DNA of 64,000 bases from Actinomycetota bacterium. Its GTDB lineage: Bacteria; Actinomycetota; Actinomycetes; S36-B12. Position 1 is the stretch's first letter. The number at the start of each line of letters is the position of its first letter. The stretch spans positions 1-64,000 of the forward strand of contig CANFQC010000001.1 in the NCBI GenBank assembly GCA_947449035.1, written 5' to 3'. The position numbers and the translations under genes are program-made. Under the pieces are notes generated by a model. That model was not told the DNA's origin and did not search any database. It was given only the letters and a program-made list of their open reading frames with translations. Below are positions 1-64,000 of this stretch, in pieces.

Positions 1-2
1 GG

Positions 3-485
3 CATCAGTATCTGATCGAGGATCTCATCGATGCCGCGAGTAATCCCAGCGCACTGCCGCAGGCATATGCCGACTACTCCGACAGCATGCCGAAACTCGC
101 CGCCGCAGCTTGGCATGAGTTCAGAAACTCGGTCCGAGCGCTGGAGATCAACTCCCCTTCAGCGCAATGGCATCACGCTCGCATTCTGGCCAAGCGGGCT
201 CGCTACTCCATGGATGCCCTGGCCCCGCTCGAAGGCAAGGCGGTCAAGCGCCTGGCCCACGCACTCTCCATCGCGACCGAACTGCTGGGAATCCATCAAG
301 ATGCGCACGTAGCGCAGCAGACTCTGAACTCCCTTGCCACCGCACCGAGCACGTCAGGCGGAATGGGCCTGCTCCTCGGTCGACTCTTCGAATACGAAAG
401 CGACGAGGAGATTCTTGATCGCTACCGATTCATGGATGCCTGGCCTGACATCAAGAAAGCCGCGAAGAAGGTCGAGTGGCTGTGA
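3..485 (+). CDS. CHAD-domain protein, 5'-truncated
   Basis: The reading frame is open from the first bases of the window to a TGA at 483-485, so only the C-terminal ~160 residues are present. The segment with ARILAKRARYSMDAL followed by LLGIHQDAHVAQ matches the helical, Arg/Lys-rich CHAD domain (conserved K-R-x-R-Y and a later G-x-x-x-D). CHAD domains bind inorganic polyphosphate and often occur beside polyphosphate kinase. The stop overlaps the GTG start of the Nudix/phosphatase gene by 4 bases, so the two are probably co-transcribed. In mycobacteria mutT1 sits beside ppk1, which suggests that a ppk gene lies just outside the window; this is inference. Confidence 0.8.
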   Translation, partial: HQYLIEDLIDAASNPSALPQAYADYSDSMPKLAAAAWHEFRNSVRALEINSPSAQWHHARILAKRARYSMDALAPLEGKAVKRLAHALSIATELLGIHQDAHVAQQTLNSLATAPSTSGGMGLLLGRLFEYESDEEILDRYRFMDAWPDIKKAAKKVEWL

Positions 486-1432
486 GCGAAAACTCGATCG
501 ACGATGTGGTACGCGCTGCCGGTGTGGTGGTTCTGCGTGATCAGGAGTCCTTCCCTGAAGTACTCATCGTGCATCGCCCGCATCGCAGTGACTGGTCACT
601 TCCCAAGGGGAAGGTCGACCCAGGCGAGCATCTTCTCGAAACCGCGGTTCGCGAGTGCGCGGAGGAGACCGGCCTGAGCGTTGCCCTCCGTTCGCCTCTG
701 CCGCGGCAGTCGTACGTCGCACTTGGCCGCCCGAAGACCGTCGATTACTGGGTCGGCGTCATTCGTGAGGATGAAGGCTTCGCCCCCGATGAGGAGATCG
801 ATGAGATTCGCTGGGTATCCGTCGACCGCGCCGCCGGCATCTTGACCTACGCCCACGACCGTGACCTGATCACCGAGGCGATCGCAATTCCCGAGACGAC
901 GCCACTCGTGATCCTTCGGCACGCCAAGGCGATGAAGCGCTCGGATTTCACCGGAACGATCGATGCGGAACGTCCCCTCTCGGGAAAGGGACGCAGCCAG
1001 GCGAAGGCACTCGTGCCGCTACTCGACGCCTACGGCATCACTTCCGTGCACACGTCGGATTCCACTCGATGCACCGAGACAGTGAAGCGCTTTGCGAAGA
1101 CCCTTGAGGGCAGGGTGGAACTTGAGTCTTCACTTAGCGAGGAAGCTCATCACGAGAATCCCAAGCGTGCAGCGAAAACAATCCGCCGCATTGCCGATCT
1201 AGAAGAGCCTGCGGTGATCTGCTCACATCGTCCGGTGATGCCCACGATCATGGCGACCCTCGCCGAGTCCTTGGGACTGCCCGTCGATGATCCTCGGCTC
1301 GATCCGAAGATGTCACCAGGCGAATTCTTGGTTATCCACCGTGCATTCGAGGACGGCGGGATCCGAGCCGTCGCCATTGAGCGACACGATGCTCCATTAG
1401 GTGACGGCGAGAATCACGACTCTCTTGCGTGA
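482..1432 (+). CDS. mutT1: MutT1-like Nudix hydrolase fused to histidine phosphatase
   Basis: Two domains are visible. The N-terminal Nudix domain carries the full box G-x5-E-x7-REC-x-EETGL at about residues 43-65. From about residue 140 a SixA/phosphoglycerate-mutase-type domain begins with the LRHAKA motif (catalytic His). This fusion is the architecture of mycobacterial MutT1, which hydrolyses 8-oxo-(d)GTP and diadenosine polyphosphates and then dephosphorylates products. I chose the GTG at 482, which overlaps the upstream CHAD stop (GTGA); an in-frame GTG at 476 is the alternative. The 3' end overlaps the convergent protease gene by 36 bases. Confidence 0.85.
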   Translation: MSENSIDDVVRAAGVVVLRDQESFPEVLIVHRPHRSDWSLPKGKVDPGEHLLETAVRECAEETGLSVALRSPLPRQSYVALGRPKTVDYWVGVIREDEGFAPDEEIDEIRWVSVDRAAGILTYAHDRDLITEAIAIPETTPLVILRHAKAMKRSDFTGTIDAERPLSGKGRSQAKALVPLLDAYGITSVHTSDSTRCTETVKRFAKTLEGRVELESSLSEEAHHENPKRAAKTIRRIADLEEPAVICSHRPVMPTIMATLAESLGLPVDDPRLDPKMSPGEFLVIHRAFEDGGIRAVAIERHDAPLGDGENHDSLA

Positions 1433-2689
1433 CCCGGTCACCTTGACCGAACAGGTTCCAGCGCGAGTGAGTTGAACTCCTCGGCTCGTTGCCACGCACT
1501 GTGATTTCGTGACGGCGACGATCGAACCGGTTGTGCGAGCGGCCCAGCGCAGCACAGTCGACTTTCGTACCGTCGTTCCGACCTTGCCAGTGCCGCTAAC
1601 CGCCATCACTTCAGTGCTTGGAGCGGAGGGCACACTGACTCCGATGGAGTTGCCCGCTGTGACCGTCACCGTGTACGAGCTGCCGACGGTAAGTCCGCTG
1701 ATCACGCACGAGGTGACATCAGCAGTACAGGTGCGCCCATCTGTCGACGACGACGCAACGTAGGAGACCTCGGCTCCCCCGTCATTGATCGGCGGAACCC
1801 AGGTCACGAACACTCGGCCGCCTTGCAGCGCCTTTGCCTGCACGCCCGTCGGAGCGCCAGGAGGTGACTGCGGGAGCGCGACGTACTGGCGCAGCCATGG
1901 CAGGAAAGAGGTCAGGCGCGTGTACAGGCCTGGGTACTTCGGGTCTGCGCAGCCGCTGCCACTGCTGACGGTGCCGGCTAGTACTGCGGCGCCGTTGTAG
2001 ATGACGGTGAGTGGACCACCGCTGTCACCCTGGCACGCGTCAACTCCGCCTTGAGGCATCCCTGCGCATAGGTGATTCGCGGGAACGAAATTCGTGCCGT
2101 ACTCACCGCACTTTGGATCAGTCGGTGACGTCAGGATCTGCACGGTTGCGGAGCGAAGTAACGCGGAAGACGAGCCACTGATTGTGGTGGTGCCCCAACC
2201 AGTGATCGTCGCTTGCTCGCCGAAGGCCGGCCATGTATTCGCGTCCTGAATAAGCGGCAGGGAGATCGGCTGTACTGACGCACTCCTCGTGATCGGAGCA
2301 GAGAGACCAATGAGTGCGAGATCGCTGGAGTACGTCGTGGCACTAAAGCCTGGATTCACGATGACCTGGGATACCGGCACGAGATGGTCGCGTGTCAGGT
2401 GATTCTGGTCGGTGACCCCCACATAAGCCTCGACCTGGGACGGGCTGACGCCGACCATGCAGTGAGCGGCAGTGAGGATCCAGGTATCGGCGATGATCGA
2501 TCCGCCGCACTGAGTGGCGTTGTTGATGCGCAGCAGCACCTGCCAGGGGGCAGCGGTGATGTCGATTGGGTTACCGCCCACGATTCGCGGGGCTACCGCC
2601 TGGGCCTCAGACACACCGAAAACTAGAAAAGCCAGGGCGGCCATTGTCGCGGACAGGATCCGCAGGGCACGCCTGGTCATGGTGGTCAC
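1397..2689 (-). CDS. Secreted trypsin-like serine protease with FnIII domain
   Basis: This is an S1A family endopeptidase. A signal peptide (hydrophobic stretch ending SEAQA-VAP) is followed by the activation sequence RIVGG. The catalytic triad is visible as TAAHC (His), SSDLALI (Asp) and GDSGGP (Ser). A fibronectin type III domain follows (roughly residues 275-360, starting PPGAPTGVQAK), then a short Cys-containing tail. The start is GTG at 2689; a CATACT sequence lies 6 bases upstream, possibly a leaderless promoter. It is exported and probably degrades extracellular protein. The neighbours do not indicate a pathway link. Confidence 0.88.
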   Translation of the reverse strand: MTTMTRRALRILSATMAALAFLVFGVSEAQAVAPRIVGGNPIDITAAPWQVLLRINNATQCGGSIIADTWILTAAHCMVGVSPSQVEAYVGVTDQNHLTRDHLVPVSQVIVNPGFSATTYSSDLALIGLSAPITRSASVQPISLPLIQDANTWPAFGEQATITGWGTTTISGSSSALLRSATVQILTSPTDPKCGEYGTNFVPANHLCAGMPQGGVDACQGDSGGPLTVIYNGAAVLAGTVSSGSGCADPKYPGLYTRLTSFLPWLRQYVALPQSPPGAPTGVQAKALQGGRVFVTWVPPINDGGAEVSYVASSSTDGRTCTADVTSCVISGLTVGSSYTVTVTAGNSIGVSVPSAPSTEVMAVSGTGKVGTTVRKSTVLRWAARTTGSIVAVTKSQCVATSRGVQLTRAGTCSVKVTGSRKRVVILAVT

Positions 2690-2709
2690 TCGTCAAGTAT
2701 GCGCGTGGC

Positions 2710-3933
2710 TCACAGAGCCGCGGTCACGCCCTTGCCGAGGACCACGATGCCGCCCTCGCTGACGGTGTAGAGGTCGCGGTCTCGCTCGAGATCGACGCCG
2801 ATCTGAGCGCCATCAGGGATAACGACGTTCTTGTCGAGGATGGCGTGCCGCACCACGGCATTACGGCCGATACGCACACCAGGCATGACCACACTGCCCT
2901 CGACATAGGCACCCGAGTCGACGTACACACTCGAAGCAAGAACCGAGGTGCGCACATGCGCCCCGGAGACGATTGTGCCCGAGCCGACCATCGACTCATG
3001 TGCGTTGCCACCTTCGACAAACTTGGCCGGCGGAAGCGACGGCAAGTTCGACAGGATCGGCCACCGGCGGTTGTACAGGTTGAAGATCGGGTGCACCGAC
3101 ACGAGATCCATATGCGCATCGTGATAACTATCGAGTGTGCCTACGTCACGCCAATAAGCGGTATCGCGCTCAGTTGCGCCGGGCACGATGTTCTGGTCGA
3201 AGTCGTACACAAAGGCCTGACCGGCAGCAGTGAGCATCGGAATGATGTTGGTGCCCATGTCATGGATTGACGTCTCATCGGCAGCGTCAGTTCGCAGGGC
3301 CTCGAGAAGTACCTCAGTGGTGAACACGTAATTGCCCATCGAGGCGAAGCAGTGCTCGTCATCGCCCGGGATGGTCGGCGGATTCGCGGGCTTCTCCAGG
3401 AATTGCACAATCTTGCGGCCATCGGGTGAGGCCTCGATGATGCCGAAGTCGCGCGCTTCAGCTTTGGGCACTCGAATGCCGGCCACGGTGACTCCGGCTC
3501 CCGAGTCGATGTGCGCCTCGATCATCTGCATGGGATCCATGCGGTAGACGTGATCGGCACCGAAGACCACGACGTACTCGGGGCTCTCGTCGTAGACCAG
3601 GTTCAGACTCTGGAAGATCGCATCGGCCGAGCCGGTGTACCAGCGGGGCCCGAGCCGCTGCTGCGCCGGCACCGGGGTGACGTAATCGCCGAGGAGGGTG
3701 GGCATGCGCCAGGTGGTGGTGACGTGCCGGTCGAGGGAGTGCGACTTGTACTGGGTGAGTACGCACACGCGTCGCAGGCCGGCGTTGATGAGGTTCGACA
3801 GCACGAAATCGACGAGGCGGTACGAACCACCGAAAGGTACGGCGGGCTTGGCTCGGTCCGCGGTTAGCGGCATGAGGCGCTTGCCCTCACCGCCCGCAAG
3901 GACGATACAGAGCACATGCGGGGACCTCGTCAC
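2710..3933 (-). CDS. glgC: Glucose-1-phosphate adenylyltransferase (ADP-glucose pyrophosphorylase)
   Basis: It makes ADP-glucose from ATP and glucose-1-phosphate, the first committed step of glycogen synthesis. The N-terminal nucleotidyltransferase signature [21 protein letters not shown] is complete, [10 protein letters not shown] follows near residue 140, and a C-terminal left-handed beta-helix region occupies the last ~100 residues. At 407 residues it is of normal length. It is divergent from glgA across a 105-base gap, the same arrangement as in mycobacteria. The start is GTG at 3933, with a TACTGT -10 box ending 7 bases before it, so the mRNA is probably leaderless. Confidence 0.95.
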
Positions 3934-3940
3934 ATCCGAA

Positions 3941-3946
3941 ACAGTA
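3941..3946 (-). promoter_or_regulatory. Probable -10 box of glgC, leaderless
   Basis: Read on the minus strand, TACTGT lies 7 bases upstream of the GTG start of glgC with no Shine-Dalgarno sequence in between. This spacing places the transcription start at or next to the start codon. No clear -35 was assigned. Confidence 0.5.
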
Positions 3947-4026
3947 GTGACTCGAGGAGACCAAGGGGAGAACTCGACGAGAACTTTCAGGACATTGGGG
4001 GTTCCAAAGGGGGCTGGTCACGGCGT

Positions 4027-4032
4027 TAGGCT
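4027..4032 (+). promoter_or_regulatory. Probable -10 box of glgA, leaderless
   Basis: TAGGCT (TANNNT pattern) lies 6 bases before the ATG of glgA. There is no ribosome-binding site between them, so transcription probably starts at the ATG. Confidence 0.45.
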
Positions 4033-4038
4033 CACCGC

Positions 4039-5199
4039 ATGCGCATCGGAATGCTCACTCGCGAATGGCCGCCGGAGATCTATGGCGGCGCCGGGGTCCA
4101 CGTGGATCAACTCGTGGCACAGCTCCGAAAGCTCGCCGAGGTCGATGTGCACTGCTTCGGCGCCCCTCGCCCCGACGCCATGGCTCATCCGGTTCCCGGC
4201 TTCCTCGAGGGCGCCAACCCGGCTCTCCAGGTGCTGGGCGTCGATCTCGACATGGTGCAGTCCACCGCAGGGGTCGACATCCTGCACTCACATACCTGGT
4301 ACGCGAACTTCGCCGGTCAGGTCGGTGGCTTGATGCACGGCGTACCGCATGTCATCACTGCTCATTCCCTCGAACCCATGCGTCCGTGGAAGGAAGAGCA
4401 GCTAGGCGGCGGCTACCGAGTGTCATCGTGGGTCGAGCGCACCGCGTACAACGATGCCCAGGCGATCATCGCGGTAAGTAATGGCATGCGCACTGACGTT
4501 CTGACGTCGTACCCAAATGTCGATCCCTCGAAGGTGCACGTGGTGCACAACGGAGTACCCACCGACATTTATCACCACGATTCCGACACTGCCGCCCTCG
4601 AGCAATACGGCATTGATCAGTCTCGCCCTTACGTGCTTTTCGTCGGCCGCATCACCCGACAAAAGGGCATCATGCATCTGCTCAACGCAGCTCGACGTTT
4701 CGATGACGATGTCGTACTGGTGCTCTGCGCTTCCTCCCCCGATACCCCTGAGATAGGAGTCGAGGTCGCGAATGCGGTTGCATCACTGCGCGAGCTGCGC
4801 GGGGAAGACTCGGTGATCTGGATTCAGGAGCAGGCGGCACGCCCGCAGTTGATCCAACTGTTCTCACATGCGCTTGCATTTGTTTGCCCGTCGGTCTACG
4901 AGCCGCTGGGCATCGTGAACCTTGAGGCCATGGCCTGCGAGACCGCCGTCGTCGCCAGCGCCGTCGGCGGCATTCCCGAGGTTGTCGTCGATGGTGTCAC
5001 CGGCACTCTCGTGCCCTTCGCTCCTGATTCGCTCACCGGCTTCGAACACGCATTTGCTGACGCCGTCAATGCCATGGCAACTGACCCCTCGCGCGCGAAG
5101 GAAATGGGCAAGGCTGGCCGCGCGCGTGCCGTAGCTGACTTCGGCTGGGCGGCGATCGCCGAGCAGACCATGGAGGTCTACCGGGCCGCCGGCGCGTGA
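4039..5199 (+). CDS. glgA: GT4-family glycogen synthase / maltose-1-phosphate synthase
   Basis: This is an actinobacterial GT4 glucosyltransferase using ADP-glucose (386 residues). It begins RIGMLTREWPPEIYGGAGVHV, the glycine-rich acceptor/ADP loop. It has GRITRQKG near residue 205 and the retaining GT-B signature E-x7-E in YEPLGIVNLEAMAC near residue 300. In mycobacteria the orthologue (GlgM, Rv1212c) forms maltose-1-phosphate for the GlgE pathway, while in corynebacteria it is called glycogen synthase; sequence alone does not decide between these. It is divergent from glgC and overlaps the next gene by 4 bases. Confidence 0.9.
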   Translation: MRIGMLTREWPPEIYGGAGVHVDQLVAQLRKLAEVDVHCFGAPRPDAMAHPVPGFLEGANPALQVLGVDLDMVQSTAGVDILHSHTWYANFAGQVGGLMHGVPHVITAHSLEPMRPWKEEQLGGGYRVSSWVERTAYNDAQAIIAVSNGMRTDVLTSYPNVDPSKVHVVHNGVPTDIYHHDSDTAALEQYGIDQSRPYVLFVGRITRQKGIMHLLNAARRFDDDVVLVLCASSPDTPEIGVEVANAVASLRELRGEDSVIWIQEQAARPQLIQLFSHALAFVCPSVYEPLGIVNLEAMACETAVVASAVGGIPEVVVDGVTGTLVPFAPDSLTGFEHAFADAVNAMATDPSRAKEMGKAGRARAVADFGWAAIAEQTMEVYRAAGA

Positions 5200-6155
5200 G
5201 CGATCTCGCCGAGGTCCTCCCCGGAGGGCCACTCGCCCACCGACCCAACGCTCGGCTCGGTTATGCCCTCGTCATCATCGCCGCCATCTGCTTCGCGACG
5301 AACGCAACAGTTTCCAAGTCACTGCTGCTCAGCGGATTCGAAGCCACCAGGCTCGCACAGCTGCGCGTGACGGCTGCTTTTGTCATCATCGGCGTCGTTC
5401 TTGCACTCACCCGCCCCTCGGCCTTCAAGGTTCGGCGCGCGGAATGGCCTGGTCTGATTGCGTTTGGCCTCATTGGCGTGACCTTCACTCAACTTCTCTA
5501 CTTCATGGGAATCTCGCGCCTGCCGATCAGCATTGCGCTCTTGCTTGAGTTCACCGCGCCGATCATGGTGGCGATGTACTGGAAATTCGGCATGCACAAG
5601 CATGTGGGAAAGGGAGTCTGGCTCGGTCTCGTGCTAGCTCTCGGTGGCCTTGCTCTCGTCGCTGAGGTCTGGAGCGGATTCAGTCTCAATCCCATCGGTG
5701 TTGCGTGCGGTTTCGGCGCCGCAGCGGCGTTAGCTGTCTATTACATCTCCGGAGATAAAGCAGTGAGCCCGCCCTTTAACCGCGACTCGGTATCGGTGAC
5801 GATGTGGGGCTTCGCGATTGCCGCGGCATTTTGGGCGATCGTGCAACCGTGGTGGAGCTTCCCGTGGGCTGAGCTCTTGCATCCGGCGAAGCAGGCAGGC
5901 ATGGCCGAGAATGGCTGGCCGCTATGGTCGCTCGCGATCTGGATGATCGTCATCGGCACAGCGGTGCCGTTCTGGCTCGAAGTTTCGGCTCTGCGCAACA
6001 TCAATGCCTCGCAGGTATCGGCCGTCGGAATGACAGAACCGATCCTCGCCGCCATCATCGCGTGGATCATTCTCGGTGAAGTTCTCACACCCATCCAGAT
6101 TGCGGGCGGTGCACTCGTGCTGGGTGGCGTGTATCTGGCCGAACGCTCTCGCTAA
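5196..6155 (+). CDS. EamA/DMT-family transporter
   Basis: A 319-residue integral membrane protein with about ten hydrophobic segments arranged as two EamA repeats (first starts LGYALVIIAAICFATN, second around LNPIGVACGFGAAAAL). It belongs to the drug/metabolite transporter superfamily, which exports amino acids or other metabolites from the cytoplasm; the substrate cannot be read from the sequence. The GTG start overlaps the glgA stop (GTGA), so it is translationally coupled to glgA. That coupling gives no obvious functional link to glycogen. Confidence 0.85.
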   Translation: MSDLAEVLPGGPLAHRPNARLGYALVIIAAICFATNATVSKSLLLSGFEATRLAQLRVTAAFVIIGVVLALTRPSAFKVRRAEWPGLIAFGLIGVTFTQLLYFMGISRLPISIALLLEFTAPIMVAMYWKFGMHKHVGKGVWLGLVLALGGLALVAEVWSGFSLNPIGVACGFGAAAALAVYYISGDKAVSPPFNRDSVSVTMWGFAIAAAFWAIVQPWWSFPWAELLHPAKQAGMAENGWPLWSLAIWMIVIGTAVPFWLEVSALRNINASQVSAVGMTEPILAAIIAWIILGEVLTPIQIAGGALVLGGVYLAERSR

Positions 6156-6842
6156 TTAGTCGTCAGCGTCGACGGGCTCGAAGAAGCCCATGGCGGTGAG
6201 CACGTCAATCGCATGTCGACCACTCGAGCTGATGTGATTTTGCATCGCACGCTGCGCTGCCGCGGAGTCGCGCTTAGTGAACGCTGCCATAATTTCGTCG
6301 TGCTGCTCACTCGCGTCGTGCAGCCATTCGTCAGGGAAGTCGACGTAAGGCATGGGAAGCGACTTCGAGAGCAAACGCAGCATTGAGTTGATGCGCTTGC
6401 TGCCCGCGGCCGTGTTGATGGTGCGATGGAACTCGAAGTTGAGGCGTTGACGCTCGGCCTTGTCGGGGGTCGCTTCCATCTGCGCATGAAGTTCCGCGAG
6501 CCGCGCTATACCGACATCGTCGATACGAGTTACCGCCCGTGCCGTGGCGAGACCGGCGACCTGGCCGAAGAGCTCGTAGTGATCGATGATGTCGTCGGGA
6601 GAGAGTTGCTGAACCCTCGATCCACGTCGCGGGATGGTGGCAATCAGGCCCTCTTGATCGAGGGCGATCAGTGCTTCACGCACCGGGAGTCGGGAGACGC
6701 CAAGTTCCTCAGCGATGGCGTCCTGATCGACTCGAGTGCCAGGGCGCATTTTTCCGGTCAGAATCGCCTCACGAATATGGTCGGCGACGTCGTCGGCAAG
6801 ATTGCGCCGACGGGGCACGCGCTCCACCGCATCCTTTGCCAC
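6156..6842 (-). CDS. GntR-family (FCD) transcriptional regulator
   Basis: The N-terminal winged helix (RRRNLADDVADHIREAILTG..RLPVREALIALDQEGLI) is followed by an all-helical FCD ligand domain that binds small carboxylates or acyl-CoA-like effectors in this family. I chose the GTG at 6842 because an AGGAGG Shine-Dalgarno lies 4 bases upstream; the longer TTG-initiated frame (to 6878) lacks one. It is divergent from an acyl-CoA dehydrogenase gene 43 bases away, so it probably controls that gene and itself. The short gap contains TGATAAATGATACAAAT, a candidate binding site. Confidence 0.88.
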   Translation of the reverse strand: MAKDAVERVPRRRNLADDVADHIREAILTGKMRPGTRVDQDAIAEELGVSRLPVREALIALDQEGLIATIPRRGSRVQQLSPDDIIDHYELFGQVAGLATARAVTRIDDVGIARLAELHAQMEATPDKAERQRLNFEFHRTINTAAGSKRINSMLRLLSKSLPMPYVDFPDEWLHDASEQHDEIMAAFTKRDSAAAQRAMQNHISSSGRHAIDVLTAMGFFEPVDADD

Positions 6843-6885
6843 GATTCCTCCTGCCCCGATTTCTGATAAATGATACAAATAGCCT

Positions 6886-8040
6886 GTGAAGCTGACCGAT
6901 ATCCCCGAGTATGACGACCTTCGCGCTGGCGTGCGTGAGATCTGCGAGGCCTTCCCCGGTGAGTACTGGCGAGGTCTCGAGCCTGAAACCTACCCGCAGG
7001 AGTTCGTCGACGCCCTTACCCAGGCGGGATATCTGGCTGCCCTGATCCCCGAGGAGTACGGCGGTGGCGGCGCCACCCTCACCGAAGCCTCGATCATCAT
7101 GGAGGAGATCGCGGCCTCTGGTGGCAACCCGGCCGCCTGCCATGCACAGATGTACGTGATGGGCACGATCTTGCGCCACGGCAGCGCCGAGCAGAAGCAG
7201 TACTACCTGCCGCAGATCGCCAACGGCACCCTGCGCCTGCAGGCCTTTGGTGTCACCGAGCCCGGTGCCGGCTCCGAGACAACCCGTATTCGCACGAAGG
7301 CCGAGCGGGTGCCCGAGGGCTGGCGCATCAATGGCCAGAAGATCTGGACATCACGGGCGCTCTACTCCGACCTCATGCTGCTGCTCGCACGCACGACTCC
7401 CTATGACGAGTGCGAGAAGCCGACCGACGGTTTGTCGACCTTCCTCATCAACATGCGCGAGGTCGAGGGCATAACCATCAAGCCCATCAAGACGATGATG
7501 AACCACAACACCACCGAGGTCTTTCTCGACGACGTGATCATTCCTGCTGACGCACTCGTCGGCGAGGAGGGCAAGGGATTCCGGTACATCCTCGACGGCA
7601 TGAACGCGGAGCGAATCTTGATCGCCGCGGAGTGCATCGGTGACGGACGCTTCCTGCTCGAGAAGGCCGTGGCGTATGCAAACGAACGCGTAGTCTTCGA
7701 CAAGCCGATTGGCTCGAATCAGGGAGTGCAGTTTCCGCTGGCCAAGGCATACGCCCAGCTTCGCGCCGCCGACCTTTTGCGGTTTGATGCCGCAGCAAAA
7801 TACGACGCTCATGAGAAGTGCGCAGCAGAAGCGAATATGGCAAAGCTGCTGTGCTCGGAGGCATCGTGGGCCGCAGCCAATGCCGCACTCGACACGCATG
7901 GTGGGTTCGGATTCGCCGTCGAGTACGACATTGAGCGCAAGTTCCGCGAGACCCGGCTCTACCAGGTGGCGCCCATCAACAATAATCTCGTGCTCGCCTA
8001 CGTGGGCCAGCACGTATTGGGGCTCCCGAAGTCGTACTAG
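6886..8040 (+). CDS. Acyl-CoA dehydrogenase
   Basis: A 384-residue FAD-dependent acyl-CoA dehydrogenase that introduces an alpha,beta double bond into an acyl-CoA and passes electrons to ETF. The FAD/substrate signature FGVTEPGAGSE lies near residue 125 and the C-terminal signature THGGFGFAVEYDIERKFRE near 345. The position that holds the catalytic Glu in medium-chain enzymes (YEG-T) reads LYQVAP. A Glu in GMNAERI near residue 245 could instead serve as the base, as in isovaleryl-CoA dehydrogenases; this is inference. The start is GTG at 6886. It is divergent from the GntR regulator and convergent with the CoA-transferase (CTAG overlap). Confidence 0.9.
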   Translation: MKLTDIPEYDDLRAGVREICEAFPGEYWRGLEPETYPQEFVDALTQAGYLAALIPEEYGGGGATLTEASIIMEEIAASGGNPAACHAQMYVMGTILRHGSAEQKQYYLPQIANGTLRLQAFGVTEPGAGSETTRIRTKAERVPEGWRINGQKIWTSRALYSDLMLLLARTTPYDECEKPTDGLSTFLINMREVEGITIKPIKTMMNHNTTEVFLDDVIIPADALVGEEGKGFRYILDGMNAERILIAAECIGDGRFLLEKAVAYANERVVFDKPIGSNQGVQFPLAKAYAQLRAADLLRFDAAAKYDAHEKCAAEANMAKLLCSEASWAAANAALDTHGGFGFAVEYDIERKFRETRLYQVAPINNNLVLAYVGQHVLGLPKSY

Positions 8041-9176
8041 TTCGTCTCGGTGATGCGACGAACTGTCGCCGCATCATGCTCGCCAAGTGCAGGCACTGAC
8101 TGCTCGCCTGGAGTCCACTCACTGATATCGAAGGGTGACTTCAGCATCTCGATGCGACCATTCGGTAGATCTACATCGGCGAACCGATCACGCGCGCGCA
8201 GTTGCTCGTGCTGCCAGACCTGTGCAAGGTCATTGACGTTCGCTGTTGCGATTCCGGCAGCGGCGAGCCCTGCGCGAATCTCATCGGCTGGAGCACTAGC
8301 GAACCGCGCCGAAATCACCGCTTCGAGTTCGTCAACATTGGCGATACGTACGGCATTGGTGGCAAAGCGCGCATCAGTGACGAGTGCGGAATTCGCAAGC
8401 ACTTGCTTGGCGAAAGCCGCCCATTCGCGATCGTTCTGAATCGCGAGCAGCACGGTACGGCCATCGGCAAGGCCGAAGGTGCCATAGGGGGAGATTGCAT
8501 GGTGACGACGACCAGTGCGTGGAGCCTGACCGCCGCCATGCGCTGCCGCATACAACGGCGCCGACATCCATTCGGTGAGCGAATCGAGCATCGAGACGCC
8601 GATGGCAGCGCCTTCACCGGTGCGATCACGACGTACGAGTGCGGCGAGAACGCTTGAGAGTGCATACATTCCCGAGGCGATGTCAGCAACGGAGAATCCG
8701 ACCTTGCTCATCTCCGCATCACCGGTGACGCTGAACGCGCCTGCCTCTGCCTGAATCGCGAGGTCATAGGCCTTGTCATCGCTGCGCGGACCGCCGGGGC
8801 CATAGCCGGAGACCTCGCAGGCAATGAGCGACGGGTACTTCGCGTGCAGTGTCTGCGCATCGATACCGAGTCGAGCGGCCGAGGCTGGCGCGATGTTGTG
8901 CATGAAGACGTCAGCACCGGCGATCAGCGCCCAGAAGGTGGCGAGGTCATCGTCGTTCTTGATGTCGAGCACCACTGACTGCTTGCCGCGATTCGCCCAG
9001 ACGAAGAAGGCCGACTCGCCCTGCACGTTGCTGTCATAGGCGCGAGCGAAGTCGCCCTCAGGTCGCTCGATCTTGATGACGGTTGCCCCGAGGTCTGCGA
9101 GCTGACGAGTGGCAAAGGGTGCGGAGATCGCCTGCTCGAGTGAGACGACGATAACTCCGTCGAGGGGTGCGCTCAC
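8037..9176 (-). CDS. CaiB/BaiF class III CoA-transferase
   Basis: It transfers CoA between carboxylic acids. The N-terminus LDGVIVVSLEQAISAPFATRQLADLGATVIKIERPEGD is the typical CoA-binding Rossmann start of the family. The segment KAYDLAIQAEAG (about residues 130-141) carries the Asp expected to form the aspartyl-CoA thioester. I use the GTG at 9176, which overlaps the stop of the upstream amidotransferase as GTGA; the longer frame to 9227 would overlap that gene by over 50 bases. It is the last gene of the minus-strand operon GS-like/amidotransferase/CoA-transferase, so it may activate the acid left after deamination. Confidence 0.9.
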   Translation of the reverse strand: MSAPLDGVIVVSLEQAISAPFATRQLADLGATVIKIERPEGDFARAYDSNVQGESAFFVWANRGKQSVVLDIKNDDDLATFWALIAGADVFMHNIAPASAARLGIDAQTLHAKYPSLIACEVSGYGPGGPRSDDKAYDLAIQAEAGAFSVTGDAEMSKVGFSVADIASGMYALSSVLAALVRRDRTGEGAAIGVSMLDSLTEWMSAPLYAAAHGGGQAPRTGRRHHAISPYGTFGLADGRTVLLAIQNDREWAAFAKQVLANSALVTDARFATNAVRIANVDELEAVISARFASAPADEIRAGLAAAGIATANVNDLAQVWQHEQLRARDRFADVDLPNGRIEMLKSPFDISEWTPGEQSVPALGEHDAATVRRITETN

Positions 9177-9874
9177 GCATGCACCTCGGCGATATCGCGC
9201 AGGAACCATTCGAGGAGAACCTCGCAATTGGCGCGCGTGGCCGCACTCGCTTTCGCGAGATCGCCGATGAGCTGGTCAGCGGAGGTGTACGACGGGATGT
9301 GATCGGGGCCAAGCCGTGCCCAGTTAGAGACAAGTTCGACATTGGCCTCGGGATGGAACTGGGTGCCGATTGCCCGACCCTTGCGGAAGAGTTGGATAGC
9401 GTCATCGGTCTGCGCCAGGATTTCAACATCACTCGGCAGCACCATGCGATCTTCATGCCAGGTGAACCACGGCCCCTGCGGGATTGGCAGAGTAGCCCCG
9501 GTCGGTTCGATGCTGAGCAAACCGATCTCTTCACTTCCATTCGGTGCCTTCTCGACATGGCCGCCGAGGCTTTCGGTGAGCAATTGGCCGCCGAAGCACA
9601 GGCCGAGGTAGGGCACGTCATCGCGCATGGTCGTGCGAATGAGTTCGATCTCCGGCTCGACCCACAGTCTCGAGTTCTCGTCATACACATTCGAAAATGA
9701 ACCGAAAGCAATGACCGCATCGAACTCGTTGACGTCGGGGAAGTCGACATCGGGCTTCTGTGGGTCGGTCAGCACGATGTGCCTCTGCACCTCGTGACCG
9801 TGCTCAGCGAGCAATTCGCCGATCACGCCTGGAGCAGCTTCGGGCTCATGGCTGATGAGCAGTACTCGGGCCAT
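9173..9874 (-). CDS. Class I glutamine amidotransferase-like hydrolase (GATase 1)
   Basis: A 233-residue single-domain class I GATase. The nucleophile elbow GLCFGGQLL (Cys) and the GTQFHPEA box (His, Glu) complete the catalytic triad. As a stand-alone domain next to a GS-like ligase, it most likely hydrolyses a gamma-glutamyl amide rather than feeding ammonia to a synthase. That is the role of PuuD-type enzymes and of the amidotransferase-like partner in aniline and isopropylamine degradation; the role here is inference. The ATG directly abuts the GS stop, and the stop overlaps the CoA-transferase start. Confidence 0.85.
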   Translation of the reverse strand: MARVLLISHEPEAAPGVIGELLAEHGHEVQRHIVLTDPQKPDVDFPDVNEFDAVIAFGSFSNVYDENSRLWVEPEIELIRTTMRDDVPYLGLCFGGQLLTESLGGHVEKAPNGSEEIGLLSIEPTGATLPIPQGPWFTWHEDRMVLPSDVEILAQTDDAIQLFRKGRAIGTQFHPEANVELVSNWARLGPDHIPSYTSADQLIGDLAKASAATRANCEVLLEWFLRDIAEVHA

Positions 9875-11218
9875 TTAGACCACGGCCCGATAGCGCTTGA
9901 GCTCCCACTCGCTGACATCTTCACCCTGTTCGGCATTCGCGGTGAACTCGTCGAACTCACGGCGCTGCATGATCAGGAAATTCTCCACGAAGGTATCGCC
10001 GAAAACCGAGCGAGTGAAGGCGGAATCGAAGTTATCGATTGCACCCGAGATGCTGGTGGGCAGACGCTCCCACTGCTCCTCAGCATGCGGATCGCCGGTG
10101 GTCTGCGCCATGAGCGCATATTCATTCTCGAGACCATCAAGCCCTGCGGCCAGAACTCCCGCGAACACCAGGTATGGATTCGCGTCAGCCGCGGCCCAAC
10201 GAGCTTCGAGTCGATTGCCGGCGCCCGCACCCACGATGCAGCGCACGCCGACGAGGCGATGATCCAGGCCCCAGGTGACCTGGGTAGGTGAGAAGGAGTA
10301 ATCCTGCACTCGCTTGTAGCCGCTGATGGTCGGGGTCATGATGAGCTGCAGTTCCTTATGGTGCGCCAGCAGGCCTGTCAGGTACTTGCGCATCAGGGTG
10401 TTACCCAGCACTGAGTCTTCGTCCTGCACCGAGAACGCGTTCTTGCCGTCTTTGGTGAGCGACTGGTGAATGTGCATTCCGTTACCGGCTTCGGAGATGA
10501 ACGGCTTGGCCATGAAGGTCACGTTGAGTCCGTGACGCTTGGCGCATAGCCGCACGATGTACTTGAAGTACACGGTGTCGTCAGCCATCTTCAGCATCGG
10601 GCCGTAGCGCACGTTGATCTCTGTCTGCCCCGGGCCATATTCGACGTTGCAGGCTTCGACCTCGATACCGGTCTTGCGCAGCGACTCGCGGATGTCGAAC
10701 ATGAAGGGCTCCATCTCCCAGCCGCGGTAGATGGAGTAGCAGTTGATGTCGTCGTAGAGCGGCTTCCAGTCCTCGGTGAAGAAGTGGCACTCGAGCTCGG
10801 ATGCCGCATCAACGCCATAACCCATAGCCTCGGCACGCGCGAGCTGCTTCTTGAGCATGTTGCGGGCATCCATGGCGATCGGTTCATGGCCGTCTACCGT
10901 CACCGTGTCGCACATGACGATGGCGACCCCTTCTGTCCAGCCGGCAATGCGGAAACTGGAGAGATCTGGGATCGCGTGCATGTCGGGAACGCCGCCATCG
11001 ACGGAGACCCAGGGGGTGTCGAAGATGAAGCAGGTGGGATCCCAGCTGTAGACCACGCTGGCGATGGCATAACCCGAGCCGCGCAGGAACTGCTTCACCG
11101 GGAGACGCTTGCCACGGGGCATGCCCCAGCTGTCGACGATGACGCACTCGACGGTGTGTACGCCATGCTCCTCGCACAGGGCAGCAACGCGATCGCGCTC
11201 GGCGGGGTCCCAGGACAT
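9875..11218 (-). CDS. Glutamine-synthetase-like gamma-glutamyl ligase (GS1)
   Basis: A 447-residue protein of the GS catalytic fold. Metal ligands are visible in SELECHF (about residue 145), EYGPGQTEI, and GNGMHIHQS; ATP/phosphate residues are in SGYKR and LEARW. The usual EAP after YKRL is altered (YKRVQDYSFSPTQ), and there is no NLYD-type adenylylation tyrosine, so it is unlikely to be the housekeeping glutamine synthetase. A gamma-glutamyl-amine ligase of the GlnA3/GlnA4/PuuA/IpuC kind fits better, because a GATase follows at once. It is divergent from a zinc alcohol dehydrogenase-P450 operon. Confidence 0.85.
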   Translation of the reverse strand: MSWDPAERDRVAALCEEHGVHTVECVIVDSWGMPRGKRLPVKQFLRGSGYAIASVVYSWDPTCFIFDTPWVSVDGGVPDMHAIPDLSSFRIAGWTEGVAIVMCDTVTVDGHEPIAMDARNMLKKQLARAEAMGYGVDAASELECHFFTEDWKPLYDDINCYSIYRGWEMEPFMFDIRESLRKTGIEVEACNVEYGPGQTEINVRYGPMLKMADDTVYFKYIVRLCAKRHGLNVTFMAKPFISEAGNGMHIHQSLTKDGKNAFSVQDEDSVLGNTLMRKYLTGLLAHHKELQLIMTPTISGYKRVQDYSFSPTQVTWGLDHRLVGVRCIVGAGAGNRLEARWAAADANPYLVFAGVLAAGLDGLENEYALMAQTTGDPHAEEQWERLPTSISGAIDNFDSAFTRSVFGDTFVENFLIMQRREFDEFTANAEQGEDVSEWELKRYRAVV

Positions 11219-11306
11219 GAATCCTCCAAAACGGTGAATTAGATACTTGATAAATGTAGTCTCAGAACAGGCCCCTCATGGGGAAATATCGCAGAAAGTA
11301 GGCCCG

Positions 11307-12308
11307 ATGCGCGCCGTTGTCCTGACATCGCCCGGCACTCCTTTGGAATTAGTCGATGTCCCTGACCCGGTGATCGATCCCTCTGGTGGCCCTCATCAGT
11401 CTGTCCTTGACGTGCTGGCCTGCGGCATCTGCCACTCCGACCTGCATGTGTCCTCCGGAGACTTCCCCGTGCCCATGCCCGTGACCATGGGACATGAAGT
11501 GGTGGTCGCGCATCCGACCCTCGGCAACTGCCTGGTCTACGCCTGCTGGGGATGCCGCCAACCCGGCTGCTTCGCCTGCGCCTCGCAGCAGGAGATGATC
11601 TGCCCCAATAGCCAAGAGATCGGTCTCTTTACCCCCGGTGGCTACGCCGATCGCATCTGGGTGAAGGACGACTACTACCTCGTGCCTATCGGCAACCTCG
11701 ATCCCGCCAAGGCAGCTCCGCTGGCCTGTGGCGGACTTACTGCGTACCGCGCCATTGATCACACCTTGCCGTTTCTGGCCGCAGCGCCGAGCAAGGGCGT
11801 GCCCCATCCGCGAGCTCTCGTGATCGGTGCCGGAGGTCTCGGCCAATTCGGGCTTCAGTTCCTGCGTATCCGCTCCGAGGCCGAGATCGTTGTCGTCGAT
11901 GCCTCACAGCAGAAGCGCGAACTCGCACTTCAACTCGGCGCTGACTCTGCTGTTGCTCCAGGCGAGGTTGAAGGCACGTTCACTGCCGTCGTCGATTTCG
12001 TCGGCGCCGAGGCCACGGTGCAGACCGCCCGGGATCACGTGGCGCGCCAAGGGATCAGCGTGACCGTCGGACTCTTCGGGGGCACGATCCCCTTCGGTTT
12101 CGGGGTAGTCCCACATGAGGCTCACTTCATGACATCCGTGTGGGGTTCACGCGACCAACTCGCCGAGCTCATCGCCCTGGCGCAGCAGCATGACCTGCAC
12201 TCCGAGGTCGAGCTCATCGGCCTCGATCAGGCACAGACTGCGCACGATCGCCTTCACGAAGGCAAGGTCAACGGCCGCTTCGTCCTCGTTCCCGGGGCAA
12301 CGGGATGA
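11307..12308 (+). CDS. Zinc-dependent alcohol dehydrogenase (MDR family)
   Basis: A medium-chain dehydrogenase/reductase of 333 residues. Catalytic zinc ligands are in CGICHSDLH and the GHE segment; the four structural-zinc cysteines are in CWGCRQPGCFACASQQEMIC. The nucleotide site is VIGAGGLGQFG near residue 175, followed by an acidic residue (VVVDAS), which favours NAD. I start at ATG 11307 (MRAVVLTS), the canonical MDR N-terminus; the upstream in-frame extension has no family similarity. The stop overlaps the P450 start (ATGA), so it probably oxidises the alcohol made by that P450 or a related intermediate. Confidence 0.88.
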   Translation: MRAVVLTSPGTPLELVDVPDPVIDPSGGPHQSVLDVLACGICHSDLHVSSGDFPVPMPVTMGHEVVVAHPTLGNCLVYACWGCRQPGCFACASQQEMICPNSQEIGLFTPGGYADRIWVKDDYYLVPIGNLDPAKAAPLACGGLTAYRAIDHTLPFLAAAPSKGVPHPRALVIGAGGLGQFGLQFLRIRSEAEIVVVDASQQKRELALQLGADSAVAPGEVEGTFTAVVDFVGAEATVQTARDHVARQGISVTVGLFGGTIPFGFGVVPHEAHFMTSVWGSRDQLAELIALAQQHDLHSEVELIGLDQAQTAHDRLHEGKVNGRFVLVPGATG

Positions 12309-13540
12309 GCGCGAATCTCGATATCGACATCACTGATCCGGCGTCGTACGCAAACGGCATTCCGCACGAGGTCTTCGCCGAGATGCGTCGGACCGAACCG
12401 GTCGCACAGCGCATGTATGAAGGGCGCCCCTACTGGGCAGTGACAACGTACGCCGACGTTACTGAGGTCACTCGCGACCCCTTCACCTACTCGAGTGCCC
12501 GCGGCATGACGAATCTGCCTGATCTCACCGAGGAACAGATGACGGCGCGGCGCTCCATCATCGATACCGATGCGCCCGATCACGTGCGCCTGCGCAAGCT
12601 CGGTATTCCGGCCTTCACCGGACGCAAGGTCAAGGGCTACGAGGAAGTCACGCGCGATATTGCAGCGCAGTTGCTGCGCGATGCTCGCGAAGCCGGCAGC
12701 GTCGACATCGTGCAAGCCATCTCGGCACCACTACCTATTCGCGTGATTGTCAATATCCTTGGCGTGCCCGAAGAGGACACCGACTACCTGGTGAAGCTCT
12801 CCGATGAGCTCATCGACTCCAGCGGTGTTGCACCTGACGCTTATGGCAACACCACGCCGCTCGAACTACTGCCCTTTAGCTCACCGGCCTCGCATGCCCT
12901 CTTCGAGTACGGCCGCGGCATGCGCGAAGAGCGCACCAAGAACCCGAAGGACGATCTCGTCACCACCCTCGTGGAGGCGGAAGATGACGGCGACCCCCTA
13001 AGCGACTTCGACTTTACGAACATGTTCCACGTGCTCGTCTTCGCAGGCAACGAGACCACCCGCACCGCCATCAGCAACGGCATCGACGCGTTCATCCATA
13101 ATCCCGATCAACTCGAACTGCTCCACAAGCGCCCCGAACTCGTCGACAATGCAGTCGAGGAAATCATTCGCTGGGCTACACCCGTGATGTACATGCGACG
13201 CACCGCGACCAAGGACACCGTCCTCCACGGCGTACCGATCAAGGAGAATGACAAGGTCGTCATGTGGTACGCCTCGGCAAACTTCGATGACACCGAGTTC
13301 GCGAACCCGCTGACCTTCGACATCACTCGCGAAATCCGTCCGCCGCAGGTCTCCTTTGGCGCGAAGGGCCCGCACCACTGCCTCGGCGCACCACTTGCAC
13401 GAATTGAGATCAAGATCCTGCTTGAGGAGATGATCAAACAGGGAATCTATTTCGAAGGCAATGGCGAAGTCGTGCGCACTAAATCGAATTTCGTGAACGG
13501 GATCGCTTCACTGCCCGCTATCGTCAGTGCATGCAGATAG
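12305..13540 (+). CDS. Cytochrome P450 (P450-1)
   Basis: A soluble class I bacterial P450 of 411 residues. The I-helix reads FAGNETTRT (oxygen activation), the K-helix ExxR is EEIIR, and the heme-binding loop is FGAKGPHHCLGAPLARIE with the Cys thiolate ligand near residue 358. The AGNETTR form of the I-helix is common in the CYP124/125/142 group that hydroxylates steroid or branched alkyl chains, but family assignment needs an alignment. It needs ferredoxin and reductase; the only classical pair in the window is at 33635-35001. It overlaps the alcohol dehydrogenase by 4 bases and the next gene by 10. Confidence 0.93.
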   Translation: MSANLDIDITDPASYANGIPHEVFAEMRRTEPVAQRMYEGRPYWAVTTYADVTEVTRDPFTYSSARGMTNLPDLTEEQMTARRSIIDTDAPDHVRLRKLGIPAFTGRKVKGYEEVTRDIAAQLLRDAREAGSVDIVQAISAPLPIRVIVNILGVPEEDTDYLVKLSDELIDSSGVAPDAYGNTTPLELLPFSSPASHALFEYGRGMREERTKNPKDDLVTTLVEAEDDGDPLSDFDFTNMFHVLVFAGNETTRTAISNGIDAFIHNPDQLELLHKRPELVDNAVEEIIRWATPVMYMRRTATKDTVLHGVPIKENDKVVMWYASANFDDTEFANPLTFDITREIRPPQVSFGAKGPHHCLGAPLARIEIKILLEEMIKQGIYFEGNGEVVRTKSNFVNGIASLPAIVSACR

Positions 13541-14217
13541 GCGAACATCTCGACTTCTTCGAGAGTGATGCCCAATGCTTTATTGAGGTCGTGAGAACTT
13601 CTGACCTCGCCGCATCCGTGCCGGGATGCCCAGGCTGGCAGTTGCGTGATCTCGCTCTTCACCTTGGCACCGTTCATCGCTGGGCGAAGGCCTGCATAGA
13701 GTCGAACGACGCGCTACCCCGAGTGGAATCACCAATTGAGGATGCCCTGCTGTGCGCATGGCTCGATGAAGGATTCACTGATCTGGCCGGTTTCTTGAGA
13801 GCAGCCGACCCTCAACGGAAGACCTGGACGTTTGGACCCGAGCCGAGACTGACGTCGTTCTGGTTCCGGCGGCAGGCACACGAGGCATCCGTTCATCTAT
13901 GGGATGCACGGAGCGCCGTAGGTTTCGTAGAGCCAATCGATGAGCAGCTCGCGGCAGATGGCGTGGCAGAGGTGTTCGAAGTTTTCATCCCCCGTGAATT
14001 GACACGCGGGCGAATGCAATACCCCGACGAGGGAGTGCGAATCGTGCTCGCGGACGGCCGAAGCTTTAATCTCGGAGAACGAATAGTCGGCGAGGTATCG
14101 GGAAGTTCAAGCGATATCCTCTTGGCACTCTGGCATCGCTTGCCGACCTCTGTGCTTACGACTGATACGGATGCGGAAGTCCTCGAGACAGCATTCGCGC
14201 GTGCACTCACCTCCTAA
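13531..14217 (+). CDS. MDMPI-type mycothiol-dependent maleylpyruvate isomerase family protein
   Basis: A 228-residue protein with the DinB-like four-helix N-terminal fold of the TIGR03083/MDMPI family. The signature VPGCPGWQLRDLALHLGTVHRWA (about residues 28-52) includes the His expected to contribute to the metal site. A C-terminal MDMPI-type domain follows (about residue 140 on). Family members use mycothiol, an actinobacterial thiol, for isomerisation, transfer or detoxification. It is co-transcribed with the alcohol dehydrogenase and P450-1, where it may handle an electrophilic intermediate; the specific reaction is unknown. Confidence 0.78.
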   Translation: MQIGEHLDFFESDAQCFIEVVRTSDLAASVPGCPGWQLRDLALHLGTVHRWAKACIESNDALPRVESPIEDALLCAWLDEGFTDLAGFLRAADPQRKTWTFGPEPRLTSFWFRRQAHEASVHLWDARSAVGFVEPIDEQLAADGVAEVFEVFIPRELTRGRMQYPDEGVRIVLADGRSFNLGERIVGEVSGSSSDILLALWHRLPTSVLTTDTDAEVLETAFARALTS

Positions 14218-14234
14218 TTCCCGCCTACGGCGCT

Positions 14235-15833
14235 CTATTTGAGCCGGAAGCGCTGCAGCTTTCCGGTAGCGGTGCGCGGCAGCTCGGTCACGAACTCGAT
14301 CGCACGCGGGTACTTGTACGGAGCGATAGTCGCCTTCACGTGATCTTGCAGTTCCTTGGCCAGTGCCTGGCCGGGCTCGTATCCTGCGGCCGGCACGACG
14401 AAGGCCTTGACGATCAGGCCACGATCTTCATCGGGTGCGCCGATCACTGCAGTCTCGGCCACAGCCGCGTGCAGCATCAGCGCGTTTTCGACTTCAGGTG
14501 CTGCGATGTTGTAGCCGCTCGACACGATCATGTCGTCGGAGCGCGACACGTAGTGGAAATGGCCGGTCTCGTCGATGACGAAAATGTCACCGGTGATGTT
14601 CCAGCCGCCCCGCACGTACACGCCCTGGCGGGTGTCAGCGAGGTACCTGCAGCCCAAGGGGCCTTTCACGGCAAGGCGACCGGGTGTTCCGACCGGAACT
14701 GGCTCAAGATTCTCATCGACGACCTGCGCGATGAAGCCCGGCACAGGCTTGCCTGTTGCACCGGGCACCATGTCGTCGACGCGTGCCGAGATGAAGATGT
14801 GCAGCATCTCGGTGGCGCCGATGCCATCAATGAGTTCGAGCCCCGTCGCATCGCGCCAGGCCTGCCAGGTGGCCTGCGGCAGATGCTCACCCGCCGAAAT
14901 GCAGCGTCGAAGTGAAGGCAGTCCACCTTCGGACAAGTTCGCCAGCATCGCGCGGTAGGCCGTGGGTGCAGTGAACAGGCAGGTGATGCCATGTCGCGGA
15001 ATCTCCTCGAGAAGCACGGGCGGCGATGCGGACTCGAGCAGCACTGTCGAGGCACCGGCACGCAGCGGGAAGATGACTAAGCCACCGAGGCCAAAGGTGA
15101 AGGCAATCGGTGGGGAGCCTGCGAAGACGTCATCAGCCGTAGGCGCCAGCACGTTCGCCGAGTAGGTATCGGCGATGAGCAGGATGTCGCGATGGAAGTG
15201 CATGGTCGACTTAGGGCCGCCGGTCGTGCCTGACGTGAAGGCCAGCAGCGCGACGTCCTCGGCATGCGTGTCACACGCGACGTTGATGGGCGATGCCGCT
15301 TCGCATCGTGCGATGAGGTCGGCAGCAGAGTCGCCGCCGTAGGCAATCGTGACGCCATGGAAGCCAGTGACGGCTTCCCACTCCTCCAGGTAGCGATGAT
15401 CCACGATCGCGAACTGCACCTTCGCAATGTCGACGACCTTTTCAAGTTCACCCGCGCGAAGCATCGGCATAGTCGTGACCACGACTCCACCGACACGCAG
15501 CACTGCCAGCCAGGAGATCGCGAGCCAGGGGTTGTTGGGGCCGCGAAGCAAGACGCGATTGCCGGGCTGCACCCCCGAGTCAACGAGAACGTTCGCGGCA
15601 CGCGAGACGAGGTCGAGCACTTCGCCGTAAGTCCACGAGGTACCGGCGCCGGCGATAGCGGGGCGAAGCGCACCGTGACGGGCGATGGTGCTCTCAAGAA
15701 GTTCTACCGACGCATTGAGGCGCTCGGGGTAGCCGAAGGAGTCGACGCCGATGAGCTCGGGCCACTCGGCGAGCGGCGGCAGGTTGTCGGCAGCGAAGGT
15801 GTCGATGTGCCCAGTAAGCCGGCCTGGCTTCAT
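14235..15833 (-). CDS. Aryl/acyl-CoA ligase, (2-amino)benzoate-CoA ligase-like
   Basis: An ANL-superfamily enzyme of 532 residues that adenylates a carboxylic acid and forms its CoA thioester. The P-loop FTSGTTGGPK is near residue 203, the A5 region reads GIGATEMLHIF, and the C-terminal lysine motif is PRTATGKLQRF. The N-terminus (DTFAADNLPP..WPEL) and GATEMLHIF are typical of benzoate- and 2-aminobenzoate-CoA ligases, so an aromatic acid is the likely substrate; this is inference. AGGAGG lies just before the ATG. It follows the permease on the same strand but is separated from it by a strong hairpin. Confidence 0.85.
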   Translation of the reverse strand: MKPGRLTGHIDTFAADNLPPLAEWPELIGVDSFGYPERLNASVELLESTIARHGALRPAIAGAGTSWTYGEVLDLVSRAANVLVDSGVQPGNRVLLRGPNNPWLAISWLAVLRVGGVVVTTMPMLRAGELEKVVDIAKVQFAIVDHRYLEEWEAVTGFHGVTIAYGGDSAADLIARCEAASPINVACDTHAEDVALLAFTSGTTGGPKSTMHFHRDILLIADTYSANVLAPTADDVFAGSPPIAFTFGLGGLVIFPLRAGASTVLLESASPPVLLEEIPRHGITCLFTAPTAYRAMLANLSEGGLPSLRRCISAGEHLPQATWQAWRDATGLELIDGIGATEMLHIFISARVDDMVPGATGKPVPGFIAQVVDENLEPVPVGTPGRLAVKGPLGCRYLADTRQGVYVRGGWNITGDIFVIDETGHFHYVSRSDDMIVSSGYNIAAPEVENALMLHAAVAETAVIGAPDEDRGLIVKAFVVPAAGYEPGQALAKELQDHVKATIAPYKYPRAIEFVTELPRTATGKLQRFRLK

Positions 15834-15881
15834 GCGTCCTCCTGCCTGGTTTCTACGCCATCAATCTGTTTTCGGAAATGG

Positions 15882-15915
15882 GAAGGGGGATGGACCACAC
15901 GGTCCATCCCCCTTC
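15882..15915 (-). terminator. Strong hairpin terminator after the permease gene
   Basis: A perfect 15-base-pair inverted repeat (arms 15882-15896 and 15901-15915, loop ACAC) begins 6 bases downstream of the permease stop. On the minus strand it is followed by a T/C-rich stretch. It should separate permease transcription from the aryl-CoA ligase gene. Confidence 0.8.
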
Positions 15916-15921
15916 TTGGGA

Positions 15922-17490
15922 CTAGCTGACGAAGTTGTGCACCGCGTCGTAATTCTCGGACTTAGAACGAATCTTGCCGATGATCACGCCAACGATGAAG
16001 AGCGCGGGCGTGAGCAGGACCAGAATCCAGCCGGTGGTGTCCATCTCCCACGGCCCACAGCCCGACCCGGCGTCTCCCGGGCAGGCAGCCGGATCAGTCG
16101 CTACTCCTGCGAGCAGATTGAAGCGGCTCACGAGTAGGTACTCTCCGACAGCGAGACCCACGATGGCCAGGAGCGGCGCGATGACCGTGTGCCAGATTCG
16201 AGTGTCTTCCTTCGTGCGACGGAAGTACACGATCACCGAGAGGCTCACGAGAATCTCGGTCAGCACGATGGCGATAACTGCGACATTGCCGAACCAGTAG
16301 AACATGTTCAGGATCGGGTCGAGGTTCAAGATCGCGAAGAGAACCGTGACCGCAGTGGCCAGTACAGTCACTGCGACCGTGCCGACCCAGGGAGCCTGAT
16401 ACTTGTTCGTGCGATCGAACACCTTCGGCAGCACTCCCGAGCGACCCATCGAGAACAGGTAGCGAGAGGCGCTGTTCTGGAAGGCAAGGGTGGCAGCAAA
16501 CAGTGAGGTCAGCACGATCCAGGTGAAGACCTCGGCGAGCCAGTGACCCACGAATGTCTCGGTGACACCAAAGAGCATCGCTCCGGGATTCGCCAGCGGT
16601 ACTCCGTCGACGGCGGTGATCTCGAAGACCTTGTTCTGGATGTCGCTCGCGCCGAGACCGGTCACGAGACCGAAGCCGACCACTGCGAACAGCACGGTGA
16701 TGAGGATGACAGAGATGTACGTCGCCTTAGGAACAGTGCGCTTGGGATCCTTCGACTCCTCGCCGTAGATCGCCGTCGCCTCGAACCCGATGAACGAGGC
16801 GAAGGCGAAGGCGAAGGCGATACCGGCACCTCCGGTAAGGCCGCCCGAGAAGATCGACGAGGGAGCGAATGAGGCTCCGAGGTCCGCACCCTCAGGACCG
16901 CCCTTGATCAGCACAATGATGCCCACGAGGAAGAGTGCGATGACCTCGATGGTGAGGAGGACTCCGAGCACCTTCGCGCCGATATCGACCGACATGGCCG
17001 AGAGGACGAACACGATGGCGATGATGATCAGCGCCCACACCCACCAGGCGAGTACGAACCCGTACTCATCCATTTTCAACTTGATCTGGAAGGAGATGAA
17101 TCCGATGACACCCCACTGGACGGTGAGGTAGGCGAGTACCGAGGCGAAGGAGCTTCCGACACCCCACGAGATGCCGAGACCGCGTCCGACATAGGCGAAG
17201 AAGGCACCCGTGTTGGTGACGTAGTGCGACATGGTCGCATACCCGACGCTGAAGATCAGCAGGATGAAGCCGACGAAGACGAACATGCCGGCTGCTCCGG
17301 CGCCGTCACCGAGACCGACGGCGACAGGGAAAGCGCCCGTCATGCCGGCCAGTGGCGCTGCTGCGGCAACAACGAAGAAGACGATTCCCCAGAGTCCGAG
17401 GGTTCCCTTCTTCAGTGAAGTCTGCTTGGTCTCCGGATCACCGGCGCCAAGATGCTGATCAGAATGAGGGAGGTTTTCCCTTTGCGACAT
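15922..17490 (-). CDS. APC-superfamily amino acid/amine permease
   Basis: A 522-residue integral membrane protein with about 12-14 hydrophobic segments. It begins KKGTLGLWGIVFFVVAAAAPL, a typical APC first helix with the unwound G-containing segment. The family imports amino acids, polyamines or other amines by proton symport. A GGAGGAGAC ribosome site precedes the ATG. Its promoter region carries a copy (17515-17538) of the palindrome found at the gamma-glutamyl/P450 genes, so I infer it imports the amine or amino acid substrate of that regulon (compare PuuP in the putrescine pathway). Confidence 0.88.
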   Translation of the reverse strand: MSQRENLPHSDQHLGAGDPETKQTSLKKGTLGLWGIVFFVVAAAAPLAGMTGAFPVAVGLGDGAGAAGMFVFVGFILLIFSVGYATMSHYVTNTGAFFAYVGRGLGISWGVGSSFASVLAYLTVQWGVIGFISFQIKLKMDEYGFVLAWWVWALIIIAIVFVLSAMSVDIGAKVLGVLLTIEVIALFLVGIIVLIKGGPEGADLGASFAPSSIFSGGLTGGAGIAFAFAFASFIGFEATAIYGEESKDPKRTVPKATYISVILITVLFAVVGFGLVTGLGASDIQNKVFEITAVDGVPLANPGAMLFGVTETFVGHWLAEVFTWIVLTSLFAATLAFQNSASRYLFSMGRSGVLPKVFDRTNKYQAPWVGTVAVTVLATAVTVLFAILNLDPILNMFYWFGNVAVIAIVLTEILVSLSVIVYFRRTKEDTRIWHTVIAPLLAIVGLAVGEYLLVSRFNLLAGVATDPAACPGDAGSGCGPWEMDTTGWILVLLTPALFIVGVIIGKIRSKSENYDAVHNFVS

Positions 17491-17514
17491 GTCTCCTCCA
17501 TAGGGACGCGGTCG

Positions 17515-17538
17515 TTAACGTACGGATACGAACGATTT
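17515..17538. promoter_or_regulatory. Candidate operator, site F (weaker copy)
   Basis: TTAACGTA-CGGATACG-AACGATTT matches 17 of 24 positions of the pattern AGATCGTT-CGGGTCCG-AACGATCT seen best at 28975-28998. It lies 25-48 bases upstream of the permease start. The right arm is well preserved and the left arm is degenerate, so it is less certain than the other sites. Confidence 0.45.
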
Positions 17539-17619
17539 ACGAATACTTGATCAAACGAGCCGCCTGCGCAAGCACTTTCGGAAAGTGGCGCGGTCACGAT
17601 TTCGCCTCTTTCTTCAGGC

Positions 17620-18882
17620 TTATGCGTCGTACAGGCCTGACTTCCCGATTCGCTCGAGGGCCACCTCGGCGCTCCAGGGGAGCATGGTCGAGCCCAGGCG
17701 GGAATCCCGATACATGCGCTCTAGGGGCAGGTGCTTGAGCATTGACTGACCGCCGCAGACCCGCACGGCAAGAGCCGCCACGGCATTGGCGTGCTCCATG
17801 ACTGTGTAGACGGCAGTCCAGGCAGTCACCATCTGCTCCTCGACGGGGTCAAGGGTGGCCGAGTCGACAACGCTGAACAGCATCGCGCGCGCTTGCTCAT
17901 ACTTGATATTCATCTCGGCCCACCCGTACTGCTTGATGGGGTTATCGCGACGACCGGTGCCCTTGGCGGCGCCAGCAACCTCACCGCGCAAGTAGCTGCG
18001 GGTGAAGTCGAGGATGCCCTTAGTGAGACCGAGGTATGACGGCGCTAGCGACATGAAGAGGTACGGGAAGCGCTTGGCTGCCTGGTCGTACATGCCGCCG
18101 GGCATGATCTCGTCGTCAGCAGGGACGAAGACATCCTTGAGAAGCAGCGTGCGAGAAACCGTGCCACGCATACCCAGGGGATCCCAGTCGTCGACGATCT
18201 CGACACCTTCGCTGTTCGAACGTACGGAGAGCAAACGCAAGAACTCCTCGCCCTCGACCTGACAGGTGACGTTGTAACGGTCGGCGGCACCGGAGAGGGA
18301 AGCGAAGATCTTGCGGCCGGTGACGAGGTAGCCGCCCTCGACCGGGGTTGCCCGAGTCATGATGCCGGCGAGCGCGCCGGGGTTCAGGCCCTCGCTGAAC
18401 GGCTGCGAATGGATTTCGCCGTTCTCGACAACGCCGCGGAACATCTCGGCGCGACGACGCTCGTGGGTCTCGCGCTCCTCCGGGCTCATATCGAGCAGGT
18501 CTGCTACCTGGCCGGCCCACAGCATCGTGGCGTTGTGCATGTTGAAGGTCAGGCCGGTGGAGCCGCAGTGACGGCCGATCTCTTCGGAGACGCGAATGTA
18601 ATCGGCGTAGCTGGCGCCCATGCCGCCGTATTGCTTCGGCACGCAAAGCGCGAGAAAGCCGCGCTCACGAAGGTCGTTGAAGTTTCCCCAGGGGAACTCG
18701 GCCTTCAGGTCGGTCTGAACTGCACGCTCCTCAAACTTCGGACCGAGTTCGCGAATCACCGCGACCATTTCCTCACGAGTCATCGTGGAGTCAGGGGTTC
18801 CCACCGGGCCGGTCTTGCCGCCGGTGGAGCCGGTGGCAACGGAGGAACCTTCATGTGCGGCAACGGCATTCGCAGGAGTCAT
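17620..18882 (-). CDS. Acyl-CoA dehydrogenase-family flavoprotein, possible monooxygenase
   Basis: A 420-residue protein of the acyl-CoA dehydrogenase fold, with an extended Gly/Thr/Ser-rich N-terminus. The middle domain contains QPFSEGLNPG where true dehydrogenases have the T-E-P/G-x-G motif. The C-terminus (VCGGQSMLKHLPLERMYRDSRLG) resembles the acyl-CoA_dh_2 branch that includes DszC and other flavin-dependent mono- or N-oxygenases. No catalytic Glu is evident at the YEG-T position. It could be a two-component monooxygenase or a dehydrogenase with an unusual base. It is divergent from the NicD/NicX-like operon through a shared operator. Confidence 0.75.
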   Translation of the reverse strand: MTPANAVAAHEGSSVATGSTGGKTGPVGTPDSTMTREEMVAVIRELGPKFEERAVQTDLKAEFPWGNFNDLRERGFLALCVPKQYGGMGASYADYIRVSEEIGRHCGSTGLTFNMHNATMLWAGQVADLLDMSPEERETHERRRAEMFRGVVENGEIHSQPFSEGLNPGALAGIMTRATPVEGGYLVTGRKIFASLSGAADRYNVTCQVEGEEFLRLLSVRSNSEGVEIVDDWDPLGMRGTVSRTLLLKDVFVPADDEIMPGGMYDQAAKRFPYLFMSLAPSYLGLTKGILDFTRSYLRGEVAGAAKGTGRRDNPIKQYGWAEMNIKYEQARAMLFSVVDSATLDPVEEQMVTAWTAVYTVMEHANAVAALAVRVCGGQSMLKHLPLERMYRDSRLGSTMLPWSAEVALERIGKSGLYDA

Positions 18883-18889
18883 AGCCCTG

Positions 18890-18952
18890 AGAATAGGGAT
18901 CGAAAATCAAATGTCAACACTGTTGACTAAATTGATAGGCGGCCCTAGTTTG
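18890..18952. promoter_or_regulatory. Divergent promoters overlapping a perfect palindrome
   Basis: GTCAACA-C-TGTTGAC (18913-18927) is a 15-base palindrome with one central base. On the minus strand TTGACA (18917-18912), a 16-base spacer and TATTCT (18895-18890) form a near-consensus promoter 7 bases before the flavoprotein ATG. On the plus strand TTGACT (18924-18929) and TAGTTT (18946-18951) precede the ATG at 18958 by 6 bases. Both -35 boxes lie in the palindrome, so a bound repressor would block both genes. Both transcripts look leaderless. Confidence 0.7.
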
Positions 18953-18957
18953 CGAGG

Positions 18958-19752
18958 ATGCCGATCACGATTACCGATGTCGACGAGGTGCCCAATGCCT
19001 GGCGCGAGGCCGGCGACGGTCCGCGCGTAGCCGTCCTTCTTCATGGGCTCGGCGGCTCCCGCATCGCCTGGGGGCCGAATCTGCCCGTTCTCGCTGAGGC
19101 CGAGCGGGTCGTGGCGTGGGATGCCCCGGGCTATGGGGAATCCGCGCCGGTTGAGATTCACAGCTTTGCGGGCTACGCCGATCGAGCCGCTGGTTTGATC
19201 CGTCGGGTCTCCCCCGCTGCACCCGTTGATCTCGTGGGTTCGTCATTCGGCGGCATGATCGCCCAGTACACGACCCATGCCTACCCCGAGCTCGTGCGGT
19301 CGCTCACCTTGATCTGCACCAGCCCCGCATTCGGGCTCGATGGCACTGACCCCGACGAATGGCGCAATAACCGACTGAAGGGCTTGGAAACATTCGGCAC
19401 GGTGGCAGCGGCGGCTCCAGTGATCCTGACCTCTCTCGCCGGGCCTAATGCGCAGCACGTGGTGCCGGAGGCCTGCGAGGCCATGGCTCGCATCCCGATG
19501 GCGGGCATGCTCACCAGCCTCTCGATCCTGCCCTCGCACGATTCACGGGCGATCCTGCCTGAGATCACCGTGCCCACCCTCGTGCTGATTGGCGAGGATG
19601 ACGACGAAACCCCGCCTTCCTACTCGAAGGCCATTGTGGATCTGATGCCCAATGCCACACTTGTCACGATTCCCGGCGCCGGGCACCTGCTCAACCTCGA
19701 GGCACCTGACGCCGTGAACCGCGCAATCCTTCAGCACTGGGAGAACACATGA
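18958..19752 (+). CDS. Alpha/beta-hydrolase, NicD-like position
   Basis: A 264-residue alpha/beta-hydrolase. The oxyanion strand is VLLHGLGGSRIAW, the nucleophile elbow GSSFGGM (Ser near residue 98), the acid is in GEDDDETPP, and the His in PGAGHLLNLEAP. It overlaps the NicX-like dioxygenase gene by 4 bases. In nicotinate catabolism NicX cleaves 2,5-dihydroxypyridine and NicD, an alpha/beta-hydrolase, removes formate from N-formylmaleamate. The pairing suggests this protein hydrolyses the ring-cleavage product, but the sequence alone does not show specificity. Esterase or C-C hydrolase roles remain possible. Confidence 0.82.
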   Translation: MPITITDVDEVPNAWREAGDGPRVAVLLHGLGGSRIAWGPNLPVLAEAERVVAWDAPGYGESAPVEIHSFAGYADRAAGLIRRVSPAAPVDLVGSSFGGMIAQYTTHAYPELVRSLTLICTSPAFGLDGTDPDEWRNNRLKGLETFGTVAAAAPVILTSLAGPNAQHVVPEACEAMARIPMAGMLTSLSILPSHDSRAILPEITVPTLVLIGEDDDETPPSYSKAIVDLMPNATLVTIPGAGHLLNLEAPDAVNRAILQHWENT

Positions 19753-20810
19753 CCGTCCGACCGCCTGTCGCCGAATGGCGATGGATCGAGTCCTTCGCCG
19801 CGCAGTTCAAGGTCAACGGCGTAACCCCTGGCATGGAGTGCATCGTGCTCTCTGAGTCTGCGAGCCGCCCTGATCTCGTCGAGACCTCACTTCTCGCACT
19901 CGAGTCACTCGGCGCGAAGCCCTTCGAAGTGGTGATGCGCACACCGGCAAACCCGGGTCCTGTCGCGATTCGTTCCACCGGCACCACGCTCGCGCTCAAC
20001 GGTCTCGCCGGCGCAATCGGTTCGCTGTCCTCCGTTCCCTTTGTCGTCGACTGCACGGTCGAGGGCATGTTGCACGCGAAAGAACTCGGCCCGATCCTTT
20101 CCTCCGGCACGAGCATCTTGATGGTGAGCCTTGAGCACCCGGAGGTCTACGAGCGCATGCGTCACGATCCGGTGATGGCTGAGCGCGTCACCGCCGCACA
20201 TGACTTGATGAAGCGATCCAAGACCATGCGCGCCACAAGTGAGTTCGGCACTGATCTCACCGTCGAACTTGCCGGCGCATTCACCGCCGGCTCCACCGGC
20301 GTCATCTCCGGCCCTGGTTCGATCGCACACTGGCCCGGTGGTCTCGTCCTCGCCTTCCCGGCGAAGGGCACTGTGAACGGCACGGTCGTTCTCGCACCTG
20401 GCGATATCAACCTGACCTTCAAGCATTACGTCACTGAGCCAATCACGATGCGCATCGAAAACGACTACGTCGTCGAAATCAAGGGCAATGGCTACCAGGC
20501 TGAGCTCATGCGCTCGTACCTCGAGGCCTTCGACGCCGACGCGTATGCCACCTCGCATGTCGGCTTCGGCATGAATACAAGTGCACGCTGGGATTTCCTC
20601 GAGCTGTACGACCGCTCCGACATTAACGGCACCGAGGCTCGCGCATTCGGCGGAAACTTCCTGTTCAGCACTGGCGCAAACGAGAATGCCGATCGCTTCA
20701 CCGCAGGCCACTTCGACCTGCCCATGCGTAATCACAGCGTGTGGCTTGATGATCATCAGGTTGTCGACAAGGGAACCCTGGTCGGCGTTGCTGCCGGAGA
20801 GGCGAACTGA
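19749..20810 (+). CDS. NicX-like 2,5-dihydroxypyridine 5,6-dioxygenase family protein
   Basis: A 353-residue protein of the M29-peptidase-like fold that resembles Pseudomonas NicX strongly in its C-terminal half. SHVGFGMNTSARW, then DRSD, EARAFGGNFLFSTG and GHFDLPMRN correspond to NicX SHIGWG.., DARAFYGNFLFSTG and CHLDIPLRN. The iron ligands of NicX (His in SHxGxG, His and Asp in HxDxPxR) are therefore present. NicX opens the 2,5-dihydroxypyridine ring to N-formylmaleamate using Fe(II) and O2. The N-terminal half is more divergent, so the substrate may be a related hydroxylated N-heterocycle. It lies between the alpha/beta-hydrolase and GS2 in one operon. Confidence 0.8.
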   Translation: MTVRPPVAEWRWIESFAAQFKVNGVTPGMECIVLSESASRPDLVETSLLALESLGAKPFEVVMRTPANPGPVAIRSTGTTLALNGLAGAIGSLSSVPFVVDCTVEGMLHAKELGPILSSGTSILMVSLEHPEVYERMRHDPVMAERVTAAHDLMKRSKTMRATSEFGTDLTVELAGAFTAGSTGVISGPGSIAHWPGGLVLAFPAKGTVNGTVVLAPGDINLTFKHYVTEPITMRIENDYVVEIKGNGYQAELMRSYLEAFDADAYATSHVGFGMNTSARWDFLELYDRSDINGTEARAFGGNFLFSTGANENADRFTAGHFDLPMRNHSVWLDDHQVVDKGTLVGVAAGEAN

Positions 20811-20811
20811 C

Positions 20812-22083
20812 GTGGCTGACCAGATCGACGTGATCTTCCCCGACCTCCTCGGGCTTACTCACGGCAAGACAGTTCCCACGCACCGTGTCGATCATCCGAC
20901 TCACTACGCCATCACCGTGATGGTGCAAGGTCTCGATCTCGAGTTCCTCGATACGCCGACCTACTCCACCAGTGCCGGCTTCCCTGACATGGAAGCACGT
21001 ATCGACTCCGCAACTTTGCGCCCGTGGATAAACGGTCGCCAGATCGCACTATCGAATCTCTACCGCACCAATGGCGACGAACTTCCGCTCGACGGACGCC
21101 GCCAGCTACGCATGATCTGCGATCAGTGGGCAGAGCGTGGCTATACGCCGATGACGGGCTTCGAGATGGAGTTCTTCCTACTCGAGAGCTTGAAGCCGCT
21201 GGTGAAGATGCCTGTGCCCGATCACCGCGTGTACGGCATCGGTGCCGGCGCTGATCCGAGCGGCACGCTTGAAGCTGTTGTCGAACTGGCCGAGATGGCT
21301 CGCCTGCAGGTCGAGGGCGTCAACGCCGAATTCACGCCCAGCCAGGTCGAAGCTGCCCTGCACTACCAGCCTGCACTCGAGTCAGCCGACTGCGCGCTGC
21401 TCTTCCGCGAGCTCGTGCGTCTTTCTGCGCGTGAGCGTGGAGTCGACGCGACTTTCATGGCCCGCCCGTTCGCCGATGCAGTCGGCAATGGCATGCACGT
21501 GAACATGAGCCTCGCAAACGCCAAGGGCGAGAACATGTTCGCAAGCCTTGATGACCCGCTGGGCATCACCGACCTCGCTCGTCATTTCATCGCCGGCCTG
21601 CTTGCACACCACGAAGCACTCGCGGCGTTCGCAGCACCGACCGTTAACTCGTACAAGCGCCTGACCCCCGGCATGCTCAGTGGCTACTGGGCCAACTGGG
21701 GTCTCGACAATCGCATCGCCACCGTGCGCGTTCCCGGACAGCGCGGTGCAACCACGCGAGTCGAGCACCGCATGGCTGACGGAAGTGCCACACCTCATCT
21801 ACTCAGCGCCGCACTCTTCGCGGCCGGCATGCACGGCGTTGACGAGAAGCTCGAGCTCCCCGCACCGCAGCTAGGTGATGCCGATGAGGCACCGAACACT
21901 GATCGCCATACGCCGCATTCACTTGCGGAGTCGCTCGACGCGCTCGAGGCAGATACCAAGCTGCAGTCGTACCTTGAGAAGGATCTCGTCGAGGTGTACG
22001 TCGGACTCAAGCGCGATGAGTGGAAGCGCTGGGTGTCGGCGGTCACTGATTGGGAGCAGGGCGAATACGCCCGCGTGTACTAA
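20812..22083 (+). CDS. Glutamine-synthetase-like gamma-glutamyl ligase (GS2)
   Basis: A 423-residue GS-fold protein. The GTG at 20812 directly follows the NicX-like stop; a longer in-frame extension to 20581 lies inside that gene and is not protein-like. Active-site segments are GFEMEFFLL (metal Glu pair, about residue 118), NAEFTPSQVE, GNGMHVNMS, NSYKRLTPG, DNRIATVRVPG and TRVEHR. The second His of the canonical GMHxHxS is Asn here, and there is no adenylylation tyrosine, so ordinary ammonia-dependent glutamine synthesis is unlikely. Co-transcription with the ring-cleavage pair suggests ligation of glutamate to an amine produced or used in that pathway. Confidence 0.82.
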   Translation: MADQIDVIFPDLLGLTHGKTVPTHRVDHPTHYAITVMVQGLDLEFLDTPTYSTSAGFPDMEARIDSATLRPWINGRQIALSNLYRTNGDELPLDGRRQLRMICDQWAERGYTPMTGFEMEFFLLESLKPLVKMPVPDHRVYGIGAGADPSGTLEAVVELAEMARLQVEGVNAEFTPSQVEAALHYQPALESADCALLFRELVRLSARERGVDATFMARPFADAVGNGMHVNMSLANAKGENMFASLDDPLGITDLARHFIAGLLAHHEALAAFAAPTVNSYKRLTPGMLSGYWANWGLDNRIATVRVPGQRGATTRVEHRMADGSATPHLLSAALFAAGMHGVDEKLELPAPQLGDADEAPNTDRHTPHSLAESLDALEADTKLQSYLEKDLVEVYVGLKRDEWKRWVSAVTDWEQGEYARVY

Positions 22084-22089
22084 GTCGCG

Positions 22090-22734
22090 CTAGGCAGGCA
22101 TGAGTTGCGCGATGAGCGCACTGAGCCCGGTGGAAAAAACGTCGTCGCTGCTCGGGTATAGATGACCGACGAGTTCGTGAATAGCCGGGTATTCGTCGGC
22201 AGGTAGCGCTCGGTAGTCACGACGCCAGGTGTCATAGGTAGCCTTGCGCTCCTTCGCATTGCGGGAAAGCGGAGCATCGAGTGAAGCCGAGCCGACCGTG
22301 TATTCAATGAGCACGTGATAGGCCCGCGCTGCTGAATCAGGATCCATCCCCGCACGAAGGAACGCATCGAGCATGACCTCGGTGATGCGAAGCTCATTCG
22401 CATTTCGAGTCGGGCCGGCCGAGGTGATGATCAGTGCCACTTGGTTCTTCAGCAGCGCCTTGCGGATGCCGGTGCACATGCGTCGCACGTCGTCAGCCGG
22501 ATCATCAGTGGTGGCGAATCCTTTCGTTGCCGGAGCAAGTGCCCGATCGCCGACGGCCCGCATCAGGTCGTCTTTGTCGGCAAAGTGCCGGTATACGGCA
22601 GTGGCATCGACACCGAGGCGCTCGCCTAGGGCCCGCATACTCACGTCAGGGCTACCCGACTCTGCCGCGAGTTCCAGGGCAGCCGCGCAGATGACCTCAC
22701 GATTGAGGCGCTGGCGGGCGGACTTCTGCGGCAT
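22090..22734 (-). CDS. TetR-family transcriptional regulator
   Basis: A 214-residue protein with an N-terminal TetR helix-turn-helix (LNREVICAAALELAAESG..SMRALGERLGVDATAVYRHFADKDDLMRAV) and a helical ligand domain. It is convergent with GS2 and divergent from the acetoacetate-decarboxylase-like gene. Its ATG is 6 bases after TAGCCT, so the mRNA looks leaderless. Operator site D (22789-22812) lies in the divergent gap. That makes this protein one of two local candidates, with the MarR protein, for the regulator of the palindrome regulon. Confidence 0.88.
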   Translation of the reverse strand: MPQKSARQRLNREVICAAALELAAESGSPDVSMRALGERLGVDATAVYRHFADKDDLMRAVGDRALAPATKGFATTDDPADDVRRMCTGIRKALLKNQVALIITSAGPTRNANELRITEVMLDAFLRAGMDPDSAARAYHVLIEYTVGSASLDAPLSRNAKERKATYDTWRRDYRALPADEYPAIHELVGHLYPSSDDVFSTGLSALIAQLMPA

Positions 22735-22740
22735 CCCCGA

Positions 22741-22746
22741 AGGCTA
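22741..22746 (-). promoter_or_regulatory. Probable -10 box of the tetR gene, leaderless
   Basis: On the minus strand TAGCCT is followed by 6 bases and then the ATG at 22734, with no ribosome site between. Confidence 0.4.
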
Positions 22747-22788
22747 ATGCCGTACGGGCGGAAGTGCCCTATGGGCTAGTCATGAATT

Positions 22789-22812
22789 CGGTTGTTTGGG
22801 CCCAAACGATCC
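22789..22812. promoter_or_regulatory. Candidate operator, site D
   Basis: CGGTTGTT-TGGGCCCA-AACGATCC has the same 8-8-8 architecture as the other sites and a perfectly symmetric centre (GTTTGGGCCCAAAC). It matches 17 of 24 positions of the pattern AGATCGTT-CGGGTCCG-AACGATCT. It covers the expected -35 region of the promoter whose -10 is probably TAGGCT at 22825-22830, a repressor-like position. Confidence 0.6.
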
Positions 22813-22838
22813 CTGCGGAGTTGCTAGGCTCCTGCACT

Positions 22839-23648
22839 ATGGCGAACTCCCAGGGCTTCTTACCCCCCTTCACTCCCGATGGCGGCTCGGCTCTCATCCC
22901 CGAGATGCCCTGGCACTACTCCGGCACCTTGATGACCGTCGAGTACCGCACTGACCCGGCCAACGTGCGCGCAATTCTTCCTCCTGACCTCGACCTGGCA
23001 CCCGAGGATCCCGGAGCCGTCGCGTTCATTTGGGCCGACTGGCAGTCGTGCAGCACTGGTGGCGCTGAGCTGCTTGACCCTTCACGTGCCCAGTACCTCG
23101 AAGCCTTCGTCGTGGTGCGCTGCTCGTACCAGGGCGTCACCTACAGCCGCTGCGTGCTGATCTGGGTCACCACTGATTTCGCCATCGGTCGCGGCTGGTT
23201 CCAGGGTTACCCCAAGAAGCTCGGCAGCGTCTTCGTGACTCGCCCGTACAACCGAGGCAAGGCTGCCCCGCGCATCGCCGAGGGTGGCACCTTCGGTGCG
23301 TCGCTCGCCGCCTACGACCACCGTCTCGCCAGTGCGAAGGTCACCCTGCGCGAGCCAGCCCCCTCGAACGGCTTCGTCAACGGTCACAAGATGCTGCATC
23401 ACCGCGTGATGCCGTCAATGGTGCCCGGTGCCGGTCTTTCGCTAAATCAACTCGCCACGATGGGTGGTGTCGATCTCGATCTCGGCCAGCCGTGGATCGG
23501 CGATGCTGAGCTCACCTTGCATGACTCGCCTTGGGATCAGCCCGCGTCGTTGCTGCCTATTGACGAGATCATTGCGGGTTACTACTGCGAGGTCGGGACG
23601 ACTTTCCACGGCGGCACGCTGCTCGCCGACAACTCCGCTGCGATCTAA
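22839..23648 (+). CDS. Acetoacetate decarboxylase-family protein
   Basis: A 269-residue protein of the acetoacetate decarboxylase (ADC)-like fold. The segment RGWFQGYPKKLGS (about residues 118-130) matches the position of the Schiff-base lysine in ADC (ExxKK-type motif). Family members decarboxylate beta-keto acids or catalyse related aldol/dehydration chemistry through a lysine imine. I start at ATG 22839 because the frame upstream runs through operator site D and the promoter. It probably forms a two-gene operon with the LLM oxidoreductase 12 bases downstream. The substrate is unknown. Confidence 0.78.
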   Translation: MANSQGFLPPFTPDGGSALIPEMPWHYSGTLMTVEYRTDPANVRAILPPDLDLAPEDPGAVAFIWADWQSCSTGGAELLDPSRAQYLEAFVVVRCSYQGVTYSRCVLIWVTTDFAIGRGWFQGYPKKLGSVFVTRPYNRGKAAPRIAEGGTFGASLAAYDHRLASAKVTLREPAPSNGFVNGHKMLHHRVMPSMVPGAGLSLNQLATMGGVDLDLGQPWIGDAELTLHDSPWDQPASLLPIDEIIAGYYCEVGTTFHGGTLLADNSAAI

Positions 23649-23660
23649 CAAGAGCACAGC

Positions 23661-24593
23661 ATGAAGCCAAAGCTCGTCAGCGTTCTCACCGAGAATTGGA
23701 CGATGACCGATCCGCGCGATGTGCGTGGCATCGTGCGCATGGCGCAGGAGGCCGAAGACGCTGGCTTCGACATGATCATGATCAGCGATCACGTGCTGCT
23801 CGGCCCGTCGGCCGGTTCCGAAGGTCGTATGGAGAATCCGCGTGATTACGCGATGCCGGGCAATCAGGATCCCGCGACCGAATGGCCGTCGTCGATCGTG
23901 ATGCTCAGCGCCATCGCGGCTGCCACCTCTCGAATCCGTGTCGGCGGCATTGCACTTATCGCTCCGCTTCGTCATCCACTCGCCCTCGCCAAGGATCTCG
24001 CTACTCTCGACCTTCTCGCCGAGGGTCGGCTCGTCATCCAGCCGACGGTGAGCTGGCATAAGGATGAATACGACGCCCTCGGCGTCCCGTTCACCAAGCG
24101 CGGCAAGATCCTTGACGAGGATCTCGAGATCTGGCGGCGAGTGTGGGCCGAATCCCCCGCCTCGTTCCACGGCGAGTTCTTCGACTTCACCGATGTCTAC
24201 GTCGACCCAAAGCCGCGCACGCCTAAGGGCCCGGCGATGTGGTTCGGTGGCGAGAGCCTGACTGATCCAGTGCTCAATCGCCTGGTGAAGTACGGCAGCG
24301 GTTACCACCCACTTGGCCGACCGAAGGCCGACGATGTTGCCAAACTGCGTGCCGGTCTGGAATCTGCAGGCCGATCGATCGATGAGATCGAGATGGTCGG
24401 CGGCACCCGCGTCGAGTTCCCCGATGCCCATTCGGTTGCACCTCTACCTGAGGCGCTGAAAGGCATTCCGGCCCAGCTCGAGATGGGCTTCAGCACCTTC
24501 TGCATCAAGCCGTCGATCTTCATCGACGAGCGCGACAAGCACGCAGAGTTCTGCCGCGAAGTGGTGCGTCGAGTAGACGCACTCACCTCATAG
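23661..24593 (+). CDS. LLM-class (F420/FMN-dependent) oxidoreductase
   Basis: A 310-residue luciferase-like TIM-barrel protein. The N-terminal EAEDAGFDMIMISDHVLLGP and the middle ATSRIRVGGIALIAPLRHPLALAKDLATLDLLAEGRL are hallmarks of the F420-dependent TIGR03619-type branch. Such enzymes perform hydride transfers with F420 or FMN-dependent monooxygenation. F420 use would fit an actinomycete but is not proved by sequence. It is co-directional with the ADC-like gene and convergent with purU, from which only 9 bases separate it. Confidence 0.87.
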   Translation: MKPKLVSVLTENWTMTDPRDVRGIVRMAQEAEDAGFDMIMISDHVLLGPSAGSEGRMENPRDYAMPGNQDPATEWPSSIVMLSAIAAATSRIRVGGIALIAPLRHPLALAKDLATLDLLAEGRLVIQPTVSWHKDEYDALGVPFTKRGKILDEDLEIWRRVWAESPASFHGEFFDFTDVYVDPKPRTPKGPAMWFGGESLTDPVLNRLVKYGSGYHPLGRPKADDVAKLRAGLESAGRSIDEIEMVGGTRVEFPDAHSVAPLPEALKGIPAQLEMGFSTFCIKPSIFIDERDKHAEFCREVVRRVDALTS

Positions 24594-24602
24594 CCAGATC
24601 AA

Positions 24603-25448
24603 CTACGAGAAGATCACCGTGCGATGGCCGGTGAGCATCACTCGATCAGCGCCATAGAGCTGCACTGCACGTGCAAGCACTAGACGCTCGACATCTCGAC
24701 CGATTTCTGCCAGATGCTCGGGATCTTGCGCATGAGTCACGCGGGCGACGTCTTGCTCGATGATCGGGCCTTCGTCGAGTGCTGCTGACACGAAGTGAGC
24801 GGTGGCACCGATGAGCTTCACTCCGCGCGCATACGCCTGGTGATACGGGCGGGCGCCCTTGAAGCCCGGTAGGAACGAGTGATGGATGTTGATCGCGCGA
24901 CCCTCGAGCTCAGCGCAGAACTCATCAGAGAGCACCTGCATGTAGCGGGCTAGCACGACCGCATCGATCGAGTACTCAACCATGAGCTCGCGCACCTTCT
25001 GCTCCTGCGCCTGCTTGGTCTCCGGCGTAACCGGCAGGTGCACGAATGGAATGCCATGCGCGGCGGCGATCGGTGCGCAATCGGGATGGTTGGAGACGAT
25101 GATCGGGATTTCGACGTGCAGTTCGCCTTGCTGGCGGCGGTAGAGCAGATCGACAAGGCAGTGATCCTGCTTCGAGACCATGATCAGAATGCGGCGCTGG
25201 TCGTGCACGTGACGCAGAGTCAACGTGGGTGAGAGATGAGCGGTTGCTTCATCGATGGCGCGGCGCACCACTACAAGATCATCAGTGGCGGTCTCGAACC
25301 GCGTACGGCTGCAGAACAGATTCTCGCTCGGCTCGGTGAACTGCGCCTGCTCGAGAATGTTCGCGCCGATTGAGAGCAGCGCGCCAGTGATGCCGTGGGT
25401 GATGCCGGGGCCGTCAGGGCACCGCAGGGTGAGGATGAAGTTATGCAC
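24603..25448 (-). CDS. purU: Formyltetrahydrofolate deformylase
   Basis: It hydrolyses 10-formyl-THF to THF and formate. The N-terminal ACT domain (FILTLRCPDGPGITHGITGALL) is followed by a formyltransferase fold with the catalytic Asn/His in INIHHSFLPGF and Asp in LDEGPIIEQD. At 281 residues it is of normal length. It starts 3 bases after the GS3 stop, so the two are one operon. PurU is often linked to demethylation pathways that load one-carbon units on THF, which hints that the amine handled by GS3 may carry a methyl or formyl group; this is inference. Confidence 0.93.
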   Translation of the reverse strand: MHNFILTLRCPDGPGITHGITGALLSIGANILEQAQFTEPSENLFCSRTRFETATDDLVVVRRAIDEATAHLSPTLTLRHVHDQRRILIMVSKQDHCLVDLLYRRQQGELHVEIPIIVSNHPDCAPIAAAHGIPFVHLPVTPETKQAQEQKVRELMVEYSIDAVVLARYMQVLSDEFCAELEGRAINIHHSFLPGFKGARPYHQAYARGVKLIGATAHFVSAALDEGPIIEQDVARVTHAQDPEHLAEIGRDVERLVLARAVQLYGADRVMLTGHRTVIFS

Positions 25449-25451
25449 CCT

Positions 25452-26801
25452 CTAATAATCCTCTAGGTACTCCGCGATCTCCCACGCGGTCACCTCTCGC
25501 GTGCTTGGATCCTCGACTGCTTCCTCATAGCGACGTACTTCGTCACGCTTGAGGGTCTCGAAGGCCTGCACGAAGGGCTCGCCCAGGATGTCGACCAAGA
25601 AGCTGTCGGCGCGCATGGCGTTGAGCGAATCGGTGAGGGTCATGGGCAGCACCGGGCGACTCTCGTCGGTGTACGACCAGCCCTCGGAGTGCGGCGGGCA
25701 GTCGAGCTGACGACGAAGGCCATCGAGTGCTGCAGCGAGGATCACGGCGATCATCACGTACGGATTCGCGGCGCCGTCGCCTATGCGCACCTCGAGTCGA
25801 GTGCCTGCGCCGCGCTCCGGTGGGATGCGAATGAACGTGGTGCGGTTGTCGTAGCCCCAGCTTGAGCGATGCGGTGCCATGGTGTCGGGGCCGAGGCGCT
25901 TGTATGCGTTGATGGTCGGGTTGCAGAAGGCTACGAGTGCCGGCGCGTGTTCGAGAATGCCGGCCATCATGCGCCGTGCAATCAGCGACAGTTCGCCGTC
26001 AGGCTCGCCCATCAAATTCGTGCCGTTGACGTCGGTGACCGAGAAGTGCAGGTGGAAGCCGCTGCCGCCCTCGTCGCCCCACGGCTTGCCGATGAACGTG
26101 CTCATGATTCCGCGACGGGCAGTGATGTCCTTGATCGCGGTCTTGAACAAGAAGGTGCGATCGGCTGCATCGAGTGCATCTCCGTGCCAGAGGTTGATCT
26201 CATACTGCGACGGGCAGAACTCGTGATTGCCGGCGAATGCACCGATGTTGAGTCGATCGAGCATGCGCAGCAGATGCAGGAAGGTTCCGTCGGGATCGAC
26301 GAGTGAACCAGTCTGGTACACGCGGCCGGTCTTGTTGAGAATGCGCTCCCACTCGCCGTTCGGCTTGTGAGCGAAGTAGAACTCGAGCTCGGGGCCCACA
26401 ACTGGGAGAAGGCCGAGGGCCTTGTACTCCTCGATGATGCGGCGAAGCAGCGAGCGCGGTGCAATGGCGTTCGGGGATCCGTCGGGCTCATCGATATCCG
26501 CGATCGCGTAGGCCACGCCTTCCTCCCACGGAAGTGGGCGGATGGTGGAGGCATCGAGACGCGACACCATGTCGGAGAGACCGTCCTGGAGACTGCCGTG
26601 ACCGTCGAGCACGTCGCCGCGGGTAGTGGTTGTCCAGGTGGCCTGGCAGAAAGCGGGGCCATGCCCGGCGGCACGCTCGAGCTGAGAGACGGTGATGTCC
26701 TTCGAGCGCGGCAGGCCGAGCACGTCGGGCCACAGGAGCCTGAGGATGTCGATGCCCTGGGTCTCGAGGTCCCTGCGGACGTCTGCCAGATCCTGCTGCA
26801 T
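25452..26801 (-). CDS. Glutamine-synthetase-like gamma-glutamyl ligase (GS3)
   Basis: A 449-residue GS-fold protein. Metal and ATP residues are well preserved: GPELEFYF (about residue 143), NHEFCPSQYEINL, GGSGFHLHFS, NAYKRLGPDTMAP, DNRTTFIRIP and TRLEVR. It is nearer to canonical GS than GS1 and GS2 but lacks an adenylylation-type tyrosine motif, and its context is catabolic. A gamma-glutamyl-amide synthetase (GlnA4/PuuA or gamma-glutamylmethylamide synthetase type) is likely. The gene is divergent from GATase 2 across operator site A, and purU follows it. Confidence 0.85.
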   Translation of the reverse strand: MQQDLADVRRDLETQGIDILRLLWPDVLGLPRSKDITVSQLERAAGHGPAFCQATWTTTTRGDVLDGHGSLQDGLSDMVSRLDASTIRPLPWEEGVAYAIADIDEPDGSPNAIAPRSLLRRIIEEYKALGLLPVVGPELEFYFAHKPNGEWERILNKTGRVYQTGSLVDPDGTFLHLLRMLDRLNIGAFAGNHEFCPSQYEINLWHGDALDAADRTFLFKTAIKDITARRGIMSTFIGKPWGDEGGSGFHLHFSVTDVNGTNLMGEPDGELSLIARRMMAGILEHAPALVAFCNPTINAYKRLGPDTMAPHRSSWGYDNRTTFIRIPPERGAGTRLEVRIGDGAANPYVMIAVILAAALDGLRRQLDCPPHSEGWSYTDESRPVLPMTLTDSLNAMRADSFLVDILGEPFVQAFETLKRDEVRRYEEAVEDPSTREVTAWEIAEYLEDY

Positions 26802-26836
26802 GTGCTGCCCCTTGTCGCCGTTTCCAGTATCGTCAG

Positions 26837-26860
26837 AGATCGTTCGGCCCCCAACGATCT
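26837..26860. promoter_or_regulatory. Candidate operator, site A
   Basis: AGATCGTT-CGGCCCCC-AACGATCT has perfect 8-base arms (9 with the flanking G/C pair) and an 8-base spacer. It lies in the divergent promoter between GS3-purU and GATase 2, 36 bases from the GS3 start and 58 from the GATase 2 start. It matches 21 of 24 positions of the best site at 28975-28998. Confidence 0.75.
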
Positions 26861-26917
26861 CGAAATCCTATGTCGAATCGTGCTCCCGCGGGGCCAGTTT
26901 GGGAGAGGATTTGCCGC

Positions 26918-27649
26918 ATGCGGGTTCTATTCATGCAGCACGATGCCTTCAGCCCGCCCAGGCTTGTCTCTGAACGCTTTGCCGAACTCGGCTTCGAGGT
27001 GGTGGAGGAACTCATCGTCGAGGCCGCGCATTACGACACCCCTGGCATCGTGACCTACGAGTTTCCCGATCCCACCACCTTCGATGTCATCGTGCCGATG
27101 GGCTCGCCGTGGGGTGCCTGGGATGACTCAACCATCGGTTCCTGGCTGCTTCCCGAGCTCGACTGGCTGCGCGATGCCGATGCGGCCGGTGTTCCCGTCA
27201 TGGGTATCTGCTTTGGCGGTCAACTGCTGGCTCGTGCACACGGCGGCGGAGTCGGGCGAGCGCCTGATTGCGAAATCGGCTGGACAAGCGTGTGGAGCGA
27301 TAACGAAGAACTCGTGCCGCCCGGGCCGTGGTTCTCCTTCCACTACGACCGCTGGGCTCTGCCGCCGGGTGCCACCGAGATTGCGCGCACTTCGCGGGCC
27401 TCGCAGGCTTTCACTCTGCGTAAGAACCTGGCACTTCAGTTTCACCCTGAACTCACCGGAGACATGCTCCAGGGCTGGTACACCTCACCGGGTGATGGAC
27501 GCGACCTGATCATCGCTGACGGTCAGGATCCCGACGTGCTCCTGGCTTACTCATATGCGGAGGAACCGAAGGCGCAGGTGCGGGCGCATGCTCTCGTCGA
27601 CAGCTTCCTCAGTAACGTCGCCGGGCTCGGGCATCTCGTGCGCGACTGA
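26918..27649 (+). CDS. Class I glutamine amidotransferase-like hydrolase (GATase 2)
   Basis: A 243-residue class I GATase homologous in layout to GATase 1 (both start RVL-(L/F)-x-x-H). The nucleophile is in GICFGGQLLARAHGG and the His/Glu pair in LQFHPELT. I start at ATG 26918, preceded by GGGAGAGGA; the upstream frame runs through the operator region. It is divergent from GS3, repeating the GS/GATase pairing seen at 9173-11218. The probable role is hydrolysis of the gamma-glutamyl bond made by GS3, releasing glutamate. A hairpin terminator follows the gene. Confidence 0.85.
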   Translation: MRVLFMQHDAFSPPRLVSERFAELGFEVVEELIVEAAHYDTPGIVTYEFPDPTTFDVIVPMGSPWGAWDDSTIGSWLLPELDWLRDADAAGVPVMGICFGGQLLARAHGGGVGRAPDCEIGWTSVWSDNEELVPPGPWFSFHYDRWALPPGATEIARTSRASQAFTLRKNLALQFHPELTGDMLQGWYTSPGDGRDLIIADGQDPDVLLAYSYAEEPKAQVRAHALVDSFLSNVAGLGHLVRD

Positions 27650-27666
27650 TCACTGACTTAGGCGTT

Positions 27667-27690
27667 GGGCCGGCGAAAAATCGCCGGCCC
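27667..27690. terminator. Bidirectional hairpin terminator
   Basis: A perfect 10-base-pair GC-rich stem (GGGCCGGCGA / TCGCCGGCCC) with an AAAA loop lies between the convergent GATase 2 and P450-2 genes. It can terminate both. Confidence 0.85.
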
Positions 27691-27712
27691 TTCGTGTGTG
27701 TGTTCGAGTGTG

Positions 27713-28957
27713 TTACGCCTTCTTGACCGGCAGACGCTTGAAGCCATGCACGAAGTTGCTGTAGACGTAGTCGGGCTTGCCGTTGGGCACCAGGTCGACG
27801 TCACGCGAGAGAAGATCCTCGAACATGATCTGGATCTCAAGGCGTGCGAGCGAGTTCCCGAGGCACATATGCGGGCCGCCGCGGCCGAAGGACATGTGCT
27901 CATTCGGGTGACGCTGCACGTCGAACTTGTACGGGTCAGCGAAGATTTCCGCATCGCGGTTGCCGGAGCCGAACCACACGACGACCTTGTCACCGGCCTT
28001 GATCTCCTGGCCATTGAGCACCGTCTCGTGACGCGCGGTGCGGCGGAAGTGATGCACCGGGCTGGCCATGCGCAAGAACTCCTCGACCGCCCACGGGATC
28101 AGTTCGGGCTTCTCGCGAAGGATCGCAAGCTGATCGGGGTTAGCCATCAGGTTGTTCATGGTGTGCGTGATGGTGTGGCGAGTGGTCTCGTTACCTGCGA
28201 TGACGAGCAGTAGGAAGTAATTGCGGAAGTCACGTGCGTCAATGGCGATGCCGTCAGACGGCTCCGTGTTGATCAACACTGACACAAGATCGGTACCGTT
28301 GCCGCCCTTGCGACCCCAGGCCAGCTCGTAGCCGTACTTGAATACCTCGAGTGCTGCAGGCGAACGGAACGGAAGGTCCCGGTACATCTCGCTCTCGGGG
28401 CTGTCGGCGAGAACATCGGCATGCTCGGGATCCTGATTGCCGACCATCTTGTTGCCCCACTTGATCAGCTGGGGGATGTCAGACTCAGGAACGTCGAGCA
28501 ATTGCGCGAGCACGCGGATCGGGAAATCCGCCGCAACATCGGCCACGAAGTCGAACTGATCCTTCGCGAGCGCACGATCGAGGGTGGTCGCGGTGATGCC
28601 GCGAAGGAAGGTCTCGTAGCCGGCGAGTGCACGCGGGGTGAACTGCGGCTGCAGCATCTTGCGCAGGGCGCGATGGCGGGGGCCGTCGGTCTCCAGGATC
28701 GACTTGCGGATCTCGAGCTGGCGAGTGTCGAGCTCCTCGAGATTGGCGGCGCCAATCTCGCTGGAATAGATGTCGGTGTTGCGGAGCACGTCGACGATGT
28801 CGTTGTAGCGGGTGACCGACCAGAAGCCCGAGTTCGGTGCCTCTTCCACGTTCCAGTGGACTGGGTCGTTCTTGCGGAGGTCTTCGAAGACCTGCCAGGG
28901 GGCGCCATCAGCGAAGAGGCTCAGGTCGGCCAGGGTGACGTCGGTCAGCGTGCTCAT
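27713..28957 (-). CDS. Cytochrome P450 (P450-2)
   Basis: A 414-residue class I P450. The I-helix is VIAGNETTRHT, ExxR is EEFLR, and the heme loop is FGRGGPHMCLGNSLARLE (Cys near residue 362). It resembles P450-1 in the AGNETTR motif but differs clearly in sequence. It stands alone between two terminated units, with site B 18-41 bases upstream of its ATG. Sites B and C share the core GGGTCCGAAC, so P450-2 and the ferredoxin/reductase operon at 30395-35001 are probably co-regulated, which makes that pair its likely electron source. Confidence 0.93.
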   Translation of the reverse strand: MSTLTDVTLADLSLFADGAPWQVFEDLRKNDPVHWNVEEAPNSGFWSVTRYNDIVDVLRNTDIYSSEIGAANLEELDTRQLEIRKSILETDGPRHRALRKMLQPQFTPRALAGYETFLRGITATTLDRALAKDQFDFVADVAADFPIRVLAQLLDVPESDIPQLIKWGNKMVGNQDPEHADVLADSPESEMYRDLPFRSPAALEVFKYGYELAWGRKGGNGTDLVSVLINTEPSDGIAIDARDFRNYFLLLVIAGNETTRHTITHTMNNLMANPDQLAILREKPELIPWAVEEFLRMASPVHHFRRTARHETVLNGQEIKAGDKVVVWFGSGNRDAEIFADPYKFDVQRHPNEHMSFGRGGPHMCLGNSLARLEIQIMFEDLLSRDVDLVPNGKPDYVYSNFVHGFKRLPVKKA

Positions 28958-28974
28958 GAATCCTCCGGAACTAA

Positions 28975-28998
28975 AGATCGTTCGGGTCCGAACTATCT
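28975..28998. promoter_or_regulatory. Candidate operator, site B (best match)
   Basis: AGATCGTT-CGGGTCCG-AACTATCT is a nearly perfect 24-base palindrome (11-base arms around GT, one mismatch). It lies between divergent P450-2 and marR. Next to it, TACTGT/TACAGT (29002-29007) can serve as -10 boxes for either direction. For P450-2 this puts the operator at and just after the transcription start. Confidence 0.75.
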
Positions 28999-29110
28999 GA
29001 GTACTGTAGACCGATGTGGCGATTCATGTGAAGTGTTGCCAGACTTAGGGTCATAATTCCTGACCACGTGCCTCACTAGTCCGCACGATTCACCTCACGA
29101 CGGAGGCTAG

Positions 29111-29602
29111 ATGCCCGGGCAGCACACGCTCGACGAGACTGAGAGCCAGGTCGCCACGCGCCTGGCCGGTATGAATCTCGACTTCGAGGCCATGGCCGTC
29201 ACGGCAAATCTCTTCCGCGCCGCCAATGCTGCCCGCAATCACATGGAGCGCACGGTGCTCGCCAAGTCGAACCTGACCTGGACCGCCTTCGTGGTGCTCT
29301 GGGTGGCCTGGATCTGGGAGTCAGCCGAGACCCGTGAGATCGCCTCTGAAGCGGGTGTCTCCAAGGCCACGCTCAGCGGTGTACTCACCACCCTCGAGGG
29401 CCGCGGCTTCGTCGAGCGTAAGCGCGGGGAGAAGGACGGTCGCCTGGTGACGGTCGAGTTGACCGCCTCGGGCAAGCGACTGATGAAGAAACTGTTCCCA
29501 GAGTTCAACAAGTCGGAGCGTCACGTTGTCCGTGGCCTGACCTCTGCCGAGCAGCCAGTCGCCGCCGACATCCTGCGCCGCATCACCCAAGCCACGAATT
29601 AG
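29111..29602 (+). CDS. MarR-family transcriptional regulator
   Basis: A 163-residue winged-helix regulator. The recognition region is REIASEAGVSKATLSGVLTTLEGRGFVERKRGEKDGRLVTVELTASG, the MarR helix-turn-helix and wing. GGAGG precedes the ATG. MarR proteins act as dimers on palindromes and respond to aromatic or other small ligands. Operator site B lies about 110 bases upstream, in the gap shared with P450-2. The protein sits centrally among sites A, B and C, so it is a leading candidate to bind them. It is convergent with GATase 3, overlapping it by 4 bases. Confidence 0.9.
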   Translation: MPGQHTLDETESQVATRLAGMNLDFEAMAVTANLFRAANAARNHMERTVLAKSNLTWTAFVVLWVAWIWESAETREIASEAGVSKATLSGVLTTLEGRGFVERKRGEKDGRLVTVELTASGKRLMKKLFPEFNKSERHVVRGLTSAEQPVAADILRRITQATN

Positions 29603-30294
29603 CTGAGCGACGCCTCCCCCACGAGGCGCTTCATGAGCTGCATCTGATGCTCATCTGCGGCGTAGGTGTCCTCCGGATGCCACTGCACACCCACAGTCCA
29701 GGCCTTCGCATCGGCCACGACAGCCTCAACGACACCATCGGCTGACATGCCGACCACGGTCAGGCCGTCACCCACCCGCTCGATCGCCTGGTGGTGGTAA
29801 CACGAGGCCGTCACGTGGGAATCGGTGATGCCCAGGGCATCTGAGCCCTCGCTCAATGCCACGTCATGCACCACGTGTCGGTGGTGATCGGGCATGTCAA
29901 CTACGAGGGTGCCGCCCGTGACCACGTTGAGCACGTGCAGACCGCGGCACACCGCCAGCATCGGGATCCCCTGCTCGAGGCAGTAGCGGGTGAGGGTGAA
30001 GTCGGATTCGTCCTGCATGTCGTCCATGTCGTACAGGGTGGGGTCGTCGTCGCCCTTGCCGTAACGAGTCGGACGAATATCGCCGCCGCCCGGCAGAAGT
30101 ACGCCCTCGAATCCGCGCAGTCGCGCTCCCCAGTCGAGGGCATCGGCGTCATTGCCGGGCAGCAGGGTCATCGGGTCGCCACCGGCCGCCCATACGTACT
30201 CGAGCAGTGCCCGCGAGCTCACCAGGCCGCGGTAGCGCAGGGCACTGGCAGACTCGGTGAATCGGCCCAGGATCGCAATGCGCGGACGGGTCAC
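29599..30294 (-). CDS. PuuD-like gamma-glutamyl-amine hydrolase (peptidase C26, GATase 3)
   Basis: A 231-residue class I GATase of the C26 branch. LLPGGGDIRPTRYG, the nucleophile AVCRGLHVLNVVTGGTL and the GVQWHPED box match gamma-glutamyl-gamma-aminobutyrate hydrolase PuuD. The reaction there is hydrolysis of gamma-Glu-GABA to glutamate and GABA; the substrate here is likely an analogous gamma-glutamyl acid. The GTG at 30294 has GGAGG five bases upstream; the longer frame to 30654 enters the divergent aldehyde dehydrogenase gene and is rejected. It is divergent from the hpaE operon across site C. Confidence 0.87.
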   Translation of the reverse strand: MTRPRIAILGRFTESASALRYRGLVSSRALLEYVWAAGGDPMTLLPGNDADALDWGARLRGFEGVLLPGGGDIRPTRYGKGDDDPTLYDMDDMQDESDFTLTRYCLEQGIPMLAVCRGLHVLNVVTGGTLVVDMPDHHRHVVHDVALSEGSDALGITDSHVTASCYHHQAIERVGDGLTVVGMSADGVVEAVVADAKAWTVGVQWHPEDTYAADEHQMQLMKRLVGEASLS

Positions 30295-30325
30295 AATTCC
30301 TCCAAAGGCTGGTGGCCGAACCCGT

Positions 30326-30349
30326 ATTCCGTTAGGGTCCGAACGATCT
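30326..30349. promoter_or_regulatory. Candidate operator, site C
   Basis: ATTCCGTT-AGGGTCCG-AACGATCT lies between divergent GATase 3 and the hpaE operon. The right arm is perfect and the left arm keeps CGTT. It matches 20 of 24 positions of the pattern AGATCGTT-CGGGTCCG-AACGATCT. Confidence 0.65.
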
Positions 30350-30394
30350 AGAATTGCGATCAGCATACTTTCCGAACAACGAATGCGAGCACAG

Positions 30395-31855
30395 ATGTCG
30401 ACTGCCACCGTTGCGGGCGTCACGGTTGATACCCGGCACTGGATCGGGGGCCAGCGGGTGGCCTCGGCCGAGACCTTCGACAGCGTCTCCCCCATCGATG
30501 GCACCGTCATCGCCCAGGTCAGCCGCGGCGGTCGCGCCGAGGCTGATGCTGCCGTGGCAGCCGCAAAAGCCGCCTTCCCTGCCTGGGCCAAATTGAGCCC
30601 GCAGGAGCGAGGCGCGATCTTGCACAAGGTCGCCGACAACATCGAGGCACACATCGAGGAACTCGCTCAGCTCGAGACCCACGACAACGGCTCACTGCTT
30701 CGCTCACACCGTCGCGGCGTCATGCCCCGCGTCGTCATGAACATCCGTTACTTCGCCGACTACGCGATGAACGATCTCAAGCACCCCGAGTTCGAGACCC
30801 GCGGTCACACCAACCACGTCACCTGGGATCCCTCCGGCGTTGCGGTGATCATCACCCCGTGGAATGCCCCGTTGATGCTGGCCACCTGGCGCATCGGTCC
30901 GGCCCTCGCCTCCGGCGACACCGTCGTACTGAAGCCACCGGAGTGGGCACCGCTTACTGCCTCGTACTTCGCGCAGCTCGCACACGAGGCCGGCCTGCCT
31001 GCCGGCGTCTTCAACGTCGTGCAGGGCTTCGGCGTCGAGGCCGGCGCACCGCTCACTGAGAATCCCGATGTCTCGCGCATCTGCTTCACCGGCTCGGTGC
31101 CGACCGCGAAGGTTGTGGCCCGTGCAGCGGCAGAGAACTTGATCCCGTGCTCATTCGAGCTCGGTGGCAAGAGCCCGACAGTGATCCTTGACGACGCCGA
31201 CCTCGATCTCGCAGTCGAACTCGCCATCGAGCAGTACGACAACGCCGGGCAGGTCTGCCTCGCCGGCACTCGTCTGCTCGTGCAGAAGGGCATTGCCGAG
31301 GCCTTCGCCGCGAAGTTCGCAGAGCGTGCCGCGCAGATCAAGCAGGGTGACCCGCGTGATGAGGAGACCCAGATCGGGCCAAACATTCACCTCAAGCACG
31401 TTGAGCGTGTTACCGGCTTCATCGATCGCGCAAAGGCGGACGGTGCGACCATCGCCTACGGCGGCGAGGTCAACACCGCACTCGGCACTCACTACATCAA
31501 GCCGACACTCGTCATCGATGCACCGGTCGGCAGCGAGATCCTCACTCAGGAGGTCTTCGGTCCGGTTCTCACAATGCAGACCTTCGATACCGATGAGGAA
31601 GGCCTGGCACTCGCCAACGGCACTGAGTTCGGTCTCGCAGCCTGCGTCGTCAGTGGCAATCGCGAGCGCGCCGAGGCTTTCACGAAGTTCCTCGTCGCCG
31701 GCACGATCTGGGTGAACTGCTTCTTCGTGCGTGATCTCTCGGCACCGTTTGGTGGCTCGAAGCGCTCGGGCATCGGCCGCGAGGGCGGCCTGTGGTCCTT
31801 CGACTTCTACGCCGACGTCAAGAACACCGTGTTCGCACCGAACGGATGGAAGTAG
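30395..31855 (+). CDS. hpaE: HpaE-like 5-carboxymethyl-2-hydroxymuconate semialdehyde dehydrogenase
   Basis: A 486-residue NAD(P)-dependent aldehyde dehydrogenase. The oxyanion Asn is in ITPWNAP, the Glu in FELGGKSP and the catalytic Cys in NAGQVCLAGTR. The C-terminal VRDLSAPFGGSKRSGIGREGG is characteristic of HpaE, which oxidises the homoprotocatechuate ring-cleavage semialdehyde. I start at ATG 30395; the frame upstream runs through the promoter and site C. An HpaD-type dioxygenase and an FAH hydrolase follow at once, in pathway order. A gamma-glutamyl aldehyde dehydrogenase role (PuuC) is a less likely alternative. Confidence 0.85.
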   Translation: MSTATVAGVTVDTRHWIGGQRVASAETFDSVSPIDGTVIAQVSRGGRAEADAAVAAAKAAFPAWAKLSPQERGAILHKVADNIEAHIEELAQLETHDNGSLLRSHRRGVMPRVVMNIRYFADYAMNDLKHPEFETRGHTNHVTWDPSGVAVIITPWNAPLMLATWRIGPALASGDTVVLKPPEWAPLTASYFAQLAHEAGLPAGVFNVVQGFGVEAGAPLTENPDVSRICFTGSVPTAKVVARAAAENLIPCSFELGGKSPTVILDDADLDLAVELAIEQYDNAGQVCLAGTRLLVQKGIAEAFAAKFAERAAQIKQGDPRDEETQIGPNIHLKHVERVTGFIDRAKADGATIAYGGEVNTALGTHYIKPTLVIDAPVGSEILTQEVFGPVLTMQTFDTDEEGLALANGTEFGLAACVVSGNRERAEAFTKFLVAGTIWVNCFFVRDLSAPFGGSKRSGIGREGGLWSFDFYADVKNTVFAPNGWK

Positions 31856-31860
31856 GAGTC

Positions 31861-32760
31861 ATGGGTGAGGTAGTCGCAGCCGGTCTGCTGTCGCATGTGC
31901 CGACCATCATGCTGCCGAAGGAAACACGGCTCGAGCTGAACGAGGGCAAGGAGATCTCCCTCGTTCCTGCTCTCGAAAAACTGCGCCGCGATGTCTTCGA
32001 CACCTACGACTACGACACCGTTCTTCTGCTCGACTCGCACTGGTTCACAACAGTCGAGTTCATCGTCACGGCTCAGGATCGTCGCTCGGGTCTCTTCACG
32101 GCCGAGGAATTGCCACGTGGCATGTGCCGCATTCCGTATGACTGGAAGGGCGATCCCGAGCTCGCGCACCTGATAGCCGCCGAGGGTGCGCCGCACGACA
32201 CCTGGATCACCGCCAATGCTGATCACTTCCTGCCGATCTACTACCCCTCCGTCAACATCTGGAGCTACCTCGGCAAGGGCAATCCCGATAAGTCCTGGAT
32301 CTCAGTGAGCGTGTGCCAGACCGCCGACACCGAGGATTTCCTGCGCGTCGGCCGAGCGATCGGCGAGGCCATCCGCAAGAGCGATCGCAAGGTGATCATC
32401 ATCGCCACCGGTTCCCTCTCGCACACGTTCTACCCGCTACGCGAACTGCGCAAGCACGAGGCCAGCGATCCCTCGCACATCTTCAGCGCCGAGGCGCGGG
32501 AGGCCGACTACCAGCGCCTTGAGTGGTTCAAGGAAGGTCGTCACGATCTCGTGCTCGACACAATGCCTGAGTTCCTCAAGGTACGTCCCGAGGCGAAGTT
32601 CGCGCATTACGTGATGATGGCCGCTGCGCTCGGCGAGAACGATTTCTCCGCGCCTGGCGTACAGATCAGCGACTATGAGAACTCCATTGGCACGAGCCAG
32701 GTGCATGTCTGGTTCGATCGACCCGACAGCGGCTGGACAACTCGAAGGGCAGAAGCGTGA
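31861..32760 (+). CDS. hpaD: HpaD-like 3,4-dihydroxyphenylacetate 2,3-dioxygenase (class III extradiol, LigB fold)
   Basis: A 299-residue class III extradiol ring-cleavage dioxygenase. It aligns along its length with enterobacterial HpaD/HpcB: SHVPTIML at the N-terminus, LLDSHWF near residue 60, ATGSLSHTF near 180, and SIGTSQVHVWF near the end. The His residues in SHVP and SHW and a downstream Glu are the family's Fe(II) ligands. It opens the ring of 3,4-dihydroxyphenylacetate or a similar catechol between C2 and C3. The ATG at 31861 follows AGGAG by 3 bases. The stop overlaps the FAH gene by GTGA. Confidence 0.87.
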   Translation: MGEVVAAGLLSHVPTIMLPKETRLELNEGKEISLVPALEKLRRDVFDTYDYDTVLLLDSHWFTTVEFIVTAQDRRSGLFTAEELPRGMCRIPYDWKGDPELAHLIAAEGAPHDTWITANADHFLPIYYPSVNIWSYLGKGNPDKSWISVSVCQTADTEDFLRVGRAIGEAIRKSDRKVIIIATGSLSHTFYPLRELRKHEASDPSHIFSAEAREADYQRLEWFKEGRHDLVLDTMPEFLKVRPEAKFAHYVMMAAALGENDFSAPGVQISDYENSIGTSQVHVWFDRPDSGWTTRRAEA

Positions 32761-33635
32761 CCGAATACCGAAGGATCCTCCTCGAGGGCGCACCCGTGCA
32801 GGTCGTGCGCGATGGCGAGAATCTCGTCGCAGGCGATGGTCGCGTAGTCGCGATCACCGATGCAGTCCATCTGCCCCCGGTCGAGCCGACCAAGATCATC
32901 TGCGTCCACCTGAACTACGACTCGCGTACTCAGGAGTTCATGACCAAGCTGCCCCCGGCGCCCACCTACTTCCACAAGCCGATCACAGCACTCAACTCGC
33001 ACAACGGTGCAGTCGTGCGACCGAACGGTTGCAAGTGGCTGAACTATGAAGGCGAGATCGTCATCGTCATCGGCAAGACCTGCCGCAATATCTCGCCCGA
33101 TGAGGCGGGTGAGTACATCGCCGGTTACACGATCGGTAACGATTACGGCCTGCACGACTTCCGCGACACTGATGCCGGCTCAATGCTGCGCGTCAAGGGT
33201 GCCGACACCCTCGCACCGATCGGCCCGGGCCTGGTCACCGATTGGGACTTCCACAACAAGCGCATCCGGACCATCGTGAACGGCGTCGTGAAGCAGGACT
33301 CCACCACCGCCGAGATGGAATGGGACATGCATTACCTGGTCGCCGATATCGCGCGCACCATCACGCTCGTGCCCGGCGACATCCTGTTCTCCGGCACCCC
33401 GGCGTTTTCGCGCACCGTCTACCCCGGTGATGTTGTCACCGTTGAGGTTGAGGGTTTGGGCTCACTGACCAACGTGATCGTGGAAGGCCCCACCCCCATT
33501 CGCACTGACGTCGGAGCTCAGCCGACCGAGAGCGAAGAGGTCATCTCGACGGCCAAGGGTGGCGACTGGGAATTCCGCGGCATCCGAACGCCTTCGAAGG
33601 ATCTCTACCCGTCAACCGTTGAGGAGAAGAAGTAA
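32757..33635 (+). CDS. Fumarylacetoacetate hydrolase-family isomerase/decarboxylase (HpaG-like)
   Basis: A 292-residue protein of the FAH fold. The metal-binding set is visible in NYEGEIVIVIGK (Glu-x-Glu) and GYTIGNDYGLHDF (Asp), and GDILFSGTPAF is the family's late conserved loop. In the homoprotocatechuate pathway HpaG decarboxylates and isomerises the product of HpaE; in other meta pathways FAH proteins hydrolyse or tautomerise keto acids. The order hpaE-hpaD-this gene supports the HpaG role. The start is GTG at 32757, overlapping hpaD. The last base overlaps the ferredoxin ATG. Confidence 0.87.
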   Translation: MTEYRRILLEGAPVQVVRDGENLVAGDGRVVAITDAVHLPPVEPTKIICVHLNYDSRTQEFMTKLPPAPTYFHKPITALNSHNGAVVRPNGCKWLNYEGEIVIVIGKTCRNISPDEAGEYIAGYTIGNDYGLHDFRDTDAGSMLRVKGADTLAPIGPGLVTDWDFHNKRIRTIVNGVVKQDSTTAEMEWDMHYLVADIARTITLVPGDILFSGTPAFSRTVYPGDVVTVEVEGLGSLTNVIVEGPTPIRTDVGAQPTESEEVISTAKGGDWEFRGIRTPSKDLYPSTVEEKK

Positions 33636-33823
33636 TGATCAAGGTCACCATCGACATGGATAAGTGCCAGCACTACGGCCAGTGCTGCTTCGAGGCACCT
33701 GATGTCTTCTCCCTTGATGGCGCCGGACACATCGTCTACGTCGCTGAGGTCGCAGACGATCGCCGCGCCGATGTCGAGAGCGCCGCTGACGTCTGCCCGA
33801 TGCAGGCCATCGAGATCTCCTAG
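33635..33823 (+). CDS. P450-type [3Fe-4S] ferredoxin
   Basis: A 62-residue ferredoxin. The cluster motif is C-x5-C (CQHYGQC, residues 11-17) with a distal Cys in DVCPMQAIEI; the usual fourth Cys is replaced (Tyr at the centre of CxxYxxC), the pattern of single-cluster ferredoxins that serve actinobacterial P450s. It lies 2 bases before a ferredoxin reductase gene, so the two form an NAD(P)H to P450 chain. No P450 gene is in this operon; P450-2, with a related operator, is the likely partner. Confidence 0.92.
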   Translation: MIKVTIDMDKCQHYGQCCFEAPDVFSLDGAGHIVYVAEVADDRRADVESAADVCPMQAIEIS

Positions 33824-33825
33824 TC

Positions 33826-35001
33826 ATGGCCGGCGTCGTCATCATCGGCGCGGGCCTCGGAGGCCTGCGCGTTGCCGAGACACTGCGCGCTTCGGGTTAC
33901 GAGGGAGAGGTCACCATCGTCGGTGACGAAATCCACCTGCCGTACAACCGACCGCCGCTGTCCAAGGAAGCCCTCGCGGGCGGGGTTGAGGTCGCAGATC
34001 TCGAATTCCGTCGCAAGGCTCACGTTGATGACGTCACCTGGAAGCTCGGCTCACCTGCAGTGACCTCCAGCATCAAGGAGGGCACCGTCACACTCGCAGA
34101 CGGGACCGTGCTGCAGTTCGATGCACTTGCTGTTGCCGCTGGCATTCGCCCGCGTCGCCTGCCCATCCCTGGGCCGCAAGCCGGTCGCGTCGTATTGCGC
34201 ACCGCCGAGGATGCACGCGAACTTCGGGCGGCACTTGTTCCCGGCGCCAAGGTGCTCATCATGGGCGCTGGTTTCATTGGCTGCGAGGTTGCTGCTACCG
34301 CCCGCAAAGTCGACTGCGAGGTGAATATCGTCGCGCTCGATGCCGAACCGATGATCCGCCCGCTCGGCGCCGAACTCGGTGCGGGCATGCGCCGGCGCCA
34401 CGAGGCCAATGGCGTGAACTTCTACCTTGGCCGCACCATCACCAGCTTCAACGGCACAGACCATGTCGAGTCCGCGACCCTCGATGACGGCACTGTGCTC
34501 GCCTGCGACATCGTGGTGGAAGCCGTGGGGTCGATGGCCAATGTTGAGTGGCTCGATGGCAATGGCCTAGACCTCGGCGATGGACTCTCGGTTGACGACG
34601 CGATGATCGTGGAGGGCACGACCAATGTCGTGGCCGTCGGTGACCTCGCTCGTCATCACAACGCACTGTTCTCAGGGCCGAAGCGACGCATCGAGCACTG
34701 GAACATGCCGACTGAGACCGGCAAGCGTGCCGGCCAGACTCTCGCCGCTCTCCTTGCCGGCGACGAAGTGTCGCAGGCGCCGTTCTCAGCGATGCCCTCG
34801 TTCTGGTCGGATCAGTACAGCCACAAGATCCAGTCCTTCGGCATGCCGGGCAATGCCACTCGAATTGAGATCGTCTCGGGCAATCCCGACGAGGCCTGCA
34901 TCGCCGAGTACTTCGACGAGTCGGGCCTGGTCGGTGTCATCGGAATCGACAAGACCTCCGAACTCGCCCCGTATCGCAAGCTGCTCATGGAACGCGGCTA
35001 A
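33826..35001 (+). CDS. NAD(P)H:ferredoxin reductase (rhodocoxin/putidaredoxin reductase type)
   Basis: A 391-residue FAD flavoprotein. The FAD site is VVIIGAGLGGLRVAETL at the N-terminus, followed by YNRPPLSKE. The NAD(P)H site is VLIMGAGFIGCEVAA near residue 145, and the second FAD motif NVVAVGDLARH near 265. The C-terminal domain (SDQYSHKIQSFG) matches rubredoxin/ferredoxin reductases of oxygenase systems. It transfers electrons from NAD(P)H to the adjacent [3Fe-4S] ferredoxin. It is the last certain member of the hpaE operon. Confidence 0.92.
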   Translation: MAGVVIIGAGLGGLRVAETLRASGYEGEVTIVGDEIHLPYNRPPLSKEALAGGVEVADLEFRRKAHVDDVTWKLGSPAVTSSIKEGTVTLADGTVLQFDALAVAAGIRPRRLPIPGPQAGRVVLRTAEDARELRAALVPGAKVLIMGAGFIGCEVAATARKVDCEVNIVALDAEPMIRPLGAELGAGMRRRHEANGVNFYLGRTITSFNGTDHVESATLDDGTVLACDIVVEAVGSMANVEWLDGNGLDLGDGLSVDDAMIVEGTTNVVAVGDLARHHNALFSGPKRRIEHWNMPTETGKRAGQTLAALLAGDEVSQAPFSAMPSFWSDQYSHKIQSFGMPGNATRIEIVSGNPDEACIAEYFDESGLVGVIGIDKTSELAPYRKLLMERG

Positions 35002-35020
35002 ATCCGACTAATCTGCGCTA

Positions 35021-36562
35021 ATGGCATCGAATCAGTCACCCGAGGGCGTCTGCTTCCCTGCCGGTGGTGATGGCGAACGCAGTACCAGTGCGACAGGCCG
35101 AGCGATCTTCGCCGACTGCGTCCGGGCGATCGATCCCGAACTGGCTGCTCGAATCGAGCACACGCGTGACTGGCGCTCGGGGTATTTGACTCCGCTACGC
35201 GACATCATCATTAGCGCCACCTCGTCATCGGCTGCTGCACTCAGTGTTGCCGAGCAGGGTCTCGCATCTGCTCATCGCCGATTTCGCGTCACCCGAAATG
35301 GCGTAGAGCTGTCTCTGTCGGAGGCGATGAACTCGTTCACCTCCCCGAGTTTTGCCTCGGTAGAGGTGCGTGGCCATGCTGCACGACAGAAGGACCTGTC
35401 GATTCCGTATCGCGGCCACCGACTCTTCGGCTCTGAACTGCGCACGCAGATCGACACCTGGGTCAAGGACGGCATTGCCGAGCCGGGCTTCGCTGCGGCC
35501 ATGCATGCAGTGCTCGATAACCCCGACTGGCTTGACCTGGGCGATGTCGATCTTGCGATTCTCGGTGCCTCGGCCGAAATGGGGCCGACGCGTTCACTGC
35601 TGCGCTGGGGCGCGCGCATTCATGCCGTCGATCTTCCACGGCCAGCACTGTGGTCGACGTTGATTCAGACCACGCGCAGCACCGCGGGCGCCATGCGCAT
35701 TCCCATCGCTCTTGACGCACACGGGCAGCCACCATTCGTCGTCGGTGGGCTCGTGCACCAGGAGGACGACGCCACTGTTGCGCAACATGCCGGGGCGAAT
35801 CTGCTCACGCAAGCACCAGAGATTCGCACGTGGCTCGATGTCATCGACCAGCCCTTCGTGCTGGGCACCTACGCATACGCCGACGGAGCTACGCACGCTC
35901 TGCTCTCCATGGCTGCGGACTCAATTGCCGATGATCTTGTCACTCGCCGTGACGACATCACCCTCGCCTACCTTGCTACGCCCACCGACGTGTTCATGGT
36001 GCCGGTTGACGCCGTGACCGAGGCTCAACGTCGTTGGGATTCCCGCGGCTTCGCGGCCCTCTTCCAGGCACCGCTGCGCATGGCCGGACAGTTTGAACCG
36101 AACTATCCCGATGTGTACGTCACCCCCGAAGGCCGCGAGATCGGCATCAATGACTCGCTCATCCCCCAGCAAGGTCCGAACTACGCACTTGCCAAGAGAA
36201 TTCAGCGCTGGCGTGCCCTGTACTCGCGCGCGCAGGGAGTTCCAGTCTCACTGAATCTGGCTCCTGCCACTCGTACTCAGTCGGTGATCAAGAATCGCGC
36301 GCTCTCCGCAGCGTACGCCGGCGCCGGCCGGTTCGGCGTCGAGATCTTCGAGCCGGCCACCTCGACCGTGCTGATGGCCGCACTACTCGTGCACGACCTG
36401 CGCAATCCTGCTTCTGTCGCCAATCCTGATACTCCCCTCGCCAATCCAATGGATCAGTTCAGCGCACTCGCAAATCACGGCGGCCTTTGGCGCACCGCTT
36501 ACTCCCCACGCTCCGTGCTCGGCATCGCCGCACTGATGGGGCTGCTGGACTCACGATCATGA
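35021..36562 (+). CDS. Conserved protein of unknown function
   Basis: I do not recognise a named family. The 513-residue product is largely soluble, with no signal peptide. A Rossmann-like segment (DLAILGASAEMGPTRSLLRWGARIHAVDLPRP, about residues 185-216) looks like a nucleotide-binding strand-loop-helix. Later parts contain hydrophobic Ala-rich helices (SAAYAGAGRFGVEIFEPATSTVLMAALLVHDL). It starts 19 bases after the ferredoxin reductase stop and overlaps the L,D-transpeptidase start as ATGA. It could belong to the catabolic operon or to an envelope unit with the transpeptidase; the overlap favours the latter. Confidence 0.7.
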   Translation: MASNQSPEGVCFPAGGDGERSTSATGRAIFADCVRAIDPELAARIEHTRDWRSGYLTPLRDIIISATSSSAAALSVAEQGLASAHRRFRVTRNGVELSLSEAMNSFTSPSFASVEVRGHAARQKDLSIPYRGHRLFGSELRTQIDTWVKDGIAEPGFAAAMHAVLDNPDWLDLGDVDLAILGASAEMGPTRSLLRWGARIHAVDLPRPALWSTLIQTTRSTAGAMRIPIALDAHGQPPFVVGGLVHQEDDATVAQHAGANLLTQAPEIRTWLDVIDQPFVLGTYAYADGATHALLSMAADSIADDLVTRRDDITLAYLATPTDVFMVPVDAVTEAQRRWDSRGFAALFQAPLRMAGQFEPNYPDVYVTPEGREIGINDSLIPQQGPNYALAKRIQRWRALYSRAQGVPVSLNLAPATRTQSVIKNRALSAAYAGAGRFGVEIFEPATSTVLMAALLVHDLRNPASVANPDTPLANPMDQFSALANHGGLWRTAYSPRSVLGIAALMGLLDSRS

Positions 36563-37017
36563 GGCGCGCAATCGCAAGCATGCTTGCGGCCCTCGCCTGC
36601 GTCATGGTTTTCGCCGGACCGGCGCACGCCGACGATGTCGCGCTCCCGTCGATACCTCGCGAGTGCAAGGTCGCTACGACTATCTGCATCGACACGACCT
36701 TCCTCACTCTGCGCTATGCGCGTGACGGAGAAGTGGTGCGCTCCATGGATATCCGCGTAGGCGCCTCGAAATTCCCCACCGACACAGGTCTATTCAGGGT
36801 GTATCGCAAGGCACGCCATCATCGGTCAAGTGACTACGGCACTCCGATGCCCTATTCGCTCTTCTACAACGGCGCCGAGAGCATTCACTATTCGCACTAT
36901 TTCCATCGAGATGGCTATAACGGGGCGTCGCATGGTTGCGTGAATCTGCGCGATTTCAGTGGCGCAGGCTGGCTCTTCCGACATTCCCCTGTCGGCACTC
37001 GGGTGTACGTCTACTGA
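36559..37017 (+). CDS. Small YkuD-type L,D-transpeptidase
   Basis: A 152-residue exported protein. A signal peptide ends near GPAHA. The catalytic motif is SHGCVNL (Cys), preceded by IHYSHYF, matching the YkuD fold His and the SHGC box (Asn instead of the usual Arg after CV). Such enzymes make 3-3 peptidoglycan crosslinks or attach proteins to the wall. It is shorter than the multi-domain mycobacterial Ldts and lacks Ig-like domains. It is translationally coupled to the unknown 513-residue gene and convergent with xylulokinase (7-base overlap). Confidence 0.82.
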
Positions 37018-38393
37018 GTCACGAGATTGCGCGCTGCTGCATAGGTCTCGCGCACTGAGCCGACAGGTGCCGCCTCGAAACGCTCCCCTGCGGCGCCAAG
37101 CCCCCAGTTCGGCGGCGTATCCGTGCCACTGAGTGCCCAGGCTGCCTGACGGGCAGCGCCGTCGGCAACGTATTCGCCAGGAGTCGGAATCTCGATCGGT
37201 GCATCGAACAGAGTCGAGGCGATCTGAGCGACAGCCGAATTTGCGGCGGCACCTCCCACCAGCATGATGCGTCCAGGCTTAACTCCAACGTCAACGAGCG
37301 CATCGACAGCATCAGCAAGCCCGCAGAGCATTCCCTCGTAGGCAGAGCGCGCGATATTGGCTGGCGTGTAGTTGGCCCGGGTGATGCCATGCAGGGAGCC
37401 GGTGGCATTCGGAAGATTAGGGGTGCGCTCACCGTCGAAGTAAGGAAGAAGGACGAGACCACCTGAACCGGCCGGTGCGGACAACGCAAGCGAGGCCAAC
37501 TCATCGAAGCCAACACCGAGCATGGCTGCCGTCGAGGTGAGGATGCGCGCGGCATTGAGTGTGCAGACCAGCGGAAGGAATCGACCGGTGGCGTCGGCGA
37601 AACCGGCAACAGCACCACTGGCATCGGCCGACGGAACTGATGAGCAGGCGAAGGCGGTACCTGACGTACCCAGTGAGACCACGACATCGCCCGGGGCAAG
37701 CTCCAGGGCAAGGCCAGCGCCCATGTTGTCGCCGGTACCAGGCGCTATCGCAATGCCCGACGACGTCTCGCCGACGATCTCAGCTGGGGCCGCGACTCGC
37801 GGCAGCCTGAGCTGACGACCAAAGGCAAGCTCGAAAAGATCCTCGCGATATGTGCCGGTGACTGGTGACCAGTAGCCGGTGCCCGACACATCGCCACGAT
37901 CGGTTGTTGCAACCTCGGGACAGCCGGCCAAGCGCCACGTCAGGTAATCGTGCGGAAGCATCATTGATTCTGCTCGTGCAGCGTTCTCCGGTTCATTCTG
38001 CGCAAGCCAACGCGCCTTGCTCACAGTGAAGGAGGCAACGGGAACGCTTCCGACAGCATCAGCCCATCCCTGCGGGCCACCCCACTCGCACACGAGATCA
38101 TCGGCTGCGGCAGCCGAGCGGGTGTCATTCCACAAGAGCGCATCGCGCACGGGCTCGCCTGCAGAGTCGAGTGCGACCATTCCGTGCTGCTGCCCAGCGA
38201 TTGCGATTGCTGAAACACCGTCGAGCATGCCCTCGAGTGCAGTACCTAGTGCCGTCCACCAGGCACGCGGATCGACGGACGTGCCTTCTGGATGTGATGC
38301 TCGGGACTCTCGAATGAGTTCGCCACTATCGGCATCACGTACGACGACCTTGACTGATTGAGTGGAGGAGTCGACCCCTGCAACGAGTGCCAT
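37011..38393 (-). CDS. xylB: Xylulokinase (FGGY family)
   Basis: It phosphorylates D-xylulose to xylulose-5-phosphate. The N-terminal [14 protein letters not shown] phosphate loop, [12 protein letters not shown] near residue 70 (XylB substrate-binding QxHG), [11 protein letters not shown] and the C-terminal [13 protein letters not shown] are present. The ATG at 38393 begins [12 protein letters not shown]; the upstream in-frame extension lies in the ABC-ATPase gene. It is 18 kb away from xylAFGH on the same strand, just after a polar amino-acid ABC operon, so it is not in the xylose operon. Confidence 0.88.
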
Positions 38394-38403
38394 AGCGCCG
38401 AGG

Positions 38404-39174
38404 CTAGAGCACGGACTCGAGGAATGCCTGAGTACGCGGGTGCTGGGGGTTATCGAGCACGTCACGCGGAGCGCCTGTTTCGACCACGACGCCGGCATCC
38501 ATGAAGACCATGCGATCGGCGACCTCACGCGAGAAGCCAATCTCGTGTGTCACGACGATCATGGTCATGCCCGACTTCGCGAGATCACGCATGACATCGA
38601 GAACGTCGCCTACGAGCTCTGGGTCAAGAGCAGATGTCGGCTCGTCGAAGAGCATCAACTTCGGTTTCATCGCCAGGGCACGTGCGATAGCCACGCGCTG
38701 CTGCTGACCACCGGAAAGCTGCGCGGGGTACGCATGGGCTTTGTCGGAAAGACCGACGCGCTCAAGTAGTTCGAGACCACTTGCCGTGGCATCGGCCTTG
38801 GACTCGCCGTTGACGCCGATTGGAGCATCGATGATGTTGCCGAGGGCCGTCATGTGCGGAAACAGATTGAAACGCTGGAACACCATGCCGATCTTGCGAC
38901 GTTGCTTGGCGATTTCGCGCGGCTTCATCTCGTGGATCTTGTCGCCACGCTCCTTGTAGCCGATGAGCTCGTTGTCGACGTAAATGCGACCGCCGTCAAT
39001 GGTCTCCAGGTGATTGATGCAGCGCAGGAAGGTTGACTTACCCGAGCCCGACGGACCGAGAAGGGAAAGCACCTCGCCGCGGGGAATGGTCATGGAGATC
39101 GACTTCAGCACTTCGTTGGTGCCAAACCACTTGCGTACACCGCGGGCATCGACCATCAGCTCTTGCTGGCTCAT
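38404..39174 (-). CDS. Polar amino acid ABC transporter ATPase (GlnQ/HisP type)
   Basis: A 256-residue ABC ATPase. Walker A is GPSGSGKST, the Q-loop [12 protein letters not shown], the signature [15 protein letters not shown], Walker [13 protein letters not shown] and the switch His in VVTHE. These spacings and motifs are typical of the polar amino-acid uptake group. It overlaps the permease stop by 4 bases and completes the transporter with the permease and binding protein upstream. Confidence 0.93.
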
Positions 39175-40136
39175 GAGTTCATCTCCTCACGCGCCTTGGC
39201 GGCAATTCGACGATTGTCGGCACGGCCACGAATGCGTGCTAACTCGCGCTTGGCCTGCTGGAGAGGCGTAGGCGGAAGCGCGCGCGAATTGCCGCGAGCG
39301 TAGTGACGCTCGAGGTAGTACTGCGGTACCGAGAGAACTGAGGTAATGAAGAGATACCAGAGGCTGGCCACGATGAGCAGTTCGACCTGGCGCAGATTGC
39401 CGGAGGAAATCTGGCTCGATGCGGTGTAGAGCTCGGGGACTGCGACGATGGCAAGCAATGAGGTGTTCTTCAGCATCGAGATGGTCTCGTTGCCCATTGG
39501 CGGGATGATCACCTTCATCGACTGCGGGAGGATGATGCGGCGCAAGGTGTAGCCCGGGCCCATGCCGAGTGAGTAGGCGGCCTCACGCTGACCATGATCA
39601 ATGGAGAGAAGTCCGGCGCGCACGATCTCGGCCGCATAGGCGGCCTCATTCAGACTCAGGGCAATCACGCCACCGACAAAGGCAGGGATCAGAGTGTTGG
39701 TATCAGCCGCGAAGATACTGAAATCGGTGAACGGGACGCCGAGCTCAATCTGCTTGTAAAGCAGTCCGAGGTAGCCCCAGAACACAATCTGCACCAGCAA
39801 CGGTGTGCCGCGGAAGAACCAGATGTACAGGAACGAGACAGCTCTCAGTACCGGGTTCGCCGACATGCGCATGATCGCGAGCAGGATCGCAAGGATTGTG
39901 GCGACGACCATCGAGATGATCGTGACGATCAGGGTGATCCAGACACCCTTGAGAATGCGCGGATCGAAGATGAACTGCCAAATGTACTGCTTCTGGATGT
40001 TCTCGTTGTTCCAGAGCGAACTAAAGAGCAGGCCGAGAACGACTATGACGGCTGCGGCTGCGACCCAGCGCCAGGGGTGGCGAAGGGGAATCGCCACAAC
40101 ATCATCGTCCGTCGAACGTTCGACGTCGGTGATCAT
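39171..40136 (-). CDS. Polar amino acid ABC transporter permease
   Basis: A 321-residue inner-membrane protein with an N-terminal transmembrane helix before the BPD_transp_1 domain. The region [45 protein letters not shown] is the HisM/GlnP EAA loop that contacts the ATPase. A positively charged C-terminal tail follows. With one permease gene in the operon, the channel is probably a homodimer. The substrate is set by the lipoprotein at 40175-41134. Confidence 0.93.
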
Positions 40137-40174
40137 GACGATTCCCCTTCCCTGTTCAGCTTGAGATAACTAGA

Positions 40175-41134
40175 TCAGGACTTGGTCCCGTTGGTGACTG
40201 CAGACGGCACTGCGTACTGGCCTAGGCCGTACGTGTCGAGAATCTTCTTGTAGGTGCCGTTGTCGATGAGCTCCTGCAGCGCAGCCTGGAGGGCGGCACT
40301 TAGTGCGGAGTCCTTCTTCAGCACGCCGATACCTGTGTACACGGGCTCGACACCATTGGGCGTCGCCGGGTCGACGACGACCTCGAACAGATCAGGAGCC
40401 TGCTTTGCGCTCCAGCCCGCGACAGCGGCATCGAGAACGTCAGCCGTGGCCTTGCCTGCGCGCACCGCATTCTGCGCATCGCTGTCGGACGGCAGCTGCA
40501 TGATCGTGATCTCCGAGCCGGCCGGGCACTCCTTCGAGGCTGCCTTGATCAGGTCGATCTGGGCCACAGCAGTCTCCTCGGCGACCGTCTTGCCACAGAG
40601 ATCCTTGAGCGAGGTGATGCCATCGGGGTTGCCCTTGGCAACCAGGATCGAGAAGCCACCATTGAAGTAGTCGACGAAGTCGAGAACCTTCTGGCGCTCA
40701 AGTGTGTCGTTCATGCCCGACATGATGATGTCGTGGTTGCCCGATTGCAGCGAAGGAATGATGGAATCCCATGCCTGCTTGTTGAAGCTGACCTTGACGC
40801 CGAGCTGCTGGCCCAGAGCCTGCGAGAGGTCATAGTCGAGACCGCTGAGGGTGCCATCCTCAGCGAGGATCTCCATCGGGGGGTAAGGGATGTCGCTGGC
40901 GACATTGATTTCGCCCTTGTCCTTAATGGCCTGCGGCAAAAGGGCGGCGGAAGCGCCCACGCCAGTTGCTGCGGCTGAGGCTGAGGCTGCGGCTGCGGCT
41001 GCGGCTGAGCCTGCTGCAGATGCGGCCGGAGCTGCGCTGGAGGCGGTTGAGCTGGACGAGCCACCGCAAGCAGCGACCAGGAGGGCGGTTGCGCCCAGGG
41101 TGGCCAGGGCGGCACCCGTGCGTCGGTTCAGCAT
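40175..41134 (-). CDS. Amino acid ABC transporter substrate-binding lipoprotein (family 3)
   Basis: An extracytoplasmic solute-binding protein. The signal peptide ends in a lipobox LLVAACGGS, followed by an Ala/Ser-only linker of about 45 residues encoded by near-repeats of GCTGCGGCTGAG. The SBP_bac_3 domain starts near INVASDIPYPPMEI, with LSGLDYDLSQALGQQLGVKV typical of the family. I prefer ATG 41134, which has GGAG 6 bases upstream, to the ATG at 41146. It is the first gene of the minus-strand operon with permease and ATPase. Which amino acid or amine it binds is not evident. Confidence 0.9.
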   Translation of the reverse strand: MLNRRTGAALATLGATALLVAACGGSSSSTASSAAPAASAAGSAAAAAAASASAAATGVGASAALLPQAIKDKGEINVASDIPYPPMEILAEDGTLSGLDYDLSQALGQQLGVKVSFNKQAWDSIIPSLQSGNHDIIMSGMNDTLERQKVLDFVDYFNGGFSILVAKGNPDGITSLKDLCGKTVAEETAVAQIDLIKAASKECPAGSEITIMQLPSDSDAQNAVRAGKATADVLDAAVAGWSAKQAPDLFEVVVDPATPNGVEPVYTGIGVLKKDSALSAALQAALQELIDNGTYKKILDTYGLGQYAVPSAVTNGTKS

Positions 41135-41156
41135 GTAGATCTCCATAACGTGATGA

Positions 41157-41172
41157 GAGGCCAGCAGGCCTC
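41157..41172 (-). other. Short hairpin between lysA-type gene and binding protein
   Basis: GAGGCC-AGCA-GGCCTC forms a 6-base-pair stem with a 4-base loop in the 97-base gap downstream of the decarboxylase gene. It is too short and lacks a T-run, so its role as terminator is uncertain. Confidence 0.35.
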
Positions 41173-41231
41173 AGTGAACAGATCGTAAGGCCTGGCGTGT
41201 GACGGGGGACAAACTCGGTGCAGACAGGAGG

Positions 41232-42500
41232 CTAAATCAGGACATCTCGGGCACAAAGGTCGCCATACGTCTCCCGGCGCACGACCGCGCGAGCTCGCCC
41301 CGCCGCCACGAACACCACGGGGGGCCGAAGGGCTCCGTTGTAGTTATTTGACATGGTGAAGCAGTAGGCGCCGGTGACGGGCACGGCCACGATGTCACCG
41401 GGCTCGGGGTGCTGGAGCAATACGCCCTCGGAGAGCATGTCGCCTGACTCGCAGTGACGCCCGACCAAGGTGACCGGCTCCCCACCGCCCACGGCATCAA
41501 CCACCGTTGCTTCGAAGCGTTGCCCGTACAAGGACACCTCGAGATTGTCTGCCATTCCGCCATTGACTGCGACGAAGGTGGGAGCCAGCGGACTATCGGA
41601 CTTCTTGACGTTCACTACTTCATACAGCGTGCAGCCGGCGCGGGCGACGAGCGAACGACCTGGCTCGAGGAGGATGCGCGCACCGACGGGTAAGGCTGCG
41701 CGTGCAGCGCCGACGACAGCATCGAGATAGTCGTCGAGGCTCAGCTCGGGGTCTGCATAGGTGTAGCGCTCACCGAGGCCGCCGCCCAGGTCGTAGATCT
41801 CGAATTCACCGAGGGTTCCGATCGCGGCGATCGCCTCAGCAAACGGTGCTGCCTGCAGGATCTGCGAGCCCACGTGCACGTGAAGGCCTTTCATCACCAG
41901 CTTCGAGGACGCATCGATTCGACGAATGGCTTCGCGAGCATCGTCGAGCCGCAGGCCGAACTTCGAGGAATCGGTCGCCGTGGCCATGGCTATGTGAGTT
42001 GAGGCACCGACATTGGGGCGCACGCGCACCAGGACATCGACCGGAGACTCGGCGAGCGCCTCGATTCGGTCGATGTCACGAAAGTTGTCGACAACGATCA
42101 GGCCGACACCAGCATCCAATGCCATCCGAAGTTCGCCGTCCGTCTTCGCATTTCCGTGCAGCAACAGATCACCACCGGGAACGCCACCGGCGAGGGCCAT
42201 GACGATCTCGCCCCCGCCGGCAACATCGACACCAATGCCCTCCTCTGCCATGACCCGATAGACGGGAGTGGAGGGAAAGGACTTGGACGCAAAGTAGACG
42301 CGACTATTTGGCCAGCGTGCTGACAGACCATCGCGATACGCGCGAGCTCGATCACGAAGGTAACCCTCATCGATCACATAAGCCGGAGTGCCGAAATCGG
42401 CCGCGAGTTGAGTAGCCGGCACGCCGCCAATCACTAATTCACCGTCGACCACAGTGGTGCCTGGAGCGAAGAGGCTTACGGGATCAGGATGCGCAACCAT
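41232..42500 (-). CDS. lysA: Diaminopimelate decarboxylase-type PLP enzyme
   Basis: A fold-type III PLP decarboxylase. The PLP lysine is in VYFASKSF, HVHVGSQ and the Gly-rich DLGGGLGE follow, EPGR is near residue 290, and CESGD is the diaminopimelate-type substrate motif. It would make lysine from meso-diaminopimelate. I start at the ATG at 42500 (MVAHPDPVSLF); an ATG at 42536 is possible. There are no lysine-pathway neighbours (usually argS or hom), so this may be a second, specialised copy. It is divergent from the NuoF-like gene. Confidence 0.83.
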   Translation of the reverse strand: MVAHPDPVSLFAPGTTVVDGELVIGGVPATQLAADFGTPAYVIDEGYLRDRARAYRDGLSARWPNSRVYFASKSFPSTPVYRVMAEEGIGVDVAGGGEIVMALAGGVPGGDLLLHGNAKTDGELRMALDAGVGLIVVDNFRDIDRIEALAESPVDVLVRVRPNVGASTHIAMATATDSSKFGLRLDDAREAIRRIDASSKLVMKGLHVHVGSQILQAAPFAEAIAAIGTLGEFEIYDLGGGLGERYTYADPELSLDDYLDAVVGAARAALPVGARILLEPGRSLVARAGCTLYEVVNVKKSDSPLAPTFVAVNGGMADNLEVSLYGQRFEATVVDAVGGGEPVTLVGRHCESGDMLSEGVLLQHPEPGDIVAVPVTGAYCFTMSNNYNGALRPPVVFVAAGRARAVVRRETYGDLCARDVLI

Positions 42501-42600
42501 GCACCCATACTGACGCAGGCCGCTCAACGCGTCCATCGCGAACCAGAAAGCCTTTACCCCGATTTAGTCACTGGATAGGCCTTCGCTGATACCTCGTGAA

Positions 42601-42606
42601 TATCGT
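42601..42606 (+). promoter_or_regulatory. Probable -10 box of the NuoF-like gene, leaderless
   Basis: TATCGT ends 6 bases before the ATG at 42613 with no ribosome-binding site between them. Confidence 0.4.
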
Positions 42607-42612
42607 GATGAC

Positions 42613-43944
42613 ATGACCGGACGCACTGCCAGACTCCTGCCTGCCGATGAAACAGGCACCAGGCTCCTCGACCTGCGCAACCTGAATGCCCACGTCCGCC
42701 ACTTCGGCGGGATGCCACTCGTGCCAATGGCCTCGGATGGCAAGCCTGGAACGCTCGTCGACGAACTTCACACGGCTGGCCTTCGCGGACGAGGCGGCGG
42801 CTGGTTCCCCACCGCGCGCAAGATGCATGCGGTCGTCGAGAGCTCGGCTGCGCGGCGCGCCCTGAGTGGTGGTCGCAAGACTGTCGTCATCGCAAACGCT
42901 ATGGAAGGTGAGCCGGCGAGCAGCAAGGACCTCGTGCTGCTTTCCCATTCACCTCACCTTGTTCTCGATGGCATCCAGGCAGCGGCACGCACGATCGGCG
43001 CCACCAATGCATACATCGCGATTCATCGCGGATCACCTGTAATAGGCACCATTGACGCCGCAATCGCTGAGCGACGTGGCATCGACACCGTTCCTATCGA
43101 GTTGATCACTCCCCCTGCGCGTTACGTCGCGAGCGAGGAGAGCGCTCTTGCACATTGGGCCGGCGATGGCATCGCGACGCCTGTTTACGGCGATCGTCCC
43201 TTCCAACGGGGCATGAATGGCCGACCCACGCTCGTGCAGAATGCCGAAACTCTTGCTCACATCGCACTCATCGCTCGCCATGGTGGTGCCTGGTTTGCAA
43301 CTGTGGGTGATCCCGCTGCGCCCGGAACGACGCTCGTGTCTGTCGGTGGCGCAGTGGCGACACCCGGTGTTATCGAAGTTGCAACAGGCACGCCGGTGCG
43401 TGCGATCTTGCAGCGCTGCGGCGGTGAATCGTCAACTGTCCAGGGATTCCTCACCGGCGGCTACGGCGGCGCCTGGGTTAAAGCTGAGGAGCTCATCGAT
43501 ACCCCGTGGGCGCCCGAACCCGTAGCGAACACAGGCGGAGTAATCGGCGCCGGCATTCTCTGGGCACTCGATAACCAACATTGCGGCATTCGCGAACTTG
43601 CTTCCGTCTCGCGCTGGATGGCAGGAGAGAGCGCCGGCCAGTGCGGTCCATGTCGCTTTGGACTTCCCGCAGTTGCTGACGACCTCGCGCTGCTCCTGAC
43701 AGCGCAGGCTAATCAAGAGGCCCTGAGTGAACTCAATCATCGACTCCCCTTGATTCAGGGTCGCGGTGGTTGCAAGCATCCCGATGGAACTGCACGCTTC
43801 ATCAGCAGCGGGCTGCACGCATTCCACGAGGAACTCGCGCATCACCTGCATGGTCGGTGCACGGCACACACCACCGAGCGCGCGCTGCCGATACCGGCGG
43901 CACGTGAGATACCGGTGCGCAAGGGCGGAAAGGACTTCACATGA
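42613..43944 (+). CDS. Stand-alone NuoF-like FMN/iron-sulfur oxidoreductase
   Basis: A 443-residue homologue of the NADH-binding subunit of complex I. The FMN/NADH loop GLRGRGGGWFPTARK (residues 57-71) and NAMEGEPASSKD (about 98) are present, then a SLBB-like region and a C-terminal cluster domain. The first cluster Cys of the usual S-C-G-x-C-x-x-C is Ala (ESAGQCGPCRFG), leaving three cysteines including GGCKH. It overlaps a small ferredoxin gene by ATGA and no other nuo subunits are nearby. It probably passes electrons between NAD(P)H and that ferredoxin. Confidence 0.82.
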   Translation: MTGRTARLLPADETGTRLLDLRNLNAHVRHFGGMPLVPMASDGKPGTLVDELHTAGLRGRGGGWFPTARKMHAVVESSAARRALSGGRKTVVIANAMEGEPASSKDLVLLSHSPHLVLDGIQAAARTIGATNAYIAIHRGSPVIGTIDAAIAERRGIDTVPIELITPPARYVASEESALAHWAGDGIATPVYGDRPFQRGMNGRPTLVQNAETLAHIALIARHGGAWFATVGDPAAPGTTLVSVGGAVATPGVIEVATGTPVRAILQRCGGESSTVQGFLTGGYGGAWVKAEELIDTPWAPEPVANTGGVIGAGILWALDNQHCGIRELASVSRWMAGESAGQCGPCRFGLPAVADDLALLLTAQANQEALSELNHRLPLIQGRGGCKHPDGTARFISSGLHAFHEELAHHLHGRCTAHTTERALPIPAAREIPVRKGGKDFT

Positions 43945-44171
43945 GCAAGAGTCACGAATTCGCGCGGCTCTACCTTGATCCGACCGCTTGCGATGGTCAC
44001 GGGTTCTGCGCCGAAGTCATTCCCGATCTCATCGGTCTTGATGAGTGGGACTACCCAGTTCTGCATTCCGGTGGACTCATGACCGACGTACCTGATCATC
44101 TGGTCAAAGACGCCAAACGAGCCGTCGCAGCATGCCCGGTCAATGCACTTCGCTTGCAGAAGAAGGACTGA
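43941..44171 (+). CDS. [3Fe-4S]-type ferredoxin partner of the NuoF-like protein
   Basis: A 76-residue ferredoxin with C-x5-C (CDGHGFC, residues 17-23) and a distal ACPVNAL. The central residue of CxxHxxC is His, unlike the Tyr of the ferredoxin at 33635, so the two likely differ in redox potential. It is translationally coupled to the NuoF-like gene, with which it should form an electron-transfer pair. It might serve P450-1, which has no ferredoxin of its own, but nothing in the local context requires this. Confidence 0.88.
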   Translation: MSKSHEFARLYLDPTACDGHGFCAEVIPDLIGLDEWDYPVLHSGGLMTDVPDHLVKDAKRAVAACPVNALRLQKKD

Positions 44172-44177
44172 TCACCT

Positions 44178-44612
44178 TCATGCCTCGAAGATGACGCCCT
44201 TCTTCAGGAAAAAGCATCCGTAGGGAACCGTGTCGAGGGTATGGACCACCGCGAAGGCAGATTTCGCGCGCTCGTAGAAGTCGAGCCGAGGAACGACGCC
44301 GTACTCCAGGTCACGCCCTTCATACTCGCGGGCGAGGGCGAGAAGAACCTCTTGAGTGGGAGTCACCTTCGACGGATCGTCATCAACCTCCATCCGCTCA
44401 AGCGGATGATCGACGAAAGAGTCGAGCGGAAAGACACTGAGGATCGCGCGGGCTGCACGCAACACGCTTACCTCGCCAAGACGAACCACCGGACGACCGC
44501 TGGCGGCTGCTGGGTAGTTGCGATCGACGAGCAGGAGCACGTCGCCGTGACCCATGTCATCGAGGATGTGGAGTAGGTCACCGCTGAGCAGTGGATCGAT
44601 TCCCTTGAGCAT
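44178..44612 (-). CDS. RbsD/FucU-family sugar mutarotase
   Basis: A 144-residue protein that interconverts anomers of a sugar (L-fucose, or ribose pyranose/furanose). MLKGIDPLLSGDLLHILDDMGHGDVLLLVDRNYPA is the typical N-terminus with the catalytic His and Asp, and YGCFFLKKGVIF the C-terminus. The pattern is nearer to FucU than RbsD. It is divergent from the split transketolase with only 22 bases between starts, and convergent with the ferredoxin gene. Confidence 0.87.
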   Translation of the reverse strand: MLKGIDPLLSGDLLHILDDMGHGDVLLLVDRNYPAAASGRPVVRLGEVSVLRAARAILSVFPLDSFVDHPLERMEVDDDPSKVTPTQEVLLALAREYEGRDLEYGVVPRLDFYERAKSAFAVVHTLDTVPYGCFFLKKGVIFEA

Positions 44613-44622
44613 GCCCTGACCC

Positions 44623-44628
44623 TATAGT
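44623..44628 (+). promoter_or_regulatory. Probable -10 box of the transketolase operon, leaderless
   Basis: TATAGT ends 6 bases before the GTG at 44635, with no Shine-Dalgarno between. A good -35 at 17 bases is not evident. Confidence 0.45.
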
Positions 44629-44634
44629 CCGCAC

Positions 44635-45459
44635 GTGACTTCTACCCCGAGTTCTGAACTTGCTCTGGATGCTCGAATCAGTGCGGTGCACATGGTGTCG
44701 AGTGCCGGCGCCTCGCATATCGGCTCCGCACTGTCTGTGATCGACATCGCCTCGGTGCTTTATGGTCGAGTCGCAAATGTGGCGCCCGATCGCGTCAACG
44801 ACCCGGACCGCGACATCATCTTGATCTCCAAGGGGCACTCGGCCTCCGGCATCTACGCGGTACTCGGTAACGCCGGCTACTTCCCGCTCGAGTGGCTCGA
44901 TCGCTACTGCGTCGACGGGGCGCCTCTCGGCGGCCATGTCACTGCGCACGGCATCCCAGGAGTCGAGTTCTCCACCGGCGCTCTCGGGCACGCGCTTCCT
45001 TTCGGTGTCGGAATTGCGATTGCCTCCAAGCGAGATGCACACCCTCGCCGAGTCTTCGTTGTCCTCTCGGACGGTGAATGCCAGGAAGGAAGCAACTGGG
45101 AAGCCGCCATGCTCGCCTCCCAGCACGTCCTCGGTAATCTCACGGCGATCATCGACCGCAACCGACTGCAGATCCTGGCTAACACCGAAGAAATCTCCTC
45201 GCTAGAGCCGTTCGCCGATAAGTGGCTTGCTTTTGGCTGGGATGTCGTCGAGGTTGACGGGCATGATCACGACGCGCTTGAAACGGCTATCGCCGGTGCG
45301 CATGATCGCCCCCGTGTCGTCATCGCCAACACCACCAAGGGCAAGGGCGTCGACTTCATGGAGAACTCGGTGCCCTGGCATACGAATACACCGAACGCCG
45401 AACAGGCATCTGATGCGATCGCTCAGCTCGAAGCACTCCGCGAGGGGGGCTCGCGATGA
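44635..45459 (+). CDS. Transketolase-like, N-terminal (TPP-binding) subunit
   Basis: A 274-residue protein equivalent to the N-terminal third of transketolase. ILISKGHSASGIYAVL, the phosphate-site LGHALPFGVGIAIA and the TPP/Mg motif SDGECQEGSNWEAAM are visible. It overlaps the C-terminal subunit gene by ATGA, and together they form an active heteromer. Split transketolases often sit in sugar-catabolic clusters with specialised keto-sugar substrates, which suits the FucU and sulfatase neighbours. The start is GTG at 44635. Confidence 0.9.
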   Translation: MTSTPSSELALDARISAVHMVSSAGASHIGSALSVIDIASVLYGRVANVAPDRVNDPDRDIILISKGHSASGIYAVLGNAGYFPLEWLDRYCVDGAPLGGHVTAHGIPGVEFSTGALGHALPFGVGIAIASKRDAHPRRVFVVLSDGECQEGSNWEAAMLASQHVLGNLTAIIDRNRLQILANTEEISSLEPFADKWLAFGWDVVEVDGHDHDALETAIAGAHDRPRVVIANTTKGKGVDFMENSVPWHTNTPNAEQASDAIAQLEALREGGSR

Positions 45460-46379
45460 GAGATGCATTCATGGCAGCACTCACCGAGCAAGCTCAGCAG
45501 GACTCACGCGTCAATCTGATCATCGCCGACATCGGTTTCAAGGTCGTCGATGACTTCGTCGCAAAGATGCCCGATCAATTCTTGAACGTCGGTATCGCCG
45601 AGCAGGCCATGATCGGTGTCGCCGCAGGAATGGCATCACTCGGCAAGCGTCCGATTGCCTATTCGCTCGGCAACTTCCCGACCATCCGCTGCCTCGAGCA
45701 GATTCGTAATGATCTCTGTTACCACGATCTTAATGTCACAGTCGTGAGTGTCGGCGCCGGTCTTGCCTACGGAACTCTTGGCTACACCCATCACGCTGTT
45801 GAGGACATCGCGCTCATGCGCGCACTTCCCAATATGAAGGTGTACTCCCCCGCTGATGCATTGGAGTGCCGCGCGGTCGTCGAACTGCTTCCCACTACAC
45901 CTGGTCCGAAGTACATCCGTCTGGGCAAGAACAGGGAGCCTCGTATTCACGAGGTACAGCCGGACCTCTCTGCCGGCGCTCCCGTTCTTGTCCGCGAAGG
46001 GAGTGACGTGACGCTGATGGTCGTTGGCCCGATCGTCACTCAAGCGATTGAAGCTGCCCAGGAACTCGCGAAGCAGGGCATCAGCGTTCGCCTTCTCACC
46101 TGCCCGGTCATCAAGCCCCTCAACATCACGGCCATTCGAGATGCTGCAACAGGAACCGCGGGGATCGTGACTCTCGAGGAACACACGCTCATGGGTGGCT
46201 TCGGCAGTGCTGTGCTCGAAGCACTGGCTGTCCACGGCTGGCGTATCCCGGTTCTTCCGCTCGCACTCGATGATGCTGCCGCATCCACGGTCGGAAGTCA
46301 GGAGTACTTGCGCGAGCAAAACGGGCTTGCGACTCACAGCGTCATCTCGCGAATCGCTGACTTCACCGCCTCTGTCTGA
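45456..46379 (+). CDS. Transketolase-like, C-terminal (pyrimidine-binding) subunit
   Basis: A 307-residue partner of the preceding gene. FLNVGIAEQAMIGVAAGMA contains the Glu that activates the TPP aminopyrimidine, and the C-terminal domain begins near ADVTL/VGPIVTQ. The order and overlap match other bacterial split transketolases (and resemble the apulose/rare-sugar type). It is followed 12 bases later by an amidohydrolase gene on the same strand. Confidence 0.9.
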   Translation: MRDAFMAALTEQAQQDSRVNLIIADIGFKVVDDFVAKMPDQFLNVGIAEQAMIGVAAGMASLGKRPIAYSLGNFPTIRCLEQIRNDLCYHDLNVTVVSVGAGLAYGTLGYTHHAVEDIALMRALPNMKVYSPADALECRAVVELLPTTPGPKYIRLGKNREPRIHEVQPDLSAGAPVLVREGSDVTLMVVGPIVTQAIEAAQELAKQGISVRLLTCPVIKPLNITAIRDAATGTAGIVTLEEHTLMGGFGSAVLEALAVHGWRIPVLPLALDDAAASTVGSQEYLREQNGLATHSVISRIADFTASV

Positions 46380-46391
46380 CACGATGCGGCC

Positions 46392-48047
46392 ATGCCGCAG
46401 CGCACCGTCGTCATCAATGCTGATCTCGGTCCGCTCCGCTCGGGAATCTCGGCATTCTCTATCGAAGATGGCGTCTTTACTGCCGTTGTAGACCAGGCTC
46501 AAGCCGCGGAACTGACTCACGCCGGCGCGACGATCATCGATGCCGAGCGCCGCACTGTGCTTCCCGGCATAGACGATTCCCATCTGCACGGTTATGAATA
46601 CGGCCGATCACTCACCGCCTGCGATCTCCGTGGTGTCAAGACTCCCGATGAGTTAAATGCCCGACTGCTCACCGCTGGTCCCGAAGCGAATGGGTGGGTA
46701 CGCGGGATCGGCTGGGACGACACCACATTGAAGGGCACCGGACCGAACGGCTACCCGTGCGCAGCCGACCTCGATGCTGCCTTCGCCGACATTCCCGTCA
46801 TCATCGGTGATGCCACCGGCCATCAGGCACTGTGCAACTCGGCCGCCCTTCGAGCGGCCGGTGTCACGGTGAGCACGCCCGATCCCTCCGGCGGAGTTTT
46901 CGTTCGTCACACAGACGGTTCACCTACCGGCCTGCTGTACGAGGCGGCCGTCGGCGTGATCAACGATGCAATCCCGCCCCTGAGCATCACTGAACAAAAG
47001 CAGGCGATTCTCACGGCTCAGCAGGAAATGCTGCGTCAGGGAGTGACAGCCTTCACTGATCCAGGTCTCGGCCCTGGCGCGCGAACCTTGATGGACGGAA
47101 CCGGTGATCTCGGGGCCGTCGAGGCTTATCGGCAACTCGAGGCTGCAGGCGATCTCATCGTGCGAGTGAACGTGATGCTGCTGTATGGAGGACTCGGTGG
47201 CACCACGGCAGCTGCCGTCGCTGACGGCCTGGATGCCTGGGGTGCACCAATGCGAGGCGGGGCCTTTAGCCATCTGGACATCGCGCAAGTGAAGGTCTTT
47301 GCTGACGGCATTCCACGAAGTCGCACGGCGTGGGTCACTGAGCCATACGACGACGGGTGCTGCGGACACCTTCAGGTGGCCGGCAACACGGATGAGGAGC
47401 GTGTCGCCGAACTGTTGGCGATCGTGAATGCGGCGGTCTCGCGTGGCTGGCAGGTGGGCGCCCACAGCATCGGTGACCGGACGATCACGTCTTTTCTCGA
47501 TGCGATCGACGAGTCCGGAACTTACGAGACTCTGCGCCACTATGTAATTCACGGTGATCTCATCAGTCATCCGGATCTCGTGCGCATGGCCTCGATGCAG
47601 ATGGCGCTCAACACGAATCCGAGTATTCGGTGGATGGTCGGCCGATCGGTGTCGCCGATCCTCGGTGATGCACGCAATCTCAGCAAGCAACCGCTGCGTA
47701 CGGCAATCGACACTGGTGTTCGGCTCTGCACGTCGTCCGACGCGCCTGTGGCACCACCTGACTGGCGCACCATCATTGCCGCCGCGATCACGCGATCACT
47801 CAAAGCTGAGCCCGACTACACCGATGCGCAGCGCATTACCCCGCTCGAGGCAATTCGCTCCATGACGAGCAACGCCGCGTGGCAGAGCCACGCTGACACC
47901 TGGCGCGGGAGTATCGGCACGGGGATGGCTGCCGACTTCATCGTGCTCGACACGGCCGTCGATTGGAAAGATCCCTGGTCACTTGCGAGCTCCGAGGTGG
48001 CTTCCACGTATGTCGACGGTAATTGCGTCTACGACCCTTCGCGGTAG
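46392..48047 (+). CDS. YtcJ-like metal-dependent amidohydrolase
   Basis: A 551-residue amidohydrolase-superfamily protein of the Amidohydro_3 (YtcJ/Nfd) branch. The N-terminal beta-sandwich leads to PGIDDSHLHGYEYG (HxH metal site). Later metal ligands are in VGAHSIGDR and the Asp in CTSSDAPVAPPDW. The branch hydrolyses amide or imide bonds of varied small molecules; the substrate is unknown. It probably belongs to the transketolase transcript. Confidence 0.85.
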   Translation: MPQRTVVINADLGPLRSGISAFSIEDGVFTAVVDQAQAAELTHAGATIIDAERRTVLPGIDDSHLHGYEYGRSLTACDLRGVKTPDELNARLLTAGPEANGWVRGIGWDDTTLKGTGPNGYPCAADLDAAFADIPVIIGDATGHQALCNSAALRAAGVTVSTPDPSGGVFVRHTDGSPTGLLYEAAVGVINDAIPPLSITEQKQAILTAQQEMLRQGVTAFTDPGLGPGARTLMDGTGDLGAVEAYRQLEAAGDLIVRVNVMLLYGGLGGTTAAAVADGLDAWGAPMRGGAFSHLDIAQVKVFADGIPRSRTAWVTEPYDDGCCGHLQVAGNTDEERVAELLAIVNAAVSRGWQVGAHSIGDRTITSFLDAIDESGTYETLRHYVIHGDLISHPDLVRMASMQMALNTNPSIRWMVGRSVSPILGDARNLSKQPLRTAIDTGVRLCTSSDAPVAPPDWRTIIAAAITRSLKAEPDYTDAQRITPLEAIRSMTSNAAWQSHADTWRGSIGTGMAADFIVLDTAVDWKDPWSLASSEVASTYVDGNCVYDPSR

Positions 48048-48119
48048 CGCATGGCCTGCTAGCCTCCGAATGATCATCATGCACGCACATTCCATTGACC
48101 CCAACCGTGAGATGGCGCC

Positions 48120-49682
48120 ATGAACATTGTTGTGATCATTGCCGATCAACTTCGTGTAGATCATCTCGGCTTCGCCGGCAAGGTGCCAGTGCGCACGCCG
48201 CACATCGACTCACTCGTCGCTAACGGACACGTCTTTGATCGCACCTTCGTGGCAAATCCGGTGTGCATGCCCAATCGCGCGACCATCATGACCGGCCAGT
48301 GGCCATCGGCTCACGGCCTGCGCACCAACGGACTGCCGCTGAATCCCGCATGCGACACCTTCGTGCGTGCCTTGCGTCGCGAGGGCTGGCGAACCTCCGC
48401 AGTCGGAAAGCTTCACCTGCAGCCGATGGGCTACGGCTTTGAGGAGTACCAACTCGATCAGATCAAGGCGGCCATGCCTGACCTCTGGGAAGCCTCAGTG
48501 AAGGGTCCATTCGGCGAGTCCTTCACATCCTTAGAGGATTTCGACCGGCATGCCAATGGCGACGTTGAAATGCCGCCGGACTATTACGGCTTCGACGATG
48601 TCGCACTCGTCTCGGGCCATGGGGATCGCGCGTCAGGAAACTACGTCGCCTGGGCTCGCGAACGCGGTTTCGATCCGATTAACCAAGCGGGGCGCAAGAA
48701 CGCCAAATCGAAGTACTCCGGCTGGAGCCACATATACGAGTCCGCGGTGCCTGTGGATCTTCACCCCACAACGTTCATCACCGATATGGCACTTGCTCGG
48801 CTCGACGAGTTCGCCGCGAACGAAGACGATTTCGTACTTTTCGTGAGCTATCCGGATCCGCATCACCCGTTCGCCCCACCGTCAGAGTATTTCCACCGCC
48901 ACGACCCGGCTGACATGCCGCTCCCGGAGTCCTTCCAGGACGACCACGCGAACTCACCTCAGTACGTGCGTGACATCATCGCAAAACGAGGAGTCCCGGA
49001 CATCGACTTGATGATGCTCTGGGCGCCGACCGAGGATCAATTCCGTCATGCGCTGGCTGCAGAACTCGGCTCAATCGAGTTCATCGATGATTCGGTTGGC
49101 CGCATTGTTGAGTCGATAGCGAGCCTGGGCCTCACTGAAGACACCGTCATCCTCTTCACGTCCGACCACGGCGACGTCTTCGGTGATCACGGCTTACTTC
49201 TCAAGCACTTCTGCCACTACGACGCAGCAGTCCGCGTCCCACTCATCATTAGCGGCGGCGGAGTCGGCGCCGGAAAGCATCATGAACTTGTCAGCAGTAC
49301 CGATATCGCCCCCACCTTGCTCGACATCGCCGGCGCGGCACCGATGGCTGGAGTTCAGGGCTCTTCACTTGTGCCGCTCATGAACGGCGATTCGAACGGA
49401 TGGCGCCGCGCAATTCTCGTCGAGGAAGACCAGCCCTTCGGGTTACCTACCTTGCCTGGTCCGGTGCGCCTACGCACAGTGATCACGGATGCACTGCGTT
49501 ACACCCGCATCGCTGGTACGCCCATCAGTGAGCTCTATGACTTGAGGGCGGATCCGGTTGAGATGCGCAATCGCGCTGAGGATCCAGCCGCCGCGCCACT
49601 TCGCGAGACAGCGAACGCAGTAATGGTCGACGAACTCATGCGCGTCGTTGACGACTCGAAGGTGCCCTTCCATGCGGCATAA
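48120..49682 (+). CDS. Sulfatase (formylglycine type)
   Basis: A 520-residue alkaline-phosphatase-superfamily sulfatase. VVIIADQLRVDHLG supplies the first metal ligands, and PVCMPNRATIMTGQWPSAHG contains the C-x-P-x-R formylglycine site (Cys to be oxidised by a maturase encoded elsewhere). LFTSDHGDVFGDHGLL holds further metal ligands. It lacks an export signal, so it appears cytoplasmic and would act on an imported sulfate ester. The C-terminal region fits arylsulfatase/choline-sulfatase-like members. Its end overlaps the DUF202 gene start by 11 bases. Confidence 0.88.
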   Translation: MNIVVIIADQLRVDHLGFAGKVPVRTPHIDSLVANGHVFDRTFVANPVCMPNRATIMTGQWPSAHGLRTNGLPLNPACDTFVRALRREGWRTSAVGKLHLQPMGYGFEEYQLDQIKAAMPDLWEASVKGPFGESFTSLEDFDRHANGDVEMPPDYYGFDDVALVSGHGDRASGNYVAWARERGFDPINQAGRKNAKSKYSGWSHIYESAVPVDLHPTTFITDMALARLDEFAANEDDFVLFVSYPDPHHPFAPPSEYFHRHDPADMPLPESFQDDHANSPQYVRDIIAKRGVPDIDLMMLWAPTEDQFRHALAAELGSIEFIDDSVGRIVESIASLGLTEDTVILFTSDHGDVFGDHGLLLKHFCHYDAAVRVPLIISGGGVGAGKHHELVSSTDIAPTLLDIAGAAPMAGVQGSSLVPLMNGDSNGWRRAILVEEDQPFGLPTLPGPVRLRTVITDALRYTRIAGTPISELYDLRADPVEMRNRAEDPAAAPLRETANAVMVDELMRVVDDSKVPFHAA

Positions 49683-50049
49683 CCGAACTCCCGACTGGAT
49701 CAATCGCCTCCTGAGCAACGGCAGCGATCCCGACCCGCGTTTCTCGCTCGCCAATGAGCGCACCTTCCTTGCCTGGATTCGCACAGCACTCGGCCTGATC
49801 GCCCTGGGTGTTGCCGTCGCCACCTTCGTCTCAACACAGGACACCAAGGGAATCTCGCTGATCCTCGCCGCAGCGCTCGTACTGCTGGGCGGGGTTCTGG
49901 CCGCCGGGAGTTGGTGGCGTTGGCTCAGTGTCGAGCGCGCGATGCGCGACGGGCACGGCATTCCTCCATCAACTCTTGCGCCGTTCTTGGCCATCGGCAT
50001 CGGAGTAATCGCCGTCATTGCAATCATCGCCGTGGTCGTGACGGCTTAG
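49672..50049 (+). CDS. DUF202 (YidH-like) membrane protein, copy 1
   Basis: A 125-residue protein with three hydrophobic segments (around residues 30-55, 60-80 and 100-123). DPRFSLANERTFLAWIRTALGLIALGVA is the DUF202 signature. The function of this family is unknown. The ATG at 49672 overlaps the sulfatase gene. A second DUF202 gene follows after 4 bases. Confidence 0.85.
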   Translation: MRHNRTPDWINRLLSNGSDPDPRFSLANERTFLAWIRTALGLIALGVAVATFVSTQDTKGISLILAAALVLLGGVLAAGSWWRWLSVERAMRDGHGIPPSTLAPFLAIGIGVIAVIAIIAVVVTA

Positions 50050-50053
50050 TCAC

Positions 50054-50410
50054 ATGGACGATGCCGAGACCACGGGCGTCCTGCAGAACGGGGACGATTC
50101 AAGCTTCCAGCCCGAGCGCACCGGACTTGCCTGGAGTCGCACTCTCGTCGGACTCGCGGTCGCGTTCGGCATTCTGGGAGTCCACGCTTACCGCGACGGA
50201 CTCCACATCGGGCTAATGATCACCTGTGCTGCTGTAGCGGCAGTACTCGTGGCGGCGAGCTCACCGGTGGCTCATCGACGAGCGCGGCGGGCTACTGATC
50301 TCATGGTGGATCGCTCGATGGCACTTTCACGAACCCCACTTCTCCTTCTCTCGGCAATCACTGCCGGACTCGCCCTAGCCTCGTTCTTCCTGATTCTCCT
50401 TCGAGGCTGA
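50054..50410 (+). CDS. DUF202 membrane protein, copy 2
   Basis: A 118-residue protein with three predicted transmembrane segments. SFQPERTGLAWSRTLVGLAVAFGILG is the variant DUF202 signature (E-R-T-x-L-A-W-x-R). Tandem DUF202 pairs are common in actinobacteria and suggest a heteromeric membrane complex of unknown role. The 178 bases after it contain operator site E and the promoter of the ABC operon. Confidence 0.85.
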   Translation: MDDAETTGVLQNGDDSSFQPERTGLAWSRTLVGLAVAFGILGVHAYRDGLHIGLMITCAAVAAVLVAASSPVAHRRARRATDLMVDRSMALSRTPLLLLSAITAGLALASFFLILLRG

Positions 50411-50471
50411 GAACTGCTTGCAGTTGCTGAGGCCCTTCCCTACCTAGTTGATCGGTTTTGATTCTCGCGAG

Positions 50472-50495
50472 TGATCGTTTTATCTCGAACGATCC
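50472..50495. promoter_or_regulatory. Candidate operator, site E
   Basis: TGATCGTT-TTATCTCG-AACGATCC has perfect 7-base arms GATCGTT/AACGATC with the same 8-base spacing as sites A, B and D, though the spacer sequence differs. It lies about 95 bases upstream of the binding-protein gene. It is 20 kb from the other sites, which suggests the transporter serves the same pathway. Confidence 0.6.
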
Positions 50496-50588
50496 TCCTG
50501 AAAACCCTCGTGATTCACCTTGCATTCACGTAGTGTTCGATCACCGATCGCGAGCCCCCAAGAATCGCGACGCATCCATGGAGGTCCA

Positions 50589-51617
50589 GTGAGCAAGTCA
50601 CGATTCAAGAAGCTGGCAGCCGCCGGTGCCGGTGTGGCCGTGGCCGCAACCGCACTGATCGGTGCCAATGCAAGCCCCGCATTCGCGGCTTACGACATCA
50701 AGGTCGGTCTCGTGCCGATCAACGCGGCCGGTGCCCTGCAGTACGGCATCGACTCCGGCATGTTCCGCAAGAACGGCATCAACGTGACTCAGGTAGTCAC
50801 TTTCCCAGCACCGCCGCCCTCACTGGCCGCGCTTGCCGCAGGTGCCGTGAACTTCACCTACGCACCCAGCATCCCGATCATCAACGCTTACGCCAACGGC
50901 GGCATGGCGCTGAAGATCGTCGCTCCCGCCGATGGCTATGACGCCAAGACCCTGGCGAAGGCCAAGACCAACACGGCCATCGCCGCAGCACTCGATGACA
51001 CCGGCGTGTGCGTGAGCCCGACCAGTGGCATCAACAGCTGGAAGGACCTGACTGGCAAGACCGTGTCGGTGCCGGCTCGTAAGGCACAAGGTGAGGTCAC
51101 CATTGCCAATGCGGTCAAGAAGGCCGGCGGAAACCCCGCCGCGATCAACTGGGTGACCCTCGGCTTCCCGCAGGTTGTCGATTCGGTGAAGAGCGGCAAG
51201 ATCGATGCCGGCTTCACCGTCGAGCCTTTCACCACGGCATGCTCCACTGCAGGCTTGAAGAACCTCGGCGCTCCCGGCGTGCAGTTCTTCACCAACGAGT
51301 CGGCCATCGGCATGTGGGTCACCACTGCTGACTTCGCTGCCAAGAACCCGGCCACCGTTCTGGCCTTCCAGAAGTCGATTGCCCAGGCGAATGCCTTCGC
51401 AATGGCCTCCAAGGCGAACATGACCAAGGTTCTCACCGCCAGCACCAAGCTGACCGGTGCGACGGTTGCTCAAGCACTCGCCGCTAACCCGCCGTACTAC
51501 CCCAAGACGGTCGTGAAGCTCGACGTGCAGAACCCGGCAAGCAAGATGCTCGCACTCGGATTCCTCACCAAGCCGCTCGACACCGCGGGTCTTCTGTACA
51601 CGCAGTACCGCGGCTAG
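50589..51617 (+). CDS. Nitrate/taurine/THI5-type ABC substrate-binding protein
   Basis: A 342-residue exported solute-binding protein. The signal peptide ends at ASPAFA-AYD; there is no lipobox. The mature domain (DIKVGLVPINAAGALQYGIDSGMFRKNGINV, then SLAALAAGAVNFTYAP) is the NMT1/SsuA/TauA fold. GGAGG precedes the GTG at 50589. The ligand class covers alkanesulfonates, taurine, nitrate, pyrimidines and aromatic acids, so the specific ligand is open. The palindrome upstream suggests uptake of a substrate for the amine/aromatic region. Confidence 0.88.
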   Translation: MSKSRFKKLAAAGAGVAVAATALIGANASPAFAAYDIKVGLVPINAAGALQYGIDSGMFRKNGINVTQVVTFPAPPPSLAALAAGAVNFTYAPSIPIINAYANGGMALKIVAPADGYDAKTLAKAKTNTAIAAALDDTGVCVSPTSGINSWKDLTGKTVSVPARKAQGEVTIANAVKKAGGNPAAINWVTLGFPQVVDSVKSGKIDAGFTVEPFTTACSTAGLKNLGAPGVQFFTNESAIGMWVTTADFAAKNPATVLAFQKSIAQANAFAMASKANMTKVLTASTKLTGATVAQALAANPPYYPKTVVKLDVQNPASKMLALGFLTKPLDTAGLLYTQYRG

Positions 51618-51664
51618 TAATTCACGCACCATCTCGTAAATCGGTCGAGTAGGAACGGAGCACC

Positions 51665-52423
51665 GTGTCAGGGAAGCCCCTACGGATACCCGCAGGTCTG
51701 GTATCCGCAGTGGTGGCACTGCTGATCTGGCAGATTGCCACCACGTGGGGGCCCCTGGCCGGTTCCTCCGTTCCTACCGCCACCTCCACCCTCGCTGAAC
51801 TGTGGAACATGCTGTTCATGAGCGAGACCTGGGATTCCATCTGGCAGACGATTCAGATGGCCCTGTACGGCTTCCTGATCGCTGTCGTCATCGCGATCCC
51901 GGTCGGCATCCTGATCGGTCTCAGCCGGTTTGCCTTCATCTCAACGAAATTCACCTTCGACTTCTTCAAGGTGATCCCGCCGATCGTCATCATCCCGATC
52001 ACGATCCTGGTCTTCGGCCCCACCTTGCAGATGGGCGTCTTCCTCGTCGTCTTCGCGATCGTCTTCGCGCTGGCCATTCAGACGGCCTACGGAGTTCGTG
52101 ACGCAGACCCGGTACTCATCGAGACCATGCGCTGCTACGGCATGGGCAGGGCCAAGCAAGTGCTCTACGCCCGCCTCCCGGCAGCGTCACCGTTCATCGC
52201 AATTGGAATTCGTATCAGTGTTTCCGCAGCAATGATCGTCGCGGTGGTCGCCGGCCTGGTCGGTGGAGCACCTGGCCTCGGCCATGACTTGCTCCTCACC
52301 GAGACCAATGGACAGAATTCCGCGACCTTCGCGATCGTGCTCATCCTGGGCATCCTGGGCCTGGCCGTGAGCCGCCTTGTCGTATTCCTGCAACGCCGCC
52401 TCATCTTCTGGACGGCATCATGA
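51665..52423 (+). CDS. ABC transporter permease (SsuC/TauC type), 1
   Basis: A 252-residue permease with six predicted transmembrane segments. The EAA-type loop is ETMRCYGMGRAKQVLYARLPAASPFIAIGIRISVSAAMI. The start is GTG at 51665 with a GGAG upstream. It overlaps the second permease by 4 bases; having two permease genes suggests a heterodimeric channel. Confidence 0.9.
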   Translation: MSGKPLRIPAGLVSAVVALLIWQIATTWGPLAGSSVPTATSTLAELWNMLFMSETWDSIWQTIQMALYGFLIAVVIAIPVGILIGLSRFAFISTKFTFDFFKVIPPIVIIPITILVFGPTLQMGVFLVVFAIVFALAIQTAYGVRDADPVLIETMRCYGMGRAKQVLYARLPAASPFIAIGIRISVSAAMIVAVVAGLVGGAPGLGHDLLLTETNGQNSATFAIVLILGILGLAVSRLVVFLQRRLIFWTAS

Positions 52424-53199
52424 GGCTGCTGAATTCGCGGATCATCCGCTTCCTGGTCGGAATCTGGCTACCGATTGTTCTCATCTGGTGGTGGTGGACC
52501 TGGAGCGCCGACTCAGTCGATCCCTTCTTCCCGCCGCTTTCGGCAATCTGGGAGCAGTTCAAGTTCAACTGGATCTGGCAGTACGTGCCGATTCATGTCG
52601 TTCCGAGCCTCCGCAATCTCTTCGTCGGCTACTTCATCGGAATCTTCGCGGGCATCACTCTTGGAGCTCTGCTCGGCGCCTCACCACGCGTCAGCCGCTA
52701 CTTCGAACCCGTCATCGATTTCCTACGCTCGATCCCTCCGGTCGCAACCGTTCCGGTGTTCATCCTGTTCTTCGGGCTCGATGCGCAGATGCGCATCGTG
52801 GCTGTCGCTGTAGCCGCCTGCTTCCCCACGTTGCTGTCGACCATGCAGGGCTTCCGCGCGACTGATCCGACTCTGCTCGACACGGGCAAAGTTTTCCGAC
52901 TCACTCCCTTCCAGATGATGTGGAAGGTGCGAGTACCCAATGCCTCACCGATTATCTGGTCGGGTCTTCAGGTCTCTCTCCAGATTGCCTTCGTTGTCAC
53001 GATCGCTTCCGAGATTCTCGGTTCCGGATTCGGTATCGGAGCCTTCACGACGATCTCCATCGATTCGTTCATGATCCTCGATGCCTGGACGGGCGTTGTT
53101 CTCCTTGGTCTGCTCGGATTCGCATTGAACGTCATCTTCGACCTGGTCGAGCGCTGGTCGCTCCGCTGGTACATCGGACAAAAGAAGCTCGCATCATGA
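52420..53199 (+). CDS. ABC transporter permease (SsuC/TauC type), 2
   Basis: A 259-residue permease. The N-terminal helix is followed by PSLRNLFVGYFIGIFAGITLGALLG and the coupling loop DPTLLDTGKVFRLTPFQMMWKVRVPNASPIIWSGLQ. It pairs with the permease just upstream (ATGA overlap) and with the ATPase 31 bases downstream. Confidence 0.9.
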   Translation: MRLLNSRIIRFLVGIWLPIVLIWWWWTWSADSVDPFFPPLSAIWEQFKFNWIWQYVPIHVVPSLRNLFVGYFIGIFAGITLGALLGASPRVSRYFEPVIDFLRSIPPVATVPVFILFFGLDAQMRIVAVAVAACFPTLLSTMQGFRATDPTLLDTGKVFRLTPFQMMWKVRVPNASPIIWSGLQVSLQIAFVVTIASEILGSGFGIGAFTTISIDSFMILDAWTGVVLLGLLGFALNVIFDLVERWSLRWYIGQKKLAS

Positions 53200-53230
53200 T
53201 CAACAACAGCGCATTGGGGAACGAGTAGCC

Positions 53231-54001
53231 ATGGCCACCGCAATTTCCGTCAACGGCGTCAGCATGGAGTACAAGACTCCCAAGGGCACCACTCATGTGC
53301 TCGACGACGTCAGCTACGAGGTTCAAGACGGCCACTTCGTCTCAATCGTCGGACCGTCGGGCGTCGGCAAGACAACCTTGCTGCGCCTGCTCACCGGGCT
53401 GGCACTACCCACCGCTGGCGAAATCCAAGTACGTGGCAAGAAGATCAGTTCCTCCCCTGACGATCTCGCCGTGGTGCTCCAGGACTACACCCGATCGCTC
53501 ATGCCCTGGCTGAGCGTTGAGAAGAACATCGCTCTTCCGCTGAAGAATCAGAAGCTCAGCAAGGCCGAGCGCAAGGAGCGCATCACCGCTTCGCTCGCTG
53601 AAGTAGGGCTCGAGGGTGCTGAGAGTAAGTACCCCTGGCAACTGTCAGGCGGCATGCAGCAGCGCGTGTCGATCGCCCGTGCCCTTGCGGTGCGGCCCAG
53701 CATCTTGGTCATGGATGAGCCTTTCGCCTCAGTTGATGCCCAGACCCGCTTCGATCTCGAGGATCTCGTGCTGAAGGTTCGCGACGACTTCGGCATCACC
53801 ACCTTGATGGTCACGCATGACATCGACGAAGCGGTCTACCTGAGTGATGAGATCGTCGTACTTCATGGCAAGCCTGCGAAGGTTCGCGACGTGGTCAAGG
53901 TCGACATCCCGTTCCCCCGCTCGCAGATGGAGACCAGGAACGACCAGAGGTTCGCAGAACTTCGCACGCACGTGTACGGCATGGTCCGCGGCCTCGAATA
54001 G
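53231..54001 (+). CDS. ABC transporter ATPase (SsuB/TauB type)
   Basis: A 256-residue ATPase. Walker A is GPSGVGKTT, the Q-loop VLQDYTRSLMPWLSV, the signature LSGGMQQRVSIARAL, Walker B ILVMDEPFASVD and the switch His in MVTHDIDEAVYLSDEIVVL. It completes the importer begun at 50589 and drives uptake with ATP. Confidence 0.93.
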   Translation: MATAISVNGVSMEYKTPKGTTHVLDDVSYEVQDGHFVSIVGPSGVGKTTLLRLLTGLALPTAGEIQVRGKKISSSPDDLAVVLQDYTRSLMPWLSVEKNIALPLKNQKLSKAERKERITASLAEVGLEGAESKYPWQLSGGMQQRVSIARALAVRPSILVMDEPFASVDAQTRFDLEDLVLKVRDDFGITTLMVTHDIDEAVYLSDEIVVLHGKPAKVRDVVKVDIPFPRSQMETRNDQRFAELRTHVYGMVRGLE

Positions 54002-54038
54002 GCAATGCCCGTAACCTTCGACTGATTGAATGGGGCTT

Positions 54039-55127
54039 ATGAGCCCTGATCTTCGTGTTGTGCTGTTCGGCTACGGCCTGGCCGGTCGTGTCTTCCATTC
54101 GCCACTTATCTCGGCAACACCGGGGCTGCGTATCACCGGCATCGTGACGGCAGATGAGGAGCGCCGAGCTCAGGCTCTTCAGGATCACCCCGGCATTCGC
54201 CTGTTCGCCACGTCCGAAGAAGCACTCGCCAAGATTGATGAGTTCGATCTTGCAGTGATCGCCGGTGCCAACGTCACCCACTTCCCACTTGCCATGGCCT
54301 CCGTTGCCAACGGCTGGAGTGTGGTGGTCGACAAGCCCCTGGCCCCGTCTGCGGAACGTGCGCAGGAGATCCTCGAGGCAGCCGAAGCAGCAGGCGTGCA
54401 GGTGCACCCCTTCCAGAATCGTCGGTGGGATTCCGATTTCCTCACACTGCGGGCCCTCGTCGAGAACGAGCCGATCGGAACTCCGCATCGCTTTGAATCG
54501 CGCATCGAACGCCTGCGCATCTCGCCGCGGGGCAGCTGGCGAGAGTCCGCTGACCCTGCAGATCTCGGCGGAGTCCTGCTCGATTTTGGGGCCCATCTGG
54601 TCGATCAGGCGATTGAGTTACTCGGCCCCATTGTCGAAGTTCGCGCATGGGCACGCAGCGTGCGTTACGCAGGGCTTGCTCCAGACGACATGGCCATTAC
54701 CGCCTTCCACGAGAACGGTGCGGTCAGTGAATTGATCGGGAGCCAGGCGGCGGCGTTCGGTGAGCCGCGTTACACGCTCTTCGCCACTCGAGGCGGGGTT
54801 CGTGTGGTCGGCTCCGATACCCAAGAGGCCGCGCTGCGCGCCGGCATCTCCGCTAATTCCGCTGACTGGGGAGTCGAGGCGGCTGACTTCACTGCGACGG
54901 TGGTCACCCCGAACGAGTCTGAGGAACTCATCTCACGCGAGGTTGCGTTGGTCCGCGGACGATGGAATGAGTACTACCCATCCGTGCGCGATTCGATTCT
55001 CGGCCACGGACTCCCGCCTGTTCCCGTAACGGATGTCGTGGCCAATATGCGAGTACTCGATGCGGCAGCGCAATCGGCACGAACTGGTGAGACTGCGCGG
55101 CTTAGCCCTCCTGCTGCCCACGAGTGA
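54039..55127 (+). CDS. Gfo/Idh/MocA-family oxidoreductase
   Basis: A 362-residue NAD(P)-dependent dehydrogenase. The Rossmann motif VVLFGYGLAGRVFHSPLI is followed by VDKPLAPSAERAQEIL (the EKP-type motif of the family, here DKP) and the C-terminal substrate domain with GGVLLDFGAHLVDQAIEL (His of the GxHxxD-type site). The family oxidises sugars, inositols or polyols. The second ATG (54039) is chosen because the first (54030) has no ribosome site. It is convergent with the aldose epimerase gene, overlapping by 26 bases. Confidence 0.87.
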   Translation: MSPDLRVVLFGYGLAGRVFHSPLISATPGLRITGIVTADEERRAQALQDHPGIRLFATSEEALAKIDEFDLAVIAGANVTHFPLAMASVANGWSVVVDKPLAPSAERAQEILEAAEAAGVQVHPFQNRRWDSDFLTLRALVENEPIGTPHRFESRIERLRISPRGSWRESADPADLGGVLLDFGAHLVDQAIELLGPIVEVRAWARSVRYAGLAPDDMAITAFHENGAVSELIGSQAAAFGEPRYTLFATRGGVRVVGSDTQEAALRAGISANSADWGVEAADFTATVVTPNESEELISREVALVRGRWNEYYPSVRDSILGHGLPPVPVTDVVANMRVLDAAAQSARTGETARLSPPAAHE

Positions 55128-55911
55128 TCCGCCAGCGAGTGCGCATCACAAGCGGCTGATCTGGCGTCACCATCGATACGGGCGCATGCCGCCCCGACAG
55201 GCCATCCGCAGGGCCGGTCTGCGGCTCGATGCAGATGAAGTTCGGCAATTCGTCGAATACGACGTACCACGGGTGCGAATTCTCAGTTTCAATGCGCAGG
55301 AGTCCAGGCCACTCGATCGACGCATGATGTCCACCGGTGAACGCGTCATCGAATGGGCCAGCATCGAGATCAAGTCGTGCACGTTCACCGGTCGGGAGGG
55401 AATCCGTTCCGCGAACGAGCACTTCGTGGCAATCGGTGGTCCAGGATGCCTGCACGCCGGCGAGCTCGCGCCGGAACCAGGGATGCCATCCGAGGACTGC
55501 GGGAAATTCAGTTGAGCGCGAGAAGCAGGTCATCTCAGTGATGAGCCCCCCGTCGTCGAGGCTCCACTCACATTGCACCCCACCACGGGCGGGCCAGTCC
55601 TCACCGAAATCTCGTTCCAGCATAAGGCGATTAGCCTGGTGATCGATCACCGTGAATTCACTTCGTAGAACCAATCCATGAATTGCCCACGGATCGAAGT
55701 TGACGGCGAATGAGTGCACCGCCCCGTTGACCGTGACTTCGTTGTCGCGGATTCGACCGGCCCACGGGGCCATCGGATACATCCCGTGGTTGATCGCATG
55801 GGCTCCGTGCGAGCCAAGAATGTCGTGACCAGCGATCAGCCATGAGAGTGCGCGCCCGCCGTCAGTCTCGTCAATGACAAGGCTGACGTCTTCGTGACTA
55901 ATGGTGAGCAT
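55102..55911 (-). CDS. Aldose 1-epimerase-like protein
   Basis: A 269-residue beta-sandwich sugar mutarotase. AHAINHGMYPMAPWAGRIRDN holds the conserved Arg and Asn of the substrate loop, IHGLVLRSEF the first His, GWHPWFRREL the second His, and the catalytic Glu lies in FICIEPQTGP. It interconverts the anomers of aldoses such as xylose or glucose. It is 6 bases downstream of the ROK regulator and ends the xylose operon, fitting supply of alpha-xylose to xylose isomerase. Confidence 0.88.
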   Translation of the reverse strand: MLTISHEDVSLVIDETDGGRALSWLIAGHDILGSHGAHAINHGMYPMAPWAGRIRDNEVTVNGAVHSFAVNFDPWAIHGLVLRSEFTVIDHQANRLMLERDFGEDWPARGGVQCEWSLDDGGLITEMTCFSRSTEFPAVLGWHPWFRRELAGVQASWTTDCHEVLVRGTDSLPTGERARLDLDAGPFDDAFTGGHHASIEWPGLLRIETENSHPWYVVFDELPNFICIEPQTGPADGLSGRHAPVSMVTPDQPLVMRTRWRITRGQQEG

Positions 55912-55917
55912 CGTGGA

Positions 55918-57135
55918 TCACGATGCGATGAGCACGCTCGACGAGCTCATCACGCCGATGGGATCAGCGAGAAGCTCCTCGAAGCCTGCCTCTGCGGCGC
56001 CCATGAGTGAACTGCCTATCTCTATTGACGCAGGGACAATACGAACTCCGGCCCGCGATGCGGGAAGAGCTCGAGCAATCATCTCCATGACTGGGTGCTC
56101 GACATACGGCAGCAGTTCACGAAGATGCCCACCGAGAACAACTGCCTCGGGATTGAAAATGTTGACCAGATTCGCGATGCCGATGCCGATGCTGCGCCCG
56201 ACTGAGTTGAGTCCGGAAAGTGCACTGGCCTGCTGCTGCTGCGCGTGACGCAGGATCTCCTCGAGTTCCACGGACTCCGGATCATTGCCCGTCGCCCGAA
56301 TGACTGAGTCGAGGCCGATGAACATTTCCCAGCACCCGAAGGAGCCGCACCTGCACTCAGGTCCGTCGGGATCGATGACCATGTGGCCGACTTCGCCTGC
56401 AAACCCACCCACGCCGTCCAGCAGGCGGTTGTCGACAACAACCCCGCCGCCTACACCGATCTCGCCGGAGATGTAGATCATGTTCGCCGCGCCCGCGGCA
56501 GCACCTCTGAGATGTTCGCTCATCGCACCAAGGTCGGAGTCATTGCGGATCGTGACCAGGGGCGGGTCACCGAACTGCTCGCTCATCGCCTGCATCAGCG
56601 GCTCACCGAGCGAGGCGTTCTCCCAGCCGAGGTTGGGTGCCAGTCGAATTCGGCCCGTCTCGGTCTCGATGCTGCCCGGAATGCTGATGCCGGTGCCGAC
56701 CCAGGCCGAGCCATCAGGAACGTGCTCAAGAAGACTGATCGACATTGCGACAATCTGCTCCACCGCGATGCGGACGCCGAATCCGGCGCGCATATGCGGG
56801 TGCTCGATTCGCTTGAGTACTTCGCCACCTAGGCCGATCAGCGAACCGATCAGTCGTTCGACTCGGAGTTCGAAGGACAGCACAACCGCGCTCGTTGCCA
56901 CGGGTGTCACCAGAAGTGACGGGCGGCCCACCGTATTCGTGGTTCCCGCACGTTCTTCGACGAGTCCCGCATCGGCGAGCTCGGCCACGATCGCGCCGAT
57001 GGTGCTGCGATTAAGCCCCGTCAAGCCGACGAGGTCAGATCTGCTCGCGGGGCCGTTGGCATGCAAATGCCTCAGGATCCGCGAGAGATTGTTCCGGCGA
57101 ACCTGATCGTGCTTGTCCGCGGGAAGTGTGACCAT
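55918..57135 (-). CDS. ROK-family regulator of the xylose operon (XylR-like)
   Basis: A 405-residue protein. The N-terminal winged helix (RRNNLSRILRHLHANGPASRSDLVGLTGLNRSTIGAIVAELADAGLVEE) is fused to a ROK sugar-kinase-like domain. That domain contains GVGGGVVVDN and the zinc motif CRCGSFGCWE. In this family xylose or glucose binding releases the operator. It lies 11 bases downstream of the permease gene in the xyl operon, so it is probably autoregulated. The inverted repeat upstream of xylA (61775-61797) is a candidate target. Confidence 0.88.
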   Translation of the reverse strand: MVTLPADKHDQVRRNNLSRILRHLHANGPASRSDLVGLTGLNRSTIGAIVAELADAGLVEERAGTTNTVGRPSLLVTPVATSAVVLSFELRVERLIGSLIGLGGEVLKRIEHPHMRAGFGVRIAVEQIVAMSISLLEHVPDGSAWVGTGISIPGSIETETGRIRLAPNLGWENASLGEPLMQAMSEQFGDPPLVTIRNDSDLGAMSEHLRGAAAGAANMIYISGEIGVGGGVVVDNRLLDGVGGFAGEVGHMVIDPDGPECRCGSFGCWEMFIGLDSVIRATGNDPESVELEEILRHAQQQQASALSGLNSVGRSIGIGIANLVNIFNPEAVVLGGHLRELLPYVEHPVMEMIARALPASRAGVRIVPASIEIGSSLMGAAEAGFEELLADPIGVMSSSSVLIAS

Positions 57136-57146
57136 GGTGGTGACGC

Positions 57147-58457
57147 CTAGCGAAGAGAACCGGATGATCGTTTACGCGACAGGGCGTCGACGCTCGCTGC
57201 GACGAGCAGAACGAGACCGGTAACGACGTACTGGATGCCCGACTGCTGGGTGATCAGCGGGAGTCCGTTGGCAATGACCGCGACGACGAGACCGCCGATG
57301 ATCGCGTCGATCACGCGACCGCGACCGCCGAACAGCGAGGTTCCGCCGATGACGGCTGCGCCCACTGCGTAGAGCAGGGTCTGCGCACCGCCCGTCGTGG
57401 GAGAGACCGAGTTGTCACGCGAAGCGAGCAGAACTCCGGCGATCGCGGCGAGGAAGGAACAGATCATGAAGCAGGCGATCTTGATACCGGAGACACTGAT
57501 GCCGGCACGACGTGCTGCCTCGGCATTTCCGCCCACGGCGTATATATGACGACCGAAGGCGGTACGGCCCAGCACGAAGGTCAGCACGACAAGGAGGACG
57601 AGCACGACCAGCACGGCCCACGGCACGCCCTGGATGGTTGGAATGCAGCCCAGTGGTTCGTTCGGCGGGCCGATCTTGGTGCAGGGCACCTTGCCCGGCC
57701 GCACGATCTGACGCTGGATGTTCAACAGGTACACGGCCACGCCGAGCAGGATGGCAATCGAGGCCGACTTGGCGGCCCAGACCGAAGTCGAGGTGGAGGG
57801 AAGACCTACCTTGCGCCGATTCGTGATTGCGCGAAGACTCACGAGTGCGTAGCCCGCGGAGACCACGAACCAGAGCACCCAGCCAGCCCAGACAGGCATG
57901 TTGCGGTTCATGATCGCGAGCAGAACGTCGTTCTGGATCGGAATGGTGCCGCCATCTCCGATGATCAGGAGCATGACTCCCTGAAGCCCCAGGAATGCGG
58001 CAAGGGTCACGACGAAGCTGGGGATACCCAGCCGTGCGACGAGAAGGCCAATCAGCAAGCCAATGATGAGTCCGGTGACCAGCGCCGCAACGAGGGCTAG
58101 TGGCCATGCCCAGCCCCAGTTGGTGAGCGACACCGCAAGTACTGCAGCACAGGTGCCGGCCGCGAAGCCTGCGGACAGGTCGATCTCGCCGAGAAGCAGA
58201 ACGAAGACCAGGCCCATGGCCAGCACGATGATCGCGGTGCCTTGGTTCAGCAAGTTCGCGAAGTTCAGCGCAGTGAAGAAGGTGTTGCCCTGCAGAACGC
58301 TGAAGATGACAACAAGGACAATGAGTCCGAGGACTGCGGGAAGTGATCCGACGTCACCGCCCTTGATGCGGCGGAAATAGTCGCCGAGGGCACGTCCTAC
58401 GCCGGCACTATCGCCGGCGGCGGAAACATCGACATCGGTCGTCTGCTGCGTGCTCAT
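57147..58457 (-). CDS. xylH: Xylose-type sugar ABC transporter permease
   Basis: A 436-residue permease of the RbsC/XylH class with about ten or more transmembrane segments. The LLLGEIDLSAGFAAGTCAAVLA segment and the C-terminal YAVGGNAEAARRAGISV loop are typical. Its length and the large central insert match XylH better than RbsC. It overlaps the ATPase gene by 4 bases. Confidence 0.9.
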   Translation of the reverse strand: MSTQQTTDVDVSAAGDSAGVGRALGDYFRRIKGGDVGSLPAVLGLIVLVVIFSVLQGNTFFTALNFANLLNQGTAIIVLAMGLVFVLLLGEIDLSAGFAAGTCAAVLAVSLTNWGWAWPLALVAALVTGLIIGLLIGLLVARLGIPSFVVTLAAFLGLQGVMLLIIGDGGTIPIQNDVLLAIMNRNMPVWAGWVLWFVVSAGYALVSLRAITNRRKVGLPSTSTSVWAAKSASIAILLGVAVYLLNIQRQIVRPGKVPCTKIGPPNEPLGCIPTIQGVPWAVLVVLVLLVVLTFVLGRTAFGRHIYAVGGNAEAARRAGISVSGIKIACFMICSFLAAIAGVLLASRDNSVSPTTGGAQTLLYAVGAAVIGGTSLFGGRGRVIDAIIGGLVVAVIANGLPLITQQSGIQYVVTGLVLLVAASVDALSRKRSSGSLR

Positions 58458-59242
58458 ACGTGTCCTCCTGCCGCGACGGTCTCCGGGTTCAGGCCGATAT
58501 CTCCGGAGCGACCCATCGTGATGAGCTCAACGATCTGGCCGTGACCCACTTCCTTGGCCGAGATCTGCGCAGCCAACTGACCAAGGTAAAGGCACGCGAT
58601 GTTGTCGGCGACCTGGAGGACGTCGTTCATGTTATGGGAGATGAGAATGACGCCAAGTCCGCTGTCAGCGAGACGGCGAACGAGGTTGAGGACCTGCTCG
58701 GTCTGGGCGACGCCGAGGGCGGCAGTCGGCTCGTCAAGGATGACGAGCTTGGAATTCCAGAGCACGGCGCGCGCAATCGCGACGGTCTGGCGCTGACCGC
58801 CCGAGAGGCTCGAGACCTGCTGGCGAATGGACTTCAAGGTGCGCACTGAGAGACTCGCGAGAGTTTCGGTGGCCCGACGCTCCATCGTGATCTCATCGAG
58901 GACGATGCCCTTGCTCTCCTCGCGACCGAGGAACATGTTGTGCACCACATCGAGGTTGTCGCAGAGAGCGAGATCCTGGTAGACGACCTCGATGCCGAGG
59001 TTGTTCGCCTGCTTGGGCTCCGTGACACTCACGGGCTTGCCCTCGAAGAGGTACTCACCGGAGTCGAAGGAGTGGATACCCGCGATTCCCTTGATCAAGG
59101 TGCTCTTGCCCGCACCGTTGTCACCGACGAGAGCCGTCACCTGGCCTGCATAGACACTCAAGTCGACATTTCGAAGCACGTGAACTGGGCCGAAGCTCTT
59201 GTTGACGTCGCGAAGCTCGAGCAGAGGAGTGGAATCGTTCAT
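58454..59242 (-). CDS. xylG: Xylose-type sugar ABC transporter ATPase, single domain
   Basis: A 262-residue ATPase. Walker A is VGDNGAGKST, the Q-loop VVYQDLALCDNLD, the signature LSGGQRQTVAIARAV, Walker B LVILDEPTAALG and the switch His in ISHNMNDV. Enterobacterial XylG has two fused ATPase domains, but this one has a single domain, as in many actinobacterial sugar systems. I start at ATG 59242 with a purine-rich ribosome site; the upstream frame runs through the hairpin. Confidence 0.88.
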   Translation of the reverse strand: MNDSTPLLELRDVNKSFGPVHVLRNVDLSVYAGQVTALVGDNGAGKSTLIKGIAGIHSFDSGEYLFEGKPVSVTEPKQANNLGIEVVYQDLALCDNLDVVHNMFLGREESKGIVLDEITMERRATETLASLSVRTLKSIRQQVSSLSGGQRQTVAIARAVLWNSKLVILDEPTAALGVAQTEQVLNLVRRLADSGLGVILISHNMNDVLQVADNIACLYLGQLAAQISAKEVGHGQIVELITMGRSGDIGLNPETVAAGGHV

Positions 59243-59309
59243 GTGCCTACCTTCTCGCAGAGGCGAACGGCTACGGGGGGACTCGCGGGCGACGGAGCCC
59301 GCCACCTGT

Positions 59310-59345
59310 GACTGTGGGGGGCGAGCGAACTCGCCCCCCACAGTC
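59310..59345 (-). other. Perfect 16-bp hairpin between xylF and xylG
   Basis: Arms 59310-59325 and 59330-59345 are fully complementary (core TGGGGGGCGAG / CTCGCCCCCCA) with a CGAA tetraloop, starting 18 bases after the xylF stop. There is no T-run. It probably stabilises the xylF end of the mRNA or gives partial termination, so that binding protein exceeds the membrane parts. Confidence 0.8.
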
Positions 59346-59363
59346 CTCAGATGCGGCTAGTTC

Positions 59364-60503
59364 TTACTGAACGCCGTACTTGGTGCAGGCTGCCTTGAGC
59401 TCTGCGGTGGTGCAGATATCGGCTGCATTGGCGAAGCCATCAGCAACAACATCCTTGACCGAATCCGCGGTGATGCCCTGGGGAACCAGGAGAACCGAGG
59501 GAACGTCCTTGCCGCTGGTGCTATCGGCAGTCATGCCGGTCGCGAGTGCGTTTGCGGCTGCGGTGTCTCCCTTGGCCAGGTCAATCGCGAGCTGAGAAGC
59601 AGCTTCTGCTTCCTTCTTGATGGCCTTGTAGACCGTCATGCACTGGGTGCCGAGCAGCACGCGCTGCAGACCCTCAGTCGTGGCGTCCTGACCGGTGACC
59701 GGAATCTTGCCTGCCTGTCCGTTGCGATCGAGCACGGCAACAACTGCGCCACCGAGGCCATCATTTGCCGATGCGACACCGACGAAGTTGCCCTTGGCCT
59801 TGGTGTACATCTGCTCGAAGATGGTGCCGGCCTTGGTGTTGTCCCAGTCCGGTACCGACTGATCGTCGGCAACGGTGTAGCCGGCGTCCTTGATGACCTT
59901 CTCGTAGCCCTGCTTGAAGAGGGTTGCGTTGTTGTCGGTCGGCGAGCCATTGAGCAGTGCGACCGGGCCGGAGTTGTTTCCGTTTGCCTGCATGCACTTG
60001 ACGAGGCCCTCGCCGATGGTGGTGCCGACTGCCACGTTGTCGAAGGACACGTAGTAGGCCGCGCCGCCGCCCAGGGTCAGACGGTCGTAGTCGATGACCG
60101 GGACGCCCTGGTCATTCGCCTTCTTGATGACCGCTGCTGCCGAGGGGCTGTCGAGGTTTACCAGGAGGAGGACGTTAACGCCGCTGGCCAGCATCTGGTC
60201 TGCGATCGTGGCGAACTTCGCCTTGTCACCGTTTGCGTTCTGGATGTCGAAGTCAACACCGGCTGCGGTGAAGGCATCGCCGAGGAACTTGCGGTCTGCG
60301 GTCTCCCAGCGAGCAGAGGATGCTGAGTCGGGCAGGATGACGCCGACCTTGGCTGCAGTTGCTGCCGTGGAGGATGCGGCCGACGCTGCCGTCGATGCTG
60401 CTGCGCTGCTGCTGCTCGAGCTGCTGCTCGAGCTGCCACAGGCAGTGACGAGAAGTGATGCGACCGCGAGGCCGGCCACTGCTCCGATGATCTTGCGTGA
60501 CAT
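59364..60503 (-). CDS. xylF: Xylose-type ABC substrate-binding lipoprotein
   Basis: A 379-residue periplasmic-binding-protein-like lipoprotein. The lipobox LLVTACGSS is followed by a Ser/Ala linker of some 40 residues. The domain begins KVGVILPDSASSARWETADRKFLGDAF and contains PVIDYDRLTLG and CMTVYKAIKKEAEAAS, features of XylF. I start at ATG 60503 (MSRKIIG); the frame further upstream has no family similarity. It lies between xylA and xylG in the operon. Confidence 0.9.
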   Translation of the reverse strand: MSRKIIGAVAGLAVASLLVTACGSSSSSSSSSSAAASTAASAASSTAATAAKVGVILPDSASSARWETADRKFLGDAFTAAGVDFDIQNANGDKAKFATIADQMLASGVNVLLLVNLDSPSAAAVIKKANDQGVPVIDYDRLTLGGGAAYYVSFDNVAVGTTIGEGLVKCMQANGNNSGPVALLNGSPTDNNATLFKQGYEKVIKDAGYTVADDQSVPDWDNTKAGTIFEQMYTKAKGNFVGVASANDGLGGAVVAVLDRNGQAGKIPVTGQDATTEGLQRVLLGTQCMTVYKAIKKEAEAASQLAIDLAKGDTAAANALATGMTADSTSGKDVPSVLLVPQGITADSVKDVVADGFANAADICTTAELKAACTKYGVQ

Positions 60504-60565
60504 AAAGGTGTTTCCCTTCATTGTGTGGGTCATTCCATGATGTGGTGCGTGTTGGTTCGTGACTG

Positions 60566-61729
60566 CTAGATGCCGAGGATCCGGTCGATGACGAGTTGAT
60601 CCAGTGCTTCGTTCCCGTACCCCCGGGTTGCGAGGGATTGAGGATCGAAGCTCTCGTTCAGCAATGCCGATGCGGTTGCCGTGGAGTACGGGCCGACAGT
60701 CGGTACCGCGAGTTCCGGAACGCCGGCATTTGCCATTGCCTTGGTAACTCGGGGATCGTGGTCGAACTCGCGGGCCTTGGCCGCGAGTGCGAGGTAGGTG
60801 CGCATGCACCCGCGGGCGAAGTCCCAGATTCCGTCGCCGCCCTCATTGCGGTACGGACGGGCATCGAAATGCTTGGGACCGTCGTAGCCGGAGTTCTCGA
60901 GCAGGCGCACCAGGAAGAAGTCATCCTTGATGCCTTCGGAACCAAAGCGGAGATCCTGGTCGTAGCGCCCGATCTTCTGATCGTTCAGGTCGATGTGGAA
61001 CAGCTTCTTCTGCCAGAGCGCCTGTGCGACACCCTGGTAGAAGCTGAGTCCGGCCATGGTCTCGTGGGCGACCTCAGGATTCAGGCCGACCATCTCGGGA
61101 TGCTCGAGCATCTCGATGAAGGCCATTGCGTGGCCAATGGTGGGCAGGAAGGTATCGCCGCGAGGCTCATTGGGCTTGGGCTCGATGGCAAAGCGAATGT
61201 CGTAGCCCTTGTCGACGACGTAGCCACAAAGGAAGTCCATGGCCTCCTTGTAACGGGAGAGTGCGTCACCGGGCTCCTTGCTTGCGGCTGACTCCACACC
61301 CTCGCGGCCACCCCAGAGAACGTAGGTCGGGGCTCCAAGCTCTGCCGCTACGTCAAGGTTGCGGAGGGTCTTCTGGATCGCCAGGCGGCGCACGTCACGA
61401 TCATTGGACGTAAATGCACCGTCCTTGAACATTGGATGCCAGAACAGGTTCGTGGTCGCCATTGAGCAGACGATGCCGGTCTCTTCGAGACCCTTCTTGA
61501 AGCGATCGAGCTCAGCGCGGCGCTGGGACTCAGGGGCGCCGAAGGTCATGAGATCGTCATCGTGGAAGCTGACGCCCCAGGCGCCGATGTCGGCGAGCCC
61601 ACGAATGAAATCGACCGGGTCGATCGGGGGGCGAGTCGCGTCGCCGAAGGGATCGCGGCCGGGGTGACCAATGGTCCAGAGGCCGAAGGCAAACTTGTGC
61701 TCTGGCTTCGGGGTCAGGTCGTCGGACAT
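60566..61729 (-). CDS. xylA: Xylose isomerase, actinomycete (class I) type
   Basis: It converts D-xylose to D-xylulose. The 387-residue length and N-terminus ([22 protein letters not shown]) are those of Streptomyces-type enzymes. The catalytic His is in [10 protein letters not shown], the metal-binding Glu in [11 protein letters not shown], and the metal-2 region is HIDLNDQ. GGAGAG precedes the ATG at 61729. It is the first gene of the xyl operon; xylulokinase is encoded separately at 37011-38393. Confidence 0.95.
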
Positions 61730-61774
61730 CAACTCTCCACTCGCCCAGACGGGCATCGACTCACGGACATCGCA

Positions 61775-61797
61775 ATATGTTGCGAGCCACAACATAT
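61775..61797. promoter_or_regulatory. Candidate XylR/ROK operator upstream of xylA
   Basis: ATATGTTG-N7-CAACATAT is a perfect inverted repeat 46 bases upstream of the xylA start. Its arm-spacer-arm layout resembles operators of ROK repressors. The rest of the 61730-61976 gap holds a looser repeat (GGCTGTT at 61841, AACAGCC at 61873) and the ribosome site of the ABC1 kinase gene. Confidence 0.6.
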
Positions 61798-61976
61798 GCA
61801 AGACACCCATATCGCGCAAGGCGAATTTGGTCACAAATTAGGCTGTTCTCATAACGATTTGGCAACAGGCAAAACAGCCGCCTACTCGGTTTTCCAATAA
61901 CGCGAGGCGGCGCACGGATGTAAGCGGATACGGTCTCACTCCACTCGTCACTCGTAATCCGGCACAAAGGAAGTAC

Positions 61977-63668
61977 ATGGACGTCCTGCAGGGACTTGAG
62001 AACCGCTCCCCGATGTTCTCCCTCGTCGAGAACCGGGCTCGAGCCGAGTTCATCGTCTCGGTGATCATCAAGTACGGCCTTGCCGACGCCATGACCCTTG
62101 AGGGCCATCCGCTGCTCGTGCAGTTGGCGGGTAAGACGAAGCCGGATCCCGCCTTGATGGCGATGAGCCGCGGTGAGCGACTTCGCAGCGCCATGCAGGA
62201 GCTCGGCACCACTTTCATCAAGATCGGTCAGCTACTCAGTACACGTGCTGATCTCGTCGGACCGGAAATCGCCGAAGCATTGAGTGCACTCCAGGCTGAT
62301 GATCCCGCTGATACCCCGGAGCAGATCACCGCGACCGTCACGACGGATCTAAAGATGTCCCTTGATGAGGCCTTCTCTTCCTTCACCCTCGTTCCCCTCG
62401 CCTCCGCATCAGTGGGGCAGGTCTGTAAGGCCGTCACTCTCGATGGCACTGATGTCGTGGTCAAGGTGCGTCACGACGGCGTCCCCGAGGTAGTCGCTCA
62501 GGATCTTGCGATCCTCAATGCACTCGCAGCCCTGCTCGAAAAGGATGTCGCGGCAACGCGCGTGCTTCAGCCCGTTCAGGTCGCGCATCAACTCTCGACG
62601 AGCTTGACCGACGAGCTCGACTTCCGTCGTGAACTCGGGAACTTGGTGCGCATCTCCGCAAACTTCGCAGGTAACGACACGTATGTATTCCCGACCCCGT
62701 TCCCTGAACTCTCCGGCGAATCTGTTCTGACTGAGAGCATGCTCGACGGCACACGCTTCTCATCGATCATCAACAACCTCGCGGTCGAGCAGGCAAACGA
62801 CATCATTCGCATGATCGCCAACATGTACTTCCAGATGATCTTCGTCGATGGCCTCTTCCACGCTGATCCTCACCCGGGCAATCTGTTGATCCTCGATGAT
62901 GGCCGATTGGGCGTGCTCGACTTCGGCAAGTGCGGACGACTGCGCGATGGCATGCGCGAGGCTTTCATTGACTTCCTCGCCAGTGTGCTCACCGGCGATA
63001 TCGAGGAGTCCACTCGCTGCATGCTGAAGGTTTCGCCGGGTCCGTCGGATCTTGATGAGACGCGGCTGCAGGCGGACCTCGAGGGCTGGATCGAAACCTA
63101 CTTCCCCGGAACTAAGGGAAGCGCGACCATGCATGCCGACCTTGGCTCCGCAATCGCTGCACTCTTGGACATCGTTCGGCAGTACAACCTCCGCATGCCC
63201 ACCGACATGTCACTGATGCTGATCGTGGTCATGCAGCTGCAGGGAATTCTCCAGGAATCAGGCAGCTCGCTCACTTTGACCGAGTTGCTCATGCCCTTCG
63301 CCCAGGAGATCCAGAAGGAACGCATGTCGCCCAAGCGATTGATGCGCAAGGCTCTCGGCACAGCACATCGTTGGGAACACCTCATCGAAGTGCTCCCTGG
63401 CGACCTCACCCGCCTGCTGGAGGCCACGAGTCGTGGCGAGCTCAAAGTTCCGCTCACGATCAATGGCATCGATCGACCGGTGAACCGACTCGCCTACGCA
63501 CTTGTCGCGACCGCCACTATCAATGGCACCGCTCAGATGCTCTCTCGTAAGGCCGGGCCAACTGTGGGTCGCGTATCGGTTCCCGGGCTGATCGGCACGG
63601 CAGCGTCCGCCTACCTTGGGTATCACGTCATTCGCGCGATTCACAAGGCCGGCGGACTCTCGCAGTAG
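61977..63668 (+). CDS. ABC1/UbiB (AarF)-family atypical kinase
   Basis: A 563-residue protein-kinase-like protein. TFIKIGQLLSTRADLVG is the KxGQ motif unique to the family. VVVKVRHDGV supplies the ATP-site lysine, LFHADPHPGNLLIL the catalytic loop and VLDFGKCG the DFG. Two hydrophobic C-terminal segments (ALVATATINGTA; VPGLIGTAASAYLGYHVIRAI) suggest membrane anchoring. UbiB proteins support quinone or lipid metabolism; actinomycetes use menaquinone, so the exact role is open. AAGGAAG lies just before the ATG. It is divergent from xylA. Confidence 0.9.
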   Translation: MDVLQGLENRSPMFSLVENRARAEFIVSVIIKYGLADAMTLEGHPLLVQLAGKTKPDPALMAMSRGERLRSAMQELGTTFIKIGQLLSTRADLVGPEIAEALSALQADDPADTPEQITATVTTDLKMSLDEAFSSFTLVPLASASVGQVCKAVTLDGTDVVVKVRHDGVPEVVAQDLAILNALAALLEKDVAATRVLQPVQVAHQLSTSLTDELDFRRELGNLVRISANFAGNDTYVFPTPFPELSGESVLTESMLDGTRFSSIINNLAVEQANDIIRMIANMYFQMIFVDGLFHADPHPGNLLILDDGRLGVLDFGKCGRLRDGMREAFIDFLASVLTGDIEESTRCMLKVSPGPSDLDETRLQADLEGWIETYFPGTKGSATMHADLGSAIAALLDIVRQYNLRMPTDMSLMLIVVMQLQGILQESGSSLTLTELLMPFAQEIQKERMSPKRLMRKALGTAHRWEHLIEVLPGDLTRLLEATSRGELKVPLTINGIDRPVNRLAYALVATATINGTAQMLSRKAGPTVGRVSVPGLIGTAASAYLGYHVIRAIHKAGGLSQ

Positions 63669-63686
63669 AAGCCGCGATCGTCTCGA

Positions 63687-64000
63687 TCAGGTGACGGAGC
63701 GAATCAACTTCTTGTTGATGAACTCCTCGATACCCAAGGTGCCGAGCTCGCGGCCAAAGCCGGAGCGCTTGGTGCCACCGAATGGCAGATCGGGTGCGTC
63801 GAGACCAACACCGTTGATGAACACCATGCCGGTGTCGAGCTTGTTGGCCACACGGATCGCTTGCGCCTGATCGGTTGTAAAGACATACGAGCCGAGACCA
63901 TAAGGAGTGTCGTTCGCGATGCGGATGGCATCGTCTTCGTCCTTCGCGCGGTATACCTGCGCCACCGGACCGAAGAGCTCCTCGCGGTAAGCAGGGTTAT
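63687..64000 (-). CDS. Aldehyde dehydrogenase, C-terminal part (runs off the window)
   Basis: The frame is open to the window edge (…EELFGPVAQVYRAKDEDDA) and ends LGIEEFINKKLIRSVT, so the last ~104 residues are seen. AIRIANDTPYGLGSYVFT, GMVFINGVGLDAPDLPFGGTKRSGFGRELG and the E-L-F-G-P-V segment match the succinate-semialdehyde dehydrogenase (GabD)-like branch. The catalytic Cys is outside the window, so specificity cannot be judged. GABA catabolism downstream of a PuuD-like hydrolase would need such an enzyme; this link is speculative. Confidence 0.87.
   Translation of the reverse strand, partial: NPAYREELFGPVAQVYRAKDEDDAIRIANDTPYGLGSYVFTTDQAQAIRVANKLDTGMVFINGVGLDAPDLPFGGTKRSGFGRELGTLGIEEFINKKLIRSVT

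Follow-up and report, generated by a model that had tools for sequence, protein, structure and literature searches.

A MarR-type regulon in a freshwater actinobacterium with a predicted role in the catabolism of a gamma-glutamylated arylethylamine

We analysed a stretch of 64,000 nt (the window) on contig CANFQC010000001.1 from assembly GCA_947449035.1 of an Actinomycetota bacterium (S36-B12), a freshwater bacterium whose whole genome (2.36 Mb) is 97.7% complete. A comparable gene set is found in many soil actinobacteria, and the clusters of 50 relatives were scored for gene content near HpaD. The preliminary description had placed a homoprotocatechuate-type meta-cleavage operon carrying P450 redox partners at 27713-35001; these coordinates are accurate, but the unit reaches further since the same operator also controls 22839-27649. 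The genes and operators are as follows.

22790..22811, operator D, upstream of ADC, an exact match (GGTTGTTTGGGCCCAAACGATC); the ADC start codon is at 22839
22839..23648, + strand, ADC-superfamily protein, predicted pyruvate aldolase-dehydratase (PF06314; 47/50 clusters)
23661..24593, + strand, LLM-family flavin oxidoreductase, downstream of ADC (15/50 clusters)
24603..25448, - strand, PurU formyltetrahydrofolate deformylase (above the PurU cut-off; 4/50 clusters)
25452..26801, - strand, glutamine-synthetase (GS)-like ligase, predicted gamma-glutamyl-arylamine synthetase (47/50 clusters)
26838..26859, operator A, between the GS-like and GATase genes, its junction position kept in freshwater relatives
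26918..27649, + strand, class-I glutamine amidotransferase (GATase)-like protein, possible gamma-glutamyl-amide hydrolase (18/50 clusters)
27713..28957, - strand, cytochrome P450 (P450-2), predicted ring hydroxylase (43/50 clusters)
28976..28997, operator B, P450-2/MarR promoter region (GATCGTTCGGGTCCGAACTATC)
29111..29602, + strand, MarR-family regulator, closest model HpaR (linked in 37/50 clusters)
29599..30294, - strand, PuuD-like gamma-glutamyl-GABA hydrolase (Peptidase_C26; 40/50 clusters)
30329-30349 (30331..30348 in a narrower delimitation), operator C, PuuD/HpaE promoter region (CCGTTAGGGTCCGAACGATCT)
30395..31855, + strand, HpaE-like aldehyde dehydrogenase, predicted ring-fission semialdehyde dehydrogenase (best model HpaE; 48/50 clusters)
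31861..32760, + strand, HpaD-like LigB-superfamily extradiol dioxygenase (PF02900; HpaD_Fe model)
32757..33635, + strand, FAH-family protein, HpaG C-half-like, predicted decarboxylase (and isomerase) (48/50 clusters)
33635..33823, + strand, CxxYxxC [3Fe-4S]-type ferredoxin (Fdx; 40/50 clusters)
33826..35001, + strand, FAD/NAD-dependent ferredoxin reductase (FdR; 40/50 clusters)

Translational coupling links the HpaE-, HpaD-, and HpaG-like genes to those of the CxxYxxC ferredoxin and its reductase. A 5-bp gap separates HpaE from HpaD, HpaD and FAH overlap by 4 bp, and the spacing of 1-2 bases noted earlier for FAH, Fdx, and FdR corresponds to a 1-bp overlap (FAH/Fdx, TAATG) and a 2-bp gap (Fdx/FdR). 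The purU gene, which is confined to some freshwater clusters, lies downstream of the GS-like gene with a 3-bp gap. The 513-aa ORF at 35021-36562 gave a structure model with a pLDDT of 41.

Operators were counted genome-wide by exact pattern match, with the reversed pattern as the control. The exact pattern occurs at only four places (A-D) in the 2.36-Mb genome and the reversed control at none; within the window, 0.01 operators were expected from shuffled sequence versus 2 found. Sites B and C, by which P450-2 was earlier said to share its operator type with the HpaE operon, are real, and A and D are two more. The four exact operators front ADC (D), GS/GATase (A), P450-2/MarR (B), and PuuD/HpaE-D-FAH-Fdx-FdR (C). 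In the 28 freshwater-type loci, 64 of the 65 operator matches lay at most 260 bp upstream of regulon genes; six control patterns gave 0-11 matches each in the same loci, at most 1 of them upstream. The joint MarR-type regulon covers the GS-like ligase, the GATase, the PuuD-type hydrolase, and the ADC-family protein besides the HpaE/D/FAH genes, and the MarR-family protein (29111..29602) is predicted to bind operators A-D. Contig C8 also carries a one-mismatch operator, located about 46-66 bp upstream of the start codon (ATG) of the gene for a PuuC-type aldehyde dehydrogenase (ALDH2), a gene which was found independently via a Sphaerisporangium operon orthologue (59% identity). This operator is weak and recurs only in the same-genus genome G001, and none of its type was found in five other family members checked. 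The other one-mismatch matches, near a cysteine-synthase-like gene (contig C9) and inside an ORF (contig C37), were rejected as chance.

P450-2 is CYP125/CYP124-like (best match CYP125MRCA, 360 bits). The Fdx motif, C11-QHYGQ-C17...CP with a non-Cys residue replacing the fourth ligand, points to a CxxYxxC [3Fe-4S]-type, P450-type ferredoxin. The earlier statement that P450-2 is without redox partners of its own is correct for the adjoining genes, and the genome contains 8 P450 genes versus only 2 Fer4_15 ferredoxins. Such numbers make sharing of the ferredoxin likely, and Fdx and FdR could then serve several of the eight P450s, with P450-2 acting on another compound and sharing the regulator only. 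However, P450-2 and Fdx/FdR are present or absent together across the clusters (40 with both, 7 with neither, 3 with the P450 only, and 0 with Fdx/FdR only), and in Streptomyces, Nonomuraea, and Kibdelosporangium a P450-2-GS operon and the operon led by Fdx are arranged divergently; we consider it very improbable that P450-2 acts on another compound in this way. The functional link of P450-2 with this Fdx/FdR is well supported because of their joint presence (40/50) and joint absence (7/50), although only about four contrasts of gain or loss behind this association are independent (p about 0.125 in a sign test). The most likely role of P450-2 is ring hydroxylation before the HpaD-type dioxygenase acts, a proposal of the preliminary description that is supported by the shared operator, the conserved linkage, the joint absence, and the lack of HpaB. 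N- or O-dealkylation by the P450, also suggested there, may occur, the purU neighbour being the sole specific pointer to it.

The absence of HpaB, previously noted at the locus, extends to the genome, where PF03241 had 0 matches (the positive control gave matches in 4 genomes); above the curated cut-off, HpaB was found in none of the HpaD-bearing relatives searched. With HpaB absent, enzymes whose closest matches are HpaD/HpaE/HpaG-like, and a regulator whose best model is HpaR, the P450 could be thought to replace HpaBC and convert 4-hydroxyphenylacetate to homoprotocatechuate, which would then enter conventional Hpa meta-cleavage. Against this, HpaD, HpaE, and FAH score far under the curated Hpa cut-offs: 129 bits versus 316 for HpaD (HpaD_Fe, TIGR02298), 510 versus 638 for HpaE (TIGR02299; 540 bits in the L073 cluster), and 196 versus 276 (HpaG-C) and 101 versus 229 bits for FAH with the HpaG domains TIGR02303/TIGR02305. 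The FAH protein matches residues 224-425 of 1gtt. The regulon also holds GS, PuuD-, and PuuC-type genes for amine glutamylation and deglutamylation, which would be needless for an acid substrate, and an ADC-family gene where HpaH/HpaI would be expected; the only strong HpcH_HpaI-family match in the genome is CitE-like (159 bits), the second match being weak. For the HpaF CHM isomerase, PF02962 had no match in the genome with its control likewise silent, and no dedicated HpaF was identified. The homoprotocatechuate interpretation is probably wrong, and a P450-fed Hpa pathway for 4-hydroxyphenylacetate appears improbable.

The HpaD residues H12, H60, H188, and E244 are invariant in 17 sequences, and by alignment they would provide two His, the Glu, and the acid-base His; together with a structure model nearest to 8iq8 HpaD (TM 0.77/0.81), this is consistent with a LigB-superfamily extradiol dioxygenase. 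Kineosporia-type loci (L017, L019, and L022) carry HpaD without the remaining genes and are uninformative on the substrate. The closest PDB entries to the ADC-family protein are MppR 4jm3 (179 bits) and 4zbo/6eej (152 bits), and MppR condenses pyruvate with an aldehyde (PMC7820114). R148/Q152/K156 of MppR correspond to R117/Q121/K125 of ADC, near-invariant in relatives, and E283 of MppR is not conserved. With the Schiff-base Lys and its Arg/Gln partners kept, the protein is predicted to be a pyruvate aldolase-dehydratase performing hydration and retro-aldol cleavage of a 2-oxo-3-enoate.

The scores for PuuA, PuuC, and PuuD were 243.8/650, 580.7/850, and 70.5/266 bits (score/cut-off), and no models match ALDH2 and the hydrolase better than PuuC and PuuD despite these sub-cut-off scores. 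As the regulon enzymes score under the curated cut-offs of their named models, their specificities may differ from those models. ALDH2 occurs in 31/50 clusters, and a close orthologue is missing in 9 of the 16 HpaD-bearing genomes searched, same-genus G002 included. Up to about 10 kb from HpaD, the loci showed no recurrent unmatched gene family that could be a PuuB-like amine oxidase; GabT is present in the genome above its cut-off. Compact operons of the same gene set exist in Nonomuraea and Streptomyces, and in Nonomuraea (L061/L068) Fdx-FdR-ADC-HpaE-HpaD-FAH-APC-ALDH2-PuuD run in one direction, divergent from P450-GS. Group II PLP decarboxylases, relatives of DOPA/tyrosine/tryptophan decarboxylase, are found in about a dozen relatives; the gene comes after FdR in nine freshwater clusters (L025 retains a remnant), after FAH in L035, and after P450-2 in L037. 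The window genome has no linked decarboxylase, and the L010 decarboxylase was left out of the count as it is a glutamate decarboxylase.

Gene content, protein families, the shared operator, and conserved linkage are seen in the sequence, and from them we infer all chemical steps, their order, and the substrate. On balance, we favour a MarR-type regulon whose products would break down an arylethylamine in gamma-glutamylated form, with tyramine, degraded via dopamine, as the most likely substrate. The GS-like ligase would join glutamate to the amine, by which the later semialdehyde would be kept from cyclising onto it, and P450-2 with the operon's Fdx and FdR would hydroxylate the ring to a catechol. 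Proximal (2,3) cleavage by the HpaD-like dioxygenase, oxidation of the semialdehyde by the HpaE-like dehydrogenase, and decarboxylation by the FAH protein would follow. The ADC-family protein would then hydrate the 2-oxo-3-enoate and, by retro-aldol cleavage, give pyruvate and gamma-glutamyl-4-aminobutanal, which the PuuC-type dehydrogenase (on another contig here, in-operon elsewhere) would convert to gamma-glutamyl-GABA, from which PuuD would release GABA and glutamate. In the HPC route, the side-chain CH2COOH ends as succinic semialdehyde; CH2CH2NH-Glu would therefore end as gamma-Glu-4-aminobutanal, a PuuC substrate, and the carbon mapping fits the model.

The same glutamyl-protected logic could serve another substrate, such as benzylamine- or phenylpropylamine-type compounds, phenethylamine, a methylated catecholamine, or tyrosine/DOPA, from the last of which gamma-glutamyl-glutamate semialdehyde would arise; arylamines of the aniline type fit least well. 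Ligases of the GS-like kind can have broad specificity, NpaA1 accepting many anilines and naphthylamines (PMC11335346), the second P450 of some clusters fits two hydroxylations, and a demethylation releasing C1 units would be in keeping with the PurU of some freshwater clusters. Nevertheless, most clusters carry one P450 only, and the PuuC/PuuD-type enzymes and linked decarboxylases speak for a C2 side chain that ends up as GABA, which makes these substrates unlikely. A plain aniline pathway was ranked low as it leaves PuuC/PuuD, ADC, and the decarboxylases unexplained.

For the tyramine/dopamine-type reading, literature on gamma-glutamyl-tyramine/dopamine routes or on P450, extradiol, and GS combinations yielded no relevant description (most subscription papers and preprints lie outside its coverage), and no published account of the proposed glutamyl-tagged breakdown route was found in the literature searched. 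The chances appear about even that this is a widespread actinobacterial pathway without prior description, in which glutamyl serves as an amine-protecting group through P450 hydroxylation and meta-cleavage of tyramine/dopamine-type amines and ADC replaces HpaH and HpaI, with pyruvate, GABA, and glutamate as the end products. If true, it would trace the breakdown of biogenic arylethylamines completely from genes to metabolites, both in abundant freshwater actinobacteria and in Streptomyces and relatives from soil, and account for a GS-like ligase and a gamma-glutamyl hydrolase being kept in a meta-cleavage operon. It would also give ADC-superfamily aldolases a catabolic role and a P450 whose redox partner is known a metabolic one, and suggest what may be the function of many genes that probably carry no annotation beyond glutamine synthetase, acetoacetate decarboxylase, or 4-HPA gene. 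The protecting-group logic would set catecholamine catabolism apart from the pyrroline-forming chemistry of L-DOPA 2,3-dioxygenase. In that lincomycin-type biosynthesis (PMC12311729), a catechol with an amino side chain likewise undergoes 2,3-extradiol cleavage, but there a pyrroline forms by cyclisation of the free amine, which glutamylation here would block, keeping the product catabolic.

The Hpa pathway (HpaBCDEFGHI) shares with this regulon the LigB-type extradiol dioxygenase, the semialdehyde dehydrogenase, the HpaG-like FAH protein, and a MarR/HpaR-like regulator, whereas here P450/Fdx/FdR stand for HpaBC, an ADC-family protein stands for HpaH/HpaI, and GS, PuuC, PuuD, and an amine permease are added. 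The Puu putrescine pathway (PuuA-PuuD) and the Streptomyces GlnA4 ethanolamine pathway (PMC6529630) similarly glutamylate an amine, oxidise an aldehyde to an acid, and hydrolyse the gamma-glutamyl bond, although their aldehyde comes from amine or alcohol oxidation and the one proposed here from ring fission and retro-aldol cleavage. In AtdA1/TdnQ aniline and NpaA1 1-naphthylamine degradation (PMC11335346), a GS-like ligase also tags an aromatic amine before ring oxidation, but a multicomponent dioxygenase strips the tagged amine from the ring, whereas here a P450 would hydroxylate, and the side chain would keep its glutamyl-amine while the ring is cleaved. Finally, in phenol meta-cleavage of Saccharolobus solfataricus (PMC7820114), an archaeal pathway without amine chemistry, MppR-like ADC proteins are strongly induced with a proposed aldolase step and an FAH-family protein is proposed for decarboxylation, as suggested for their counterparts in this regulon.

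The preliminary description had placed a P450 beside a coupled five-gene operon, and our coordinates and junctions (+5, -4, -1 and +2 bases, in order, along HpaE-HpaD-FAH-Fdx-FdR) agree with that six-gene arrangement.

27713-28957 (-): P450-2, a cytochrome P450 divergent from a MarR gene
30395-31855: HpaE-like
31861-32760: HpaD-like
32757-33635: FAH (HpaG C-half-like)
33635-33823: CxxYxxC ferredoxin (Fdx), 62 aa
33826-35001: ferredoxin reductase (FdR)

The HpaD-like protein retains the LigB-superfamily ligand positions H12, H60 and E244 and the acid-base H188 (17 sequences; roles by alignment), and its predicted structure is nearest in fold to Acinetobacter HpaD, followed by 2-aminophenol dioxygenases. 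Against the curated Hpa cut-offs, HpaD scored 129/316 bits, HpaE 510/638 and FAH, as HpaG-C, 196/276, and every named-model score of the pathway enzymes fell below its cut-off. Judged by these profiles, the three are clear family matches that do not qualify as members of the canonical Hpa pathway, and the earlier assignment to homoprotocatechuate degradation is probably wrong, the scores being well under the cut-offs. HpaF was not identified in the window genome by a profile search whose control was likewise silent. A 513-aa ORF (35021-36562, +) lies 20 bp 3' of FdR; it has no match in Pfam or NCBIfam and is kept beside the cluster in several freshwater relatives (62-93% identity).

Of 80 loci from GTDB genomes, 50 had ≥7 kb on either side of HpaD and gave these linkage counts: HpaE 48, FAH 48, a glutamine-synthetase-like ligase (GS) 47, an ADC-superfamily protein (ADC) 47, P450 43, PuuD-like hydrolase 40, Fdx 40, FdR 40, MarR 37, APC permease 35 and a second aldehyde dehydrogenase (ALDH2) 31. 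In Nonomuraea (L061, L068), Fdx-FdR-ADC-HpaE-HpaD-FAH-APC-ALDH2-PuuD are co-directional, with P450-GS divergent. In three loci (L017, L019, L022) an HpaD orthologue (~70% identity) has no other cluster gene nearby, and an operator-like palindrome lies 35 bp upstream of it. Records L002, L015, L021 and L041, titled Bifidobacterium breve or Acidobacteria bacterium, hold freshwater- or soil-actinobacterial cluster versions and are probably mislabelled or misbinned.

The 2.36-Mb genome contains just four exact matches to the operator GTTNGGNNCCNAACNATC, all inside the window, and none to the reversed-operator control.

22790-22811: upstream of ADC
26838-26859: between the GS-like gene and a glutamine amidotransferase-like (GATase) gene
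28976-28997: between P450-2 and MarR
30331-30348: between PuuD and HpaE

The latter two confirm the operator said to be common to P450-2 and the HpaE operon; from its sites, the predicted regulon extends further, to ADC and GS/GATase. Across 28 freshwater-type relatives, 64/65 occurrences of the core palindrome lie no more than 260 bp before a cluster gene (six control patterns: 0-11 occurrences each, at most one so placed), and the sites keep company with their genes across rearrangements. PurU (24603-25448, -) lies 3 bp 3' of the cluster's GS-like gene, a pairing kept in freshwater clusters L013, L016, L020, L024 and L025, and could mark demethylation giving one-carbon units. The region 8037-14217, perhaps encoding another glutamyl-amine pathway, holds a second GS-like/GATase pair together with a P450 (12305-13540), an ADH and a maleylpyruvate isomerase-like protein of the mycothiol type; a third GS-like gene lies at ~20803-22083.

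The second ALDH of other clusters most resembles PuuC (L073, 558 bits); its orthologue in the window genome lies on another contig, C8 (59% identity; runner-up ALDH 45%), with a one-mismatch operator, GATCGTTAGGGCGCGAACGACC, ~46-66 bp upstream of the ATG. Outside the window the 2.36-Mb genome holds three one-mismatch loci, which puts the arithmetical chance of one within 260 bp before this gene at ~3 in 10,000. In the same-genus genome G001 the orthologue likewise has a similar palindrome in front of it; in five more distant genomes none was found there. Close ALDH2 was present in seven of 40 genomes compared (16 HpaD-bearing), 7/7 with HpaD.

P450 and the Fdx/FdR pair occurred together in 40 of the 50 loci, with both missing in seven, P450 alone in three and the pair alone in none (Fisher p 1e-6, valid only if loci are independent); on the HpaD tree, ~4 independent contrasts gave a mean of 3.5 concordant and 0 discordant (p ~0.125). 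P450-2 very likely works with the operon's ferredoxin and reductase in the same pathway as the cluster. Since L073, L075 and L078, among others, lack the P450 trio and retain GS, ADC, HpaE, HpaD, FAH, ALDH2 and PuuD, the P450 appears to be an add-on to a ring-cleavage core. The reported absence of HpaB stands: profile searches found none in the window genome and none above cut-off in any HpaD-bearing relative searched (one sub-threshold match, in G029). An extra P450 inside or beside the operon in L044, L054, L065 (there with a ferredoxin of its own), L028, L029 and L041 might perform a second hydroxylation, e.g., of phenethylamine. The genome's sole other Fer4_15 ferredoxin (43971-44153, +), directly 3' of a 443-aa ORF (42613-43944) resembling, by eye, a NuoF/SLBB flavoprotein, possibly forms with it a second electron-supply unit for the P450s.

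In the homoprotocatechuate route, proximal cleavage, oxidation, decarboxylation, hydration and retro-aldol cleavage convert the CH2COOH side chain to succinic semialdehyde, with pyruvate. Applied to a CH2CH2NH-glutamyl side chain, these steps would give pyruvate and gamma-glutamyl-4-aminobutanal, the PuuC substrate, which is why GS, ADC, PuuC and PuuD can be read as parts of one route; PuuC and then PuuD would yield GABA and glutamate, and GabT scores above its cut-off in the window genome. A glutamylated amine is a probable substrate. Nine freshwater clusters (L007, L011, L013-L016, L018, L020, L021) have a group II PLP decarboxylase gene after FdR, and L025 keeps a remnant of it; L035 and L037 have a different one, after FAH and after P450-2, respectively. 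The closest enzymes of solved structure include decarboxylases of DOPA, tyrosine and tryptophan, besides other group II enzymes such as a desferrioxamine decarboxylase, which hints at amines from aromatic amino acids; we somewhat favour tyramine/dopamine-type arylethylamines. The window genome has no orthologue of the linked decarboxylase (best match 33%) and would therefore take up the amine.

ADC, the predicted pyruvate aldolase-dehydratase, is nearest to MppR and 4zbo/6eej, with the Arg, Gln and Lys of MppR conserved. MppR condenses pyruvate with an aldehyde, and for meta-cleavage in an archaeon it has been proposed that phenol-induced MppR-like proteins carry out the aldolase reaction (PMC7820114). 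An extradiol-cleaved catechol bearing a free amine cyclises to an imine (PMC12311729), which glutamylation would block. A literature search covering few subscription papers found no published description of the pathway; precedents exist for glutamylation preceding ring oxidation, in the 1-naphthylamine pathway (PMC11335346), and for catabolism of gamma-glutamyl amines, in Streptomyces (PMC6529630).
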